A DNA stretch of 64,000 nucleotides. Origin: Bolinopsis microptera (lineage: Eukaryota; Ctenophora; Tentaculata; Lobata; Bolinopsidae). Below are positions 1-64,000 of the stretch, piece after piece. The stretch is from assembly GCF_026151205.1 (NCBI RefSeq), contig NC_087076.1, positions 21,446,828-21,510,827 on the forward strand. Reading direction: 5' to 3'. The translations under genes were made by a program, and so were the position numbers. Positions within the stretch are counted from its first letter, which is position 1, and each line of letters opens with the position of its first letter. The notes below the pieces were generated by a model, which saw nothing but the letters and a program-made list of their open reading frames with translations, ran no database searches and was not told the origin of the DNA.

Positions 1-137
1 GGGTTATCTGGCGTAGATAGGACTTAGTTCCGACATAGTAGTAGTAGAAACACTAGGGTCTTATAACATTCTTATAACAGGGATGGTTAACGAGTATTAT
101 ATTATATAATGCTTTAATAGTAGTAGTAGTAGTAGTA
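1..137 (+). mobile_element. 3' end of a non-LTR retrotransposon, with TAG-repeat tail
   Basis: The first ~36 bases match the last codons and stop region of the intact element at 30576-33679 (opposite strand there) and the truncated copy near 57.7 kb. The match is followed by TAG repeats at 37-49 and again at 117-137. Only the 3' terminus lies in the window. The microsatellite tail is typical of RTE/CR1-type elements, which end in short repeats rather than poly(A). Confidence 0.75.
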
Positions 138-282
138 TTGTTATGTTACATGGCTTGTAACGTGAGATCTGAAAATAAGACTAGTATAATTGTCGGCATG
201 TCAAAAATACATTTTGCTACTTAACGCTATTATCATCTTCAGAATATTCGTATTCCAGCTCTCTCTTTGATAATCCACTCCT

Positions 283-611
283 CTACATATACGAGATATT
301 ATTTCCTTTGGGCTTTGTCTGAACTCCAAGAAAAGCCTCAGCAGTAGCAGGAAACTCTAGCAGTGAGCATCTGTAGTTACCCCCGTCGTAGAAACCCAGG
401 GGACCAACCTTAAGCTCACTTTTAACTTTCCATCCTTTATCAGAAGGAGTCGTATCCTGAGTGGCTAGCTCGGTGATATCTTTGTAACCATCTGAGTTCA
501 GGACAAATCTTTGCCAGTAGATATTGGTAGGTTTTGGTACTGTCGTGATACAGGTAAATGTGGCTGTCTCGGATTCTTCCTTCTTTAACTCTAGCGGGTT
601 GATTGTCAGAG
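283..611 (-). CDS. Ig-domain gene B, second immunoglobulin-like exon
   Basis: The exon follows a good acceptor (TATTTCAG, entering in phase 1) and encodes an Ig-like domain. The first Cys is in ATFTC, a Trp lies in IYWQRF, and the second Cys is in the DGGNYRCS strand (the usual D-G-x-Y-x-C). It is a near-duplicate of the exon at 845-1153. The reading frame runs to a TAG at 283-285 after a short tail (GNNISYM). No GT donor is present where the sister exon has one, so this may be the last exon of a secreted protein, or the donor may have decayed. No clear poly(A) signal was seen. Confidence 0.7.
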
Positions 612-844
612 CTGAAATAGTTTTATAATTGGAAAACTGGTAAAAGAGCTCAAATAAATCTGATTAGAAGAAGAGTTCATTCCGTTTTATCTTCTCAAGA
701 GCCCGGAAAATTTTCGATCATTAATCGTCCAATATTTTGTGACTGTCACGAGTTAGAGAGATATCGTTTCTGCAAAATTCATGAAAATGGAATACTTCGG
801 GCCGAGATTGGCTCCAAAAAATGTATTATTTCTCAAATCTTAAC

Positions 845-1153
845 CTGCATTGCTTTTAACTGCAAGAAAAGTCTCAGCAGTAGCAGGAAACTCTTGCAGT
901 GAGCATCTGTAGTTACCCCCGTCATAGAAACCCAGGGGACCAACCTTCAGCTCACTTTTAACTTTCCATCCTTTCTCAGAAGGATTAATATCCTGAGTGG
1001 CTAGCTCGGTGATATCTTTGTAACCATCTGAGTTTAGGACAAATCTTTGCCAGTAGATTTTCGTAGGTTTTGGCACTGTCGTGATACATGTAAATGTGGC
1101 TATCTCGGATTCTTCTTTCTTTATATTAAGAGGTTCCATCGTCAGTGTGATGG
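845..1153 (-). CDS. Ig-domain gene B, first immunoglobulin-like exon
   Basis: A phase 1-1 exon of 309 nt lies between an ATTTCAG acceptor and a GTTAAG donor. It encodes one Ig-like domain with Cys in ATFTC, the conserved Trp in IYWQRF and the second Cys in GGNYRCS. Residue identity with the exon at 283-611 is very high, so the two arose by recent tandem exon duplication. Phase symmetry lets the exon be added or skipped without a frame change. Ig domains of this kind act in extracellular adhesion or recognition; the ligand cannot be predicted. Confidence 0.78.
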
Positions 1154-1194
1154 CTGAAATTCAATCGGTTATGAATTAACTTTATAATAATAAC

Positions 1195-1491
1195 ATGTGG
1201 TATCCACTTTGGCTTGGCAGCCCTGGTTCGAGTACCCTACAAATTTTATACACTGGCTATCTTTCAGTTCTCCCTGCGAGATTTGGCCAGTCCACCAAGT
1301 TGTGACTGACTTAGTTATAGTTAGGCAGTTCAACAAAGCGAATTTAAAAACTGGCAAGGCAGACAAACCTGAGCTGGGACATGTATATTCACAACTTTTC
1401 AACTGGGTCTCTACTTTTCGGCACTTCCGATCTATTCTTTTGGATAGGCTCCCGTTTTGCGGTGTGCATCCGGTTAAAGTCGACTTAAAAC
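1195..1491 (-). CDS. Ig-domain gene B, cysteine-rich exon
   Basis: The open frame has a strong acceptor (TTTATTCTAG) in phase 1 and about ten cysteines, including SCEYTC and NQGCQ, with a WWTG motif. I do not recognise the fold. To join the Ig exon in phase 1 it would need the weak donor ACAT/GTTATT at 1194; other GTs nearby give the wrong phase. The frame also has an ATG at 1522 followed by a hydrophobic stretch (MLNQLIVFILGF), so an alternative start here cannot be excluded. Confidence 0.6.
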
Positions 1492-1534
1492 CTAGAATAA
1501 ACACAATTAGTTGATTCAACATTTATTAACAGAA

Positions 1535-1723
1535 CTGTCCCCAAGATGTAACTAGGTCGAACGGATAAATTAGCCAATTAGGTCTCACGCGCAGGAGTTA
1601 GGTCTCTTTTAAGTGTATTTATATATATAATTATATATATCACGCGCCTGCGTGAGACCTAATTCCTGCGTGAGACCTAATTGGCTAATTTCTCCGTTCG
1701 AACTAGTTACATCTTGGTGACAG
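1535..1723 (+). mobile_element. MITE-like foldback element, copy 1
   Basis: This is a palindromic element with long terminal inverted repeats: CTGTCMCCAAGATGTAACTA at both ends, followed by an inverted GAACGGA...GCCAATTAGGTCTCACGC block. The centre is AT-rich (TATATATA). It lies inside the presumed first intron of gene B. It shares its termini with the element at 3591-3855. There is no coding capacity. Confidence 0.8.
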
Positions 1724-1822
1724 TTACAGATTTTGACTTGTTTATGAAAAACAAACATTTGTTGTACAGACCTTTTTTGAGGCATTGTTGATGCTTCGAA
1801 ATAGTTTTCCTCTCCTTTTTAC

Positions 1823-1910
1823 CCCGAAGCTTGCATCTGGTATCTGTGCTGCTTGTGGTAAACAGCAAAAAGGTTGTGATTACTAAAACTAACAAGTAAA
1901 CTCTTCCCAT
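1823..1910 (-). CDS. Ig-domain gene B, signal-peptide exon
   Basis: An ATG at 1910-1908 opens a strong signal peptide (MGRVYLLVLVITTFLLFTT) with likely cleavage near SSTDTRC. A plausible donor (CGGG/GTAAAA) ends the exon in phase 1, matching the phase-1 acceptor of the Cys-rich exon. The frame stays open to 1707, so another donor is possible. Gene B starts about 6 kb beyond the stop codon of the large receptor gene, on the same strand. Confidence 0.62.
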
Positions 1911-2900
1911 GACTAACTAGTAAACGTTCTACAGTTGAGTAATTTAACAAAGTGAGGTTAACTCTCCTCCCTTATTATCTTAAATGTATGGTCTCAACGT
2001 TTCATGTGGTGGTAGATCTTGTACACGCCGTAGTTAGCTTAGAAACACGCCGAATTTTTGGACATTCAGTTACACAACGTTTAAATGTACACCACCAACA
2101 GCAAATAGTGTGTGTGTTATATTATCTAGTTAAAAAGGGTTGGGTGGTTATAAAGGGGCAAGCCAAGGGGTATTATGGGGAATGCCTGAATGGATTTTGG
2201 AAATAATAAAGTCCCCAAAATATTCATTGTTGTCAACAGTTTGTGTTTACACAAACCAGTTTCAGTCCATGTTTTAGTTGAAACTGTAGTCTGCCTACTG
2301 CCTAGATTAAGAATTAGACAAAAAGCAACAGATTTTTCAGACTCAACAGCCAATCTTCTGAACTTTTGCTCTGCTGATGACTTATAGCTATCAAATTATT
2401 ATATACTCATGGATCTGGTAACATTCCCGGCTAACTCTAAAACACTTTCGCCCCGGGGTTTGAGACTTGGAATACCTCAAAGAACCGATCGGAAACAAAT
2501 TTTGCTTTGCCTTCTTAACCCCCTTACTTAATACATACTGACAGGATCCTGTCAGCCAGCTAGGGGTATAGAAATGCTGACGGGGGGGGGGTCAATTAGT
2601 GTGTGATAATTTTACTGTTATTTTGTCGAGCTGAACATCCTGCACCCTTTGAACATCCTCGATTCGCTTGAATCTCAAAAATGGCGAGCTGGAGGCTAGT
2701 CTTACTTATATTGCTGTAAAATGAAGATAACCTAGCCTAACAATTAATCGAGGAAAGGTATAAGGTAGAGAGCACAGATCGAGTAACCTCTATCTGGACC
2801 ACTCCCGTTTGTTATTTTTAATAGTTCGAACACCTGCTGTCCAACAACTTCCGATTGCCAGCCTTTAGCTGGGTCGTCGACAGCTTATCATTTCTTTGAA
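1911..2900. other. Intergenic region, no gene recognised
   Basis: Open frames here are short and show no protein-like features. A run of nine or more G lies near 2582. The 5' flank and any promoter of gene B would lie in the first few hundred bases above 1910, but no convincing TATA box or initiator is visible. Confidence 0.6.
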
Positions 2901-2906
2901 CTTTTT

Positions 2907-3158
2907 TTGGCCATACAGAATAATACAGTACTAAAACTCCAAAAACATCGACTTAAACTTTGTAAACAAACACGACGTCTAATACTGTACAATGCTTTAG
3001 TCGTATCAGTTATTTTGTACAACTCATCCTGCTGGGCAGTCCCTAATTCTAAAATATTCCTTGAAAAACTAAATGATGTTCACAGCAGACGTCTTCGCTC
3101 TATTTTGAATATAAACTATAAAGTACCCAGGAGTCATCTCCAAGGCGGAACTCATTAA
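2907..3158 (+). pseudogene. Retrotransposon reverse-transcriptase C-terminal fragment
   Basis: The frame contains the conserved segment after the RT domain of non-LTR elements: an LYNALVVSVILYNSSCW block followed by RRLRSILNI. The decayed element at 53.3-55.3 kb has the parallel LYDAQVVSVLIYNSNSW and RHLRSILNIKW. Only about 80 residues remain and both ends are broken, so this is a dead fragment of that family or a close relative. Confidence 0.7.
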
Positions 3159-3499
3159 TCATTCCAAAAAAGTATGACAGTGATGGTTTCCGTTTAATGA
3201 TGCGCGGCTTTTGGAGCTTCAGTAAGACTAACTCTATAAGTGTGAACTGTGAAAGTCGCGTAATTTGACGAAATTCATTGGTTTACGTCGTACTCGTATT
3301 ATTCTGTCATATCTTCTATTCGGTTCATGGAATGAGATCATTCTGAAAATTTGTAAAGACCTTCCAATCAGACTTTCAAAACTGTCCAAAAAACTTTGTG
3401 GATATTGGAGTTGAAATAGTGTATACCTTATCGAACCTTATTTGAACGGACATTAATTGAATTTGAAGACTGGAGGTCCTAGCGTTCATCTTAATATAT

Positions 3500-3590
3500 G
3501 ATCGATCACTCTACATTCGACTATTACGTGACTTTTAGTTTTTTTTAACACGTTCTCTAGGTGGCTCTGAATGATTATTCGAAACCCTAA
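3500..3590. repeat. Dispersed repeat fragment, copy 1
   Basis: The segment containing TCACTCTACATTCGACT, CGTTCTCTAG, GAATGATTATTCG and GAAACCCTAAC recurs at about 5200-5285 with similar spacing. MITE copy 2 is inserted at its right end, so the repeat was present first. Confidence 0.55.
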
Positions 3591-3855
3591 CTGTCACCAA
3601 GATATATCTAGGTAGAAGGCAAACGGAGAAATTGGGTCTCACGCAGGCGCGTGATACTGATATAAATATACATGATTATAAATACACTTGATTCACGATG
3701 CCAATCTTTCGTATCTCGCCGATCTGCAACGGTTGCGAGAATATGCGCGGCGCTGCCCAGTAGTGCATCGCGCTACAAAAATACACTTAAAAATAAAAGC
3801 CGCGCCTGCTTGAGACCTAATTTTTCCGTTCGACCTAATTACATTTTGGTGACAG
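3591..3855 (+). mobile_element. MITE-like foldback element, copy 2
   Basis: The termini CTGTCACCAA and its inverse match the element at 1535-1723, and the inverted GGTCTCACGCAGGCGCG / CGCGCCTGCTTGAGACC blocks are conserved. It is longer (265 bp) owing to extra internal sequence. The flanking TAA at 3588-3590 and 3856-3858 fits a 3-bp target duplication, as made by PIF/Harbinger-type transposases. The superfamily is inference. Confidence 0.75.
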
Positions 3856-3868
3856 TAACCGTAATAGC

Positions 3869-3932
3869 AAATAGGCCAAAGTGTAAAGAAACTGCTGCAA
3901 ACGGCGCGACAGCAGCAGTTTCTTTGTACTTT
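3869..3932. repeat. Perfect-arm hairpin
   Basis: An inverted repeat has arms GGCCAAAGTGTAAAGAAACTGC and GCAGTTTCTTTGTACTTTGGCC around a short GC-rich loop. It would form a long stem and may be a foldback remnant. Confidence 0.7.
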
Positions 3933-4271
3933 GGCCCTGGCCTCCTGTGGAGCCCTTTCGCTTACAGCAGCGCGAGACCGCCAAACGGCGGCATTATTTT
4001 ACTTGTGATTTGTGAAACAAGCGTGTCACACTGTACGCGTAGACTCATGGCTATGTGAAGTTTGAACTTTAAATGTTTTATCTAGTATATGATAACTTTT
4101 AAATTTCTGTCATCATTAAAATAAACTTTGAAAATATTTGTTTGAAACCGTCGACTCGGACGAGTTCAACTCGGCGCGGGTCCTGGTAGCAGGTAGGTTA
4201 AACCTAAAAAATAAACTATATCATTGGATCAATGAAAAACAAGTTATTATCAAATTTAGATACTCTTAGTA

Positions 4272-4348
4272 TTACCTGGGGACCTCAGGCTATCATGTTC
4301 ATAAACATAGAGATTAGGCGGAATGACAGGCTGAGCGCGGCCCAGTAA
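4272..4348 (+). repeat. Triplicated 80-bp repeat, copy 1
   Basis: It begins TTACCTGGGGACCTCAGGCT and ends GGCGGAATGACAGGCTGAGC plus GCGGCCCAGTAA. It is one of three direct copies about 200 bp apart. Confidence 0.8.
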
Positions 4349-4472
4349 CTCTTAGTATCGCATAACGCATTAATCATTGTATTATTATTATGGCATGATA
4401 ACTTTCTTGATCGTCGGCTTCCTCGTTCACTTCTTCGGTTGCTCTATCCAGAGCCCTGGCCCATGCAGTAGC

Positions 4473-4567
4473 TTACCTGGGGACCTCAGGCTATTATGTT
4501 CATAAACATAGAGCCGAATAGAGATTCGGCGGAATGACAGGCTGAGCGCAGAGCGCGGCCCAGCAAG
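4473..4567 (+). repeat. Triplicated 80-bp repeat, copy 2
   Basis: It has the same start and end motifs as copy 1, with small internal insertions (GAGCCGAATAGAGATTC and a second GAGCGC). Confidence 0.8.
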
Positions 4568-4664
4568 CAGTAGCGCGCGCCCGCAGTGGCGCGAAAGCAC
4601 ATGGTTAGGTGAACTTCTTCGGAGTTACTAAGTTTACATTGACAATTGAAATGCAGGACCGAGG

Positions 4665-4747
4665 TTACCTGAGGACCCCAGGCTTTAATGTTGGTAAACA
4701 ACGAATAGAGATTAGGCGGAATGACAGGCTGAGCGCGGCCCAGTAAG
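4665..4747 (+). repeat. Triplicated 80-bp repeat, copy 3
   Basis: This more diverged copy keeps ATAGAGATTAGGCGGAATGA and the GCGCGGCCCAGTAA end. The origin of the family (SINE or MITE) is unclear; no tRNA-like A and B boxes were recognised. Confidence 0.75.
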
Positions 4748-4814
4748 ACCGAGGTGATTTAACAAAAAAGCGGGTATTACTAGGCATAAAATTTTTATTA
4801 CACGCGACGATAAC

Positions 4815-5185
4815 CTTGTATCACGTTGTGACCCCCACGGTCGTCGGTGACGATACAGGGGGAGCCGCGCACTTTGTGCGCGGCGGGTCATACAACGTAT
4901 GACAACGATAACCCGTTTGATGAAAATGACCTTTGATGTGCTCAAAGAATCTGATCATATTTCGTATATGTTGTTTTATACACAACTTTCATAATCATAG
5001 ACACTGATATATGATATACAACAGATATTTTGACATTTTTACTGCTTACCGTATTGCGTATGAAAAATTGATTTACAAATAATCTGCGAAAATTTTTAAA
5101 ACGCCAAAAAAAGTTTAAAGTTGTATCACATCGTGACCCCGATTGTCGTTTCTGCGATACAGGGGGGGGGGCCCGCGCACTCGTG
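4815..5185. repeat. Direct pair of a GC-rich repeat
   Basis: TTGTATCACRTYGTGACCCC, then GTCGT and CGATACAGGGGG, then CGCGCAC, occurs at about 4815-4872 and again at 5122-5180. The intervening ~250 bp is AT-rich and carries no gene. Confidence 0.6.
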
Positions 5186-5199
5186 CGAATGATGATTAA

Positions 5200-5285
5200 T
5201 CACTTTACACTCGACTGTCACGTGATTTTTTCAATCCGTTCTCTAGAGCTGGTCCTGAACGAATATTCGATTTCGAAACCCTAAC
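5200..5285. repeat. Dispersed repeat fragment, copy 2
   Basis: It parallels 3500-3590 and is followed by a CCCTAACCCTAA-like stretch at 5313-5325 that resembles animal telomere repeats. Confidence 0.5.
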
Positions 5286-5397
5286 CACTAACCCATTAAT
5301 GATAATCTGATACCAACCCTAACCCTAAAGCTAACCCAATCCTTAACAAAAGCATATTCTGAAATCCTAACGAGAAATTAGACTTACTTCCTTATAC

Positions 5398-5577
5398 GGT
5401 CATATCATGTGATCGAAACAGTTTTTCGCCAATATCTCGTCAGGGGAGCATTTTAACCTAAATCATTGGGGGGGGGGGGGGGGTGTGATTCGGGATCAGC
5501 GTCCGAAAATACATTGAAGTTGGTTTCAACTGCCGGGGGCCCTTTTAGTTTTAGAACACGCTCGTAGATTTAGTGCC
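5398..5577 (+). mobile_element. Partial copy of the foldback element seen at 46.9 kb
   Basis: It shares CATRTCATGTGA/GTCACGTGAC, the 'GGGAGCATTTTAMCCTA' stretch, a G-run, GATTCGGRATCAGCGTC and the closing TTTAGTG region with 46896-47222 and 27140-27344. A run of about 16 G at 5467-5482 replaces the short G-run of the other copies. Confidence 0.6.
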
Positions 5578-5943
5578 TATACTACTACTAGGGCTATATA
5601 CGTACCACGCGTGCATGGTTGATGGTGAAGTAAACAATTTACTTGGGCATAACTTTGCGCAGGCTAGTCAGGAACGTGGGCGACATATTATATAATATAA
5701 CTATAAGCTATCATATACCAAAAACTCGTTCGCTATTCGCTAACTCTTAATTTGTTTTAGACTCTTTTGTGCCTTCGGCACTTTTAACTTTAATTCATCC
5801 TTAGACAAGTTTAAGTGTAGTTTGTCGAACTTTCTTGCTTTGATACCGGACAACCCTCCGCACTCCGGTCGCCGGCTACAGCTGCAGTTGGTCAAACTCA
5901 CTGGTTGACTACTCGCCATCCAGGCGGTCAGATATCTAATGAC

Positions 5944-6079
5944 GGGGGGTACCAATGGCATAGAATGGAGAAAAATGGCATAAAATTCATCAAATGGCAT
6001 AGAATTTCATGGCATAAATGGAAATTTTTGTTGGCAAATTAAATTCTCCATTATGCCATTTATGCCATTGGTACCCCCC
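5944..6079 (+). mobile_element. Short MITE with terminal inverted repeats and target duplication
   Basis: The ends are GGGGGGTACCAATGGCAT and ATGCCATTGGTACCCCCC. They are flanked by TAATGAC at 5937-5943 and 6080-6086, a 7-bp duplication (8 bp if the shared C is counted). The interior is built from repeats of an ATGGCATA motif. An 8-bp duplication would fit a hAT-type source; that is inference. Confidence 0.85.
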
Positions 6080-6086
6080 TAATGAC

Positions 6087-7932
6087 CCTTCCGACTCCAC
6101 GGATGAACTCAACGAAGTAAGTAATTCGTGGATCTGGAAAAATTTTTGAAGATCGACTGTAAAGTAATTTGGGTTGATTGGGTTGAGGGAAGGTTACCCA
6201 ATATTGAATATGCATTTGTTTCAAAAAATTGTGCTGGCCGACTGCCGAGATAAGCGCTAAAAACCATCCTACAGTCGCAAGTCGGCTCTCTGTTGATGGC
6301 GCTCTACCTATTTGTGATACTCCTGATCGTCGATGTAAATCAGATGGTATTAGTAAGGCATTGCATTCCACAGTTTTAGGAATTGGGCCTTTGATTGCAG
6401 AAAAGAATTATCATACAGTGGCAGGTTTGCTGCTGGGCTGTGTCTGCATGAAGATGGAATGACTGACAGATTTCCAAAACGTGGCCCGAAGACAAACTTC
6501 ACGTTAAACCTTAACGGGTGATACTCGTAAAATATTTCTTCCAATTATTAGGACTGTCGACGAGTCAAACTCGGCGCGCGTCCTGGTAGGTTGTAAACCT
6601 ACAAGTTAAACCGCACTTTAACATTAACAAGTACTAAACAAGTATTTAGAATAAGAGAAAGGGGATATAAGCGATCCATGTGGTTATCATATAATGTATC
6701 AAGCTCTTAATCAATTAAGCAGAGTACATATCCAACTTTAAACATATTGCTGAATATCAACAATGTCTAACCAATCTGAAAACGTACAACAATTAAATCT
6801 TCCACCGGCATATCCATCATGCTACTTACAGTTATTCCATTACAAAGCTCTTTAGCAGTGAATATGTTCAAAATAAAGGATAATTAACCCAAGAACCTGA
6901 ACGTTGATAATATATTTCATAATATAGGTAAAACTACATAATTTTTCCAGAATTTAATAACAAGTGGACATAAATTCCGTTAATTGATACATTTTTCAGT
7001 AAACAGATCAGATTCGTGCCCACAGAAAACTCTGCAGAACATAAATAATAATAAATTCGTATACTTTTCTTATTCCTAAAATCATAAAATACTACATATC
7101 AGATTTGGACTGAAAGTAAAATTAAAACTCTGAATTTCTGACCATTGTGAGAAAGTACAGCATTAAAACAAGATTCAACACTTCAGAGGTAGATATTTTA
7201 GTTGAGTTATTCGTCATGCCGGTTAGAAAAAAATAAAAATAAAATTTTAATTAGAAACGCAATCTGTAAACCAATTATCCGCAAGATTGAACTCGATATA
7301 TCATATCTGTAGTCATTTTACCAACACTGCTGCAAAATTTAGGTAGAACAGGAGAAAAATTCTTCCAAAATTCGAACCTTAATATCACCTATAATTTAAT
7401 CAAAAATTGTAACCGTAAGCAGACCCTCGATTAGCTCTACTATATACATTAAAAAATAACTTGGAAAGACTGCTTTACTGAACTTTTAATATAAACATAT
7501 CTGATTCCAATAACATCTCACAAATCTTATAATTTAATACACAGTAGTCAAAAAACCCATCACACAATTCAAACTTCAAGGCCATAAAGGATCTAAAAAT
7601 TCTAAAAATAAACCAAGTTTTGTCACTGAAAATGCAGTCTGAGCGGATAAAACACTCGACAGTAAATCGTCCAAATAAATCAAGACAATCAGATCTACGG
7701 ATTCCACCTAGGGAACATAACAAAGATCCAGAGTTTTACCAACGAATGTACTGTATCCAGTATTTTATGCAGATACTGTCTAGTTGACAGTTTGTCAATA
7801 GACGCCCATGTGAAATCAGATCACCAAGGATTGTAGCGCAGTGCAGATGTCTGACGGCAATCGATAACTTATTTCGATGAGAGGTTCGCTCTCCTCGAAG
7901 GCTGACTAAGTCTCTACTCTAGTTGTGTCTTG
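6087..7932. other. AT-rich region between the two genes, no gene recognised
   Basis: Nothing here looks coding. A second copy of the TCGACGAGTYAAACTCGGCG / GTCCTGGTAGGTT motif (also at ~4150-4200) lies at 6553-6600. The 3' untranslated region and polyadenylation site of the large receptor gene should lie just below 7933, but no clear AATAAA on the minus strand was identified. Confidence 0.55.
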
Positions 7933-8022
7933 TTAAACCTTCTCTTCTGCAGTTTCACCACCAGCAGCTACTTCCACGGCTTCTTCCTCATCACCGAGTT
8001 CCACTTTCGCTTCTTGGGAGCC
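7933..8022 (-). CDS. Receptor exon 31: C-terminus and stop
   Basis: It starts in phase 0 after acceptor CTCTGTCAG and encodes 29 residues rich in Glu and Ala (VELGDEEEAVEVAAGGE) ending EEKV, then TAA at 7935-7933. The final EKV could be read as a weak PDZ-ligand-like end; this is speculative. Confidence 0.85.
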   Translation of the reverse strand, partial: GSQEAKVELGDEEEAVEVAAGGETAEEKV

Positions 8023-11000
8023 CTGACAGAGAAATATTGTAGTTATGGTCCGACAAAGAAAGCTACTGCATAATGTGTGCACTATTATGCATTGCTCACT
8101 TTAGCAGAGCTGGGCTTAACTAATTGAACGGTTTTGAAGGTATAACAAATTTGCAGATACACTGCACTTACCATTGATACGTTATCTCCATTAGCTTCCT
8201 TAGCTGGAATGTCGGGTTGCCTGCAAAGACAGGGCGTTAATACTTGATAATGATAATGATACTAAAATCCGGGTTTTGCAACATCATGCGACATTATTGC
8301 GTGGTTACCAGGTGTTCGTGCACATGCGGAAACGACTACAAAACTGTCAAATAAACTTAAGAATTGAATTTGGTACCAAAACTAACAAATACAAACACAA
8401 TATACATTATGATAATATCTATTTTATTTATCAATAATAACTCAGAGAGGAAAAACAGTGCTTTTGCTTCAAAGGGTGCTTTCAGCGTCCATAATATGGC
8501 ATTAAAATATGAGATTCTTTTAACGGCTTCAATTAAACTAATACAACAATGTTTATAGTTATAGTTATACAGCAAATGTAATAAATAAAACTAGATACGG
8601 AAGGTGAATTGATAAGACAAGAGTTTAACATTGTTACAGCGAATGCTACCGGGTCAGTCGAAGTGAGGTTTGTCAAAATGCGGTCGTAAACTGTGATACA
8701 AATAGTTTTCTTATTTCTACCACATTGTTTGAAGATTTATAACCGGGTTTTATTCCTGGAGGCGTTTTCAACTGCACAAACTGTAGGAGAAAGATATCAG
8801 ATGTATCTGTTTAGTCCGCATTTAAACAAAGCCGGTAGCATTGTACAACTACTAGATGCTAACTGTTTTGCTACACAGAAATCAGAAGGAGCTTCTATTT
8901 CGTTTCTCATTTTGTCCCGTTGTACGAAAAATGTGTCAGGTAGAAATTATCAGCAGAACCTGTTTAAGTCAGTGCAATTATCATGCGGGCTTGTTCCTAA
9001 TATTTTGAATTTTCCTACCCCAACCAATTTCAGCAAAAATGCTTCAGGTATATTCTACAGGTTTTAAAAATAAATTTAGACTACAAGTGTGTCGTTGTTC
9101 TTGTGCTGTTTTTCTTACGAGTTGGCCTCCAGATCTGATTCAATTGAACCAGCTTTGTTGCTATCGGTTCCCGATTGAGGCGCATCAATTTTGTCGCCCT
9201 CGGTTTCCGATAGAGGTGACTCAAGTTTGTTGCTATCAGTTTCCGATTGAGGTGAATCAAGTTTGTTGCTATCAGTTTCCGATTGAGGTGACTCAAGTTT
9301 GTTGCTATCAGTTTCCGATTGAGGTGACTCAAGTTTGTCGCTATCAGTTTCTGTATCCTCACCGTCCTTCGCCAAGTTTATATAGATCGCATCTTGCCTG
9401 GTGGTGTCAGTTTCTATACTTTAAATAAAACGTAAAAAACACAGCTCGTTAGATTAAGCAAACACAGTGTTTTATATGGTTTTCTATAAACACAGCAAAT
9501 TGGCGGCACAGCTCGTGTCAATGGCGATTGCGATTGTACATAACATCAAATTTGAAAAGCAGACTCTCTCTATTATATGGTCCATGTGTGTACTATGATG
9601 AGAAGTTCGTGCGGTACGTACTAATAAAAAACCTCGTAAACTTTAAGCCGGTTACGGTATGTACTTCTCATCTTAGTGTGTGTAGCGTGTATGAGAGTAG
9701 TGAGTAACAGGAGCAAGGAGAGGAGAAAATATGATCATTAAACTCAGTGTCATCAGTAATAGCTCGAGAGAGTATAAATGGAAAATCATAAAAGTTTTCA
9801 AAACTTTTGTTCAATTCACTCCAAACTGGTATGTCGGGCATAGTGCTGATTATCACTACTGACAATGAAAAGCTCCACTAGTCACAGATTGAAGGTAAAA
9901 AGTGCGTAAATTAGCAATTTTTCCATGCAGTGTTGTCAAGGAGAAATTGAAGGCGATTAAAATTATGATCGAAAAATATGATCATAAAGACTTTTTTCAT
10001 GCGTTTTTCTGTGAACAAATTTGAGGGCGCCATGCCAGAGAAGGACCGTAATTTTAGCTACTTTTTCAGCAGGATCTGCAACTTACTCATCGGCATTTGC
10101 GTATGGATTCTCAGTGACTATGTCCGTCAGTTCAGCCTCATCTACAGGAGCTTCATCGGCTGGTATCTTTTTATCTTGTTTCCTAGATACAAAACAAACT
10201 AGGCTGTGCACCAAGCCTAGTACAATAAAACCCAGATTTAATGTATATGTAATGCTACCAATATGCTTTATTGTATGCTATGAATACAGACTGCTTATAT
10301 AAGTCTCTGTAGGGAAGCTTTTTTTAGTCGTTTTGTGTACAACCTATTTCCTATGATTCTAATGACAAATCTTATGTGTAATAAGGGTGTATTAAAAATC
10401 TCTTTTTACATTTGAATGAGTCACAGAATAAAGTTCAGCTAAGCCGCCCAATCGGCCTAGCCCTCACTTTGGAGCTCATGATCAGTGTAATTGCAAACTG
10501 AAACTGATTTGCATAAACGTTCTTGTTTTGGTAGACTACTCAGCGGTCAAAATGAAAGTGTCGCCAGCTAATTAGGCAAGCAAATTATTCGAAGCGTCAA
10601 AACGCAGTAGCCGATTAATTTAAATTAGCTAAATCATAAGCAATTTAGCTGCTTAATTAGCTACTTAATTAGCGGCGCCTTACTCCTCGGATTGGTGGGA
10701 CGGCTCCACCCCGTCATCTATTGACCGGGGCGGGTAATAGTTGGGATCCTCTGTAGTTTGATGGAGAGGTACGAGGATGACCTCGTTTTCTTGGTTTGGT
10801 CTGTGAGAGATTGATAGGTAGGGTGGGTGTGTGTGATTTGTAATCAAATGGGCTCAAACACACTAACAAACGGGATAACACGTGGATAAAGATAAGAACA
10901 GCTGATCAGTGGCACCTCTATTTAACGTGTCACCCAGAAAGAAAAAAAACAAGATAAAGATTCAGCGAAGACGAACAAAATATATCAAAGTATCAAGGAT

Positions 11001-14000
11001 TGGCTAAATTAATTTTATCAAATATGAATGTTATGCAAGTTTTTATGACTGATAGGTAGAGAGAGAGAGAGATACTTACTTCTCAGTTTCGTCAGTATCA
11101 CGATAGTACGGATTCCTCCAAGCTTCCCCTCCATCAGCAGCTATCCTGCAGACACAAGACACATGCATTTTGTGGGAAAAGAAGCATTAACCCTGATCTA
11201 CTATTTTACTTTAACACCTTTATTTCTCAATTAGTTATTATTATTTATCTTAATTTAAATCAAGATATAACGAGTTCAAGTGTGTTTTCAAGTAAAATAG
11301 CCGATCTGACATAGCAGAGATTTTCATGCATAGTTCTAGTAGCTAGCACAGTAGTTTAAGGACCATCATGAATAGTCATGAGCAATGAGGCCAGAGCACA
11401 ATAGCATTGGGTACCAATATTGAAAAACTGGGATAATAATTCGCATATCATTCATTACAATCGGAGATATTTCAGAATTTGTTGGTTAAGAGATCAAACT
11501 TAGATCATGCTGTCTGACATTACCAGACTGGAAAACTGTACAACTGACAAGGCGACAGTAATGTTATCACAACATGGGGTTTGTCCTTAAATTGACTACA
11601 ACGATTCTTTAGATCAGTAGGATATGTTTTTACAATTTTCAGAATACTACCTCATATCATAGAATAAACGTGGACTTCATGCGGTATAATGTATATAATG
11701 TATATATACATTATACAATGCATAATGTATAATATATATAAAATGTATATATTCCACAATAGTGAAGAATTTAACTTACTCGTTGTCACGAGGAGAATAT
11801 TTTTGTGAAGTGCCGTTTTCAGTTCCACCGCCACCTCGTCTAAAGGGAATGTGTGTTATAAAACCGTAGCAACCATGGTTAAACCACAAAAGTGTAGTGG
11901 TAAACCAAATTGTGGTAAACAGCCTATTAAATATGGTCAAAAGAGCATCACTGCAGTTTTCACGCGGTTAATCAATATTCATCACTCATCAGGTTTCAAA
12001 ATGTTGAAAATCATGAAATTAGCAATATTCTGATTTCAGTTTCATAATGAAGAATAGTATTTTTACAATTGTCATGCAAACATAGGATTTAAATACGATA
12101 GAACATTCAAACATTAAACATTCAAAGAGAAAGTTTTCAGAATCTTGCCTCCAGAGTAATCATTCAATTAGGCATATTGATACATTATCTAATAGTGGAG
12201 GAATTTTAAAAACTACTGAAATTTAGGTGCTGATTGTGCTTTATCACTAAAGAATACTTGTTCCGCACTGCATCACTTTGAATTGGTGAAAATTGTGATA
12301 CCAAACAAAAAGAAGATAATATCAGTAAAACAAGAGGGGTGCTTTTAAAAATAACCAACAAAAGATCTTAACAGATCAAACATAGTGTGCAGCAATTAGC
12401 ATGCAGTAGAGAAACAAGATCATGTCTCACAAACCAAGCGGGGAGATCATGCACTTAGTACTGGACGTGACGTCCAAAACTTAGTACCTGCCCCCCACCC
12501 CCACTGCTGCAAACAGGTGCTTTAATTGAGAAATGCTGTTGACTTCAAATATTATATGCGATATTTCCACTAGTGAGAGGTCTATAAACGGTTTATCAAG
12601 ATGTTTCAGTACACAATGCCTCTAACATTAAGATGATTTTTAAGATGGAAAGACAATGTGAAGAAAACTGAGTTTATATAGTGATAATCATAATAACTAT
12701 CTTCGTAAGAGCATCGAAAAAAAGGGTAGTTCCGAGAACCACAAGTTTGAGATATGATAAAGAGAGTTCCACGAGCAGTATGAGAACAATTCCTTGTGTC
12801 AGAGGTGCTTTAGATCTTCACATGGTTGGTGAAAGAGAAGAGAGAAAGTACCAGCGACCTACTTCTTAATGATAACCACGATGCACATGATGAGAAGTAG
12901 AACAACTACAATAGCAACTACCACACCGATTATGATATCCTGGAGACCGTCACCTGGATATTTTAGGACATGTTACCACGGTTACCACAGTTACCACGGT
13001 TACCACAGTTACCACGGTTACCACAGTTACCACGGTTACCACGGTTACCACAGTTACCACGGTTACCATGTTTTATTACAGCTTAGTAGTTATACTTGGA
13101 GGGTATGTTATACTGATGGCAGTAGAGCCTCAATAGCATGGTACAGTGGGCGACGGTTACCACAGTTACCATAGTGGGCGACAGTTACCACAGCTACAGT
13201 GGGCGACGGTTACCAACATAAGTACATTTCATATAGATTCCATCATCTACAACATTCGTTGGGATAGACTCTCAAGATGAAACAAACGACTGATCACTAG
13301 AAGCAGAGAAAACAGAAGAGGTAAATTTTTAATAGGTAAAACTCCTCAACATGAACAAATAAACAAGCTGGACGTGACAAACATGCTCAACACGGACGAT
13401 GTAGACAGAAATCCCATTTATAAAAAGTATATTGCGTCTTCACGGGCTGATGAATTACTGGGCAGATACTAGGCTGTTACCTAGCAACACTAGTTACCTA
13501 GCAACACTAGTTACCTAGCAACACTAGTTACCTAGCAACACTAGTTACCTAGCAACACTAGTTACCTAGCAACACTAGTTACCTAGCAACACTAGTTACC
13601 TAGCAACACTAGTTACCTAGCAACACTAGTTACCTAGCAACACTAGTTACCTAGCAACACTAGTTACCTAGCAACACTAGTTACCTAGCAACACTAGTTA
13701 CCTAGCAACACTAGTTACCTAGCAACACTAGTTACCTAGCAACACTAGTTACCTAGCAACACTAGTTACCTAGCAACACTAGTTACCTAGCAACACTAGT
13801 TACCTAGCAACACTAGTTACCTAGCAACACTAGTTACCTAGCAACACTGGGCAGATACTAGGCTGAGCCTTTCATCTAAACCCATAAATCATACCACAAA
13901 GAATAATATATTAGCGGTAAACATAAAGTAACAGCCAGTATCATAGCCGTGAGAAGTGCTTGGTTAACTACATCACTTTTACACCTAGTTACACCTAGTT

Positions 14001-17000
14001 ACACCGAACATCCGCCAACCTTCTCCGTTTTACGACCAGGAGTATGATGATGACGATTATAAGGAGAATGAGGATGACAGCTACGATTATTCCGGCAACC
14101 AGTCCCGTCCTAGATCCATCAGTCACGGCCTCTACATCTGGATCTGTGGGTTACCATGGTTACCATGGTTACCATTCAGTTACATAGTTACCATGTCAGT
14201 TACATGGTCAGTTTAACCTGCTCTGAACCACAGATAGGATCAGTTCAATTTTATTTGATGTTTTTTAATGATCAGATAAGGTATTTAGATTCTGAAAATA
14301 TTGTTAGACGTTCTTCTGCCGCTTGCTTTTTCTTAGAAAAGTAGGAGCCAAAAAAAGCCTTGTTTCAAAGATGATGCCCACTTGACACAGACAAGAGATA
14401 GTGTTACCTAGCTTGTTACCTAGCAACACTAGTTACCTAGTTTGTTACCTAGCAACACTAGTTACCTAGTTTGTTACCTAGCAACATTAGTTACCTAGCT
14501 TGCTAGTCTAAGAGATAATGAAGATGATGGAGCTGAGACCATAGTGCAGTGCACGGCTGTATATTTTCTTTATTTTGCCAACAAATAATTATAAAAAGAG
14601 AATAATTAAATATAATAATAAATTCAATGGAACAGAACGAAACTATTAATACTATATAGTATTAAACTATTTGCGGAGTAAGATATTATGAAGTGTGAAA
14701 TTACTTATGAAGTGAGAAGTGCTCCGCAATACAAGATGTTTCTAATTGAGCCCGGGGATACTGTCTTGTTTCCATGACTCTGTTTCCGTGAATCTTATCT
14801 AAATAATTGACTCAAACAGAAGCAATTAAATTTGAAAAGCGTTAATAATTTAGTCATGCAAGTTTCCGGAGGGAGTACTGATGGTTCCTCCACTACTCAA
14901 ACCATTCATATATCCATTACATTCAACTGTTGCTTGCAAAAGAAGAACCAAATTTCTATTGAATTATCATAACTTATTCATGCTAGAGAAAACTTGAAAA
15001 TAGAATTATCATCTCGATGCACCATGACCAAGAAGTAATTCAAGACCATCCATTCAATATAAGCTATCTGAGCGGCAACCAAACCTGACGCAGCAGACGA
15101 TAATGATTATGATTAGGAGAAGTAAAATTATCACTGCGATAACGATTCCTGCGATAGCACCTCCACTCAGACCGGTAGAGGGTTCAGGTTCAGGTACAGG
15201 TTCTGATTGTAGATTCATTGAGTTCACCAATTACTAATCAAAACTAATTACCAAAGATTGAAAGATAATCAGACATCAATAAATATTTGTAAGAGCGTTT
15301 AACCAGTAATTATTACTGCTATGCAATTATCCAGGAGTTATTCTAATTTATATTATCATGTTATTCTTGGACATGCAGGATTTGAAACAGAAGCAGCGCA
15401 TAATGGCCAAATAGCTGAAATAAAATCGTAGTAGCCATGTTTATGTTATTCTAAATCAAGAAAATTATATCAAAATGTGTCACGTGAGATAAGGTATGAG
15501 GATGTGGTTGAATATGTCATGGCGGTGAGATATAGAGATATGCACTATGCAGCTAGCGAGTAGCCAATTCTGAAGTTAAAGAATGCTACTAGTGTATTAA
15601 TATTGTTACCTAGTTATTAAGTGTTTAAATGTAAGAGTGGGTAGCACCAGCTCACTGTTAAGTGTTAACGTATTTCTGTTATTGTAGCAGATGCTTAGAT
15701 TTGATATTCTACATTCGACTAAAGGCGCTTTACCAAAGGCGTAGTACTACTGAATCGGTTGAGCTGACAGATAGTCAACGTTTTTAAATTTTTGACTGTA
15801 TCGTTTTAATAATTTCATACGTTTCCCGTTGATTTACATTTGATTCCCGCCAATTTACATTTAATTCCCGCCAATTAATTTCGCCATGTCGTAGAGCATT
15901 GTATTAAAGCCAGTAGGGGTACTCTTGAAGCAAGATTCTGTTAACTCTGTGCACTACTCACTCCTTATTCCTCTTATATATCAATATGAGAATGATGCCC
16001 ACTATAATTAGCACTGCTAGTATTCCCAGCACGATCCCGACTACTACGTCTGATTCCTGTGTGTTGGTCGCCGCTTCTATCTCTACGGTGGTGGGTGTTA
16101 GTTCCGGTGGTGGGTGTTAGTTCCGGTGGTGGGTTTTAGTTCCGGTGGTGGGTGTAAGTTCCGGTGGTGAGTGTTAGTGGTGGGTTTTAGTGGTGGGTGT
16201 TAGTTCCGGTCCTCCTTTCTGTATTTTGTTAGTGCTGCCGTCGCTACATTATGAAAAGTCAAACAGGAAAATTGCCCTGCCTGTGCATGCATGCTCTAAA
16301 AATCAAAACGCGAAAAACTTTAATCTTTCAGGCTCTATGTACGGTTTGAATCAGTAAAATTCCACTGAAGGGGTGCTCAAAAATGGCAATTTCAACAAAA
16401 AAAAGACAATTTCAACAGAAGAGGGAAAAATTCAGCCTTTTTGTGGTATTACTATTGGTGTCTAAGGTTAGTTTTGAAGTAGTTTTTAATTTGAACATTA
16501 AAGAAGACTGGCAGGATATTAAACGGGCCGGGCCTCCAATAACAATTCGCGCATATCAATAAAAATGGTTATTCGAATAGATTCAAAAGCTCTTTCTAGT
16601 GGTTGACGAAAAACTATCAGAGGAAATTTGTAAGACGTGGTTGTCACTCACTGTTAAACACCAACATCCAATGGATGAAGGTTGCAGACCCTATAAACAC
16701 CGGTCCATATCGGAAAATTAAGAGACCCACTAAGGCCAAAAATGAATCAAGCCCAATGATGGTGGTTGAAGTTGAAAGAAATGTGTTGAAGGTATGAGAT
16801 TAGGGATGAAACATACCTGGAACCTCCACACATTCAATGTAATCGCCCCATCCTGCGGCAAGGCAAAAGACAGAGGTAGTGGTAGCGTTTCCTAGCAGTT
16901 CAGTTACACTGTCAACTATGTTAACAACAAGGTCACCCTGGAGCGTGGGAGCTTTTTATTGTCAAACAACCTAAGACTAAATATGTACACGAACACCGGA

Positions 17001-20000
17001 GTTTGTGATATATTGTCTATCAAATTGTCTGTACTGAAGTATTGAAGAGAAAGGCTGTGGAAGGATAAAATTTAATATAAATTTCGGGATATCAAGTATT
17101 CTGGAGAGGTGAATCAAGTCTTACCGGACAGGTGAGCGTGAAAGGCACGTTACTATCTGGAGACAAAAAGTCTGAGACGACTTGTTCGCTACCTTCCAAA
17201 CTCACGGTTACTCCCGCGTCCGTCAAAGTAGATTTACTACAGGCATCTGGAGAGGGAGGTTTTAAGGTTACAAAATAATAAAATGGAAGGAAATAATAAT
17301 AAAATGGACATAATGAGTTGGAGTTTCGGTTTCAAACAGAAGGGTGTAAGCAGTTATTTAACAAGGTAGGGAAGAATTAAAACGTTGCCAAGGAGAACTA
17401 AAAATCAAAAAGTTATGCGTTGGCAGAGAAGGTGGCTAAGTACTGTAGTGTGAGTAAAATCTCTATAATATGGAAATATTAAAGTGATGATCAACAATCA
17501 AAAAAACTTACAAGTTGTAAATTCAACTTCAACAGGATCACTTGTCAGTACTGTCTCCGTTTCGCCAACATTTCCCTCGGAGGTCATTGAAATTTTGTAG
17601 ACAACATTTGATTCTAGACCTGTAAATTCATGAATAACTGGTGTAACATCACGCTTTCTTCGTGAAGGTAGGTTATCAGCCCCACCTTCGCCGCTGGTAT
17701 CATCCTCACTTTCGCTGCTGGTATCATCCTCACTTTCGCTGCTGGTATCATCCTCACTTTCGCTGCTGGTATCATCCTCACTTTCGCTGCTGGTATCATC
17801 CTCACTTTCGCTGCTGGTATCATCCTCACTTTCGCTGCTGGTATCATCCTCACTTTCGCTGCTGGTATCATCTGGTACAACCGGCTCAGGGTAAACATAC
17901 TCCATCACAACTGTCCATACTTCGGCAACCTTTTTGGATACCTTTAAGCGGTAAGTGAAACCTTCTTCTGGCATGAATTCCACTGTAGCAGTATTGTCAG
18001 TCAACACTATTTTTGAGGAATCTATTGGTGTTGGGAGTGTTGGTCCTGAGAGAAATTGTTCGTTTAATTTCGTATCAAAAGACTTATTTTATGGTGATTT
18101 TGGTGCCAATGACAAAACTTTATTCCTAGTAGTGGCATAATACAAGATACAACAAGAATTGTGCTACGTAACACCATTTATCCTCACCTTGAGTGAAAGA
18201 GTGTGTGGCTGTCTCGGAGGGTGTATCATCATCAGTCAGGACCGTGACAGTGAAAGTGTACTCTGTGAGTGGAGTAAGATCATCGTACGATATGGTAACT
18301 TCCTTAGCAGCACCAAAATCTTTCTCTTCAATAACTTCGGCCTTGCTACTCAGAGTATACTGAAATTGTTATGATTGTCCTGATCTTTTTATACGTGAAT
18401 AGCCAGGCTTGAGTTTGATGCAGAGAAGACTGTGGTGAAAGTTCAACAAAGTTGGTAAAGGGGGCAGGGGGGTCTTCATAATAAATACGAATCAAGACTT
18501 ACCTTGACTTTGGTGTTGCCTCCTGGACTGGTATCGGCTAACTTGATTGTCACATCGCGGGCGGTTGAGGAAACTTCAACGTCCGTGATGGTCGCAGAAG
18601 CGTGACCTAAAAACAGTTCCTCAGTTTAACCACAAATTTACATTAACTCCAAACGTGTTCCGACATATCGGATAAATATTTTGCATACATAATGACATGT
18701 ACGCAAGCTTATGAGACTATTACTCTATTTAAAAGTGTTAAACAAAAGTATTTTTTAAATGTAGAATTTAAAAAATTATAATATACACTATACAGTGCGA
18801 ATAAGTACACATTTTTTATTAACCTCTAAATATTGTACTCCTATTTAAAACTTTGAAAAACATAAAATTACCAGTGTTGAATTCTTTGGTCATATCTCCG
18901 CCGGGTCCTTTCTCAGTGCTGGAAGATATCACAACAACATAGCTCTTGAGAGGCTCTAGGACACTGCTCCAATCGTATTCGGTCTGGCTTACAAGATCGG
19001 CTATATCTAAAACAATGTTTTATTAAGTTGGGTACGATGGAGGAGAATCTTGATGGAGAATGGACATTAGTTAAGGATACTATTAAAGAAGTGTCTATGG
19101 AGGTACTGGGTGAGCGCCCCCGGCGCAGAAAGCAGCAGCATTTGTCTCAGGAGACAAAACGCCTTATTGCAGAACGCAGTAAGATTAAACAGATGGCACC
19201 TAGTGACAACAACAATAGGAGCGAATATTCTCGGGCCAACAAACTTGTCAAAAAGAGCTGCAGGAAAGACGACGAGAATTGGGCTCTTAGAGTTGCAGCA
19301 GATCTGGAAACAGCTGCTGTCCATGGCCGGCAAAGGGAAGTCTGGCAACGGATAAAAACACTGTCCGGTAAGAAGAATCGAAAATCAACTGCTGTAAGAG
19401 ATAAATCTGGGAAGTTGATTGCTGATCCCTCTGCTCAGAGAGAGAGATGGGGAGAACATTTTTCGGAGCTATTAAACCCTCCTCCCACGAATGCGGATCT
19501 GTCTGACCTGGACCATCTTGAAGTGGTTCCATGCTTTCCTTATCTTGGTGATGGTGATGGTCCCCCCACTAGACTTGAGATTTTAAACTGTCTCAAAAAA
19601 TTGAAGAACCACAAAAGTGCTGGGATTGACGAAATCTCTAATGAGCAGTTAAAGTATGGGGCAAGTGGTCTTGTGGATAGGATGGAGAAATTGTTCTCTA
19701 AAGTTTGGAATTCAGAAGCAGTGCCTGACGACTGGTTGAAAGGCATTGTGATAATTGTGCCAAAGAAGGGTGATACCTCTCATTGCTCCAATAATAGGGG
19801 GATCACTCTAAGATCTACAGCATCTAAACTGTATCAAATCATCATATTACAACGCATGAGTGACGGTTTAGAAAGTTTGCTACGAGACAATCAGTGTGGG
19901 TTTAGAAAGAACAGATCATGCATTGATCAGATTTATTCACTCCGCACTACTATACATAACTGCATTGAATATAATCTCCCCCTGTATGTTAATTTTGTGG

Positions 20001-23000
20001 ACTTCAAGGCAGCTTTTGATTCTATCGACAGGAATTATATTTGGAAAGCTTTCAGTCATTATGGCCTGCCATGTAAATACATTCGAATAATACAGGCATT
20101 CTTTAATGGAACTGTCAGTGCTGTTAGACACAATGGTGAACTATCAGAATGGTTTGAAGTAAGTTCAGGCAGTGGCCAAGGAGACATTCAGGGTCCCCCA
20201 CTTTTTAATGTCTGCCTCAATGTGGCTGCTGAGAGAACAGAAAGCAACAAAGTGGTGTCCCACGGAGCGGTTCTTCAAAGATCTATCAGTCCGCTTGTTG
20301 ATGATATCACTGTGTTAGATACAGACTATGCAGATGACATGGCTGTACTGGATAACAGCGAGGAAGGTCTTCAAGAAACAACTGACCTTTTGTGTATGTA
20401 TGGTGCCCAGGGAGGTCTCAGAATCAATGGTAAAAAGACTGAGGCTATGGTCATTGGTAAAGCAACCTCTCAACGGCCATACACGAAAGAAGCCACAGTG
20501 AACATCACTGTTGAAGACACGCCAGTGCAGCAAGTTAGTGACTTTACGTACTTAGGTACAATTATTTCCAGCGACGGTACTATCGACCGTGAGCTGTCAG
20601 CTAGGATTCAGAAAGCTTCCGGAGCCTTCAATCAACTGAGTAATATATGGAAAAACCGCAACATCCAGTCTTATACAAAGATCAGGATTTATAAGGCAGC
20701 GGTTTTGACAATATTGTTATATGGTAGTGAGGTTTGGAACACAACCAACAAGCAGCTACATCGCTTTGAGGTGTTCCATCAGCGTTGCTTGAGGAGAATA
20801 CTTAGGATAAGATGGCTCGATCGGGTTAGAAACACTGAAGTGCTGGAGCGTGCAAAGATAAATCCAGTAGAGACGTTCATAGGAGCAAACCGCCTGCGTT
20901 GGTTTGGCCATGTCACCAGAATGCCAGACACTAGGCTTCCTAAGTACCTGCTTAACTGGACCCCTGCACATGGGAGAAGATCTAGGGGCCGTCCAAGAAA
21001 GAACTGGAGGAAATGTTTGCTGGAAGATGCTGCAGCGTTTACAGGAAACACTGACATAGACCTAGAAGGAGCGAGCGAGATGGCTAGTGACCGCAAACTT
21101 TGGAGGGAGATGATACGTCACAAACGGGGTTCATTGGTGCAGGCCACTCGAATGATTGAGGAGACCTAATCAAGTACAAGTAAGTACGATGGAGTTATCT
21201 TTGTAATTGTATGGTGCAAACTGTTGGGAACAGTCCACGTTACAATCGCGCAATTCTTCTATATAAACTGGAAGCCAGTTCTAGAAACGAATATTAAGTT
21301 ATTTTTTAGGTTATTTTAGTTAACTCTGGAGATAAGTTTCTTAAATCATAATTTTAATGATGACAAATATCAACAACAGCTCAGATGTATAGCTGTTTAG
21401 TAACGTTTATTTCTCAAACATGGAGATTATGATTCACAGTTACACAAATTAACTTACTCTTAGCATCGTAAGCTTGTTTCTCTTCACCATCCTTCTCACT
21501 TATCTTCATTGCATACACTGGTACGTATGAGCCGATTACAGTGATTTCTCCAATATCAGCAGGCAAAGTGTCTTTGAAAATCATAGTTACAGTTTTAGCG
21601 CCGACAACACTAATCGTGACGTCACCTGAAGAAATGACAAAAATTAGGAAGTTACGAATCAAATACATGTACAGTAAATAATAGCACTAGACGGCAACAC
21701 TGTTAATAATAGCGGCTGTTAACTAGTCATACAACACATCGTGAGTTTTATCGAAATAGATGATATGTGAGTACATATTATATAGCAAATACCTGCGTCC
21801 AAGGGCGGAGGTCCAACATAAAATCCGGTAACGTCATTTTTAGTCAGATAAACTGCTTCTTGTCTTGGATATATGATATGATAGACATGCAGTGAGAAAC
21901 CATGTTTTAATTTGGCTTTCCAATCAGCATCAGAAGTAGATAGAGTGTACGGGCAATCGTAAGTATCGGAGTCTGCGTTGATAGTAGTAATGGTGCAAAT
22001 TATATCACCAGCACTGTCCGCAACTTGCACTTCGTATATCTTCCAATCATCAAATCTGAATTGGTTATAAAGTTAAAATTCGGTTGAGGGAAGCGAAGAA
22101 ACTTTTTCCAAACCTTTTGAAGATTACAAAATGAAGCAATGAACATGACTCATGAATACGGATGTGTTGTTTTGCATTCAATGATACACGGTGTTTTGAA
22201 ACAGCTGATTCCGTGATTCGTACCCGATTGGGCGCTGTCTCACAACAAAATACTTCGGGTCCCCAGTCGTAGTTAAGTCTGTAGTCAAGCACAGATTTTA
22301 TTTTGTTGAAACTGATGGTATCTAAAAAAGGTATCCTATAGACTTACGTATCTCTGTCTGAAGGCAATACCACAGAAGCTGTAAAGGTGTACGATCCGGT
22401 TGACGCTGTTGGTGCACCCAACTTTGGGACAGCTGAAGTAATTTAATTTGTTACTGACGCAGAGATTATACTAGGCCGTTTACAAAAAACTTTAGACTTG
22501 ATAATGGCCCATGGTAAAACTATCCATAAAAATGGTATCTTAGTCCCCGGATCTTGGCTAGTCGGAGAGCTGGAACGAAGAAATCGGAGACAGTGCAGTA
22601 CGTACTTTTCAATTTGAAGAAATTATCAGGAAAAAAGCAGAGAAAAATAAACACGTCGTGACTGTACACAGTTAGGTTTTGGAAATGAGACATGTGTTGC
22701 GTGTTTCAGAATATTTTGTATTGTTATGATTGCATTTATTTTAAGATGGCGGGGAGTATTTTCTTCGGCGAGAAAAATTCTTCAATTCTGTTCAATTTAG
22801 TTTAACTTTCGTTTGATTTTCTCTTTGGAAGTATAAATATCTAAATTCAGTTATCCGTAATGAGACATGTTTTGAAAAAGTTGGGACCGGAACTGGACAT
22901 CATTAGTCTCTGTGTCCCACTTGTTTTAAATTCGTACACTTACCAAGGCACCAATCTTTGCCAGCATGTGTTCCTGCCTCCATCAATTCTACTTTTGTAT

Positions 23001-26000
23001 TATCGTCAGGATCTGTCTTACACTCAGCATAAGACCCAATTGCTCTTTTGGTAACATCGAAAGCCATGACATAGTCGTCACTAGAACAAGTAATTACCAC
23101 CTGTTCACCCAAGGCAACTTTGGTTCCGGTCTGACTTCCTGCGGCGCTAACGATGGTGTTGGCGTTAGGGTTGGGAATCTCAGTTACCTGAAAAGAGGGA
23201 GAATTACTTTTCAAAATGTTTTGTCTTAAATCCATCTCCAAGATATTATTTTCACCTAACAACTATCACGCTGATACATTTAAGAATTGCATAGTGCATG
23301 TAACCATATCGGTTCGAAGTTTGTCGGTAAAACTTGATTTAGTGCAGATCAGACTTGACAGACTCGAAATCTTTTACCAAATTTGAAATAGAATTAAAGT
23401 TAATGAGATGGCTATTTTAAAAGTCACTTGCAACGTAACCATGGTAACAATGGTAACAGTGTTTTCCTTTGTACCGAATATAAACCTAAACAGTAAAATT
23501 GTGTTACAATCAACGCTACTAAACCACTAACCGAACACGAAGGGTAGCATTTCTTTAAAACTATATCATCTCCGTTTGTTCCACATTCAGCCTCAAATAT
23601 GTTCCCTGTAGTTCCTTCCACTGTCATCGTTAGATCTTTACATTGGAATTGCACCTGGTAATTATCTCGTCACATGAGAGAGTACAACTAGAAAAGATCA
23701 CTTTGAATAAATCATCGACAATTGCACAATGTTTAATGTTTATACATTGAATCATGCACGCGTAAAAATCAAAATGAGCAAATCCTTGTAGAAATAATGT
23801 ACGATAAGAGCGTCCCTTTGTTATTTCTCAAGATTATTTCATGGATGTAAATTTAGAATGTGAACTTAGCCTTTTCACTAATGTCGAAAGGTAAATAACC
23901 AAAGCTTTTACAATTCGAGTTCAGGCAACTTATAACCGTGATCAATAGTGAAAAGAGTGCTCGGCCTTGTTCAAGAAAACCAACCCTCGGTTTGTCAAGG
24001 CTCAGAGTACAATTTTGAGTTATTACCTTCTTTGACATAGGTTTAAAATCCTACCATTCTACCCTCCTACCGGCCTCTTGGTCGAAATGAACGGTTATAC
24101 GATTTAACTTACTTTCTCTCCCGGATTAATCAACATGCGATTGTATATAGTCCGCGGGTTGCCAATCAGGAATGTTGCAACTAAAGAATAGTCCAATCCG
24201 ATAAGAGAGCAAGGTTCTGAAAGATAAAAGTAACATGCGACATGCAGCTAAACATGCAGAGATATTTTTTCAACAGCGAAGCTTGCCTTTGTGTTGGGAG
24301 GTATGGAAGTGGCTTCGGGTGCTAATGCGGCAAAAGTAGTATCGCCACCATTGTCTTCGACTTTAAGGAAGTCGAAGAACTGGTCGAGTTCACTTTTGAC
24401 TGGTAATTGGCACATGTCTGAAAAAAATATTAGATAGTTCATCATCTATTTAGGAATCCTAAAACTTTGTTTAAAAGTACTGAATCTTTCCCACTACCCA
24501 GGATGTACGTTTGCCGACATACATCTATACATGCATTTTTTGTCAATATGACCCGTACAACTATATTATAGACAGTATGTCTATACACATTTATAATAAC
24601 CTTTAATCCAGTACAGACACGAACTCAAAAATTATATTTTAATGGGTGGGAGATGCATACCTCGAAACATGACACATTTTAATAACCATATACATCCCCC
24701 GTCGATCTCTGACATCGTATAATCTATATATAAATTTACAACAGCGCCCAGCGGACAAATTATGTTGGACTAAATAGTCCGACGACAATCGTTACCTTGG
24801 TTACGACTCATAACCATGGTCACTGGTCAGGTGTCACCTTTATATTGCTATTGCTATGAGGTTTATATGTGAAGTTATTAGAAATATTTAAACTTTGTTT
24901 TAGTAGAAGTGTCTTATTTGCTTCTTAAACAGCAAACATGCTCTTTAACTCTGGAACTATCTGCAATCTTATTATCATAGTCTGTTTTACTTTTCCGAAT
25001 TTTCCTTGTTTCCCATTTCAAGGCTGTTTTAAGGCCGTTATATTTTTCACTCCATATTTTTCGTCCTTATACTCTAATTATCATCCGCCTAACATTATGT
25101 TCAAAAATCAAAACAAAATGCACATTACTTACTGTAACACTTTATGAGGTCTTTGAATTTAGCATCATTATTAAAGTCGTATTTCGATGCGTCACAAAAG
25201 AATTTGGTGTTTGCCTCAACGTTCTCGGTAAACAGAAACACTCCTTGTTTGCAACCACTAAGGAATAGTGGTGTGTTCAGCGCAACCTCCTCTTCATTTA
25301 AGGCAGCCCGAAACCCGCTACCGATCTTAGCGTATTCGACGTTATATTCTGTCTTGATGGTTGACTGCGAAAATGAGGTTTGAAAAAGTTGGGTTACGGC
25401 TATAAACCGATCGGATAGTTCAATCTTTACTAAATCCCAAAAATGGGATAGAGTGGACCGAGCCGAGGTCCAAGGATCGACCGGAACCATTTTTTACGGA
25501 ACCCGTAAAAGGAATGATTTAAAATTAAGTTAAACTAGTGTTCCCAAATGGCACCGAGGATAACACCGCGGTCGCTCGCCTGACACAGGAACAAATAAAA
25601 GACGATGGTACAATCGCAGAGAAGTAAATGTGGTGCATGTAATGTTCATGAATAGAGGAGTTGAACGGCTTACGGCTTAAACAGTGACTATCAAAATAAA
25701 ATCGTCTGATTAAAAAATTATCAGAAACGTATTAACTTACAATATCACAAGGAGCGTGGCACGATTGAACGACAATTGCACTTGGTGATGCTCCATCGTC
25801 CACCTCTTCACATTCGATTTCATCCTCTTGCCCATACGGTAAATGATAATCGCCATTTTCGCACCCAAGTTCATATTCTTCGTCTTGAGGGACCGACAAT
25901 ATTGTTGTAATTTCATTATCAAATTTGAACAATATTCCATGATCTTCAAGCACCGTCAGCGGGCAGTCCTCTGAAAGAAATAAAAGTTATTGGTCTATAT

Positions 26001-29000
26001 TCTATAATACTGGTAATAGTCTTTAAATTTATGGGTTTATGCATTTGAAAATATCGTAAGCACGGAGTAGTCTAAAAACAATCTTTTTGATCGGAACGAA
26101 GAATTACTCTTTTATCTAAGAGCAAATTTGGAAAATGCAAACAGATCAGACTCAGAGTAAAATTGTCGAAAAAATCGTACTCAGGTGTGCTATTCTTTCT
26201 GATAGGCCCCTAGCAATGCACGATTTAAACAGCCTGATTCTCTGTAGGTTGAAAAGTTACAAGATCAATTATCCGTTTGTGGAAATTGGATGTTATTTGA
26301 GCCGATATGGAAGGTTAGGGTAACAATGATGACTAAACATTTTTTGTTGATATAAAATATTTGTCAAAGCACGAAAAATAGTATGTCCGAATAGTACATA
26401 ATCAACGGGTCTTGAAGCTTATCTGTTAGAATAAGTCCCCGTTATGTCATCAGAAGTTACAATCTCTTCTCCTTTCTTTGAGAAAATTCCCACTCTAGTT
26501 CGCACTTTGCAGTTTTTAATTATGACAAAAGCGGAAGTCCTAAGTTCAGGGGTAATGCAAACTTCTTCAATTCCACCTCCACTACTCATTAATTCTTACC
26601 ATCATTTTAAAGGCAATGGATAGAAATAATTAAAGTAACGTACCTCTACACTCTGTGATGTCGCCGATCCCTGATATGGTTGCACTGGTAGTGCCACTAC
26701 TATAAATGCAATCCAGCTCTTGTGTGTTTCTGAACTCGGATTTGACTTTGTCTACAAATGAAGTTCCAGTGTCACATTGGTAGTTGATTTTTTGACCTAC
26801 CAATGCCGTTGCAGTCAAAAAGGATGCCTTTGCGTCGGCTTCCAGTGTCACTCCAGATGTGTCACATTCTGAAAACAATAGAAATAACAAAAAATAGAAT
26901 AAGGTCAAGATAAAATTTACAGTTAACAGCTGGCTATTTGTTTGCGTTAAGTGGAAGGCATGGACTGTTTAAGGCGAGCTCACATATACTTGTAGACATG
27001 TTCAACGATTTATCCTAATTTCATCAAGATAGCTTCGTCAGAACACGATGAACTAACACCTGGTTTAGTCTCTTGGTGGTAAAATGTTAGGGAAGCTATC
27101 CATAACCATAACCACAGCCCTAACCCTAACGAGTTCGTGTTTTACCACTACTAGCCTGCTGCCTGTCACGTGACGAAAACAGTTGTTTGCCCATAACTAT
27201 CCAGGGAAGCATTTTTATTCTAAGTCATGAGGGTGATTCGGAATCAGCGTCCAAAAATCCACTGAATTAGATAATGGTTATACCTTAAGAGCCTTTTCAC
27301 AAGACTTTTCTTAAAATTTGGGCGAGCGATTTAGTGGGAGCGAGCATATTTACCATTCCAAAGCTAAACACACCGTAGCACTTATATGGTATGATACTTA
27401 ACCGTTCATCACCAGGATATATAACCAGTGTACCGTAGTGTGTTTTGTCGAAGCTGTGTTGCAAAACGTCGACATTTTAATCGTCATTACATTGACAGTA
27501 GTCAAATCATACTGTCAACTTTTCGCTGTTTCCAAAACCTTTCAGGAAAAAAGAAAGTCGTAGAAGGCAATAACTTAATAAGAACTTACGATAACACTTT
27601 TTGTCACTGTAATTTGTTACAGCGCCACTACATTTAATAGCCTCAAATGCGGTGGTACCATCATCACGTCCATACCCTGGTTTGCATTCCAACTGAAAAG
27701 AAATTCAAATCATTAATTTGCATTTAATCAAATGTTAAATCTTATCCCAATTCCAGACCTTAATTCGAGGTGTCTATCTGCAGATGTAGGGGTGACGGGG
27801 GTCTCTCTGCAGATGGCACCCCTATCAGGCGGGTACAGTTTCATCCAATGTTTATGTTGGACTGTCCAGTTGGAAGATTCTATTTCACTAATTTAACTAA
27901 TAAAATGACCATTCATAAATTATGTGATAAATTAAAACTCACGTTTATTTCTGTACCAGCGGGATAGAACGTCTCTGTTTCAAAATCGAGATCCATCACC
28001 ACGGTATCGTCAATGGTTGGTTTTGTACACGCGGCTGAAAAATTGCGTTCGTTCAACATTACAGAATGAGAAACCACCAATCGTTTGGACACATGCACAT
28101 TTGAAACTCGAATTAATATAAAATTACACGTGATGCCCATATTAGGTGATGAAATGGTTAGGCACGGCGGTTGGATTTTTCAGATAACTCACCTTCACAT
28201 TTTACGAGGTTATACATAGCCATGATATCAGTGGTTTGAGCAACGTCCTGTATACAATTAAAGCTGACACTCGTGAAATCCCCAAAATCTGAAAAGTCCG
28301 TAAGGCTGTCGTCTTTTCTTAACATATACCTGGAACAATTTACAGCTATTTAATCGAATAATATAAATTGTGATTTTCTCATTTTATCCGAAACCCACAG
28401 TAGCTTTACTTAATTGTTTTAACTAGCAAGATCCCGTTTAGATCTAAAGTCAAGAGACAACAGTATTTATAAGTTTACGATTATAAAACCACTTGGGGTC
28501 AAAATGTGGGGACTTCTTATTACTTGGTCAATTTTTTAGTTCTTCGTACTGTTCAAAAGGCCATAAAAGCATTCGACCCAGTCAAAAAAGTTCAATTTTC
28601 AATTGAGCCGCTAAGGTCATCCCTCTTTTATATTTATGTTATCTAAGTTATCAAGTAAGTATGTTATCAATCATGTCACATGTGATATGGTGAGTGCTGA
28701 AATCTGCCATTTGTTGGCTGTAAATCAGATTTTCACCATTTTTGTGTCAAACCAAAAATAAGTAAACCAGAGATACAACTGTCGACAGACTTATTTGAGC
28801 GTAATATTTACTTACATTGTATTTTGATTCGAGTCTTGTTTACATTTAAACGTAACTGCCTGCCCCAAGTATATTCTGTCGTAAGAGTCGTAGTTACCAG
28901 GAACTATTGCCCTTCCATCTATTATCGTTTTGGTAAAAGGGTTGTCTGCAAGATCCTTTGCACTGTTGCCCTCCAGTTTGCAGCCTGAAGGTTGCAATTT

Positions 29001-32000
29001 AAGTAACATATAAAAAGGAGTCTTAATAACGATTCTTGTACTATACAAAATATGTACTAGACAAATGGATTAAAATCCCATAACACACAACCCTTTGCTC
29101 GATAAATCACAATTAAGGTGTGAAGTTGGCAAGCACTTACTTGATGTTTGAGCTGCAACACATCTGCTACTGTCACTGACCCAACAACAATGTATAAGGT
29201 TGCACTTGGATTCCTCTGTTACAGGGTCTGCATGGGCCGGCATTAAACAATCAATAGTGTTTATCCCACTCCTATCAGCAGGGCACTTTTCATCTCCCGA
29301 TGAGGCATCGGATGCATATTGGTCTGAAATAAAGGGAATATTTATAAAAGCAATTAAATCACGGGTAATGAAGAATTAACCACAATGCAATCATTAAAAA
29401 CCACGTTAACTATATAGTCGTATATTGTGCATTCAGTTTCGCAAATGCGAGCAGTTACGAAAATATATAAATTTGAGTAGAAGGTGATAACTAGATGATT
29501 TCCAATTTACAGTAGAGAACGAGAAAGTAAAGTGCTCTCATCTCGTCAGACTCTCGCTACCCAAACTCTTTCATTGTTTTCCTTCGCTATAGAATGAATT
29601 CTAATTTAAGCGAAATTGAAACTGAAACTGAAATTGAAACTGAAACTGAAACTGAAACCCCTTTCAAGGAGCTCGTATGGAGTTAGAAGTAAGAATCATA
29701 CAGCTACACATAACACCGGTAACAAGTCAGAGTGAGATGTGATGAGAGTGGGAATAGAAACATACACTCCCACCAAGTGCAGTGACTTGCATAATCACTG
29801 GAGTTACCATGACAACACTTCCTGCATTCCCTAAACAGTAATGTCCCATTTAAAAAGTTTCTCATAAATTATGTAAGCAAGAAATGGTATTATACAAACA
29901 CACAACACTTAAATTTATAGAGCAGCATATAACTATAAGGAAAAGTCTTGATTATGAATACAAGAGTAACCCAACTACGCAACCAGAGCGAGTGTAACCT
30001 GGATCAGCTCTAAAGCAACTGCAGTCAATAATGGTACTCTCATGAAAACATACTAGGACGATATCCACTAATCAGCACGTCTGCTGGCAAGGGTACCCCT
30101 CGTTTTATTGTACATCAGATACCGATGAATTAGTCTGTTAATCAACCTACTGAAGCAACGTTACCCCTTGGCTTACCCCTACACTTCTTGTTATTTTGTA
30201 CTAAATAATATGCACGTACTCTGTGCTGTACACATTTCTGTAGGACATTTCAACCGACAAGAAGTAATCGCAAGCAGACCATGTGACCACGTGACCACGT
30301 GGTCACGTGACCACGAAGCAAGGACCCCGTTTGGAAGGCAGGCATTAGGAGAACGTGTGTAAAAATAGTTCCGTTTTTGTGTTATGTCACAGTGAACAAC
30401 AACAGGTAGCACAACTACAAAAGACACGTGCAAAAGACACGTGCAAAACAACACTCTCAGATCCAGACACGTGCAAAACAACACTCTCAGATCCAGACAC
30501 GTGCAAAACAACACTCTCAGGGACCCACTCAACAATGGGATATCTATAGCTCTCCAGACTGGTGGACACACTTAACTACTACTACTACTATGTCGGAGCT
30601 AAGTCCGATCTACGCCAGAAAACCCCCTCCATATATCCCTGTCCCGCATCAGGGTTCGCAGTTCCTCTTTAGAGTTTGTCCCAACTTCCTTCAGTAACAT
30701 AGACAAGTAGCTTTGTCTTGGTCGGCCTTGCTGTGCTCTACCGTGCGTAGGTTCCCATAAGACTAAATCACTGGCAAGTAGCTCAGGATGTCGGATGCAG
30801 TGTCCCGCCATTTTTAATCTCCTGCTTCGTAACTTGTTTGACAGCCTTGGGAGGCTACCATACAAAGTTATATTGCTGACCTTGTCCTTCCATGAGATAC
30901 CCAGCACCATACGCAACATCTTTGTGTATGTCCCGTCCAAACTTTTCTCTTGAGCCTTTGTCAGTGTCCAGGTTTCTGATCCGTAGAGCAGTACTGATTC
31001 ACAAGCCGCTATGAACAATCTAATCTTTAGGCTCTTTGAGAGTTTGGATTTCCAGATATCCTTCAGTCTATGTAGGGCACCCCACGCTTTTCCCTTTCTA
31101 ACCCCTATCTCCCTATCTGTGCTCTCAATCCAGGAGCCTAAGTAGATGAAATCATCTACATTTTCTATGGCTTCCCCGGATCGACTTTGTAGGTCGCTAG
31201 ATCGATCCTCCATATTCAGTGTCATGACCTTGGTCTTGCCTTCGTTTATGTGTAGTCCCACGCTTGCTGCCGCCGATTCTACTCTGAGCAGGAACTCGTT
31301 AGCCTTGTCCATGTCCTCAGATATAAGTGCTATATCATCTGCAAAGTCCACATCGGTGATGATCTTGGGCCCCACTCTTCTGCTTTTTCTACGTTCGAGG
31401 GTGAGTCCAAGTCGCTCCGCATCATCGCCTATGGCTTGCCTCATACAGTAGTCGATGACTATTGCAAAGAGGTAAGGTGCTAAGGTATCACCCTGTAACA
31501 CACCTGCAAGTATCTCGAACAATTCAGTTTCTCCGTCTGGAGTTAGGACTTTGGCCATTGTCTTCTCGTACATGAGCCGTATAAGCTGCACGATTTTGTC
31601 TGGAATGCCGTAAGCTTCTAGAATCTTTAGCATTTTCCCACGATGTACACTGTCGAAAGCCTTCTTAAAGTCTATAAATGTCAGAACAGCTGGCAGTTTC
31701 CGACTCTTGACACCCTCTATAAGACGTCTCAGTACCAATATCTGTTGAGTTGTTGACCTTCCTGGTCTGAATCCATTCTGGTTTCTACGCAGAATTGTCT
31801 CGATTTCTGGCTTCAACCGGTTTAGAACCATCTTGTTTAGAGACTTGGCAACTAGGGATGACAAGCTTATTCCCCGATAGTTCATTGGTTCGCTAAGGTC
31901 GCCCTTCTTTGGAATTGGTATGATGTTGGCAGTTGACCATTGGTCTGGTTTCTCACCTTTCAATAGAGCATTGTTACAGAAGTCTAAGACAATTTGATCA

Positions 32001-35000
32001 AGGTCGCATCGTTTTAAGACTTCTGGGGCTATGTTGTCGTCACCCCATGCTTTCCCTTCCTTTATGCTGGACTTTGCTTTCCTGTACTCATCCAACGTAA
32101 ACGGTTCTGTTCCGATATTCAGAGGTGGGTGGACTGGATCAATATCCTCTTCCGCGTTCTCTACCGTCGGTGGTGAGCCGAGAAGAGTAGCAAAATAGTC
32201 CTTCCATTTCTGAACCCTTTCCGTTGGTGAGTTTCCCTTGATTTTGCCAGTATATGATGGAGCTTTACCTGTGATCTTGTTGATCATGGTCCAGCTTTTA
32301 GCATGTCTGCCCTGCCAACTTGCTTCCTCCAGTTCCCGGACCTGCCCCTCCAGCAGGTGCTCTTTGGCTGCTTGATAAGCATCGCCTAGCTTCTGTTTGC
32401 CCTCTTGAACAGCTATTCGGTTGTCTTCTGTAGCATCTGAGTGGTATTTTATGCTACATTCCCTCAGCTTCAGCCTGGCAATCTCAACACTTGGAGTCGC
32501 TGAGATTTTACATCTTTTCTTTTTCTCCTTTTCAGGTAGTAAAAGTCGAGAAGTTGTCCTATTCGCATCAATAAAGCATTGGTACCTTTCTGTTGCCGTC
32601 TGATCATCCTTTTCAAGTATGGAAAAGCGGTTTTTAACTTCCACTGTGTACCTCTCTTGTAGAGCGATATCAGTTTTAAGTTTAGACCAGTCCAGAACCG
32701 GAGCCCTCTTCTCCGTCTTGCTTATCCGTAGACTAAGCTTTACCCTTGCTACGACTACTCTGTGATCCGAGCCAATACTGTGGAAACTACCATATGCTTC
32801 GGAGTTCTTGACGGAGTTCCGCCATTTCTTCCGGCAAATGATGAAGTCGATTTGAGATTTACTTTGACTCATATCTGAGAGATATGTCCAGAGTTTACCT
32901 CTTCGCTTCTGAAATCTGGTGTTTGTGATTTCTAGCTGTCGCTCCAACAGCATATCCTCTAGCAGTCTACCATTTCGGTTTGCTGGACCCTTGTGGAAGG
33001 ATGTCCAGTTTCCTGATGATGAGACATGCGCATTGAGGTCTCCTACAACGAATAGTAAGTTGTGGGCTGGTATCTGGTCGATGGCACCACCAAGGCTGTC
33101 GTAGTAGTTTTCTGCTTCGTCGACAGTCGCCCCCTCTGTCGGGCTATAAGTCACAATAACAGTTGTGACCGGGTTCCCTGCAAAGTTGGCTACCATCGTC
33201 CTCCTGTCATGTGAGTATACACTAATCAATGAGTTGAATACTGTCTTTTTGTCCAAGACAATACCAACCCCACCAGCAGCCGCCCCATTGCTGGTTCTCC
33301 ATGCCGAAGTTGTTATGAGGTGAGAGCTTCCAAGATCTTGATACTCGATTTCAGTGCTATGTACTACCCGATGCTCCTGAATGCCCAAAATATGTACGCC
33401 ACTATCCCTCATGCATACACCCAGCTCATCCCTCTTGTATTGTTCTCTTATTGTTCGGACATTAAGAGTTCCTACAAGAATTTCCTTCTGGCCACGTAGT
33501 AGTAGGGTACCAGCCTTTGAAAGAGTTGGAGCAGGAGATTTGGGTGTGACCCGCCGGTCGAGAGATTAAGGTGTGTGCCCGAGGTAAATACCCCACACAC
33601 CATGTGTTGAGTCTACGGCGGCGCCCGGCCAATAGGCAGGTCACAAATTGTTTTGCCAGACTTGTATAACCGCATCATAGGACACACTTAAATTAGCTTA
33701 TTATTATTAGCTTTATTAACACGATGTAATGATATTCATAATTAGGACCTACGACGTTATAAAATTATATATCTGGTTGAAAAATGTATTATGTTTGAGG
33801 TTCCAACTTCGAACTAAAATTTCTGTATCTACATATTTCGATACTTAGTTGAACAGTCATGAACCAAAAAATATTGATTTTCATTAATTAACGCGCCATT
33901 CACCCACCATCCTGATTATACATTGGGTACTTCGGAGAATAAACATAAACACAATAGTCCGTCTGTCCGTCCCACTTTGTTGAAGCAACGCCAAACTGGT
34001 GCAGTGAGATACAGTAAAACTGGTGCAGTGAGATACAGTAAAACTGGTGCAGTGAGATACAGTAAAACTGGTGCAGTGAGATACAGTAAAACTGGTGCAG
34101 TGAGATACAATAAAACTGGTGCAGTGAGATACAGTAAAACTGGTGCAGTGAGATACAGTAAAACTGGTGCAGTGAGATACAGTAAAACTGGTGCAGTGAG
34201 ATACAGTAAAACTGGTGCAGTGAGATACAGTGAAACTGGTTTAGTGAGATACAGTAAAACTGGTGCAGTGAGATACAGTAAAACTGGTGCAGTGAGATAC
34301 AGTGGAACTGGTGCAGTGAGATACAGTGAAACTGGTGCAGTGAGATACAGTAAAACTGGTGCAGTGAGATACAGTAAAACTGGTGCAGTGAGATACAGTA
34401 AAACTGGTGCAGTGAGATACAGTGAAACTGGTGCAGTGAGATACAGTAAAACTGGTGCAGTGAGATACAGTAAAACTGGTGCAGTGAGATACAGTAAAAC
34501 TGGTGCAGTGAGATACAGTAAAACTGGTGCAGTGAGATACAGTAAAACTGGTGCAGTGAGATACAGTAAACTGTGCAGTGAGATTCAGTAAAACTGGTGC
34601 AGTGAGATACAGTAAAACTGGTGCCGTGAGATACAGTAAAACTGGTGCAGTGAGATACAGTAAAACTGGTGCAGTGAGATACAGTAAAACTGGTGCAGTG
34701 AGATACAGTGAAACTGGTTTAGTGAGATACAGTAAAACTGGTGCAGTGAGATACAGTAAAACTGGTGCAGTGAGATACAGTGAAACTGGTGCAGTGAGAT
34801 ACAGTAAAACTAGTGCAGTGAGATACAGTAAAACTGGTTTAGTGAGATACAGTAAAACTGGTGCAGTGAGATACAGTAAAACTGGTGCCGTGAGATACAG
34901 TAAAACTAGTGCAGTGAGATACAGTGAAACTGGTTTAGTGAGATACAGTGGAACTGGTTTAGTGAGATACAGTAAAACTGGTGCAGTGAGATACAGTAAA

Positions 35001-38000
35001 ACTGGTGCAGTGAGATACAGTGAAACTGGTGCAGTGAGATACAGTAAAACTAGTGCAGTGAGATACAGTAAAACTGGTTTAGTGAGATACAGTAAAACTG
35101 GTGCAGTGAGATACAGTAAAACTAGTGCCGTGAGATACAGTAAAACTAGTGCAGTGAGATACAGTAAAACTGGTTTAGTGACTGAGTGGAGTTGGGTTAA
35201 AAACATATAAGAGATACGATGATTTAACTTGTAGAAGCTTTCAATAAACATGTGTTAATCGTCGTCAGTGAGATACAGTAAAACTGGTGCAGTGAGATAC
35301 AGTAAAACTGGTGCAGTGAGATACAGTGGAACTGGTGCAGTGAGATACAGTAAAACTGGTGCAGTGAGATACAGTGGGAACTGGTTTAGTGAGATACATT
35401 GGAACTGTTTAGTGAGATACAGTAAAACTGGTGCAGAGAGATACAGTAAAACTGGTGCAGTGAGATACAGTGGAACTGGTTAGGTGAGATACAGTGGAAC
35501 TGGTGCAGTGAGATACAGTGAAACTGGTGCAGTGAGATTACTGTAAAACTGGTGCAGTGGAGATACAGTGGAACTGGTGCAGGAGATACAGTAAACCTGG
35601 TTCAGGTGAGAAACAGTGGAACTGGTGCAGTGAGATACAGTGAAACTGGTGCAGTGAGGATACAGTGGAACTGGTGCAGTGAGATACAGTGGAAACGGTG
35701 CAGTGAGATACAGTAAAACTGGTGCAGTGAGATACAGTAAAACTGGTGCAGTGAGATACAGTAAACTGGTGCAGTGAGATACAGTGGAACTGGTGCATGT
35801 GAGATACAGTAAAACTGGTGCAGTGAGATAAAGTAAAACTGGTGCAGTGGATACAGTGGAACTGGTGCCGTGAGATACAGTAAAACTGGTGCAGTGAGAT
35901 ACAGTGGAACTGGTGCAGTGAGATACCGTAAAACTGTTGCAGTGAGATACAGTAAAACTGGTGCAGTGAGATACAGTGGAACTGGTGCAGTGAGATACAG
36001 TAAAACTGGTGCAGTGAGATACAGTAAAACTGGTGCAGTGAGATACAGTGGAACTGGTGCAGTGAGATACAGTGGAACTGGTGCAGTGAGATAACAGTAA
36101 AACCTGGTGCAGTGAGATACAGTGGAACTGGTGCAGTGAGATACAGTGAACTGGTGCAGGAGATACAGTAGAACTGGTGCAGTGAGATCAGTAGAACTGG
36201 TGCAGTGAGATACAGTGGAAACTGGTGCAGTGAGATACAGTGGAACTGGTGCAGTGAGATACAGTGGAACTGGTGGCAGTGAGATACAGTAGAACTGGAG
36301 CAGTGAGATACATTGGAACTGGTGCAGTGAGATACAGTAAAACTGGTGCACGTGAGATACAGTGAAACTGTGCAGTGAGATACAGTGGAACTGGGTGCAG
36401 TGAGATACAGTGGAACTGGTGCAGTGAGATACAGTGGAACATGGTGCAGTGAGATACAGTAAAACTGGTGCAGTGAGATACAGTGGAACAGTGGTGCAGT
36501 GAGATACAGTAAAACTGGTGCAGTGAGATACAGTAAAACTGGTCAGTGAGGATACAGTGGGAACTGGTGCAGTGAGATACAGTGGAACTGGTGCAGTGAG
36601 ATACAGTAGAACTGGTGCAGTGAGATACATTGGAACAGGTGCAGTTGAGATACAGTAAAACTGGTGCAGTGAGATACAGTGAAACTGGTTGCAGTGAGAT
36701 ACAGTGGAACAGGTGCAGTGGAGATACAGTAGATCTGGTGCAGTGAGATACAGTGAACTGGTGCAGTGAGATACAGTAAAACTGGTGCAGTGAGATACAG
36801 TGAAACTGGTGCAGTGAGATACAGTGGAACTGGTGCAGTGAGATACAGTGGAACTGGTGCAGTGAGATACAGTAGAACTGGTGCAGTGAGATACAGTGGA
36901 ACTGGTGCAGTGAGATACAGTAAAACTGGTGCAGTGAGATACAAGTGAAACTGGTGCAGTGAGATACAGGTGGAACTGGTGCAGTGAGATACAGTGGAAC
37001 TAGTGCAGTGAGATACAGTGAAACTGGTGCAGTGAGATACAGTGAACCTGGTGCAGTGAGATACAGTGGAACTGGTGCAGTGAGATACAGTGGAACTGTG
37101 CAGTGAGATACAGGGAACTGGTGCAGTGAGATACAGTGGAACTGGTGCAGTGAGATACAGTAAAACTGTGCTGTGAGATACAGGTGGAACCTGGTGCAGT
37201 GAGATACAGTAAAAACTGGCGCAGTGAGATACAGTGGAACTAGGGGTGCAGTGATACACAGTGGAACTGGTGCAGTGAGATACAGTGAAACTGGTGCAGT
37301 GAGATACAGTAAAACTGGTTATAGTGAGGATACAGTAAAAATGGTGCAGTGAGATACAGTGGAACTGGTGCAGTTAATACAGTGGAACCTGGTGCAGTGA
37401 GATACAGTAAAACTGGTGGCAGTGAGATACAGTAAAAACTGGTGCAGTGAGATACAGTAAAACTGGTGCAGTGAGATACAGTAAAAACCTGGTGCAGTGA
37501 GATACAGTGGAACTGGTGCAGTGAGATACGGTAAAACCTGGTGCAGTGAGATACAGTAAAACTGTGCCGTGAGATACAGTAAAACTGGTGCAGTGAGATA
37601 CGTAAAACTGGTGCAGTGAGATACAGTAAAACTGGTGCAGAGAGATACCGTGGAACTGGGTGCAGTGAGATACAGTGGGAACTGGTGCAGTGAGATACAG
37701 TAAAACTGGTGCAGTGAGATACAGTATAACTGGATGCAGTGAGATACAGTAAAACTGGTGCAGTGAGATACAGTGAAACTGGTGCAGTGAGATACAGTGG
37801 TGAACTGGTGCAGTGAGATACAGTGGGCTACTGGCGCAGTGGAGATACAGTAAAACTGGTGCGAGTGAGATACAGTAAAAACTGGTGCAGTGAGATACAG
37901 TAAAACTGGTGTAGTGAGATACAGTAAAACTGGGCGCAGTGAGATACAGTGAACTGGTGCAGTGAGATACAGTGGAACTGGTGCAGGTGAGATACAGTGA

Positions 38001-41000
38001 ACTGGTGCAGTGAGATACAGTAAACACTGGTGCAGTGAGATACCGTAAAAACTGGTGCAGTGAGATACAGTAAAAACTGGCGCAGTGAGATACAGTAAAA
38101 CTGGTTTAGTGAGATACAGTGAAACTGGTGCAGTGAGATACAGTAAAACTGGTGAGCAGTGAGATACAGTGGAACTGGTGCAGTGAGATACAGTGGAACC
38201 TGGTGCAGAGAGACAGTAAAACTGGTGCAGTGAGATACAGTAAAACTGGTGCGAGTGAGATACAGTAAAACTGTTGCAGTGTGATACAGTGAAACTGGTG
38301 CAGTGAGATACAGTGGAACTGGTGCAGTAGAGAATACAGTGAAACTGGATGCAGTGAGATACAGTGGGAACTGGTGGCAGTGAGATACAGTGGAACTGGT
38401 GCAGTGAGATACAGTAAAACTGGTGCAGTGAGATACAGTGGAAACTGGTGCAGTGAGATACAGTAAAACTGGCGCAGTGAGATACAGTGGAACAGGTGCT
38501 GTGAGATACCAGTGGAACTGGTTGCAGTGAGATAACATGAAACTGGTGCAGTGAGATACAGTGAACTGGTGCAGTGAGATACAGTGGAACTAGTGCAGTG
38601 AGATACAGTGAAGACTGGTGCAGTGAGATACAGTGGAACTGGGTGCAGTGAGATACAGTGGAACTGGTGCAGTGAGATACAGTAAAACTGGTGCAGTGAG
38701 ATACAGTAAAACTGTTGCAGTGAGATACAGTAAAACTGTTGCAGTGAGATACAGTGAAACTGGTGCAGTGGGAGATACGTTGGAACTGGTGCAGTGAGAT
38801 ACAGTGGAACAGGTTGCAGTGAGATACGTAAAACTGGTGCTAGTGAGATACAGTAATACTGGTGCAGTGGAGATACAGTAAAGACTGTTGCAGTGAGATA
38901 CAGTGAAACTGTTGCAGTGAGATACAGTGGAACTGGTGCAGTGAGATACAGTGAAAACTGGTGCAGTGAGATACGTGAACGGTGCAGTGAGATACAGTGG
39001 AACTGGTGCAGTGAGATACAGTAAAACTGTTGCAGTGAGATACAGTGAAACTGTTGCAGTGAGATACAGTAAAACTGTTGCAGTGAGATACAGTAAAACT
39101 GTTGCAGTGAGATACAGTGAAACTGGTGCAGTGAGATACAGTGGAACTGGTGCAGTGAGATACAGTAAAACTGGTGCAGTGAGATACAGTAAAACTGGTG
39201 CAGTGAGATACAGTAAAACTGTTGCAGTGAGATACAGTGAACTGGTGGCAGTGAGATACAGTGGAACTGGTGCAGTGAGAACAGTGAAAACTGGTGCAGT
39301 GAGATACAGTGGAACTGGTGCAGTGAGATACAGTGGAACTGGTGCAGTGAGATACAGTAAAACTGGTGCAGTGAGATACAGTGGAACTGGTGCAGTGAGA
39401 TACAGTAAAACTGGCGCAGTGAGATACAGTGGAACTGGTGCAGTGAGATACAGTAAAACTGTTGCAGTGAGATACAGTGAAACTGGTGCAGTGAGATACA
39501 GTGGAACTGGTGCAGTGAGATACAGTGAAACTGGTGCAGTGAGATACAGTGAAACCTGGTTGCAGTGAGATACAGTGGAATCTGGTGCAGTGAGATACAG
39601 TGGAACTGGTGCAGTGAGATACAGTAAAACTGGTGAAGGTGAGATACAGTAAAACTGGCGCAGTGAGATACATTGGAACTGGTGCAGTGAGATACAGTGG
39701 AACTAGGTGCAGTGAGATACAGTAAAACTGGCGCAGTGAGATACAGTGGAACTGGTGCAGTGAGATACAGTGGAACTAGTGCAGTGAGATACAGTGGAAC
39801 TGGTGCAGTGAGATACAGTGAAACTGGTGCAGTGAGATACAGTGGAACTGGTGCAGTGAGATACAGTAAAACTGGTGTAGTGAGATACAGTAAAACTGGC
39901 GCAGTGAGATACAGTAAAACTGGTTTAGTGAGATACAGTGAAACTGGTGCAGTGAGATACAGTGGAACTGGTGCAGTGAGATACAGTGGAACTGGTGCAT
40001 TGAGATACAGTAAAACTGGTGCAGTGAGATACAGTAAAACTGGTGGCAGTGAGATACAGTGAAACCTGGTGCAGTGAGATACAGTGAAACTGGTGCAGTG
40101 AGATACAGTAAACTGTGCAGTGAGATACAGTGGAACTGGTGCAGTGAGATACAGTGGAAACTGGTGCAGTGAGATACAGTGGAACTGGTGCAGTGAGATA
40201 CAGTAAACTGGTGCAGTGAGTACAGTAAAACTGGTGCAGTGAGATACAGTGAAAGCTGTCAGTGAGATACAGAAAACTAGTGCAGTGAGATACAGTTAAA
40301 ACTGGTGCAGTGAGATACAGTGGAACTGGTGCAGTGAGATACAGTAAAAACTGGTGCAGTGAGATACAGTGGAACTGTGCAGTGAGATACAGTAAAACTG
40401 GTGCAGTGAGATACAGGGAACTGGTGAAGTGAGATACAGTAAAACTGGTTGCAGTGAGATACAGTAAAACTGGTGCAGTGAGATACAGTGGAACTGGTGC
40501 AGTGAGATACAGTTAAACACTGGTGCAGATGAGATACAGTGGAACAGGTGCAGTGAGATAACAGGTAAAACAGTGCAGTGAGATACCAGTAAAACTGGTG
40601 CAGTGAGATACAGTGAAACAGGTGCAGTGAGATACAGGTGGAACTGGGCAGTGAGATACAGTGAAACTGGTGCAGTGTGATACAGTAAAACTGGTGCAGT
40701 GAGATACAGTAAAAACTGGTGCAGTGAGATACAGTAAAAACTGGTGCAGTGAGAAACAGTAAAACTGGTGCAGTGAGATACAGTAAAACTAGTGCCAGTG
40801 AGATACAGGTGAAACTAGTGCTGTGAGATACATAGTAAACTGGTGCAGTGAGATACAGTAAAACTGGTGCAGTGAGATACAGTGAAACTGGTGCAGTGAG
40901 ATACAGTAAAACTGGTGCAGTGAGGATACAGGTAAAAACTGGTGGCAGTGAGATACAGTAAAACTGTGCAGTGAGATTACAGTAAAACTGGTGCAGTGAG

Positions 41001-44000
41001 ATACAGTGGAAACTGGTGCAGGTGAGATACAGGGAACTGGGCAGTGAGATACAGTGGAAACTAGTGCAGTGAGATACAGTGGAACTGGTGCAGTGAGATA
41101 CAGTAAAACTGGCGCAGTAGAGTACAGTGGAACTGGTGCAGTGAGATACAGTAAAAACTGGTGCAGTGAGATACAGTGGAACTGTGCAGTGAGATACAGT
41201 GGAAACTGGTGCATTGAGTACAGTAAAACTGGTGCAGTGAGATACAGTAAAAACTGGTGCAGTGAGATACAGTGAAACTGGTGCAGTGAGATACAGTGAA
41301 ACTGGTGCAGTGAGATACAGTAAAACTGGTGCAGTGAGATTCAGTGGAACTGGTGCAGTGAGATACAGTGGAACTGGTGCTGGTGAGATACAGTGGAACT
41401 GGTGCATTGAGATACAGTAAAACTGGTGCAGTGAGATACAGTAAAACTGGTGCAGTGAGATACAGTGAAACTGGTGCAGTGAGATACAGTAAAACTAGTG
41501 CAGTGAGATACAGTAAAACTGGTGCAGTGAGATACAGTGGAACTGGTGCAGTGAGATACAGTAAAACTGGTGCAGTGAGATACAGTGGAACTGGTGCAGT
41601 GAGATACAGTAAACCTGGTGCAGTTGAGATACAGTGGAACTGGTGCAGTGAGATACAGAAAACTGGTGCCAGTGAGATACAGTAAAACTGGTGCAGGTGA
41701 GATACAGTGGAACTGGAGCAGTGAGATACAGTAAACTGGTGCAGTGAGATACAGTGGAACTGGTGCAGTGAGATACAGTAAAACTAGTGCAGTGAGATAC
41801 AGTAAAACTGGTGCAGTGAGATACAGTGAAACTGGTGCAGTGAGATACAGTGGAACTGGTGCAGTGAGATACAGTGAAACTGGTGCAGTGAGATACAGTA
41901 AAACTGGTGCAGTGAGATACAGTAAAACTGGTGCAGTGAGATACAGTAAAACTGGTGCAGTGAGATACAGTAAACTGGGTGCAGTGAGATACAGTAAAAC
42001 TAGTGCAGGTGAGATACAGTGAAACTAGTGCAGTGAGATACAGTAAAACTGGTGGCAGTGAGATACAGTAAACACTGGTTGCAGTGAGATACAGTGAAAC
42101 TGGTGCAGTGAGATACAGTAAAACTGGTGCAGTGAGATACAGTAAAACTGGTGCTGTGAGATACAGTAAAACCTGGTGCAGTGAGATACAGTAAAACTGG
42201 TGCAGTGAGATACAGTGGAACTGGTGCAGTGAGATACAGTGGAACTGGTGCAGTGAGATACAGTGGAACTAGTGCAGTGAGATACAGTGGAACTGGTGCA
42301 GTGAGATACAGTAAAACTGGTGCAGTGAGATACAGTGGAACTGGTGCAGTGAGATACAGTAAAACTGGTGCAGTGAGATACAGTAAAACTAGGTGCAGTG
42401 AGACTACAGTGGAACTGGTGCAGTGAGAACCAGTTAAAACTGGTGCAGTGAGATACAGTAAAACTGGTGCAGTGAGATACAGTGGAACTGGTGCAGTGAG
42501 ATACAGTAAAACTGGTGCAGTGAGATACAGTGAAACTGGTGCCGTGAGATACAGTAAAACTGGTTTAGTGAGATACAGTGGAACTGGTGCAAGTGAGATA
42601 CAGTGGAACTGGTGCAGTGAGATACAGAAAACTGGTGCAGTGAGATACAGTAAAACTAGTGCAGTGAGATACAGTAAAAGCTGGTGCAGTGAGATACAGT
42701 GGAACTGGTGCAGTGAGATTACAGTGAAACTGGTGCAGTGAGATACAGTAAAACTGGGTGTAGTGAATACAGTGGAACTGTGCAGTGAGATACAGTAAAA
42801 CTGGTGCAGTGAGATACAGTAAACTGGTGCAGTGAGATACAGTGAAACTGGTGTAGTGAGATTCAGTGGAACTGGTGCAGTGAGATACAGTAAAACTGGT
42901 GCAGTGAGATACAGTGGAACAGGTGCAGGTGAGATACAGTAAAACTGTGCAGTTTTGCAGATACAGTAAAACTGGTGCAAGTGAGAGTACATGTGGAACT
43001 GGTGCAGTGAGATACAGTAAAACTGGTGCAGTGAGATACAGTAAAACTAGTGGCAGTGAGATACAGTAAAACTGGTGCAGTGTAGATACAGTGGAACTGG
43101 TGCAGTGAGATACAGTGGAAACTGGTGCAGTGAGATACAGTAAAACTGTTTAGTGAGATACAGTGAACTGGTGCAGTGAGATACAGTAAAACTGGTGCAG
43201 TGAGATACAGTGAACTGGTGCAGTGAGATACAGTGAAACTGGTGCAGTGAGATACAGTAAACTGGTTTAGTGAGATACAGAAAACTGGGTTAGTGAGATA
43301 CAGTGGAACTGGTGCAGTGAGATACAGTAAAACTGTGCCAGTGAGATACAGGAACTGGTGCAGTGAGATACAGTGAAACTGGTGCAGTGAGATACAGTAA
43401 AACTGGTGCAGTGAGATACAGTAAAACGGTGCAGTGAGATACAGTAAAACTGGTTTAGTGAGATACAGTAAAACTGGTTTAGTGAGATACAGTGGAACTG
43501 GTGCAGTGAGATACAGTAAAACTGGTGCAGTAGGATACAGTGGAACTGGTGCAGTGAGATACAGTGAAACTGGTGGCAGTGAGATACAGTAAAACTGGTG
43601 CAGTGAGATACAGTGGAACTGGTGCAGTGAGATACAGTAAAACTGGCGCAGTGAGATACAGTGAAACTGGTGCAGTGAGATACAGTAAAACTGGTGCAGT
43701 GAGATACAGTGGAACTGGTGCAGTGAGATACAGTAAAACTGGTGCAGTGAGATACAGTGGAACTGGTGCAGTGAGATACAGTGGAACTGGTGCAGTGAGA
43801 TACAGTGGAAACTGGTGCAGTGAGATACAGTGGAACCTGGTGCAGTGAGATACAGTAAAACTGGTGCAGTGAGATACAGTAAAACTGGTGGCAGTGAGAT
43901 ACAGTAAAACTGGTTTAGTGAGATACAGTAAAACTGGTTTAGTGAGATACAGTGGAACTGGTGCCGTGAGATACAGTGGAACTGGCGCAGTGAGATAGCA

Positions 44001-47000
44001 GTAAAACTGGTGCAGTGAGATACAGTGGAACCTGGTGCAGTGAGATACAGTAAAACTGGTGCTGTGAGATACAGTGAACTGGTGCAGTGAGATACAGTAA
44101 AACTGGTTGCAGTGAGATACAGTGGAACTGGTGCAGTGAGATACAGTGGAACTGGTGCAGTGAGATACAGTAAAACTGGTGCAGTGAGATACAGTGGAAC
44201 TGGGTGCAGTGAGATACAGTGGAACTGGTGCAGTGAGATACAGTGGAACTGGTGCAGTGAGATACAGTGGAACTGGTGCCGTGAGATACAGTGGAACTGG
44301 CGCAGTGAGATACAGTAAAACTGGTGCAGTGAGATACAGTGGAACTGGTGCAGTGAGATACAGTAAAACTGGTGCAGTGAGATACAGTGAAACTAGTGCA
44401 GTGAGATACAGTGGAACTGGTGCAGTGAGATACAGTAAAACTGGCGCAGTGAGATACAGTAAAACTGGTGCAGTGAGATACAGTGGAACTGGTGCAGTGA
44501 GATACAGTAAAACTGGTGCAGTGAGATACAGTGAACTGGTGCAGTGAGATACAGTAAAACTGGTGCAGAGAGATACAGTGGGAACTGGTGCAGTGAGATA
44601 CAGTGGAAACTGGTGCAGTGAGATACAGTAAAACTGGTGCAGTGATATACAGTGAACTGGTGCAGTGAGATACATTGGAACTGGGTGAAGTGAGATACAG
44701 TGGAACTAGTGCAGTGAGATACAGTGGAACTAGTGCAGTGAGATACAGTGGAACTGGTTTAGTGAGATACAGTAAAACTGGTGCAGTGAGATACAGTGGA
44801 ACTGGTTTAGTGAGATACAGTAAAACTGGTGCAGTGAGATACAGTAAAACTGGTGCAGTGAGATACAGTAAAACTGGTGCAGTGAGATAACAGTGAAACT
44901 GGTGCAGTGAGATACATGGAACTAGTGCAGTGAGATACAGTGGAACGGTTTAGTGAGATACAGTAAAACTGGTGCAGTGAGATACAGTGAAACTGGTGCA
45001 GTGAGATACAGTAAAACTGGTGCAGTGAGATACAGTGGAACTAGTGCAGTGAGATACAGTGGAACTAGTGCAGTGAGATACAGTGGAACTGGTGCAGTGA
45101 GATACAGTGGAACTGGTGCAGTGAGATACAGTAAAACTGGTCGCAGTGGAGATACAGTGGAACTGGGTGCAGTGAGATACAGTAAAACTGGTGCAGTGAG
45201 ATACAGTGAACTAGTGCAGTGAGATACAGTGAAACTGGTGCAGTGAGATACAGTAAAACTGGTGCAGTGAGATACAGTGGAACTAGTGCAGTGAGATACA
45301 GTGGAACTGGTTTAGTGAGATACAGTAAAACTGGTGCAGTGAGATCCAGTGAAACTGGTGCAGTGAGATACAGTAAAACCTGGTGCCGTGAGAACAGTGA
45401 AACTGGTGCAGTGAGATACAGTGGAACTGGTGCAGTGAGATACAGTGGAACTAGTGCAGTGAGATACAGTGGAACTGGTGCAGTAGAGATACAGTGGAAC
45501 TGGTGCAGTGAGATACAGTAAAACTGGTGCAGCTAGAGATAACACGTGAAACTGGTGCAGTGAGATACAGTAAAACCTGGTGCAGTGAGATACAGTGGAA
45601 CTGGTGCAGTGAGATACAGTGGAAACTGGTGCAGTGAGATACAGTGAAACTGGTGCAGTGAGATACAGTGAAAACTGGTGCAGTGAGATACAGGTGGAAA
45701 TGGTGCAGTGAAATACAGTAAAACTGGTGCAGTGAGATACAGTGGAACTAGTGCAGTGAGATACAGTGGAACTGGTGAAGTGAGATACAGTAAAACTGGT
45801 GCAGTGAGATACAGTGAAACTGGTGCAGTGAGATACAGTAAAACTGGTGCCAGTGAGAAACCAGTGAACTGGTGCAGTGAGATACAGTGAAACTGGTGCA
45901 GTGAGATACAGTGGAACTGGTGCAGTGAGATACAGTGGAACTGGTGCAGTGAGATACAGTGAAACTGGTGCTGTGAGATACAGTAAACTGGTGCAGTGAG
46001 ATACAGTGGAACTGGGCAGTGAGATACAGTGGAACTGGTGCAGTGAGGATACAGTAAAACTGGTGCAGTGAGATTCAGTGGAACTGGTGCCAGTGAGATA
46101 CAGTGAAACTGGCGCAGTGAGATACAGTGGAACTGGTGCAGTGAGATACAGTAAAACTGTGCAGTGAGATACAGTGGAACTAGTGCAGTGAGATACAGTG
46201 GAACTGGTGCAGTGATATACAGTGAAACTGGTGCAGTGAGATACAGTAAAACTGGTGCAGTGAGGATACAGTGAAACTGGTGCAGTGAGATACAGTGAAA
46301 CTGTGCAGTGAGATACAGTAAAACTCGGTGCGAGGTGAGATACAGTGGAACTGTTTAGTGAGATACAGTGGAACTAGTGCAGTGAGATACAGTGGAACTG
46401 GTGCAGTGAGATACAGTGGAACTGGTGCAGTGAGATACAGTGAAACGGTGCAGTGAGATACAGTGAAACTGGTGCAGTGAGATACAGTAAAAACTGGTGC
46501 AGTGAGATACAGTGGAACTGGTGCAGTGAGGAAACAGTGAAACTGGTGCAGTGATATACAGTAAACTGGTGTTGCAGTGGAGATACAGTAAAACTGGTGC
46601 AGTGAGATACAGTGGAACTGGTGCAGTGAGATACAGTGGAACTGGTTTAGTGAGATACAGTGGAACTGGTGCAGTGCGATCAGTGGAACTGGTCTAGTGA
46701 GAAACGTAAAACTAGTGCAGTGAGATACAGTAAAACTGGTGCAGTGAGATACAGTGGAACTGGTGCAGTGAGATACAGTAAACTGGTGCAGTGAGATACA
46801 GTGGAAACTGGTGCAGTGAGATACAATAAAACTGGTGCAGTGAGATTCAGTGAAACTGGCAGTGAGATACAGTAAAACTGGTGCAGTGAGATACCGCTCC
46901 TTACTAAATCGCTCGCCCAAATTTAAGAAAATCTTGTGAAAAGGCCCTTTCGGTATGAAATTAGTCTCGATCGGTGTATTTTTGGACGCTGATTCCAAAA

Positions 47001-47897
47001 ATATTTAGTAGGAGCCCTAAACAATCGAATTCTATGTTTTACTAGCCAGTCACGTGACCAAAATGGTTTTTTGCCCATAACTCCAGGGAAGCATTTTACC
47101 CTACGTCATGGGGGGTGATTCGGAATCAGCGTCAAAAATACACCGATCGAGACTAATTTCTTACCGAAAGGGCCTTTTCACAAGAATTTGGCTTAAAATT
47201 TGGGCGAGCGATTAGTAGGAGCGATCTCCCGCAAGTTTTATTATACAGTAAAAATGTGCGGAGAAAAAAAAACAAAATTATTGGCAAAACCCAAAATTTG
47301 ACGCAACGAAAATAATAAAACATCAAAGAGAAACAATCATAGGGAAAGCTAGAAAAATATTATTCGATCTTGAAAAAAAACTGCCCCTTTTCAAGATCCG
47401 AGGCCCAAAAAGAAACCCCAATCCAAAATAAACGAAAAAGAGTGCAAAAGCGCCCAAACCCTTTGTGAATATTCAATTTATAAAATAATTTATCAAAAGC
47501 GTTGTTCTGCTTTTAAAATTGTTGTTTGTTCCTTACTAAAATTGCGCAAAAACCTTCCCTCCCCCCTTTTGTTATCCCCCGAGCAAGTGGGGGATCCCCG
47601 AATGGGGTTTTTTTGTCCCCCGGGCATCGCAAAGGTGTCCACTGATTTTCCCGAGGCGCAAAAATTTACAGGACGGGAAAAGACAAACCCCCGTCCCGGT
47701 TGGGACTTCTCGGGCTGTTCCCTCCAACCCCCAAATTTCCCAAATTTTAGTTTCACCCCAACACCACACCAACCCCACCCCACCACCACCACCACCCCAC
47801 CACCACCACAACCCCCCACACCCCAAAACACCCACACCCCCACCACCAAAACCCCACCAACCCCCCCCCCCCCCCAACAACCACCCCCACACACCAC

Positions 47898-47965
<68 letters not shown>

Positions 47966-50900
47966 CACACACCACAACAAAAAACCCCAAAACAACAAAA
48001 ACCACACACACACACACACCACACCACCAACACAACACACCACACCAAAACACACACACCCCACACCCAAAACACCCAAAAACACACACACACCCAAAAC
48101 CCCCAAACCCCCAAAAAAACCATAAAAAAAAAAAAAACAAAAACCCCCCAAAACCACCACCAAAACACAAATAACACAAACCCCAAAAAACAAAAAAAAA
48201 CAAACCCGCATAGAACAAAGTATGATTTGTAAAAGGGGATTTAAAAGGATTTTTTTTTTTCATGGGTTGAGGTTGTTAGATTTTAAAAAAATTAAGGGGC
48301 CGGTTTTAAAAAACCCCCACCCAAAACTGAATTTCTAAGCGAAACGGCGCCCCAAAAAATCAAAATCCCCTTATCGCCATGTATTTTAAAGTTTTCCAAA
48401 AGTACCCGAAAAAGGTAAAAAATTATCAAATTCAAAATCACAACTTTTAAAAATTGCAAGACATTTAAAGGTCGGAAACAACAAAAAATTTTTTGGGGGC
48501 CTTTTTTTTACAAAAATTTTGAAATTGACTTTAAATTTTTTTTTGGGGGGGTTTTCCCGGCTTTTTCCCCCGGGGAAAAAAAATTTTTTAAAACCGAAAT
48601 TATGCCGTTTTTTAAGGGCCCCGCTTTTTTGAAGTTTCGGGGGTTTCAAAAAAAGTTTGAAAAGATAAAAATTTCTTTTTAACTTTTTAAAATCCCCCAA
48701 ACTTAAATGTTCTAGGGGCCTTAAAAATGCTTATAAAAAATTTTGAGATAGGCCTTTCAAATTTTTTATTCAATTTTGAAAATCTTGGACCTCGTTTTTT
48801 TACGATTTTTCGAGGTCCAGGATTTTCAGAATTGAATAAAAAATTTTTAAAGGCCTGTCTCAAAATATTGTATGAGCGATTTCTTCTAAATGGTCCCTAG
48901 AACATATCATGAAAGTTTCAGGGTGATTGCTCAAAAAAAGTAGGAGAAGATAGATTTTTAGACTCGATTTTCAGAACTTGCGATTGAAAATCGCTCGCGC
49001 AATACATTTACACATAAGCGCTGACCTTAGACCGGCGATAATTTCGGCTAGAAACAATATTTTTCCATGGGACCAAAAGCAGCTGGTAGATATTACTCCC
49101 CTCTATTAGAAACAACTATAAAGTCAATTTCGAGAGATTTTTGATGAAGACCCCCCCGGCCCCCTTAACGCATATAAACGCATATTAACACATATATAAA
49201 CGCATGTTAATCTTTAGATTTAGTACTCACAGTTGGCAATGTTGATGCACTTATTGGTATCGAAGCTATAAGCTTTTTTTGCGGCGGCGTTGCCGGTGTT
49301 CGTTCTCTTATCCAAAACATAGGAAGTTATATCGTTATTGTCCACAATCACGACATTACTCCTTTCAAACGGCGCTTTTACAGGGTCGTAAGTGGACGCT
49401 GAAATTTGTTTGTTATTTCATAATCATATATCAATAAATTAGTTATTAGGCTTATCCAAGTACCAGCACAATCTACAAAGTTCTATACCGAAATGAATCG
49501 GGATCAGCTTACTGGTAACTATTTAAAGAAACGTTTTCTAAACGTCGTTTTTAATAGTTTAAAGTTAAACGTTCCGCCCGAACTTTTGAGGGGGTCACGG
49601 ACTCCGTGCGCCCACCGGTGCAGCCATACCCATATTTAGTCCTTTTTTGCCCAATATTACAAAATCCCCTCGACGTACCTAAAACCAAAATTTGGCGACA
49701 AATGTTTTTACCGCCTACAATATGATTCTGCACCGATTCCGATCTGCAAAATTTCGGTACTAGTTTGTTGGTCAAATGCCATCTCGAAAACAAGTTCCAT
49801 AAAAAATACGTGAACTCCCACCTCCCCCCCCCCCCCCCCCCCCCCCCCCCCTTTCCCCCATTTATGGTAAGATATTATGTTATCGAAATAAAATATTTCT
49901 TTTTCAGATTAACTTACGGAACATCCATGTGATTTTGGCTGGTAGAACAGATGCCTGATCGGTAAATATGGTAAGGAAACGTCCGTCAAGTGCAGAATTA
50001 GCTTTTAACGCTGCAGTACAATCTGCCGAAATAGTATCGGAAGTAGTCAGTTGGATGGTGCCAAGATAAACTGCTAACGTGTCTGGGGCAGTACCAGTGG
50101 TATCAGCGATAATGGCATACGTAACATCGAAGGTAGCTGGTGGAATCGGAGCGTCTTCAGGTAAAACAAACGTAAGGGCTGACTCCACAAAGACGTCTTC
50201 AACAGCTGCACGGCACTCAAGTGTAACCTTATACTGCTCAAGATTATCACTAGATAGACCAGTGAATGCAGCTGTTAATTTGACTAGGCCTTCTGCTCCA
50301 GCAGCATCAGACGTGTGTACTGTGTGGATAACTTCAGACTCCACTACTGATATCTCATTCTTTAGAGTCAGATCATAACTAAGCAAGTCCCATGAAATTG
50401 TCATCTTGTTAGGGGCGTCATCCACGGTGATGACTTCAGCAGGTTGACTGCTAGAGATAAGACCTGAAATAAAATTAAAAAATTAATCACTAAATAGGAA
50501 ATTCAGAGCTATATTTATAATAATACTATAATATATTATACAACACGCCAAATAACTATAAGATGCAGCTCTAGTGTGTAGGCATATCATTAAAACGACT
50601 CACCATCCGCGCTCTCTGGGAGTTGACCAACTTCACGCCCAAGGAAAAAAAGGTCCAATGGTCCAGCTTTCGTAAAAGCGAACGCCTCTGCTCCGGTCCA
50701 CTCAATTTGTTTAGGGAAACAAAAATGTGCTGTTTCAGTAACGCCAATCAATAGCAAAACCAAAGTCCAGGTCTGATAGAGAGTAAAGAATTTAGTATCA
50801 AATTTGGTGCATATGCCCAAATATGGGCATATGGTTTTTGGCTCATAACTCAGTAATTTTTTGTCCAATTTGGATGAAAATTGGCCAAATTTGGCTCAAA

Positions 50901-51204
50901 TATAGGCGCGGCTGCACTGCGGGCACCGGTGGACGGTTGGGGTCCGGGACCCCCTCAAAAGTTTGGTCATGGGTCTTAGTTTGTTGGTCAACTGCTATTA
51001 TTATTATTGTCAGAATCAAGTTTCATAAAAATTTCAGGCTGGACGGCGGACAGTTCAAACATTAGGTAATGGATATTGTATAAGCCATTTTTGACCTTAT
51101 CTCCGCTGGACTGACGTACGCAATATGTGAAAAGATCCCTTGTGTAATGTGTAACCATGGTAACAATACTGTAACCATGGTAACAATACTGGACTCACCT
51201 TCAT
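7933..51204 (-). CDS. Large single-pass receptor gene (trefoil-CCP-FNIII-TM), full extent
   Basis: The gene has 31 exon positions; four alternative exons fill position 25 and two fill position 13. All junctions keep phase, and the CDS with exons 13b and 25a is 5217 nt (1738 residues). Approximate layout by residue: signal peptide 1-18, unassigned region 19-296, P-type trefoil 297-357, seven CCP-like modules 358-910, four FNIII-like domains 911-1397, CCP-like 1398-1478, transmembrane ~1490-1513, cytoplasmic tail to 1738. The protein should sit in the plasma membrane with the N-terminus outside. The domain mix recalls invertebrate recognition or immune receptors with CCP modules, but I do not recognise an ortholog and no ligand can be named. 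Weakest point: the join of exon 4 to exon 5 across ~20 kb of repeats rests only on strand and phase. If it fails, this is two genes. Missed exons are possible. Confidence 0.75.
8023..9118. other. Introns 30 and 29 of the receptor gene
   Basis: These stretches hold no recognisable exon or element apart from exon 30. Open frames on the plus strand (for example 8693-9067) lack protein-like composition. Confidence 0.6.
8172..8220 (-). CDS. Receptor exon 30: cytoplasmic tail
   Basis: Phase 2 to 0, 49 nt, acceptor CTTTGCAG, donor GTAAGT. It encodes QPDIPAKEANGDNVSM after completing the Ser codon split with exon 29. Confidence 0.84.
9119..9418 (-). CDS. Receptor exon 29: cytoplasmic tail with YINL motif and 12-residue repeats
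   Basis: A symmetric phase 2-2 exon of 300 nt with acceptor TTATTTAAAG and donor GTAAGA. Near its start is QDAIYINLAK (YINL at 9373-9384). This is a YxxL half-ITAM-like motif and also a YxN Grb2-SH2-type site. It is followed by five to six copies of a 12-residue Ser/Glu/Lys unit (TDSNKLESPQSE), each 36 bp. The upstream acceptor was chosen because nearer AGs give a stop or the wrong phase. Confidence 0.82.
9135..9360 (+). repeat. In-frame 36-bp minisatellite within exon 29
   Basis: Tandem units containing TTTGTTGCTATCAGTTTCCG, the last copies diverged. The period of 36 bp preserves the frame, so tail length can vary between alleles. Confidence 0.85.
10087..10182 (-). CDS. Receptor exon 28: cytoplasmic tail with NPYA motif
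   Basis: A symmetric phase 2-2 exon of 96 nt with acceptor TATCTAG and donor GTAAGT. It is acidic and Pro-containing (IPADEAPVDEAELTD) and ends ENPYANAD, a second NPY motif. Confidence 0.84.
11080..11145 (-). CDS. Receptor exon 27: cytoplasmic tail with NPYY motif
   Basis: A symmetric phase 2-2 exon of 66 nt with acceptor TCTGCAG and donor GTAAGT. It contains EAWRNPYYRDTDETE. NPxY-type motifs can bind PTB-domain adaptors when the tyrosine is modified; this is family knowledge, not shown here. Confidence 0.84.
11780..11839 (-). CDS. Receptor exon 26: cytoplasmic tail
   Basis: A symmetric phase 2-2 exon of 60 nt with acceptor CCTTTAG and donor GTAAGT. It encodes a Gly-rich hinge (RGGGGTENG) and QKYSPRDN. 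Its first base completes the split basic codon of whichever transmembrane exon is used. Confidence 0.83.
12863..12953 (-). CDS. Receptor exon 25d: transmembrane exon, alternative d
   Basis: Phase 1 to 2, 91 nt, the shortest of the four. It has almost no stalk (DGLQD) before IIIGVVVAIVVVLLLIMCIV and a VIIKK end. The donor is GTAGGT and the acceptor TATCCAG. It is nearest to the shared cytoplasmic exons. Confidence 0.8.
12972..13068 (+). repeat. 10-bp tandem repeat next to exon 25d
   Basis: About ten units alternating GTTACCACGG and GTTACCACAG start 18 bp upstream (gene sense) of the exon 25d acceptor. More scattered copies follow at 13155-13215. Confidence 0.88.
13281..13472 (+). pseudogene. 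Possible protein-coding fragment of unknown origin, plus strand
   Basis: An open frame of about 63 codons ends at a TAG (13470-13472). Its composition is protein-like (IGKTPQHEQINKLDV, DVDRNPIYKKYIASSRADEL). It lies antisense inside the intron between exons 25d and 25c. No family is recognised. It could be a mobile-element remnant or a chance frame. Confidence 0.3.
13458..13865 (+). repeat. 17-bp satellite array flanked by a 19-bp direct repeat
   Basis: About 22 identical copies of TTACCTAGCAACACTAG occupy 13477-13848. The 19-bp sequence CTGGGCAGATACTAGGCTG flanks it on both sides (13458-13476 and 13847-13865). The array lies between transmembrane exons 25d and 25c. Confidence 0.95.
14020..14143 (-). 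CDS. Receptor exon 25c: transmembrane exon, alternative c
   Basis: Phase 1 to 2, 124 nt. A DPDVEAVTDGSRTG stalk precedes LVAGIIVAVILILLIIVIII, then VVKRR. The donor GTTGGC is weak. The acceptor CCCACAG is preceded by GGTAACCAT tandem repeats instead of a pyrimidine tract. Confidence 0.78.
14151..14180 (+). repeat. Short GGTTACCAT tandem repeat at exon 25c acceptor
   Basis: Three to four copies of GGTTACCAT sit directly upstream (gene sense) of the exon 25c splice acceptor, where a pyrimidine tract would be expected. Confidence 0.85.
14403..14510 (+). repeat. Second, interrupted TTACCTAG repeat array
   Basis: Units of the 17-bp TTACCTAGCAACACTAG sequence alternate with TTACCTAGTTTG/CTTG variants, about seven units, between exons 25c and 25b. 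Confidence 0.85.
15085..15202 (-). CDS. Receptor exon 25b: transmembrane exon, alternative b
   Basis: Phase 1 to 2, 118 nt. It has a Glu-Pro repeat stalk (PVPEPEPSTG), then GGAIAGIVIAVIILLLLIII ending in CCVR. The CCV pair could be palmitoylated (inference). The donor GTTTGG is weak and the acceptor has a poor pyrimidine tract. Confidence 0.78.
15962..16082 (-). CDS. Receptor exon 25a: transmembrane exon, alternative a
   Basis: Phase 1 to 2, 121 nt. An acidic/Thr-rich juxtamembrane segment (EAATNTQESD) precedes the helix VVVGIVLGILAVLIIVGIIL, which is followed by the basic stop-transfer YKRNK. The donor is a perfect GTGAGT; the acceptor CCACCGTAG is C-rich. It is the closest to exon 24 and has the best donor of the four. 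Confidence 0.85.
16085..16215 (+). repeat. Imperfect GGTGGTGGGTGTTAGTTCC repeat
   Basis: About six imperfect 19-20 bp units lie directly upstream (gene sense) of the exon 25a acceptor. In gene sense they are C/A-rich and may serve as its pyrimidine-type tract. Confidence 0.8.
16218..16800. other. Intron between exons 24 and 25a
   Basis: No exon, mobile element or recognised repeat was found. Some short plus-strand frames exist with no protein-like features. Confidence 0.55.
16817..16937 (-). CDS. Receptor exon 24: membrane-proximal CCP, second half
   Basis: Phase 0 to 1, donor GTATGT. It has SVFCLAAGWGDYIECVEV, the third and fourth Cys with a Trp between, as in sushi modules. Its phase-1 end is the splice source for each of the four transmembrane exons. 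Confidence 0.82.
17125..17246 (-). CDS. Receptor exon 23: membrane-proximal CCP, first half
   Basis: Phase 1 to 0, acceptor CTCTCCAG, donor GTAAGA. It has Cys1 (ACSKSTL) and ends VPFTLTCP. Confidence 0.82.
17512..18045 (-). CDS. Receptor exon 22: FNIII domain 4 with acidic repeat and furin site
   Basis: A phase 1-1 exon of 534 nt with acceptor TTTCTCTCAG and donor GTAAGT. It starts PTLPTPID, then FNIII strands (FTYRLKVSKK), then about seven copies of an 8-residue acidic unit (DDTSSESE, 24 bp per copy, at 17685-17875). RRKR/D follows (codons 17651-17662), a furin-type cleavage consensus, and the fold resumes with GLESNVVYKISMTS. The inserted repeat sits in a loop of the domain. Ser-Glu-Ser-Glu stretches are favoured by secretory-pathway (Fam20C-like) kinases; use here is inference. 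Confidence 0.85.
17685..17875 (+). repeat. In-frame 24-bp minisatellite within exon 22
   Basis: Tandem CTCACTTTCGCTGCTGGTAT + CATC units, about seven near-identical copies. The 24-bp period keeps the coding frame, so copy number can change without disrupting the protein. Confidence 0.9.
18188..18359 (-). CDS. Receptor exon 21: FNIII domain 3, second part
   Basis: Phase 0 to 1, acceptor TTTCAG, donor GTGAGG. It carries LTPLTEYTFTVTVL, a clear FNIII signature. Confidence 0.85.
18503..18606 (-). CDS. Receptor exon 20: FNIII domain 3, first part
   Basis: Phase 1 to 0, acceptor TTTTTAG, donor GTAAGT. It encodes HASATITDVEVSSTARDVTI, the A-B strands of an FNIII fold. Confidence 0.82.
18872..19006 (-). 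CDS. Receptor exon 19: FNIII-like domain 2, second part
   Basis: A phase 1-1 exon of 135 nt with acceptor GTTTTAG. It contains LEPLKSYVVVISSSTEKG, matching the L-x-P-x-x-x-Y-x-V-x-V FNIII signature. Confidence 0.83.
19037..21169 (+). CDS. Reverse transcriptase ORF of the truncated element
   Basis: The 710-codon frame is uninterrupted. RT motifs appear in order: NNRGITLRSTASKLYQIII, NQCGFRKNRSCIDQI, FVDFKAAFDSIDRNY (first catalytic Asp), QGDIQGPPLFNVCLN, TDYADDMAVL (YADD active site), GLRINGKKTEAM and FTYLGTIISSDG, then ILLYGSEVWNT and RLRWFGHVTRMP of the C-terminal region. The only upstream ATG (19037) lies in the host target duplication, so this start is accidental. Clade uncertain (CR1/Jockey/RTE-like). 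The intact frame suggests recent insertion. Confidence 0.88.
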   Translation: MEENLDGEWTLVKDTIKEVSMEVLGERPRRRKQQHLSQETKRLIAERSKIKQMAPSDNNNRSEYSRANKLVKKSCRKDDENWALRVAADLETAAVHGRQREVWQRIKTLSGKKNRKSTAVRDKSGKLIADPSAQRERWGEHFSELLNPPPTNADLSDLDHLEVVPCFPYLGDGDGPPTRLEILNCLKKLKNHKSAGIDEISNEQLKYGASGLVDRMEKLFSKVWNSEAVPDDWLKGIVIIVPKKGDTSHCSNNRGITLRSTASKLYQIIILQRMSDGLESLLRDNQCGFRKNRSCIDQIYSLRTTIHNCIEYNLPLYVNFVDFKAAFDSIDRNYIWKAFSHYGLPCKYIRIIQAFFNGTVSAVRHNGELSEWFEVSSGSGQGDIQGPPLFNVCLNVAAERTESNKVVSHGAVLQRSISPLVDDITVLDTDYADDMAVLDNSEEGLQETTDLLCMYGAQGGLRINGKKTEAMVIGKATSQRPYTKEATVNITVEDTPVQQVSDFTYLGTIISSDGTIDRELSARIQKASGAFNQLSNIWKNRNIQSYTKIRIYKAAVLTILLYGSEVWNTTNKQLHRFEVFHQRCLRRILRIRWLDRVRNTEVLERAKINPVETFIGANRLRWFGHVTRMPDTRLPKYLLNWTPAHGRRSRGRPRKNWRKCLLEDAAAFTGNTDIDLEGASEMASDRKLWREMIRHKRGSLVQATRMIEET
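19043..21183 (+). mobile_element. 5'-truncated non-LTR retrotransposon with 11-bp target duplication
   Basis: The element is bounded by GTACGATGGAG at 19032-19042 and 21184-21194. It begins in the linker between endonuclease and reverse transcriptase, so the endonuclease is missing, and ends just after the stop with a short CAAGTACAAGTAA tail. It lies antisense in the intron between receptor exons 18 and 19. 5' truncation is the usual outcome of target-primed reverse transcription. Confidence 0.9.
21458..21625 (-). CDS. Receptor exon 18: FNIII-like domain 2, first part
   Basis: A phase 1-1 exon of 168 nt with acceptor CTTCAG and donor GTAAGT. It shows a beta-strand pattern (DVTISVVGAKTVTMIF). 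The intron after it (19007-21457) contains an antisense retrotransposon. Confidence 0.8.
21793..22055 (-). CDS. Receptor exon 17: FNIII-like domain 1, second part
   Basis: Phase 2 to 1, acceptor AATTCAG, donor GTATTT. It contains WKIYEVQVAD and a final GFYVGPPPLDAG linker that resembles an interdomain boundary. Two Cys (IICTI, YDCPY) may pair. Confidence 0.75.
22348..22432 (-). CDS. Receptor exon 16: FNIII-like domain 1, first part
   Basis: Phase 1 to 2, acceptor TACTTCAG, donor GTAAGT. It begins VPKLGAPTAS, a typical Pro-rich domain start, followed by a beta-rich segment. Confidence 0.75.
22944..23187 (-). CDS. Receptor exon 15: CCP module 7
   Basis: Phase 0 to 1, acceptor CTTTTCAG, donor GTAAGT. 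LGEQVVITC, YAECKTD and KDWC give Cys2-4 of module 7; the tryptophan near the last Cys is typical of sushi. Confidence 0.84.
23421..23462 (+). repeat. GTAACCATGGTAAC cluster
   Basis: Short run of GTAACCATGGTAACAATGGT in the intron after exon 14, another instance of the GGTTACC-type motif seen across the window. A similar cluster is at 24790-24830. Confidence 0.6.
23532..23654 (-). CDS. Receptor exon 14: CCP module 6 second half, start of module 7
   Basis: A phase 0-0 exon of 123 nt. VQFQCKD, FEAECGT and LKKCYP give Cys2-4 of module 6; PSCS gives Cys1 of module 7. The donor is GTTAGT and the acceptor TTACCAG has a weak pyrimidine tract. Confidence 0.78.
24113..24216 (-). CDS. Receptor exon 13b: alternative first half of CCP module 6
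   Basis: Phase 1 to 0, acceptor CTTTCAG, donor GTAAGT. It encodes Cys1 (PCSLIGLDYS) and ends LINPGEK, directly before the second Cys supplied by exon 14. The consensus donor makes it the likely default choice over 13a. Confidence 0.8.
24287..24417 (-). CDS. Receptor exon 13a: alternative first half of CCP module 6, GC donor
   Basis: Phase 1 to 0, acceptor TTTTTTTCAG. It encodes Cys1 (MCQLPVKSEL) and ends SIPPNTK at AAG/GCAAGC, a GC-type donor. No matching second-half exon follows before exon 13b, only 70 bp away. Using both would break the frame (0 out, 1 in), so 13a and 13b look mutually exclusive. It could instead be a dying exon. Confidence 0.65.
24425..25125. other. Intron between exons 12 and 13a
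   Basis: No exon or recognised element beyond the GGTTAC/GTAACC-type cluster near 24790-24830. Confidence 0.55.
25133..25364 (-). CDS. Receptor exon 12: CCP module 5
   Basis: Phase 0 to 1, acceptor TTTTCGCAG, donor GTAAGT. It carries Cys in LSGCKQG, KFFCDAS and LIKCY, completing module 5 whose first Cys is in exon 11. The out phase of 1 fits either exon 13a or 13b. Confidence 0.83.
25741..25970 (-). CDS. Receptor exon 11: CCP module 4 and start of module 5
   Basis: Phase 1 to 0, acceptor CTTTCAG, donor GTAAGT. Module 4 has Cys in DCPLT, YELGCENG, EIECEE and QSCHAP; the next Cys (APCDI) starts module 5. The exon is rich in Asp and Glu. Confidence 0.83.
26644..26868 (-). CDS. Receptor exon 10: CCP module 3, whole module
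   Basis: A symmetric phase 1-1 exon of 225 nt holding a full four-Cys module: CDTSG, VGQKINYQC, ELDC, ITEC. The acceptor is GTTTTCAG and the donor GTACGT. It is the only ectodomain CCP carried by a single self-contained exon, so it can be skipped in frame. Confidence 0.85.
27140..27344 (+). mobile_element. Partial copy of the 46.9-kb foldback element
   Basis: It matches the right half of 46896-47222: GTCACGTGACG, GCCCATAACTATCCAGGGAA, GTGATTCGGAATCAGCGTCC and TTTGGGCGAGCGATTTAGTG. The left inverted arm is absent. CCCTAACCCTAAC lies just to its left. Confidence 0.75.
27590..27692 (-). CDS. Receptor exon 9: CCP module 2, second half
   Basis: Phase 0 to 1, acceptor TTTTCAG, donor GTAAGT. It begins LECKPGYGR, a classic sushi C-x-x-G-Y motif, and has Cys3 (IKCSG) and Cys4 (KKCY). 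Confidence 0.85.
27943..28034 (-). CDS. Receptor exon 8: CCP module 2, first half
   Basis: Phase 1 to 0, acceptor TTTTTCAG, donor GTGAGT. It contains Cys1 (ACTKPT) and ends in YPAGTEIN just before the second Cys, a characteristic split of sushi modules. Confidence 0.82.
28193..28329 (-). CDS. Receptor exon 7: CCP module 1, second part
   Basis: Phase 2 to 1, acceptor TTCCAG, donor GTGAGT. It joins exon 6 exactly (AT + G gives Met) and supplies Cys in VSFNCIQD and LVKCE. Confidence 0.8.
28816..28984 (-). CDS. Receptor exon 6: CCP module 1, first part
   Basis: Phase 1 to 2, acceptor CTTCAG, donor GTAAGT. It holds Cys1 (CKLEGN) and a Cys in LGQAVTFKCKQD, the usual G-x-x-V-x-F-x-C of sushi modules. 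Confidence 0.8.
29141..29323 (-). CDS. Receptor exon 5: P-type trefoil domain
   Basis: A phase 1-1 exon of 183 nt with acceptor TTTATTTCAG and donor GTAAGT. The six-cysteine pattern C-x(11)-C-x(14)-C-x(4)-CC-x(7)-C, with CNLIHCCW and a following RC, matches the P-type trefoil signature (a CC pair followed by an aromatic residue). Trefoil domains are secreted or ectodomain modules involved in mucin or glycan contacts. It is complete within one exon. Confidence 0.8.
29324..30563. other. Right-hand part of the 20-kb intron 4 before the retrotransposon
   Basis: No exon recognised. A GAAACT microsatellite lies at 29608-29658. The palindrome GTGACCACGTGGTCAC (with CACGTG) lies within 30284-30315. 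A 30-bp repeat, three copies, lies at 30432-30520. Confidence 0.6.
30432..30520 (+). repeat. 30-bp tandem repeat
   Basis: Three copies of GCAAAACAACACTCTCAGAT + CCAGACACGT, next to the retrotransposon insertion site. Confidence 0.85.
30576..33679 (-). mobile_element. Apparently intact non-LTR retrotransposon with 12-bp target duplication
   Basis: GGACACACTTAA flanks the element at 30564-30575 and 33680-33691. It is 3104 bp with a single ORF coding for endonuclease plus reverse transcriptase, and almost no 3' UTR. After the stop comes CTCCGACATAG and a TAG/AGT trinucleotide tail. This compact layout is typical of the RTE clade. It lies in sense orientation in receptor intron 4. Two other 3' ends of this family are in the window (1-137 and ~57500-57757). 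Confidence 0.92.
30599..33412 (-). CDS. Endonuclease-reverse transcriptase ORF (RTE-like)
   Basis: 937 codons from the first ATG; the frame is open further up to about 33564 and includes GTLNVRTIREQ, the conserved first motif of APE-type endonucleases, so the true start may be upstream of the ATG. Endonuclease motifs: GIQEHR, VVGDLNAH and GSDHRVV. RT motifs: NYRGISLSSLVAKSL, NGFRPGRSTTQQ, TFIDFKKAFDSVHR, GVLQGDTLAPYLFAIVIDY, VDFADDIAL (active-site FADD), GLHINEGKTKVM, then LLYGSETWTLT and a C-terminal region without a zinc knuckle. No stop or frameshift is visible, so it may be autonomous. Confidence 0.9.
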   Translation of the reverse strand: MRDSGVHILGIQEHRVVHSTEIEYQDLGSSHLITTSAWRTSNGAAAGGVGIVLDKKTVFNSLISVYSHDRRTMVANFAGNPVTTVIVTYSPTEGATVDEAENYYDSLGGAIDQIPAHNLLFVVGDLNAHVSSSGNWTSFHKGPANRNGRLLEDMLLERQLEITNTRFQKRRGKLWTYLSDMSQSKSQIDFIICRKKWRNSVKNSEAYGSFHSIGSDHRVVVARVKLSLRISKTEKRAPVLDWSKLKTDIALQERYTVEVKNRFSILEKDDQTATERYQCFIDANRTTSRLLLPEKEKKKRCKISATPSVEIARLKLRECSIKYHSDATEDNRIAVQEGKQKLGDAYQAAKEHLLEGQVRELEEASWQGRHAKSWTMINKITGKAPSYTGKIKGNSPTERVQKWKDYFATLLGSPPTVENAEEDIDPVHPPLNIGTEPFTLDEYRKAKSSIKEGKAWGDDNIAPEVLKRCDLDQIVLDFCNNALLKGEKPDQWSTANIIPIPKKGDLSEPMNYRGISLSSLVAKSLNKMVLNRLKPEIETILRRNQNGFRPGRSTTQQILVLRRLIEGVKSRKLPAVLTFIDFKKAFDSVHRGKMLKILEAYGIPDKIVQLIRLMYEKTMAKVLTPDGETELFEILAGVLQGDTLAPYLFAIVIDYCMRQAIGDDAERLGLTLERRKSRRVGPKIITDVDFADDIALISEDMDKANEFLLRVESAAASVGLHINEGKTKVMTLNMEDRSSDLQSRSGEAIENVDDFIYLGSWIESTDREIGVRKGKAWGALHRLKDIWKSKLSKSLKIRLFIAACESVLLYGSETWTLTKAQEKSLDGTYTKMLRMVLGISWKDKVSNITLYGSLPRLSNKLRSRRLKMAGHCIRHPELLASDLVLWEPTHGRAQQGRPRQSYLSMLLKEVGTNSKEELRTLMRDRDIWRGFSGVDRT
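33990..35183 (+). repeat. 24-bp satellite, homogeneous block
   Basis: About 50 near-perfect copies of AAACTGGTGCAGTGAGATAC + AGTA. Variants fall at fixed positions (AAA/GAA/GGA and GCA/TTA, GGT/AGT). A higher-order repeat of 9-10 monomers (about 216-240 bp) is visible at 34708-35165. Because 24 is a multiple of three, long chance ORFs (TGAVRYSK and inverse) run through it. Confidence 0.95.
35184..35267. other. Non-satellite interruption
   Basis: About 84 bp of unrelated sequence separates the homogeneous satellite block from the long diverged block. No coding or element signature is visible. Confidence 0.8.
35268..46895 (+). repeat. 24-bp satellite, long block with many single-base indels
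   Basis: About 480 copies of the same monomer, now with frequent GGA variants and many one-base insertions or deletions that break the chance ORFs. It ends at the left arm of a foldback element. Indel density far above that of the adjacent homogeneous block may be real decay or uncorrected long-read error. Confidence 0.93.
46896..47222 (+). mobile_element. Foldback element with 101-bp inverted arms
   Basis: The left arm 46896-46996 and right arm 47122-47222 are near-perfect inverses (GCTCCTTACTAAATCGCTCG ... CGAGCGATTAGTAGGAGC). The spacer contains GTCACGTGAC. It directly abuts the satellite. Half copies are at 5398-5577 and 27140-27344, so this is a dispersed family. Confidence 0.9.
47223..48700. 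other. Low-complexity, probably poorly assembled stretch
   Basis: Homopolymer-rich sequence surrounds a CA/CCA-rich block (47755-48180) with CACACA runs and long C and A runs. Frames such as 47542-48174 encode only Pro/Thr/His/Lys low-complexity and are not genes. Confidence 0.75.
48709..48903 (+). mobile_element. Foldback (MITE-like) hairpin element
   Basis: The ends are GTTCTAGGGGCC and GGTCCCTAGAAC, with nested inverted blocks (AGGCCTTTCAAATTTTTTAT and its inverse; CTTGGACCTCG and CGAGGTCCAGG) around a short T-rich loop. No coding capacity. Confidence 0.8.
49231..49398 (-). CDS. Receptor exon 4: N-terminal ectodomain, unassigned
   Basis: A phase 1-1 exon of 168 nt with acceptor AAATTTCAG and donor GTGAGT. 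It is Asn/Asp-rich with one Cys (NKCINIAN) and no recognised domain. The next same-strand exon with matching phase is exon 5 at 29323, 19.9 kb away. Confidence 0.78.
49551..49800 (-). repeat. Dispersed repeat, inverted relative to ~50.86-51.00 kb
   Basis: In minus sense it contains TATGGGTATGGCTGCACCGG ... GACCCCCTCAAAAGTT. The plus strand at 50855-50990 has the related GGCTGCACTGCGGGCACCGG ... GACCCCCTCAAAAGTT. A 28-base C run follows at 49824-49851. Confidence 0.6.
49918..50463 (-). CDS. Receptor exon 3: N-terminal ectodomain, unassigned
   Basis: A phase 1-1 exon of 546 nt with strong sites (TTTCAG, GTAAGT). It encodes 182 residues rich in beta-strand-like alternation and Thr/Ser/Asp, with Cys in VTLECRA and SADCTAA and the motif TISWDLL. 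This could be one or two Ig- or FNIII-like folds, but I see no diagnostic signature. Symmetric phase allows duplication or skipping. Confidence 0.82.
50604..50772 (-). CDS. Receptor exon 2: signal peptide core
   Basis: Phase 0 to 1, acceptor CTATCAG, donor GTGAGT. It encodes the hydrophobic core WTLVLLLIGVTETA, predicted to be cleaved near TETA/HF, then HFCFPKQIEWTGAEAF and a Leu/Phe-rich stretch. No known domain is recognised after the signal. Confidence 0.8.
50855..51000 (+). repeat. Dispersed repeat, partner of 49551-49800
   Basis: It lies in intron 1 of the receptor gene and shares GGCTGCAC, CACCGGTG and GACCCCCTCAAAAGTT with its partner in the opposite orientation. Confidence 0.55.
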
Positions 51205-51250
51205 GTCTAATAGCTGTGCACCGTCAATAGTCGTTACTGTTTTGATCAAT
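51199..51250 (-). CDS. Receptor exon 1: start codon and 5' UTR
   Basis: ATG AAG is followed at once by a consensus donor (GTGAGT, 51198-51193). Spliced to exon 2 it yields MKTWTLVLLLIGVTETA, a textbook signal peptide, which is why this ATG was chosen. The frame is open upstream with no in-frame stop nearby, so a longer N-terminus is possible. The 5' limit is not known. The start of intron 1 carries two copies of GTAACCATGGTAACAATACT. Confidence 0.7.
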
Positions 51251-51369
51251 CCTAGCCTATAATGATATTCAAGGTTATAATGCTTTTAGAAACGAAGGGA
51301 AACACAAAATGCAAGGCTTGAAATCTTCGTAAAACTACATCATGAGAGCCTGTAAAACATTTAAGATAC

Positions 51370-51475
51370 CTTACTCGGGAATATTATAGCGGGTTAATTT
51401 ATGACTGGGAAAATTAATAACCGGGAAAAATATGGCGGAATTTCCCAAAACCCGCCAAATTATCCCGGTCATGTA
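51370..51475 (+). repeat. MITE-like repeat, copy 1
   Basis: It contains TTACTCGGGAATATTATAGC, CCGGGAAAAATATGGCGGAA and AAAACCCGCCAAATTATCCC, which are repeated in opposite orientation at 53125-53226. Confidence 0.65.
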
Positions 51476-51699
51476 TTTACCGGTGGCCGACCTTTCAAGC
51501 TTTTTTTCAGAGGTCAACAAATTTTCAACCGAAATTTCTGTTTTTGTTACTTGTTAAAGAAGTTATTTCAATTTACAGTTACTGATATTACTCAGAAATA
51601 GAAAAAAAGACACGTCTAGTATTTAAAGGAAAATAAATCTATAGCAATAATAAGTCAAATCTTCATTAAAGCGTATTCTCATTCTCATTATCGCTAATG

Positions 51700-52680
51700 T
51701 CGGGAGCAGGACTATTGAGCGGTGGACTGTTAAGCGTAGGACTGTAGGTCGGTGAAGGTCGGAAGTAGGACTGTAGAGCGGTGTCAAATCGCCAGGGTAG
51801 GACTCTAGAGCGGCCGCCCTTATAGATCTCACAACATGAGGACTTTAGAGCGGTACGATCCTAAAATGAGGACTGTAGAGCGGTGGACTGTAGGCCGGTG
51901 AAGGTCGGAAGTAGGACTGTAGAGCGGCCTTCCCTTATAGATCCCATAACATGAGGACTCTCGAATTTGATATACGAAAACTGGATACTCCGTGATATTT
52001 ATACCATACCTTCGAAATCCTAACAAGATATCGCACTGCGATGGGATCTGATCTGAATCAGTCCCGTCACCAGATTGATGAACATGAGATATCCTTAGTA
52101 GGCGCTAAAGCGTCACGCGATGCGATCCTCATTCATAAATGATCTGCACGAACTAGCAGGAGTTGCACTCTGTGGGCACGGCGAGAAGGCCTCCCTCATT
52201 AAGTAAGAGGCCAGAAACCGTTGACCAGAACAGAGAGAGAGAGAGATCTGCACGAACTTGATCGGTACTCTACTTAGCGAAATCACATTGATACGAACAG
52301 TTCAATGTATAACTTAGCTTTGTTGAGTGTTCAATCTTCAAATTTTCAACTGCTATAGAGTCCTTATGTTATAGGATGGTACCGCTCTAGAGTCCTCATG
52401 TTTATGGGATCTATAAGGGAGGGCCGCTCTACAGTCCTACTTCCGACCTTCACCGGCCTACATGTACAGTCCACCGCTCGCGCTCAACAGTCCACCGCTC
52501 TACAGTCCTCATTTTAGGATCGTACCGCTCTAAAGTCCTCATGTTGTGAGATCTATAAGGGCGGCCGCTCTAGAGTCCTACCCTGGCGATTTGACACCGC
52601 TCTACAGTCCTACTTTCGACCTTCACCGACCTACAGTCCTACGCTCAACAGTCCTCCGCTCAATAGTCCTACAGCCCTAA
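51700..52680. mobile_element. Large inverted repeat built of AGGACTGTAGAGCGG units
   Basis: The left arm (about 51700-51965) and right arm (about 52375-52675) are inverse copies sharing GTCAAATCGCCAGGGTAGGA, GAGCGGCCGCCCTTATAGAT and TAAAATGAGGACTGTAGAGC. Each arm is itself composed of short sub-repeats. A ~400-bp unrelated spacer separates them. It lies just upstream of receptor exon 1. Confidence 0.88.
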
Positions 52681-52684
52681 TGAC

Positions 52685-52948
52685 CCCTCCATTATCATTA
52701 TTGATATCCCCCTGCTGCTGACCGTCAAATTCGAAGTTGTATTGTTGTCTTAACAAGACTTTCATTTTGTCCGCTAATGGGGCTACTGCTCTGAAGGTCA
52801 GCCGGAGCTTAATTTCCTGCCCACCGCTTGGTATTGGGGAACGTCTTGGCTTTGCATCTTCAACTGCTCCAGTAATCAATCCACCGTGGACCATGAAATA
52901 GTGGCACAGTTTACTCACTTCATGGGCAAGAAAAGTGATAATCACGGT
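52685..52948 (-). pseudogene. Exon-like ORF of unknown function
   Basis: It follows an acceptor-like CAGATTTCAG. The frame encodes about 85 residues of protein-like sequence (TVIITFLAHEVSKLCHYFM ... GQEIKLRLTFRAVAPLADKM) before running into the inverted repeat. No convincing donor was found. It could be a lost 5' exon of the receptor, part of a neighbour, or a pseudo-exon cut off by the inverted-repeat insertion. Confidence 0.4.
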
Positions 52949-53124
52949 CCACCCTGAAATCTGATTTCTATAACCAAATTGTGATTTTTATAACGAAATT
53001 ATGGTAGCAACCGCCAATAAAGTTACAGCCCTCCATCCACTGCTTCAAAAGTCTTCTCTAGCACATATGAGACTTCAGGTAAAATATGATGATCACCACC
53101 CCCTTGGAACCCCATAATCTGAGT

Positions 53125-53226
53125 CGGCGGGTTTTTTTATGACTGGTAAAATTTTTGACCGGGAAAAATATGGCGGAATCTTCCAAAACCCACCACTTTA
53201 TCCCGGTTATAATAATCCCGAGTAAG
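53125..53226 (-). repeat. MITE-like repeat, copy 2
   Basis: Inverse relative of 51370-51475 (TTATCCCGGTTATAATAATC at its right end, GGCGGGTTTTTTTATGACTG at its left). Confidence 0.65.
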
Positions 53227-53309
53227 GTAAGCACTCAATCAAGTAAAATTCATATATAATCATCATAGATAGCACTCAGTTTGACTGTTCAACTCTCTAC
53301 TAAGATAAA

Positions 53310-55340
53310 GAACTCAAACATAAATATCAAAGTGCGATTGCTGAAAGGTTATCGGGTAAAACTTATCTAAATGACCCAAATGAGAAAATGAACGAACTTT
53401 TTAGTGACATACGTGCGTGTGCTGAAGAAACTATACCACTGAAAGGGAAATCCTCTAAACAAAATTTCTCCAGTGATCTAACAGTAGCTTCATTAGTTGC
53501 TAAAAAGCTCAGACTCTGAAGATCGAATCAGCCCCAAGTGGTAGTGATGATAGGAGAGAAGTTAGAAAGATTCAGAGTAGCATTTCTAAGAGACTTGTGC
53601 AAATAAATAACATTAAGGCTGACGCTCCAGCAAAAGGAAGAAATAACATTGACGATGCTAGAAAGATGTTTGAAGCTTCAAGATCTTTAGCTGGAATAAA
53701 AAGTCGGGTAACATAGTGGTCAATGACATCAACAACAACCCTATTGGTACTGATTTAGGGAAAGCAAACACAGTGAAAGCTTTCTTCGAAAAACGACTAA
53801 CAGAAGGAGTTGAAGCTGGCCTGCAACCTTTCACCTGCGATCCAAAACCACTTGATAACCCCATTACACCAGTTGACGTTAAACTTGCTGAAAGTAAACT
53901 CAAATCAAACCGTGCCAGTGGTCCAGATAATCTCCAGAATGAGTTGATAAAGTACGCCCATCCAATTATTTTTGAGAAGTATGCTGAGGCAATTAATGAG
54001 TGATTTAGTAGGAACAAATACATTAGTTCGATAGGACAAGGTATTGTGACTCCTCTACAGAAGCCCGGTAAACCTAAATGTCCCCTCACAAGCCTTACAC
54101 CACTTACACTGTTAAACGGATCGAGGAAGATGCTCACTCAAATTGCCTTAAAACGGGTTGAGAGTATAATTGACAACTACACTATGAGTATATGCCATGG
54201 CGGAGTGCTTACAAGAGAGGTAGCAGCTGCTCTGACATTGTGTGGGCTCAGAGAATGCTCATATCTGTTGTGATGAGGAAGAAATGGAAATTTAGCAAAA
54301 TTGGTATTAATATGAGTAAAGCTTTTGATACCTTGAAAAGGGATACTATTGTCATCAAGGTGACAGTTTATTTGGAAAGTTATTCACACTTATTCTTGCA
54401 GCAGCCTTACACCACCTCAGAGCTGTATCTAGAAGACCAAACCCACCAGTATCAGAACTAGGTTTTCCAACTGAGTGGGAATATTCAGACGATTGTGACT
54501 TTGCTGACGAGGACATCGAGAAACTGAGAACTTTCCTTCCTGCAGTGAAGGAGGTTCTCAAAGACTGGAACCTCCAAGTAAATGAAAGTAAAACTGAATT
54601 CAGTACCTTCTACCTGGCGAAAAATCCGATAAAGACACGAACGGTCAGCCATTAGCTAATAACGAACCATGGCGAAGTAATAAGTCACTAGGTTCCTTAC
54701 TGTGTACTGAGAAGGACATTCAAAGAAGGAGAATCCTAGCTGAGATTGCTTATAAGAAGTTTAAAAAGGATTGATGTCCGGTAAGAAAATTTCCCTTGAG
54801 AGAAAGCTGAGGTTATATGATGCTCAAGTTGTATCTGTATTGATTTATAACTCAAACAGTTGGAGTCCTAAGAAAGCAACCATGGAGAAAATAGACACAC
54901 TTCATTGTAGACACCTGAGGTCCATTTTAAACATCAAATGGCCTAAATGTATGATAAGCAACAAAGCATTGTATGAAAGGTGCAAATTTGAAAACTTATC
55001 CAAGCGTATCGAACACCAGCGGTTGAAGATGTTTGGACACATTCTCAGGAGTATGGAGAACACCCTAGCCCAAACGGCTCTCTCTTTTGCTATTGAATCA
55101 GATAATTTATTTATTGGAAGATTGGGGAGACCTAGAATGAACTTGTTATCTGTTTTAAGAAGTGATTTAAGTAGTAGAAATTTGCACATAGATAACTTGC
55201 ATGAATTAAACGAAATCAAAGATATAACTGCATGCAACAGATGTTGGGAAAATCTGTTTCAAGGGTACAGTTTACCGCATTAACGTATTTTCATGAATCA
55301 TTCTTGTCGGTAAGATCCTGTTTTATAATAATAATAATTT
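53310..55340 (+). mobile_element. Decayed non-LTR retrotransposon
   Basis: Successive broken frames carry the linker (KTYLNDPNEKMNELF), the RT start (ASGPDNLQNELIKYAHPI), TPLQKPGKP, GINMSKAFDTLKRD, CDFADEDIEKL-type remnants and the C-terminal LYDAQVVSVLIYNSNSW and RHLRSILNIKW. Several frameshifts and stops make it inactive. It ends near an ATAATAATAAT tail at 55324-55337. The RT fragment at 2907 belongs to this or a related family. Confidence 0.82.
54771..55283 (+). pseudogene. C-terminal ORF remnant of the decayed retrotransposon
   Basis: The longest remaining frame, 170 codons. It has the post-RT region with ERKLRLYDAQVVSVLIYNSN, RLKMFGHILRS and the GRLGRPRMNLL motif, ending in a Cys/Trp pattern (NRCWENLF). 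It is disconnected from the RT domain by frameshifts upstream. Confidence 0.8.
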
Positions 55341-55742
55341 GTTAAGACGAACGTAAAAATTGTAACAAAAGCAAAATATTCAAGGTTCAACTTTTATCTG
55401 ATAAATTAACTAATGTATTAGGTAACTAATGTATGTATCTGTAAAACATAACTTTTCACGATCAATTACAACAAATTACTATCACAGCTAGGCAAAAAGG
55501 TATGTAGGTATACGTCGTATAGCACTGGCGGCAACTTATTTAAGTAAAGTTTCCCGCCATAATTTTCATATGTTTAAACTAAAATCGATCAAGGATGTCA
55601 ATAAGTATCACGACATATGGATCAGGCTAGTAAGTTATAAGTATAAGTGATAAGTATAAAGGTAGAATGTTTCCAGGTTTATTCACCATGTCGAGTTGGA
55701 AACGTTACAGGAGATGGCATTTAATACTGCTACTGTAACTAC

Positions 55743-55897
55743 AGTAAAACCCCAATTTACCGCGGCCATCTCCTTTCCCCCAAATAGGGTTTAACGTCAT
55801 GTATAATGTAAGCAAACAAAACCCCGATTTACCGCGAACCCCGATTTACCGCGGATATGTCCTTTCCCCAAACTCCGCGGTAAATCGGGGTTTTACT
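55743..55897 (+). mobile_element. MITE with CAGTAAAACCCC-type ends
   Basis: The left end AGTAAAACCCCAATTTACCG and right end CGGTAAATCGGGGTTTTACT are inverted repeats, with an extra internal copy of CCCCGATTTACCGCG. The end sequence resembles pogo/Tigger-type elements, which duplicate TA. The right flank does not show a clean TA, so the assignment is tentative. Confidence 0.75.
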
Positions 55898-55979
55898 TAA
55901 CTACTAAAAATGTAGCACGCTCGGAGATACAGGCATATCAATCGTACTCCTTATATGGGGACCACGTACTAAGGGTTTA

Positions 55980-56200
55980 GTCTCCCAGGTAACCGTATCC
56001 AGGGTAACCGTATCCAGGGTAACTTGGAGTAGAGGCCGATTAAACGTCAGACCGCGGGTATAATTAATTGACCGCTGATTTAATCAGTCATATTAACTGC
56101 TATTAGATGTCAGGTTATGTCAAATCTTGCTGGACAACAGTGTGGGACCCACACAGTCACTGTGGTAACCGTCTCCCTGGTAACCGTCACTGTGGGTGGA
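55980..56200 (+). repeat. GGTAACCGT-type repeats
   Basis: Three CAGGGTAACCGTATC-like units lie at 55985-56025 and a GGTAACCGTCTCCCTGGTAA pair near 56163-56190. Confidence 0.7.
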
Positions 56201-56571
56201 CCTCAATGATTACCGGCCAATGACTTGCTTGGAATTCCCTTCATCATAATAGAGAACTGTAAATTCGTTATGCAGAGTGGATTTAATCCGGTGTCATGGC
56301 CTGGATAGTGGATATACATTTAGCGGAGCGGTAATAAGGGGTGCATCCCGCGTTACAGCCCGGTAACCAGGGCAACCGACTGGAACGCAGCACTGCGGTA
56401 TACTGGTAAACATTATACATTTGTTTAAATATCAATTATTACTAGTACCTGTTAACCGACCAGATTTGCGAACTTCTCCGTTTGAGAACCTTTCTAAAAG
56501 CACTAAGATCTGAGAAATACGTCACTACAAATGGGAACTAATACTACCTGCTAAGGCACTATAATACGGAC

Positions 56572-56777
56572 AGCAGAAAGCACACAGCAGAAAGCACACA
56601 GCAGAAAGCACACCACAGAAAGCACACAACAGCAGAAAGCACACAACAGCAGAAAGCACACAGCAGAAAGCACACAGCAGAAAGCACACCGCAGAAAGCA
56701 CACCGCAAAAAGCACACAGCAGAAAGCACACAGCAGAAAGCACACAGCAGAAAGCACACAGCAGAAAGCACACAGCA
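56572..56777 (+). repeat. 14-bp minisatellite
   Basis: About fourteen copies of CAGAAAGCACACAG with small variants. Cys/Leu-rich frames on the minus strand across it are by-products. Confidence 0.92.
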
Positions 56778-56854
56778 GTGTACCAGCTCAATGAGACACA
56801 CAATGAGACAGATAATGTCCCATAATGGTGTGCTCAGCTCCAACCCTACTCGTG

Positions 56855-57015
56855 GGTTCCATCTCCCTGGAAACCGTCTCCCAGGTAACCGTCACAAGGA
56901 AGTAACACTTTGTAAGTTGGGACAACTTTACGCTTTTAACTACCTTATAAACTCTTATTTCAGAGTTTATTAATCAAAGCGATACTTGTGACGGTTACCA
57001 GGGAGACGGTTACCA
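56855..57015. repeat. Inverted GGTAACCGTC pair
   Basis: CCGTCTCCCAGGTAACCGTC at 56873-56893 is inverted as GACGGTTACCAGGGAGACGG at 56989-57010, with ~100 bp between. It can form a hairpin. Confidence 0.75.
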
Positions 57016-57499
57016 AAGTGATCAATGAATCTATAGTAGTGTACTACTCAAAACCATACAGAACAACCAACAGTGGAATAAAGTACCCACTGTTAACAAC
57101 TGAACATCTCAAGTCATTGAAAGGTCGCGTAGTCATGATAATTGACTTTACTTAGTATACTAAACGATGCGGGGGAATACGGTCACATCGCACATGTACT
57201 AAATATTGCGATTCTTGAAGCCGTGAAGAAGAAAGCAGGCAACATTACCAAAATCAAGCTAACTCCACAATCAAATATGTAGATGAAACACAATATCGAT
57301 AAACGAAAGATGAAAACTGAACGAATTCACTGAGTTGCAGACAGCAGTAGTAGTAGTAAACCAGCATTACTTTTGCAGACTCTTCTTTCTAACCGCTCCT
57401 TATCACACTCACAGTAATGACCGTTGCTTGTGTTCAAGAAAACGGTAACGTGAATATTAAACGATTCTGAAGGGGCATGGGAAAGGAGTGTCACTCTGT

Positions 57500-57723
57500 G
57501 AACATTGAAGTTCTAGTATTAGGGAACCTATGCATGGTAGAGCACGGCAAGGCCGACCAAGACAAAGATACTTATCTATGTTACTGAAGGAAGTTGGGAC
57601 AAACTCTAAAGACTTAAAGAGGAACTGCGAACCCTGATGCGGGACAGGGATATATGGAGGGGGTAATCTGGCGTAGATCGGATTTAGTTCCGACATAGTA
57701 GTAGTAGTACAGAGCTGTAGTAT

Positions 57724-57755
<32 letters not shown>

Positions 57756-57757
57756 CA
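57500..57757 (+). mobile_element. 5'-truncated copy of the RTE-like element, 3' end
   Basis: It matches the last ~200 bases of the ORF of 30576-33679 (GAGCACGGCAAGGCCGACCA, CCCTGATGCGGGACAGGGAT, CTGGCGTAGATCGGA) and ends in a long run of TAG/AGT repeats. A one-base frame change relative to the intact copy (after GACTT) shows decay. The left limit is approximate. Confidence 0.85.
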
Positions 57758-59040
57758 ATTCGTCTCCAAATTTAAAAACAATCCGCGAATCGGGGGTTTG
57801 AAAAACGATCTGGCATTTTTATTACAGGGATATGACGAACATTTTGATAAAGTGGTAAGATTAACAAATGAACCTCGATTTATGGAAAGTGAAAACTGTA
57901 AAAGTTACAATAGGCAAATGAAATTGATCATTACATATTAGAGTAATAAAAATTGAGTAAAAGAACAACATTTTTTCTTTCTTTTCTCGGAAATTAGGAC
58001 GATAACCGATCATGTTTTTAGTGATCAAATTGAGTAGGATTAACAACACGATTCAGCAATATGCTAAAAACAGTTCGCTGATTGACAAATCGCGATTAAG
58101 CAACGAATTGCACAACTTAAACTAGGCTAGAACAGCCAAGGTAATGGAAACTCTGGATGAAACACCAGGCACAAAAAACAACGTTCAGCTTCAACTAACA
58201 GTACTAATTAAACTGTCCAAAAAGTTGTAAAATTATGAACAAAGTTCAACCTCCATCTCCACACTGAAGTAATTACAATTATCTAATTATAATGTGATAA
58301 TAATCATAATTACGAGGCAATAAAAAGGAGGATAAAAGAGTTTAATGAAGGAGCACAAGGCCCACGTGGGGACTTGTGCGCATTGTAATAATACGCAACA
58401 TACACTGGTACATAAATTGTGGCGCCGAACCAAGGCGCCACTTCCCCCCGACTGGACTAGAACTACACAGCAGCTAAGAACTACACCAGCCAAGCACTGG
58501 GACACCGAACAAAAGAGAGTGGAGAGTACTACCCACAGGTGATAACACATGTTGTGTGAGTGTTATAGTTCGCGCCTCATGGTGCAGAGACAACCCCCCC
58601 TGTGAGGGCTCCAGTGGAGTAGGGAGTGTGTACTGTGTGCTGCAGTATCTTGTGTAATGACCCATTATTCTTGTTATGGCTTGATAATTCCTGGATCAAC
58701 CTGGTCATCAGTCCCGCCTCTAATCAGTTCTTTTAATTTTTAAGACTGCCCTAGTACCCACGGTTTTGAGATCAATTAGCCGGGATTGAAGGAGTTATAA
58801 AGCTGAACTGCTCTGAATTTTACTATTTACTACTTATTATTCAGGGCAAAACACACGATTTGCTTGATGTAGGAGGTTTTATGTTGCTACGGGTAGATAA
58901 TAGGGACCAACTTCGAAGAAACAGAATTCGAAGAAATAGAAAGAATGGAATTTATAGCAAATACCGGGAAGTTTCAAGTAGTACACTCATCAAATGCTGT
59001 TGCACGTTTTCAATACTGGATTATATAGAACAAGGTCTAC
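57758..59040. other. Region without recognised genes
   Basis: A short palindrome TGGCGCCGAACCAAGGCGCCA lies near 58420. No coding frame with protein-like features is present. Confidence 0.55.
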
Positions 59041-59048
59041 CCAATGTT

Positions 59049-60021
59049 ACAGGATTACAGTTACTCGGGGTTACACTTACTCAGGGGTTACACTTACCCA
59101 GGGTTACAGTTACCCAGGGTTACAGTTACCCGGGGTTACACTTACCCAGGGTTACAGTTACCCGGGGTTACACTTACCCAGGGTTTCAGTCACCCGGGGT
59201 TACACTTACCCAGGGTTACAGTTACCCAGGGTTACACTTACCCAGGGTTACAGTTACCCGTGGTTACACTTACCCAGGGTTACACTTACCCAGGGTTTCA
59301 GTCACCCGGGGTCACCCAGTGACTTAGCATGATTGGTTTATCGGAAAATCAGCAACAAGACACGATCAGACACGATCAGACAGAGAAAAATATCGTTAAA
59401 CAGCAAGATTCCAGACCAAGGTACAGTTACCCGGGGTTACAGTTAGCCGGGGTTACAGTTACCCAGGGTTACAGTTACCCAGAGTTACAGTTACCCAGGG
59501 TTACAGTTACCCAGAGTTACAGTTACCCGGGGTTACACTTACCCAGGGTTTCAGTCACCCGGGGTCACCCAGTGACTTAGCATGATTGGTTTATCGGAAA
59601 ATCAGCAACAAGACACGATCAGACACGATCAGACAGAGAAAAATATCGTTAAACAGCAAGATTCCAGACCAAGGTACAGTTACCCGGGGTTACAGTTACC
59701 CGGGGTTACAGTTACCCAGGGTTACAGTTACCCAGGGTTACAATTACCCAGGGTTACAGTTACCCGGGGTTACAGTTACCCGGGGTTACAGTTACCCGGG
59801 GTTACAGTTACCCGGGGTTACAGTTACCCGGGGTTACAGTTACCCGGGGTTACACTTACCCAGGGTTACAGTTACCCAGGGTTACAGTTACCCAGGGTTA
59901 CAGTTACCCGGGGTTACAGTTACCCGGGGTTACAGTTACCCGGGGTTACAGTTACCCGGGGTTACAGTTACCCGGGGTTACAGTTACCCAGGGTTACAGT
60001 TACCCGGGGTTACAGTTCAAC
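59049..60021 (+). repeat. 15-bp minisatellite with ~253-bp higher-order unit
   Basis: Tandem GGTTACAGTTACCCG/A units, with GGTTACACTTACCC variants, fill 59049-59310, 59420-59565 and 59672-60018. Two copies of a ~110-bp unrelated block (starting CAGTGACTTAGCATGATTGG at 59319 and 59572) separate them, so a ~253-bp unit was duplicated. Open frames on all plus phases are a consequence of the 15-bp period. Confidence 0.93.
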
Positions 60022-60059
60022 AGCAAGATCCCAAGAGTTAAGTGTGCAATAACAACCTT

Positions 60060-63000
60060 ACTCTGGACCCCCTAGTAGTGATATGTCACCATGCAAAATA
60101 GGAATCCCTCAAATCATTCCTCAAATCTGTGACGGGGACTAATGATACAAATTCAGAGAAATATTTCGGATATGCTAGCAAAAAAAACTGACACCACTCA
60201 GAAGTGTATGCTGGAAAGACAGTACGTAATAGTGGATAAGTTTCGCTTTCTGATATCAAACAGAGGTAAACGAGGTGATCTCAAATTTCCCATCATGACA
60301 TTAACGCCCAATTTGGCTAATAACCATGAGCCCTGGAAGAGATACACGTAAACCAAGAATCTAGACCTTACATCTATGACAGCGAAACCAACACAGTAAA
60401 ATCGTTCGTCCAAAACCATTATACATATTATAACCCTGTAAACAAACAATATCCCAGTTTGATTGAGGTTGGAGCGAGATACACATGATGTACAGCAGAT
60501 AACACACCGAGCACAATGATGTCAGACAATGACGTCAGACGATGACGTCATACGTAGGGAATATTCTACACGCTAATTCTTGGGGTCACGATTAAAAATT
60601 AAAATAAAGGATATACCGATAGATATAAGTAAATTAAATACAACATAAGTAAATTAAAGTAAAATGACGAGCACGCGATTCACGAATATTCCCCTGTCAC
60701 ATGACCGGCGAGAAGTCACGCGACTTAATCACGCGCGGTCACGTGCTCAACCTCCCCGATCACCAACATCCTCATTCCTCACATACCGAGACAATAGTGC
60801 TTCCAGATTCTACTTTAATTCTAATTACTCTAATTTGTCTCTGAGACTGTTATATATTATATAGTAAGTAAGTAAGTATATCACTATATGATCACATTTT
60901 AAACCGCTTTTTAGTTTTTTGGCCTTCCATCTAGGTCTAATTTCCCGGTCTAATATAATGAATGTCAGTTTTAGCACCAGATCAAAGGCTTGGCCCTGAA
61001 CATACAACCATCTGAACATCGGCTTTGTGCGACAAACGTGGGAGCTATTATTCATTTTAGAGATGCATAGACAATAGACATACTCGAAGAATCAGATGAT
61101 CTTGAAGGTGAAGCTAAGCCTAAAATTGCATCTTATGCCACGTTCTTTGGCCTATTTTTTATTTTTTCCATGCTGATTTGAAGGCCATTAAAGAATTTGA
61201 ACCAGTCGAAAAGTTTTAATTGTATATCACTTACGGTTTTTGCGGAAAGTCGTATTAAAGTTGATGCCGTAAAATGGTATCAAAATGGTACGAATATATA
61301 TAATATATATATATAATATATATACCTATATAGTCAAGACGTGAGTATTAGGGCTCTCATTGACAAATTTATGTTCAATCCCGTTTAATCCCGTTTAATC
61401 CTCTTTATATCGTCCCGCTTTATATATAGTAAGATAGTTATGCAGGGCGACGCGGTGTGCTGGAGGAATGCTGATTCAACGATAAAATGATAAATAAGCT
61501 TCGGAAACAAGAGCTAACATTATTAGTTGACTGGGAAAGATTGCGGAGGTAAGTCAATTTAAAGTGATGTAATAATGATCCAGGTATGTGAATGGGCATC
61601 GCTGCATTCTCTGACGAATTCCTAAGGTGATTACAGTTACCCGGGGTTGCAGTTCCTAAGGTGACGCACATATGATTATGTCGGAAAACGGCAGATCGCT
61701 AGCACCAATTTTTCATCGCATAATAAAAACTAAATTGTTTGAGCTCCAGAGATCGCTGGCAGTCAAAAAATCTGCTGGAGGAAAAATGTTTGCTACTAAA
61801 ATGAAATTTGTTAGAATATCTTGAAAAGGTAACTAACAAGCAGTTATCACATACAAAAAGTTATTACAGACTGAAAAAAGCTACAGTTAGAGCAGAAAAG
61901 TGAGGTGTTTAAGAAAAATGACTCAAGTTTCCGACCGAAAACCTCAACATTCTAATAAATTTCTCTCAAACAACTGTTAAACTACATTCAATTTAATTAT
62001 AGTATTTGAGTAACATTCACTGGGTGCTTGTTAAATTGACTGTTCCTGGTCGAGTAAATAGCACTGCGTGCTTTTTATTGTTAAAATAACATTCACATCT
62101 AGTCAGACTGTATTTAGCTCCTGCTGCAGTCAACTCCAAATTAGTCATCAAATTGATCTGATTGTAACTAATCCTTATCAACTGAGTTGCAAGCTCATTA
62201 AAAAACATAGATTTAACCCCATAGATCAAGCTTTTAATGTAAATAAGGCCAGAAGGACGACGATCAGATAAATAATGGCTACAAAAAATAATACCCAGCC
62301 AGAGTCGCGAGTAAACAGATGTTAAAATCGATTAACAATTATTGTTAAACCCAAGGTGCCAACAAAACACAGCTACCACACAAGCTAATTTGTCTGTGAT
62401 GTTTGTTTAGGAAGTAGAAGTGATATACAGGTGGAGGAGTATTATCTGTACACTAAATGATACGTGTCTATCCAGGACCCGGTTCCGGATGTTCCCGTCT
62501 CCATGGTTACACAAGGAATCCCTGCTGAGTGTTACACACTATCCAGTGAGGGGGCTCCTTGTAAACCGATTATATTTATGCAACGTAAACTTTAAATAGC
62601 TGGTATTAAGTATATTCTATGCTGCATACCAACGAGGTTGTAATGTCCACAAGCGAGGGGTGTAGGACACACAAGCAGGATGTTAGCGAGACTACACACC
62701 CTGCAGACTCTGGGAGACAGATAGGATCCCCAGACAGATGGTAGATGAGTAATTAAGAGTATGAAGTATCGGCCAGACATATGATGGGACGATAAAAACT
62801 ATAGTAAACACGTACTCGTATTATTAAAAATAATAAACAGTACGAGAATGAGGTACCCGATGAAAATTGTGAGATTCTTCAAGTTAGGAGATAAGACATT
62901 GAAATGTTGCAATTTTTGGATTCGGAGGGGAGAAGATTCAATAAACAATAGCATTCCCTTTCTTGTCTTAACAAGAGGATAATTAAAAAGCACACCCTGA

Positions 63001-64000
63001 AATAATAAGGGCTCCGAGAACCCCAGCAATTATTCCGCAACTATTCAACAACTATTTGATCAGTTATTTGCCAGCCCGATATTAGGTTATGGTATCAAGT
63101 TCGTGACTATTTGTCCAAGCAAAGCTACAAATTGAATTGGTTAGTAACAAGAAATAACGCAAGATGATCTAATCCACACCGCACGACTTAACTGATCCGA
63201 TTCAACATATCTCAATGATCAAATGTTTGTAGGATCATAGTTCTCGTTAAATACACTTCACCAACAGATAAACGGACAATCCGATTATTTCTACTGACAA
63301 ATAGCGCGGAGAACTGCGACAGTAGTCGGATCCTGGGTACAAGGTCCTGGGTCATAAGTCATGGGTCCACAGTTCGTGGTAGTAGTGTGGTTCTAAATTA
63401 GGGAGACGCCATTTTGACCACATGGTCATTGGCGACATCTTAACATTAGTTAGATTCTTCAGAATAATGCTAATATACAGGTTTATGATGACCATTTTAC
63501 AAGGTTCACCTATCGGTCAGAAAGATAGGTTTGCTCAGCGGATGAAACAGTTTCAAGGCCTGTCAAGTGGGAGGTACGTGATCTAACACGTGATAAGCAC
63601 GTGCTAATGTTAGCACTGAGCATGTCATAAGGGTCTTAAAGTTTGCCAAATTGTAGCCGTGCTTTCAATTGCAATGGGTCAAATACAATTAAATTAGTTA
63701 AATAAAAGTACTGCCCAAATGCCATCAATAGAGACAAGGTGCAAACAACAAGTTGTAGAAGATTTAATAAATATTGATCAACCAATAAATACGAATTAAA
63801 TGTCTGTAAAATGTTTGTGAAATCTCGCAAGAACCGAGAAAACAGCTTGTCCATTTGTACGGGGTCCCCTGCCCCCCCCCCCCCCCCATCTTCCAACATC
63901 CCTGCCATTTGTACTGGATTATGAAAAATGCGGCAGTCCTCCTGTACAAGCAGCAACTGTCTACATTTTTACTAAACACTTGAGCGGGGTTATATAGTAT
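60060..64000. other. Right end of window, no gene recognised
   Basis: AT-rich sequence. Minor items are a tandem GATGACGTCA-type stretch (60519-60552), a TATATA microsatellite (61290-61330), a lone TTACAGTTACCCGGGGTTGC minisatellite remnant near 61632 and a C run at 63872-63887. None of the short frames has a signal peptide, domain or splice structure I can support. Confidence 0.5.

Follow-up and report, generated by a model that had tools for sequence, protein, structure and literature searches.

Evidence for four alternative, probably mutually exclusive transmembrane exons in a ctenophore receptor gene (Bolinopsis microptera)

Results

LOC134814785 of the ctenophore Bolinopsis microptera is a receptor-like gene with four transmembrane (TM) exons, and lies on the minus strand of the 64,000-nucleotide stretch of DNA analyzed here (the window; all features below are on its minus strand, and coordinates are positions within it). 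The 5' coding exons (49223..50775), which encode MKTWTLVLLLIG... and an N-terminal domain, were placed by tblastn of the RefSeq isoform X4 (P0001) against the window, and fall into three blocks at 50775-50602, 50464-49919 and 49396-49223. The spliced model of the ectodomain exons (16817..29323) matches both P0001 and a second RefSeq isoform, X16 (P0002); both isoforms are predicted models. RefSeq alternative isoforms usually have RNA-seq alignments behind them. The ectodomain exons encode Sushi-like cysteine-rich repeats and FN3-like domains, along with a DDTSSESE repeat that is accompanied by an RRKR site, and a membrane-proximal domain; the Pfam matches, to Sushi and fn3, are both weak. A fold search gave the last-but-one domain of a related protein, P0005, an FN3 fold. 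The fold-search model had a mean pLDDT of 65.7, with tail and stalk poorly predicted, and the Foldseek list was headed by T-cell receptor chains, along with other proteins of Ig/FN3 type, at query TM-scores of at most 0.24; a second look pointed to FN3 domains. Searching PDB by sequence gave no meaningful match, and Rfam returned nothing in the window at its gathering score.

Between exon 24 (16937-16817), which ends in phase 1, and exon 26, which begins in phase 2, lie the four TM exons: A (15962..16082, EIEAATNTQESDVVVGIVLGILAVLIIVGIILILIYKRNKE), B (15085..15202, EPVPEPEPSTGLSGGAIAGIVIAVIILLLLIIIIIVCCVR), C (14020..14143, DPDVEAVTDGSRTGLVAGIIVAVILILLIIVIIILLVVKRRR) and D (12863..12953, GDGLQDIIIGVVVAIVVVLLLIMCIVVIIKK), the last with a short stalk. 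Each encodes a stalk, then a hydrophobic helix, then a basic end, and each is entered in phase 1 and left in phase 2. Their lengths are 121, 118, 124 and 91 nt, respectively, all of the form 3n+1, with AG and GT at the borders. A sequence-only reading of this DNA had proposed these four exons and the phases of the two exons that flank them, and every position and phase was borne out. The best 19-residue Kyte-Doolittle means of the hydrophobic cores range from 3.61 to 4.11; beyond A-D, the TM intron holds a single further candidate, at 12815, which reaches 2.42 and lacks the phase 1-to-2 form. The pyrimidine content of the acceptors is ordinary. Most other exons have GTAAGT-like donors; those of B (gtttgg) and C (gttggc) deviate from this pattern and are weak. 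Overall, the arrangement, in tandem between two constant exons and with an acceptor and a donor for each TM exon, fits the layout of a mutually exclusive cluster.

The same reading had held that exactly one of these exons keeps the frame, and that none or two breaks it. With one anchor exon, all 64 of the 64 combinations with four optional tail exons stay open up to the stop in exon 32, whereas with 0, 2, 3 or 4 anchors (and the tail 26-31-32) none of 12 combinations does. All four anchors together add 454 nt, again 3n+1, yet internal stops close the frame; double-inclusion products terminate just past the first anchor.

The four-exon array is not a chance product. The TM intron (4,976 bases) contains four stop-free, phase 1-to-2 segments of 80-150 nt bounded by AG..GT and with a core of at least 3.0; no comparable segment occurred in 300 dinucleotide shuffles or in 302,800 control bases. 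Even with a laxer core of 2.5, shuffles average 0.07 (maximum 2) and the control bases contain 11, or 0.18 per stretch the size of the TM intron.

Two of the anchors are found exactly in the RefSeq model isoforms. The 3' part of X4 consists of exons 23-24-A-26-29-31-32, and that of X16 of exons 23-24-D-26-31-32. Two further proteins, P0004 and P0005, come from JGI samples and probably derive from other ctenophores. Both share the tail that begins with exon 26 (11780..11839, RGGGGTENGTSQKYSPRDN), the first shared cytoplasmic exon, phase 2 at entry and exit, which reads RGGGGGTENG[A/T]SQKYSPRDNE in the two proteins; in P0004 this tail follows a D-type anchor and in P0005 a C-type anchor. Exon D is identical to the TM segment of P0004 at 17 of 31 positions (z 7.9), compared with z values of 2.0 to 3.3 for A, B and C; exon C is identical to that of P0005 at 27 of 42 (z 7.8), the runner-up being B (z 5.8). 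By these alignments, the P0004 segment is the one-to-one orthologue of exon D, and the P0005 segment that of exon C. A genome-wide search with P0005 matched exon C at E 2e-6 and exon B at 0.35 only. The TM part additionally hit an unrelated stretch on C9 (E 0.0015), a better match than exon B. A third candidate relative, P0006 (ENA, 166 aa), was rejected: it repeats the exon-26 peptide only, with an unrelated reading after it.

Each of the four protein records of this type examined carries one anchor (A, D, D-type and C-type), spliced into the shared tail. From the frame logic and the single anchor in each protein model, we infer that A-D are mutually exclusive. There is good support for A, C and D as alternative anchors used one at a time, from the RefSeq isoforms for A and D and from the orthologues for C and D; to this extent the earlier proposal of one-at-a-time anchors stands. 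It falls short for B, which is absent from every protein record examined and is known from its sequence only. Taken together, these data make it very probable that LOC134814785 is a single-pass receptor gene whose four clustered TM exons are mutually exclusive alternatives.

The status of B deserves separate consideration. That A, C and D are the real alternatives, while B is a duplicate of C that has decayed or goes unused, is unlikely but not far-fetched: besides its absence from the records, B has a weak donor and is related to C (18 of 38 residues identical, z 5.4). Yet B has kept its acceptor, open frame, phase and hydrophobic core, and its basic end joins exon 26 without a stop. Moreover, the donor of C is equally poor, and yet an orthologue of C is present in P0005. 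Among the other pairs of anchors, A-C reaches z 4.5 and A-D 2.9, while A-B, B-D and C-D are at most 1.7; exon D has little sequence in common with the other three.

Some TM exons might also double as alternative last exons, giving membrane-anchored receptors with no tail. Left unspliced, A and D stop directly at the donor (KRNKE* and IIKK*), whereas the frame runs on for 9 more codons in B and 7 in C; AATAAA occurs at 14574, 14255 and 13077, and the early termination of double-inclusion products would fit as well. We consider this rather improbable all the same, since the four protein records examined all have a TM segment of type A, C or D spliced into the shared tail, and AT-rich introns should frequently contain AATAAA and ATTAAA.

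The region does duplicate. Three ectodomain duplicates, including LOC134815191 (P0003), lie on the same chromosome as LOC134814785 and lack the TM array. Their ectodomain exons and introns are close to those of LOC134814785, the main aligned pieces being about 82-98% identical at the DNA level. P0003, however, has a single TM segment, unlike A-D in kind, and its short tail is a different one; in the stretches examined for the other two, no TM candidate exceeds 2.9. These duplicates lend some substance to the alternative that several genes with a common tail are being read as one, A-D being tandem paralogues or, as the sequence-only reading had put it, what remains of duplicated genes. That alternative is nevertheless highly improbable, because the DNA between the TM exons matches no ectodomain exon within window positions 1-32000 (a span that ends short of the three 5' blocks), the homology of the duplicates is lost ahead of the TM exons, A-D and exon 26 are all unmatched by blastn (E 1e-3) in 30 kb at each of the three paralogue loci, and RefSeq links A and D to one ectodomain and tail. 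An origin of the TM exons as transposon pieces was rejected too: in a genome search with 12700-16620, in which 40 of 136 candidates were scored, matches outside the window lay in intronic tandem-repeat stretches, not in TM exons.

The TM intron offers a candidate mechanism for anchor choice. Arm 1 (15920..15948), whose first base is the 14th of the intron that follows exon A, and arm 2 (12130..12158), in the intron before exon 26, form a 29-nt complementary pair with a predicted duplex of -33.5 kcal/mol, and a core-pattern search did not find the pair elsewhere in the genome. Their pairing would loop out B-D and so favor A. No docking-type pairing of B, C or D exceeded shuffles (12 each), nor did upstream pairing of any of the four TM exons. 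Further intronic pairings, two of them touching exon A, were at chance level.

Anchor choice is not the only variation in this gene. In the ectodomain, exons 9a (24287..24417, 131 nt, with a GC-AG donor) and 9b (24113..24216, 104 nt) are both 3n+2 and run from phase 1 to 0; 9a is exact in X4 and 9b in X16, and including both or neither leads to an early stop. In the tail, four cassettes, all phase 2-2, are optional: exon 27 (11080..11145, IAADGGEAWRNPYYRDTDETE, 66 nt), exon 28 (10684..10800, 117 nt) and exon 30 (9119..9418, 300 nt, encoding DAIYINLA and a 12-residue repeat), which occur in neither X4 nor X16, and exon 29 (10087..10182, ...ELTDIVTENPYANAD, 96 nt), which is in X4 and not in X16. 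Both isoforms end with exon 31 (8172..8220, QPDIPAKEANGDNVSM, phase 2 to 0) and the last coding exon, 32 (7933..8022, GSQEAKVELGDEEEAVEVAAGGETAEEKV and the stop). Genome-wide, exons 27-30 (E up to 1) and exons 26, 31 and 32 (E up to 10) matched LOC134814785 only. The sequence-only reading had missed the either/or ectodomain pair and the four frame-neutral cassettes, and its statement that the same ecto- and endodomains are kept was wrong because both vary by splicing. Within this one gene, either/or exons (A-D, 9a/9b) are 3n+1 or 3n+2, whereas optional tail exons are 3n.

Discussion

We propose that each message receives a single one of A-D, selected by the splicing machinery. Messages with no anchor, or with two or more, would lose the tail or the membrane, and would be degraded or give minor soluble or tail-less forms. 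The choice would alter how the helix packs, which juxtamembrane residues are present (YKRNKE, VCCVR, VKRRR or IIKK) and how long the stalk is, at about 12-15 residues for A, B and C against about 6 for D, and may in this way control receptor sorting, clustering or cleavage. It would be independent of the choice between 9a and 9b and of the optional tail exons.

To our knowledge, exchange of the anchor with the binding part kept is known chiefly from arthropod Dscam1, with two anchors. Invertebrate allorecognition receptors, such as Hydractinia Alr and Botryllus fester, have a polymorphic ligand-binding ectodomain and a proven allorecognition role. Arthropod Dscam1 is the closest precedent for LOC134814785: in the accessible portions of PMC6851185, PMC3364881 and PMC1397879, it is a receptor that crosses the membrane once, has FN3 domains ahead of that crossing, and is encoded with optional tail exons and tandem mutually exclusive TM exons (exon 17, as 17.1/17.2, or exon 32.1/32.2 in Penaeus monodon). 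In Drosophila, according to the available text of PMC2566808, the two TM forms are sorted to dendrites or axons. LOC134814785 likewise has alternative TM exons and, close to the membrane, FN3 domains; its TM exons number four, against the two described for Dscam1 in those portions. The earlier reading called such anchors unusual; the arrangement is indeed unusual, but Dscam1 sets a precedent.

The two genes differ in other respects. Dscam is an arthropod member of the Ig superfamily, whereas the ectodomain of the ctenophore gene is Sushi-like and FN3-like; Pfam found no Ig family in P0001, P0003 or P0004 at E <=0.1, and hence no Dscam-type array of ten Ig domains. We infer that the anchor array of LOC134814785 had an origin separate from that of Dscam1. 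In the part of PMC8042237 available, pairing between docking sites and selector sequences guides mutually exclusive clusters, for example Dscam1 exons 4, 6 and 9. The long intronic complementary pair described here, with one arm following a variable exon and the other in the intron past the cluster, resembles the downstream docking arrangement outlined there; unlike such clusters, LOC134814785 has a pair for exon A only.

Among the matches listed in the open-access literature, we recognized no paper on alternative TM exons in ctenophores. In the portions available, PMC8527503 brings in mutually exclusive exons solely as an annotation-splitting step, PMC11797021 does not contain the word 'splicing', and PMC11184263 names the Bolinopsis genome once.

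A broader proposal, for which we see the case as evenly balanced, is that the early-branching ctenophores independently evolved a combinatorial, splice-coded receptor, in which the frame marks either/or as against optional exons and a set of anchors that is old among ctenophores sends the receptor to different membranes or states. Four anchors in an unrelated ctenophore receptor would mean that such diversification had more than one origin, and early in animal history. The array would offer a clean test of the effects of anchor and stalk alone, and of how one of four exons is chosen, and it may bear on receptor sorting in the comb-jelly nervous system, which differs in build from ours. Two ectodomain choices, four anchors and up to 16 tails give 128 possible proteins from the modules of this gene.

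Four transmembrane exons under a frame rule

LOC134814785, a receptor gene of the ctenophore Bolinopsis microptera, runs on the minus strand from about 50775 to 7933. A protein search returned as its own products isoforms X4 (P0001, 1625 aa) and X16 (P0002, 1574 aa), which fall in clusters of 14 and 2 sequences; some of the remaining members may belong to other loci. To judge by the label X16, there are at least 16 model isoforms. The sequence-only reading had placed four tandem transmembrane (TM) exons in this gene. Indeed, all four were found on the minus strand: A (16082-15962, 121 nt), B (15202-15085, 118 nt), C (14143-14020, 124 nt) and D (12953-12863, 91 nt). Each is directly preceded by AG and followed by GT, has a length of 3n+1, and enters in phase 1 and leaves in phase 2. 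Exon 24, the last ectodomain exon, ends at 16817 in phase 1, and exon 26 (11839-11780), the first cytoplasmic exon, starts in phase 2. The further claim, that the frame permits exactly one anchor per message, was borne out: with a single TM exon between exons 24 and 26, and exons 31-32 preceded by any combination of the optional exons 27-30, the frame stayed open as far as the last stop in 64 of 64 joins, against 0 of 12 joins with zero, two, three or four TM exons (tail 26-31-32). The product with no TM exon lacks an anchor, and those with two or more terminate at most nine residues past the end of the first anchor exon. Splice sites vary in quality: the donors of B (gtttgg) and C (gttggc) are weaker than those of most other exons, which resemble GTAAGT.

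We then counted stop-free AG..GT segments of 80-150 nt that run from phase 1 to 2 and encode a 19-residue hydrophobic core of at least 3.0. The 4,976 bases between exons 24 and 26 hold four; 300 dinucleotide shuffles of the TM intron, and 302,800 control bases on both strands (the rest of the window and nine fetched loci), hold none. At a core cut-off of 2.5, the shuffle mean was 0.07 and the control total 11. The lone TM candidate of paralogue locus A has no phase 1-to-2 form and hence lies outside the control count.

The introns around the TM exons carry GGTAACC-, CTAGGTAAC- and GAACTAACACCCACCACCG-type tandem repeats (13476-13848, 14403-14502, 12972-13068, 14149-14205 and 16086-16204), with arrays stopping no more than about 6 nt from the acceptors of A and C and some 20 nt short of the acceptor of D; the 17-bp kind is dispersed in the genome.

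Anchor use in protein records

The 3'-encoded part of P0001 corresponds exactly to exons 23-24-A-26-29-31-32, and the equivalent part of P0002 exactly to 23-24-D-26-31-32; predicted RefSeq models of one gene therefore use two of the four anchors. Two related proteins come from JGI samples. One of them, P0004, has 1567 aa, is encoded on a contig of 6,130 bases and is 43% identical to the query protein over 91% of the query, with a closely similar N-terminus (MKTWTLVL) and the same tail at its end. If its gene has introns as in LOC134814785, the contig would be cDNA-derived, since it carries the whole uninterrupted frame at that size. P0005 (321 aa) shares this tail and, across an alignment of 384 columns, shows 50% identity to P0004. 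With shuffled TM segments as the reference, D was by far the best match of the P0004 anchor (17/31, z 7.9; z 2.0 to 3.3 for A, B and C), and C the best match of the P0005 anchor (27/42, z 7.8), which scored 5.8 with B, 2.6 with D and 1.2 with A. When P0005 was searched against the genome, E was 2e-6 for exon C and no better than 0.35 for exon B; its TM part also matched G000:C9:13896069-13896212 (E 0.0015, 42% identity). Because the P0004 anchor fits D and the P0005 anchor fits C, C- and D-type anchors are distinct, predate the split from the sources of these proteins, and are joined to the same tail. Exon B is, from its sequence, a putative anchor.

Origin of the anchors

Relatedness is clear for B and C (18/38, z 5.4), probable for A and C (z 4.5) and weak for A and D (z 2.9); A-B, B-D and C-D (z at most 1.7) are indistinguishable from composition. 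These similarities suggest that at least A, B and C are likely to have arisen by tandem duplication.

Alternatively, the anchors might be remnants of merged duplicate genes sharing one tail. The same contig does have three further loci with ectodomain exons, whose main aligned pieces are about 82-98% identical in DNA sequence. Homology ends before the TM exons, near window position 16624-16601 for locus B, at 16608 for locus C and at 17111 for locus A, and a search of 30 kb at each recovered neither exon 26 nor any of TM exons A-D. The paralogue protein P0003 (LOC134815191) has a single anchor of another kind, which matches the lone TM candidate of locus A, and its tail is likewise different, and short. 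In the genome, the window tail exons matched LOC134814785 only. The introns between the TM exons show no DNA-level match to any ectodomain exon within 1-32000. These results count against the alternative.

The ectodomain duplicates (G000:C5, 21.58, 22.70 and 23.43 Mb) are large, with introns also duplicated. No strong TM exon was found in the fetched stretches of two of the three, which may be soluble forms or dead copies. A stretch of about 2.1 kb (19043-21184) is probably an insertion in an intron, because it is missing from all three loci and is flanked by short repeated sequence.

For Dscam1, a pair of alternative TM exons has been described in fly, mosquito, honeybee and shrimp (PMC1397879, PMC3364881, PMC6851185), compared with the four known here from sequence and predicted models. 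Alternative TM exons as such are thus already known. We found no report of four, or of any in ctenophores, among the open-access papers that the searches listed, although one may exist elsewhere.

A possible means of choosing one anchor

Under the frame rule, wrong products would be tail-less or soluble, and might be cleared by nonsense-mediated decay. With tandem repeats masked, the top long-range complementary pair of the region joins 15948-15920, beginning at base 14 of the intron after exon A, with 12158-12130, which lies in the intron preceding exon 26. The pair scores 46.0, while 60 shuffles reached at most 45.0 (median 33.5), and the duplex is calculated at -33.5 kcal/mol. Windows downstream of B, C and D gave nothing exceeding 12 shuffles each. 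A 20-base pattern common to both arms, picked after the arms had been seen, has just two occurrences in the 264.65-Mb genome, one in each arm. Pairing would loop out B-D and bring exon A to exon 26, and the arrangement resembles the downstream docking site described for Dscam1 (PMC8042237). We regard arm pairing as a lead to how exon A could be selected.

Other features of the gene

The ectodomain has its own alternative pair, both phase 1 to 0 on the minus strand: exon 9a (24417-24287, 131 nt, GC-AG donor), in X4, and exon 9b (24216-24113, 104 nt), in X16. Both together, or neither, give an early stop. Tail exons 26-30 (60, 66, 117, 96 and 300 nt) each have a length of 3n and are phase 2-2; X4 has exon 29, and X16 none of 27-30. 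In this gene, then, the either/or exons disrupt the reading frame and the optional ones preserve it. Anchor, 9a/9b and tail modules allow 4 x 2 x 16 = 128 products, few of which are seen. The 34 residues encoded by exon 9b are identical between the window and paralogue loci A and B, but 9a has diverged; the fetched stretch of locus C yielded neither exon.

Also on the minus strand, another gene downstream has two Ig-like frames (286-663 and 843-1160), nearly identical by eye, the second matching Ig_3 at E 5e-5, below the family cut-off. An FN3-like domain of the receptor carries an insert at 17674-17872 (minus strand) made of 24-bp units, repeated in frame, that encode DDTSSESE. Relatives have a shorter version or lack it, and a furin-like RRKR site comes directly after it in the receptor. 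The large intron 49223-29323 contains a 13-kb satellite (33993-46894; about 534 copies of 24 bp, 88% matches, strong GC skew) and, at 30602-33565 on the minus strand, a 988-codon open frame recognised by eye as endonuclease/reverse-transcriptase retrotransposon-like.
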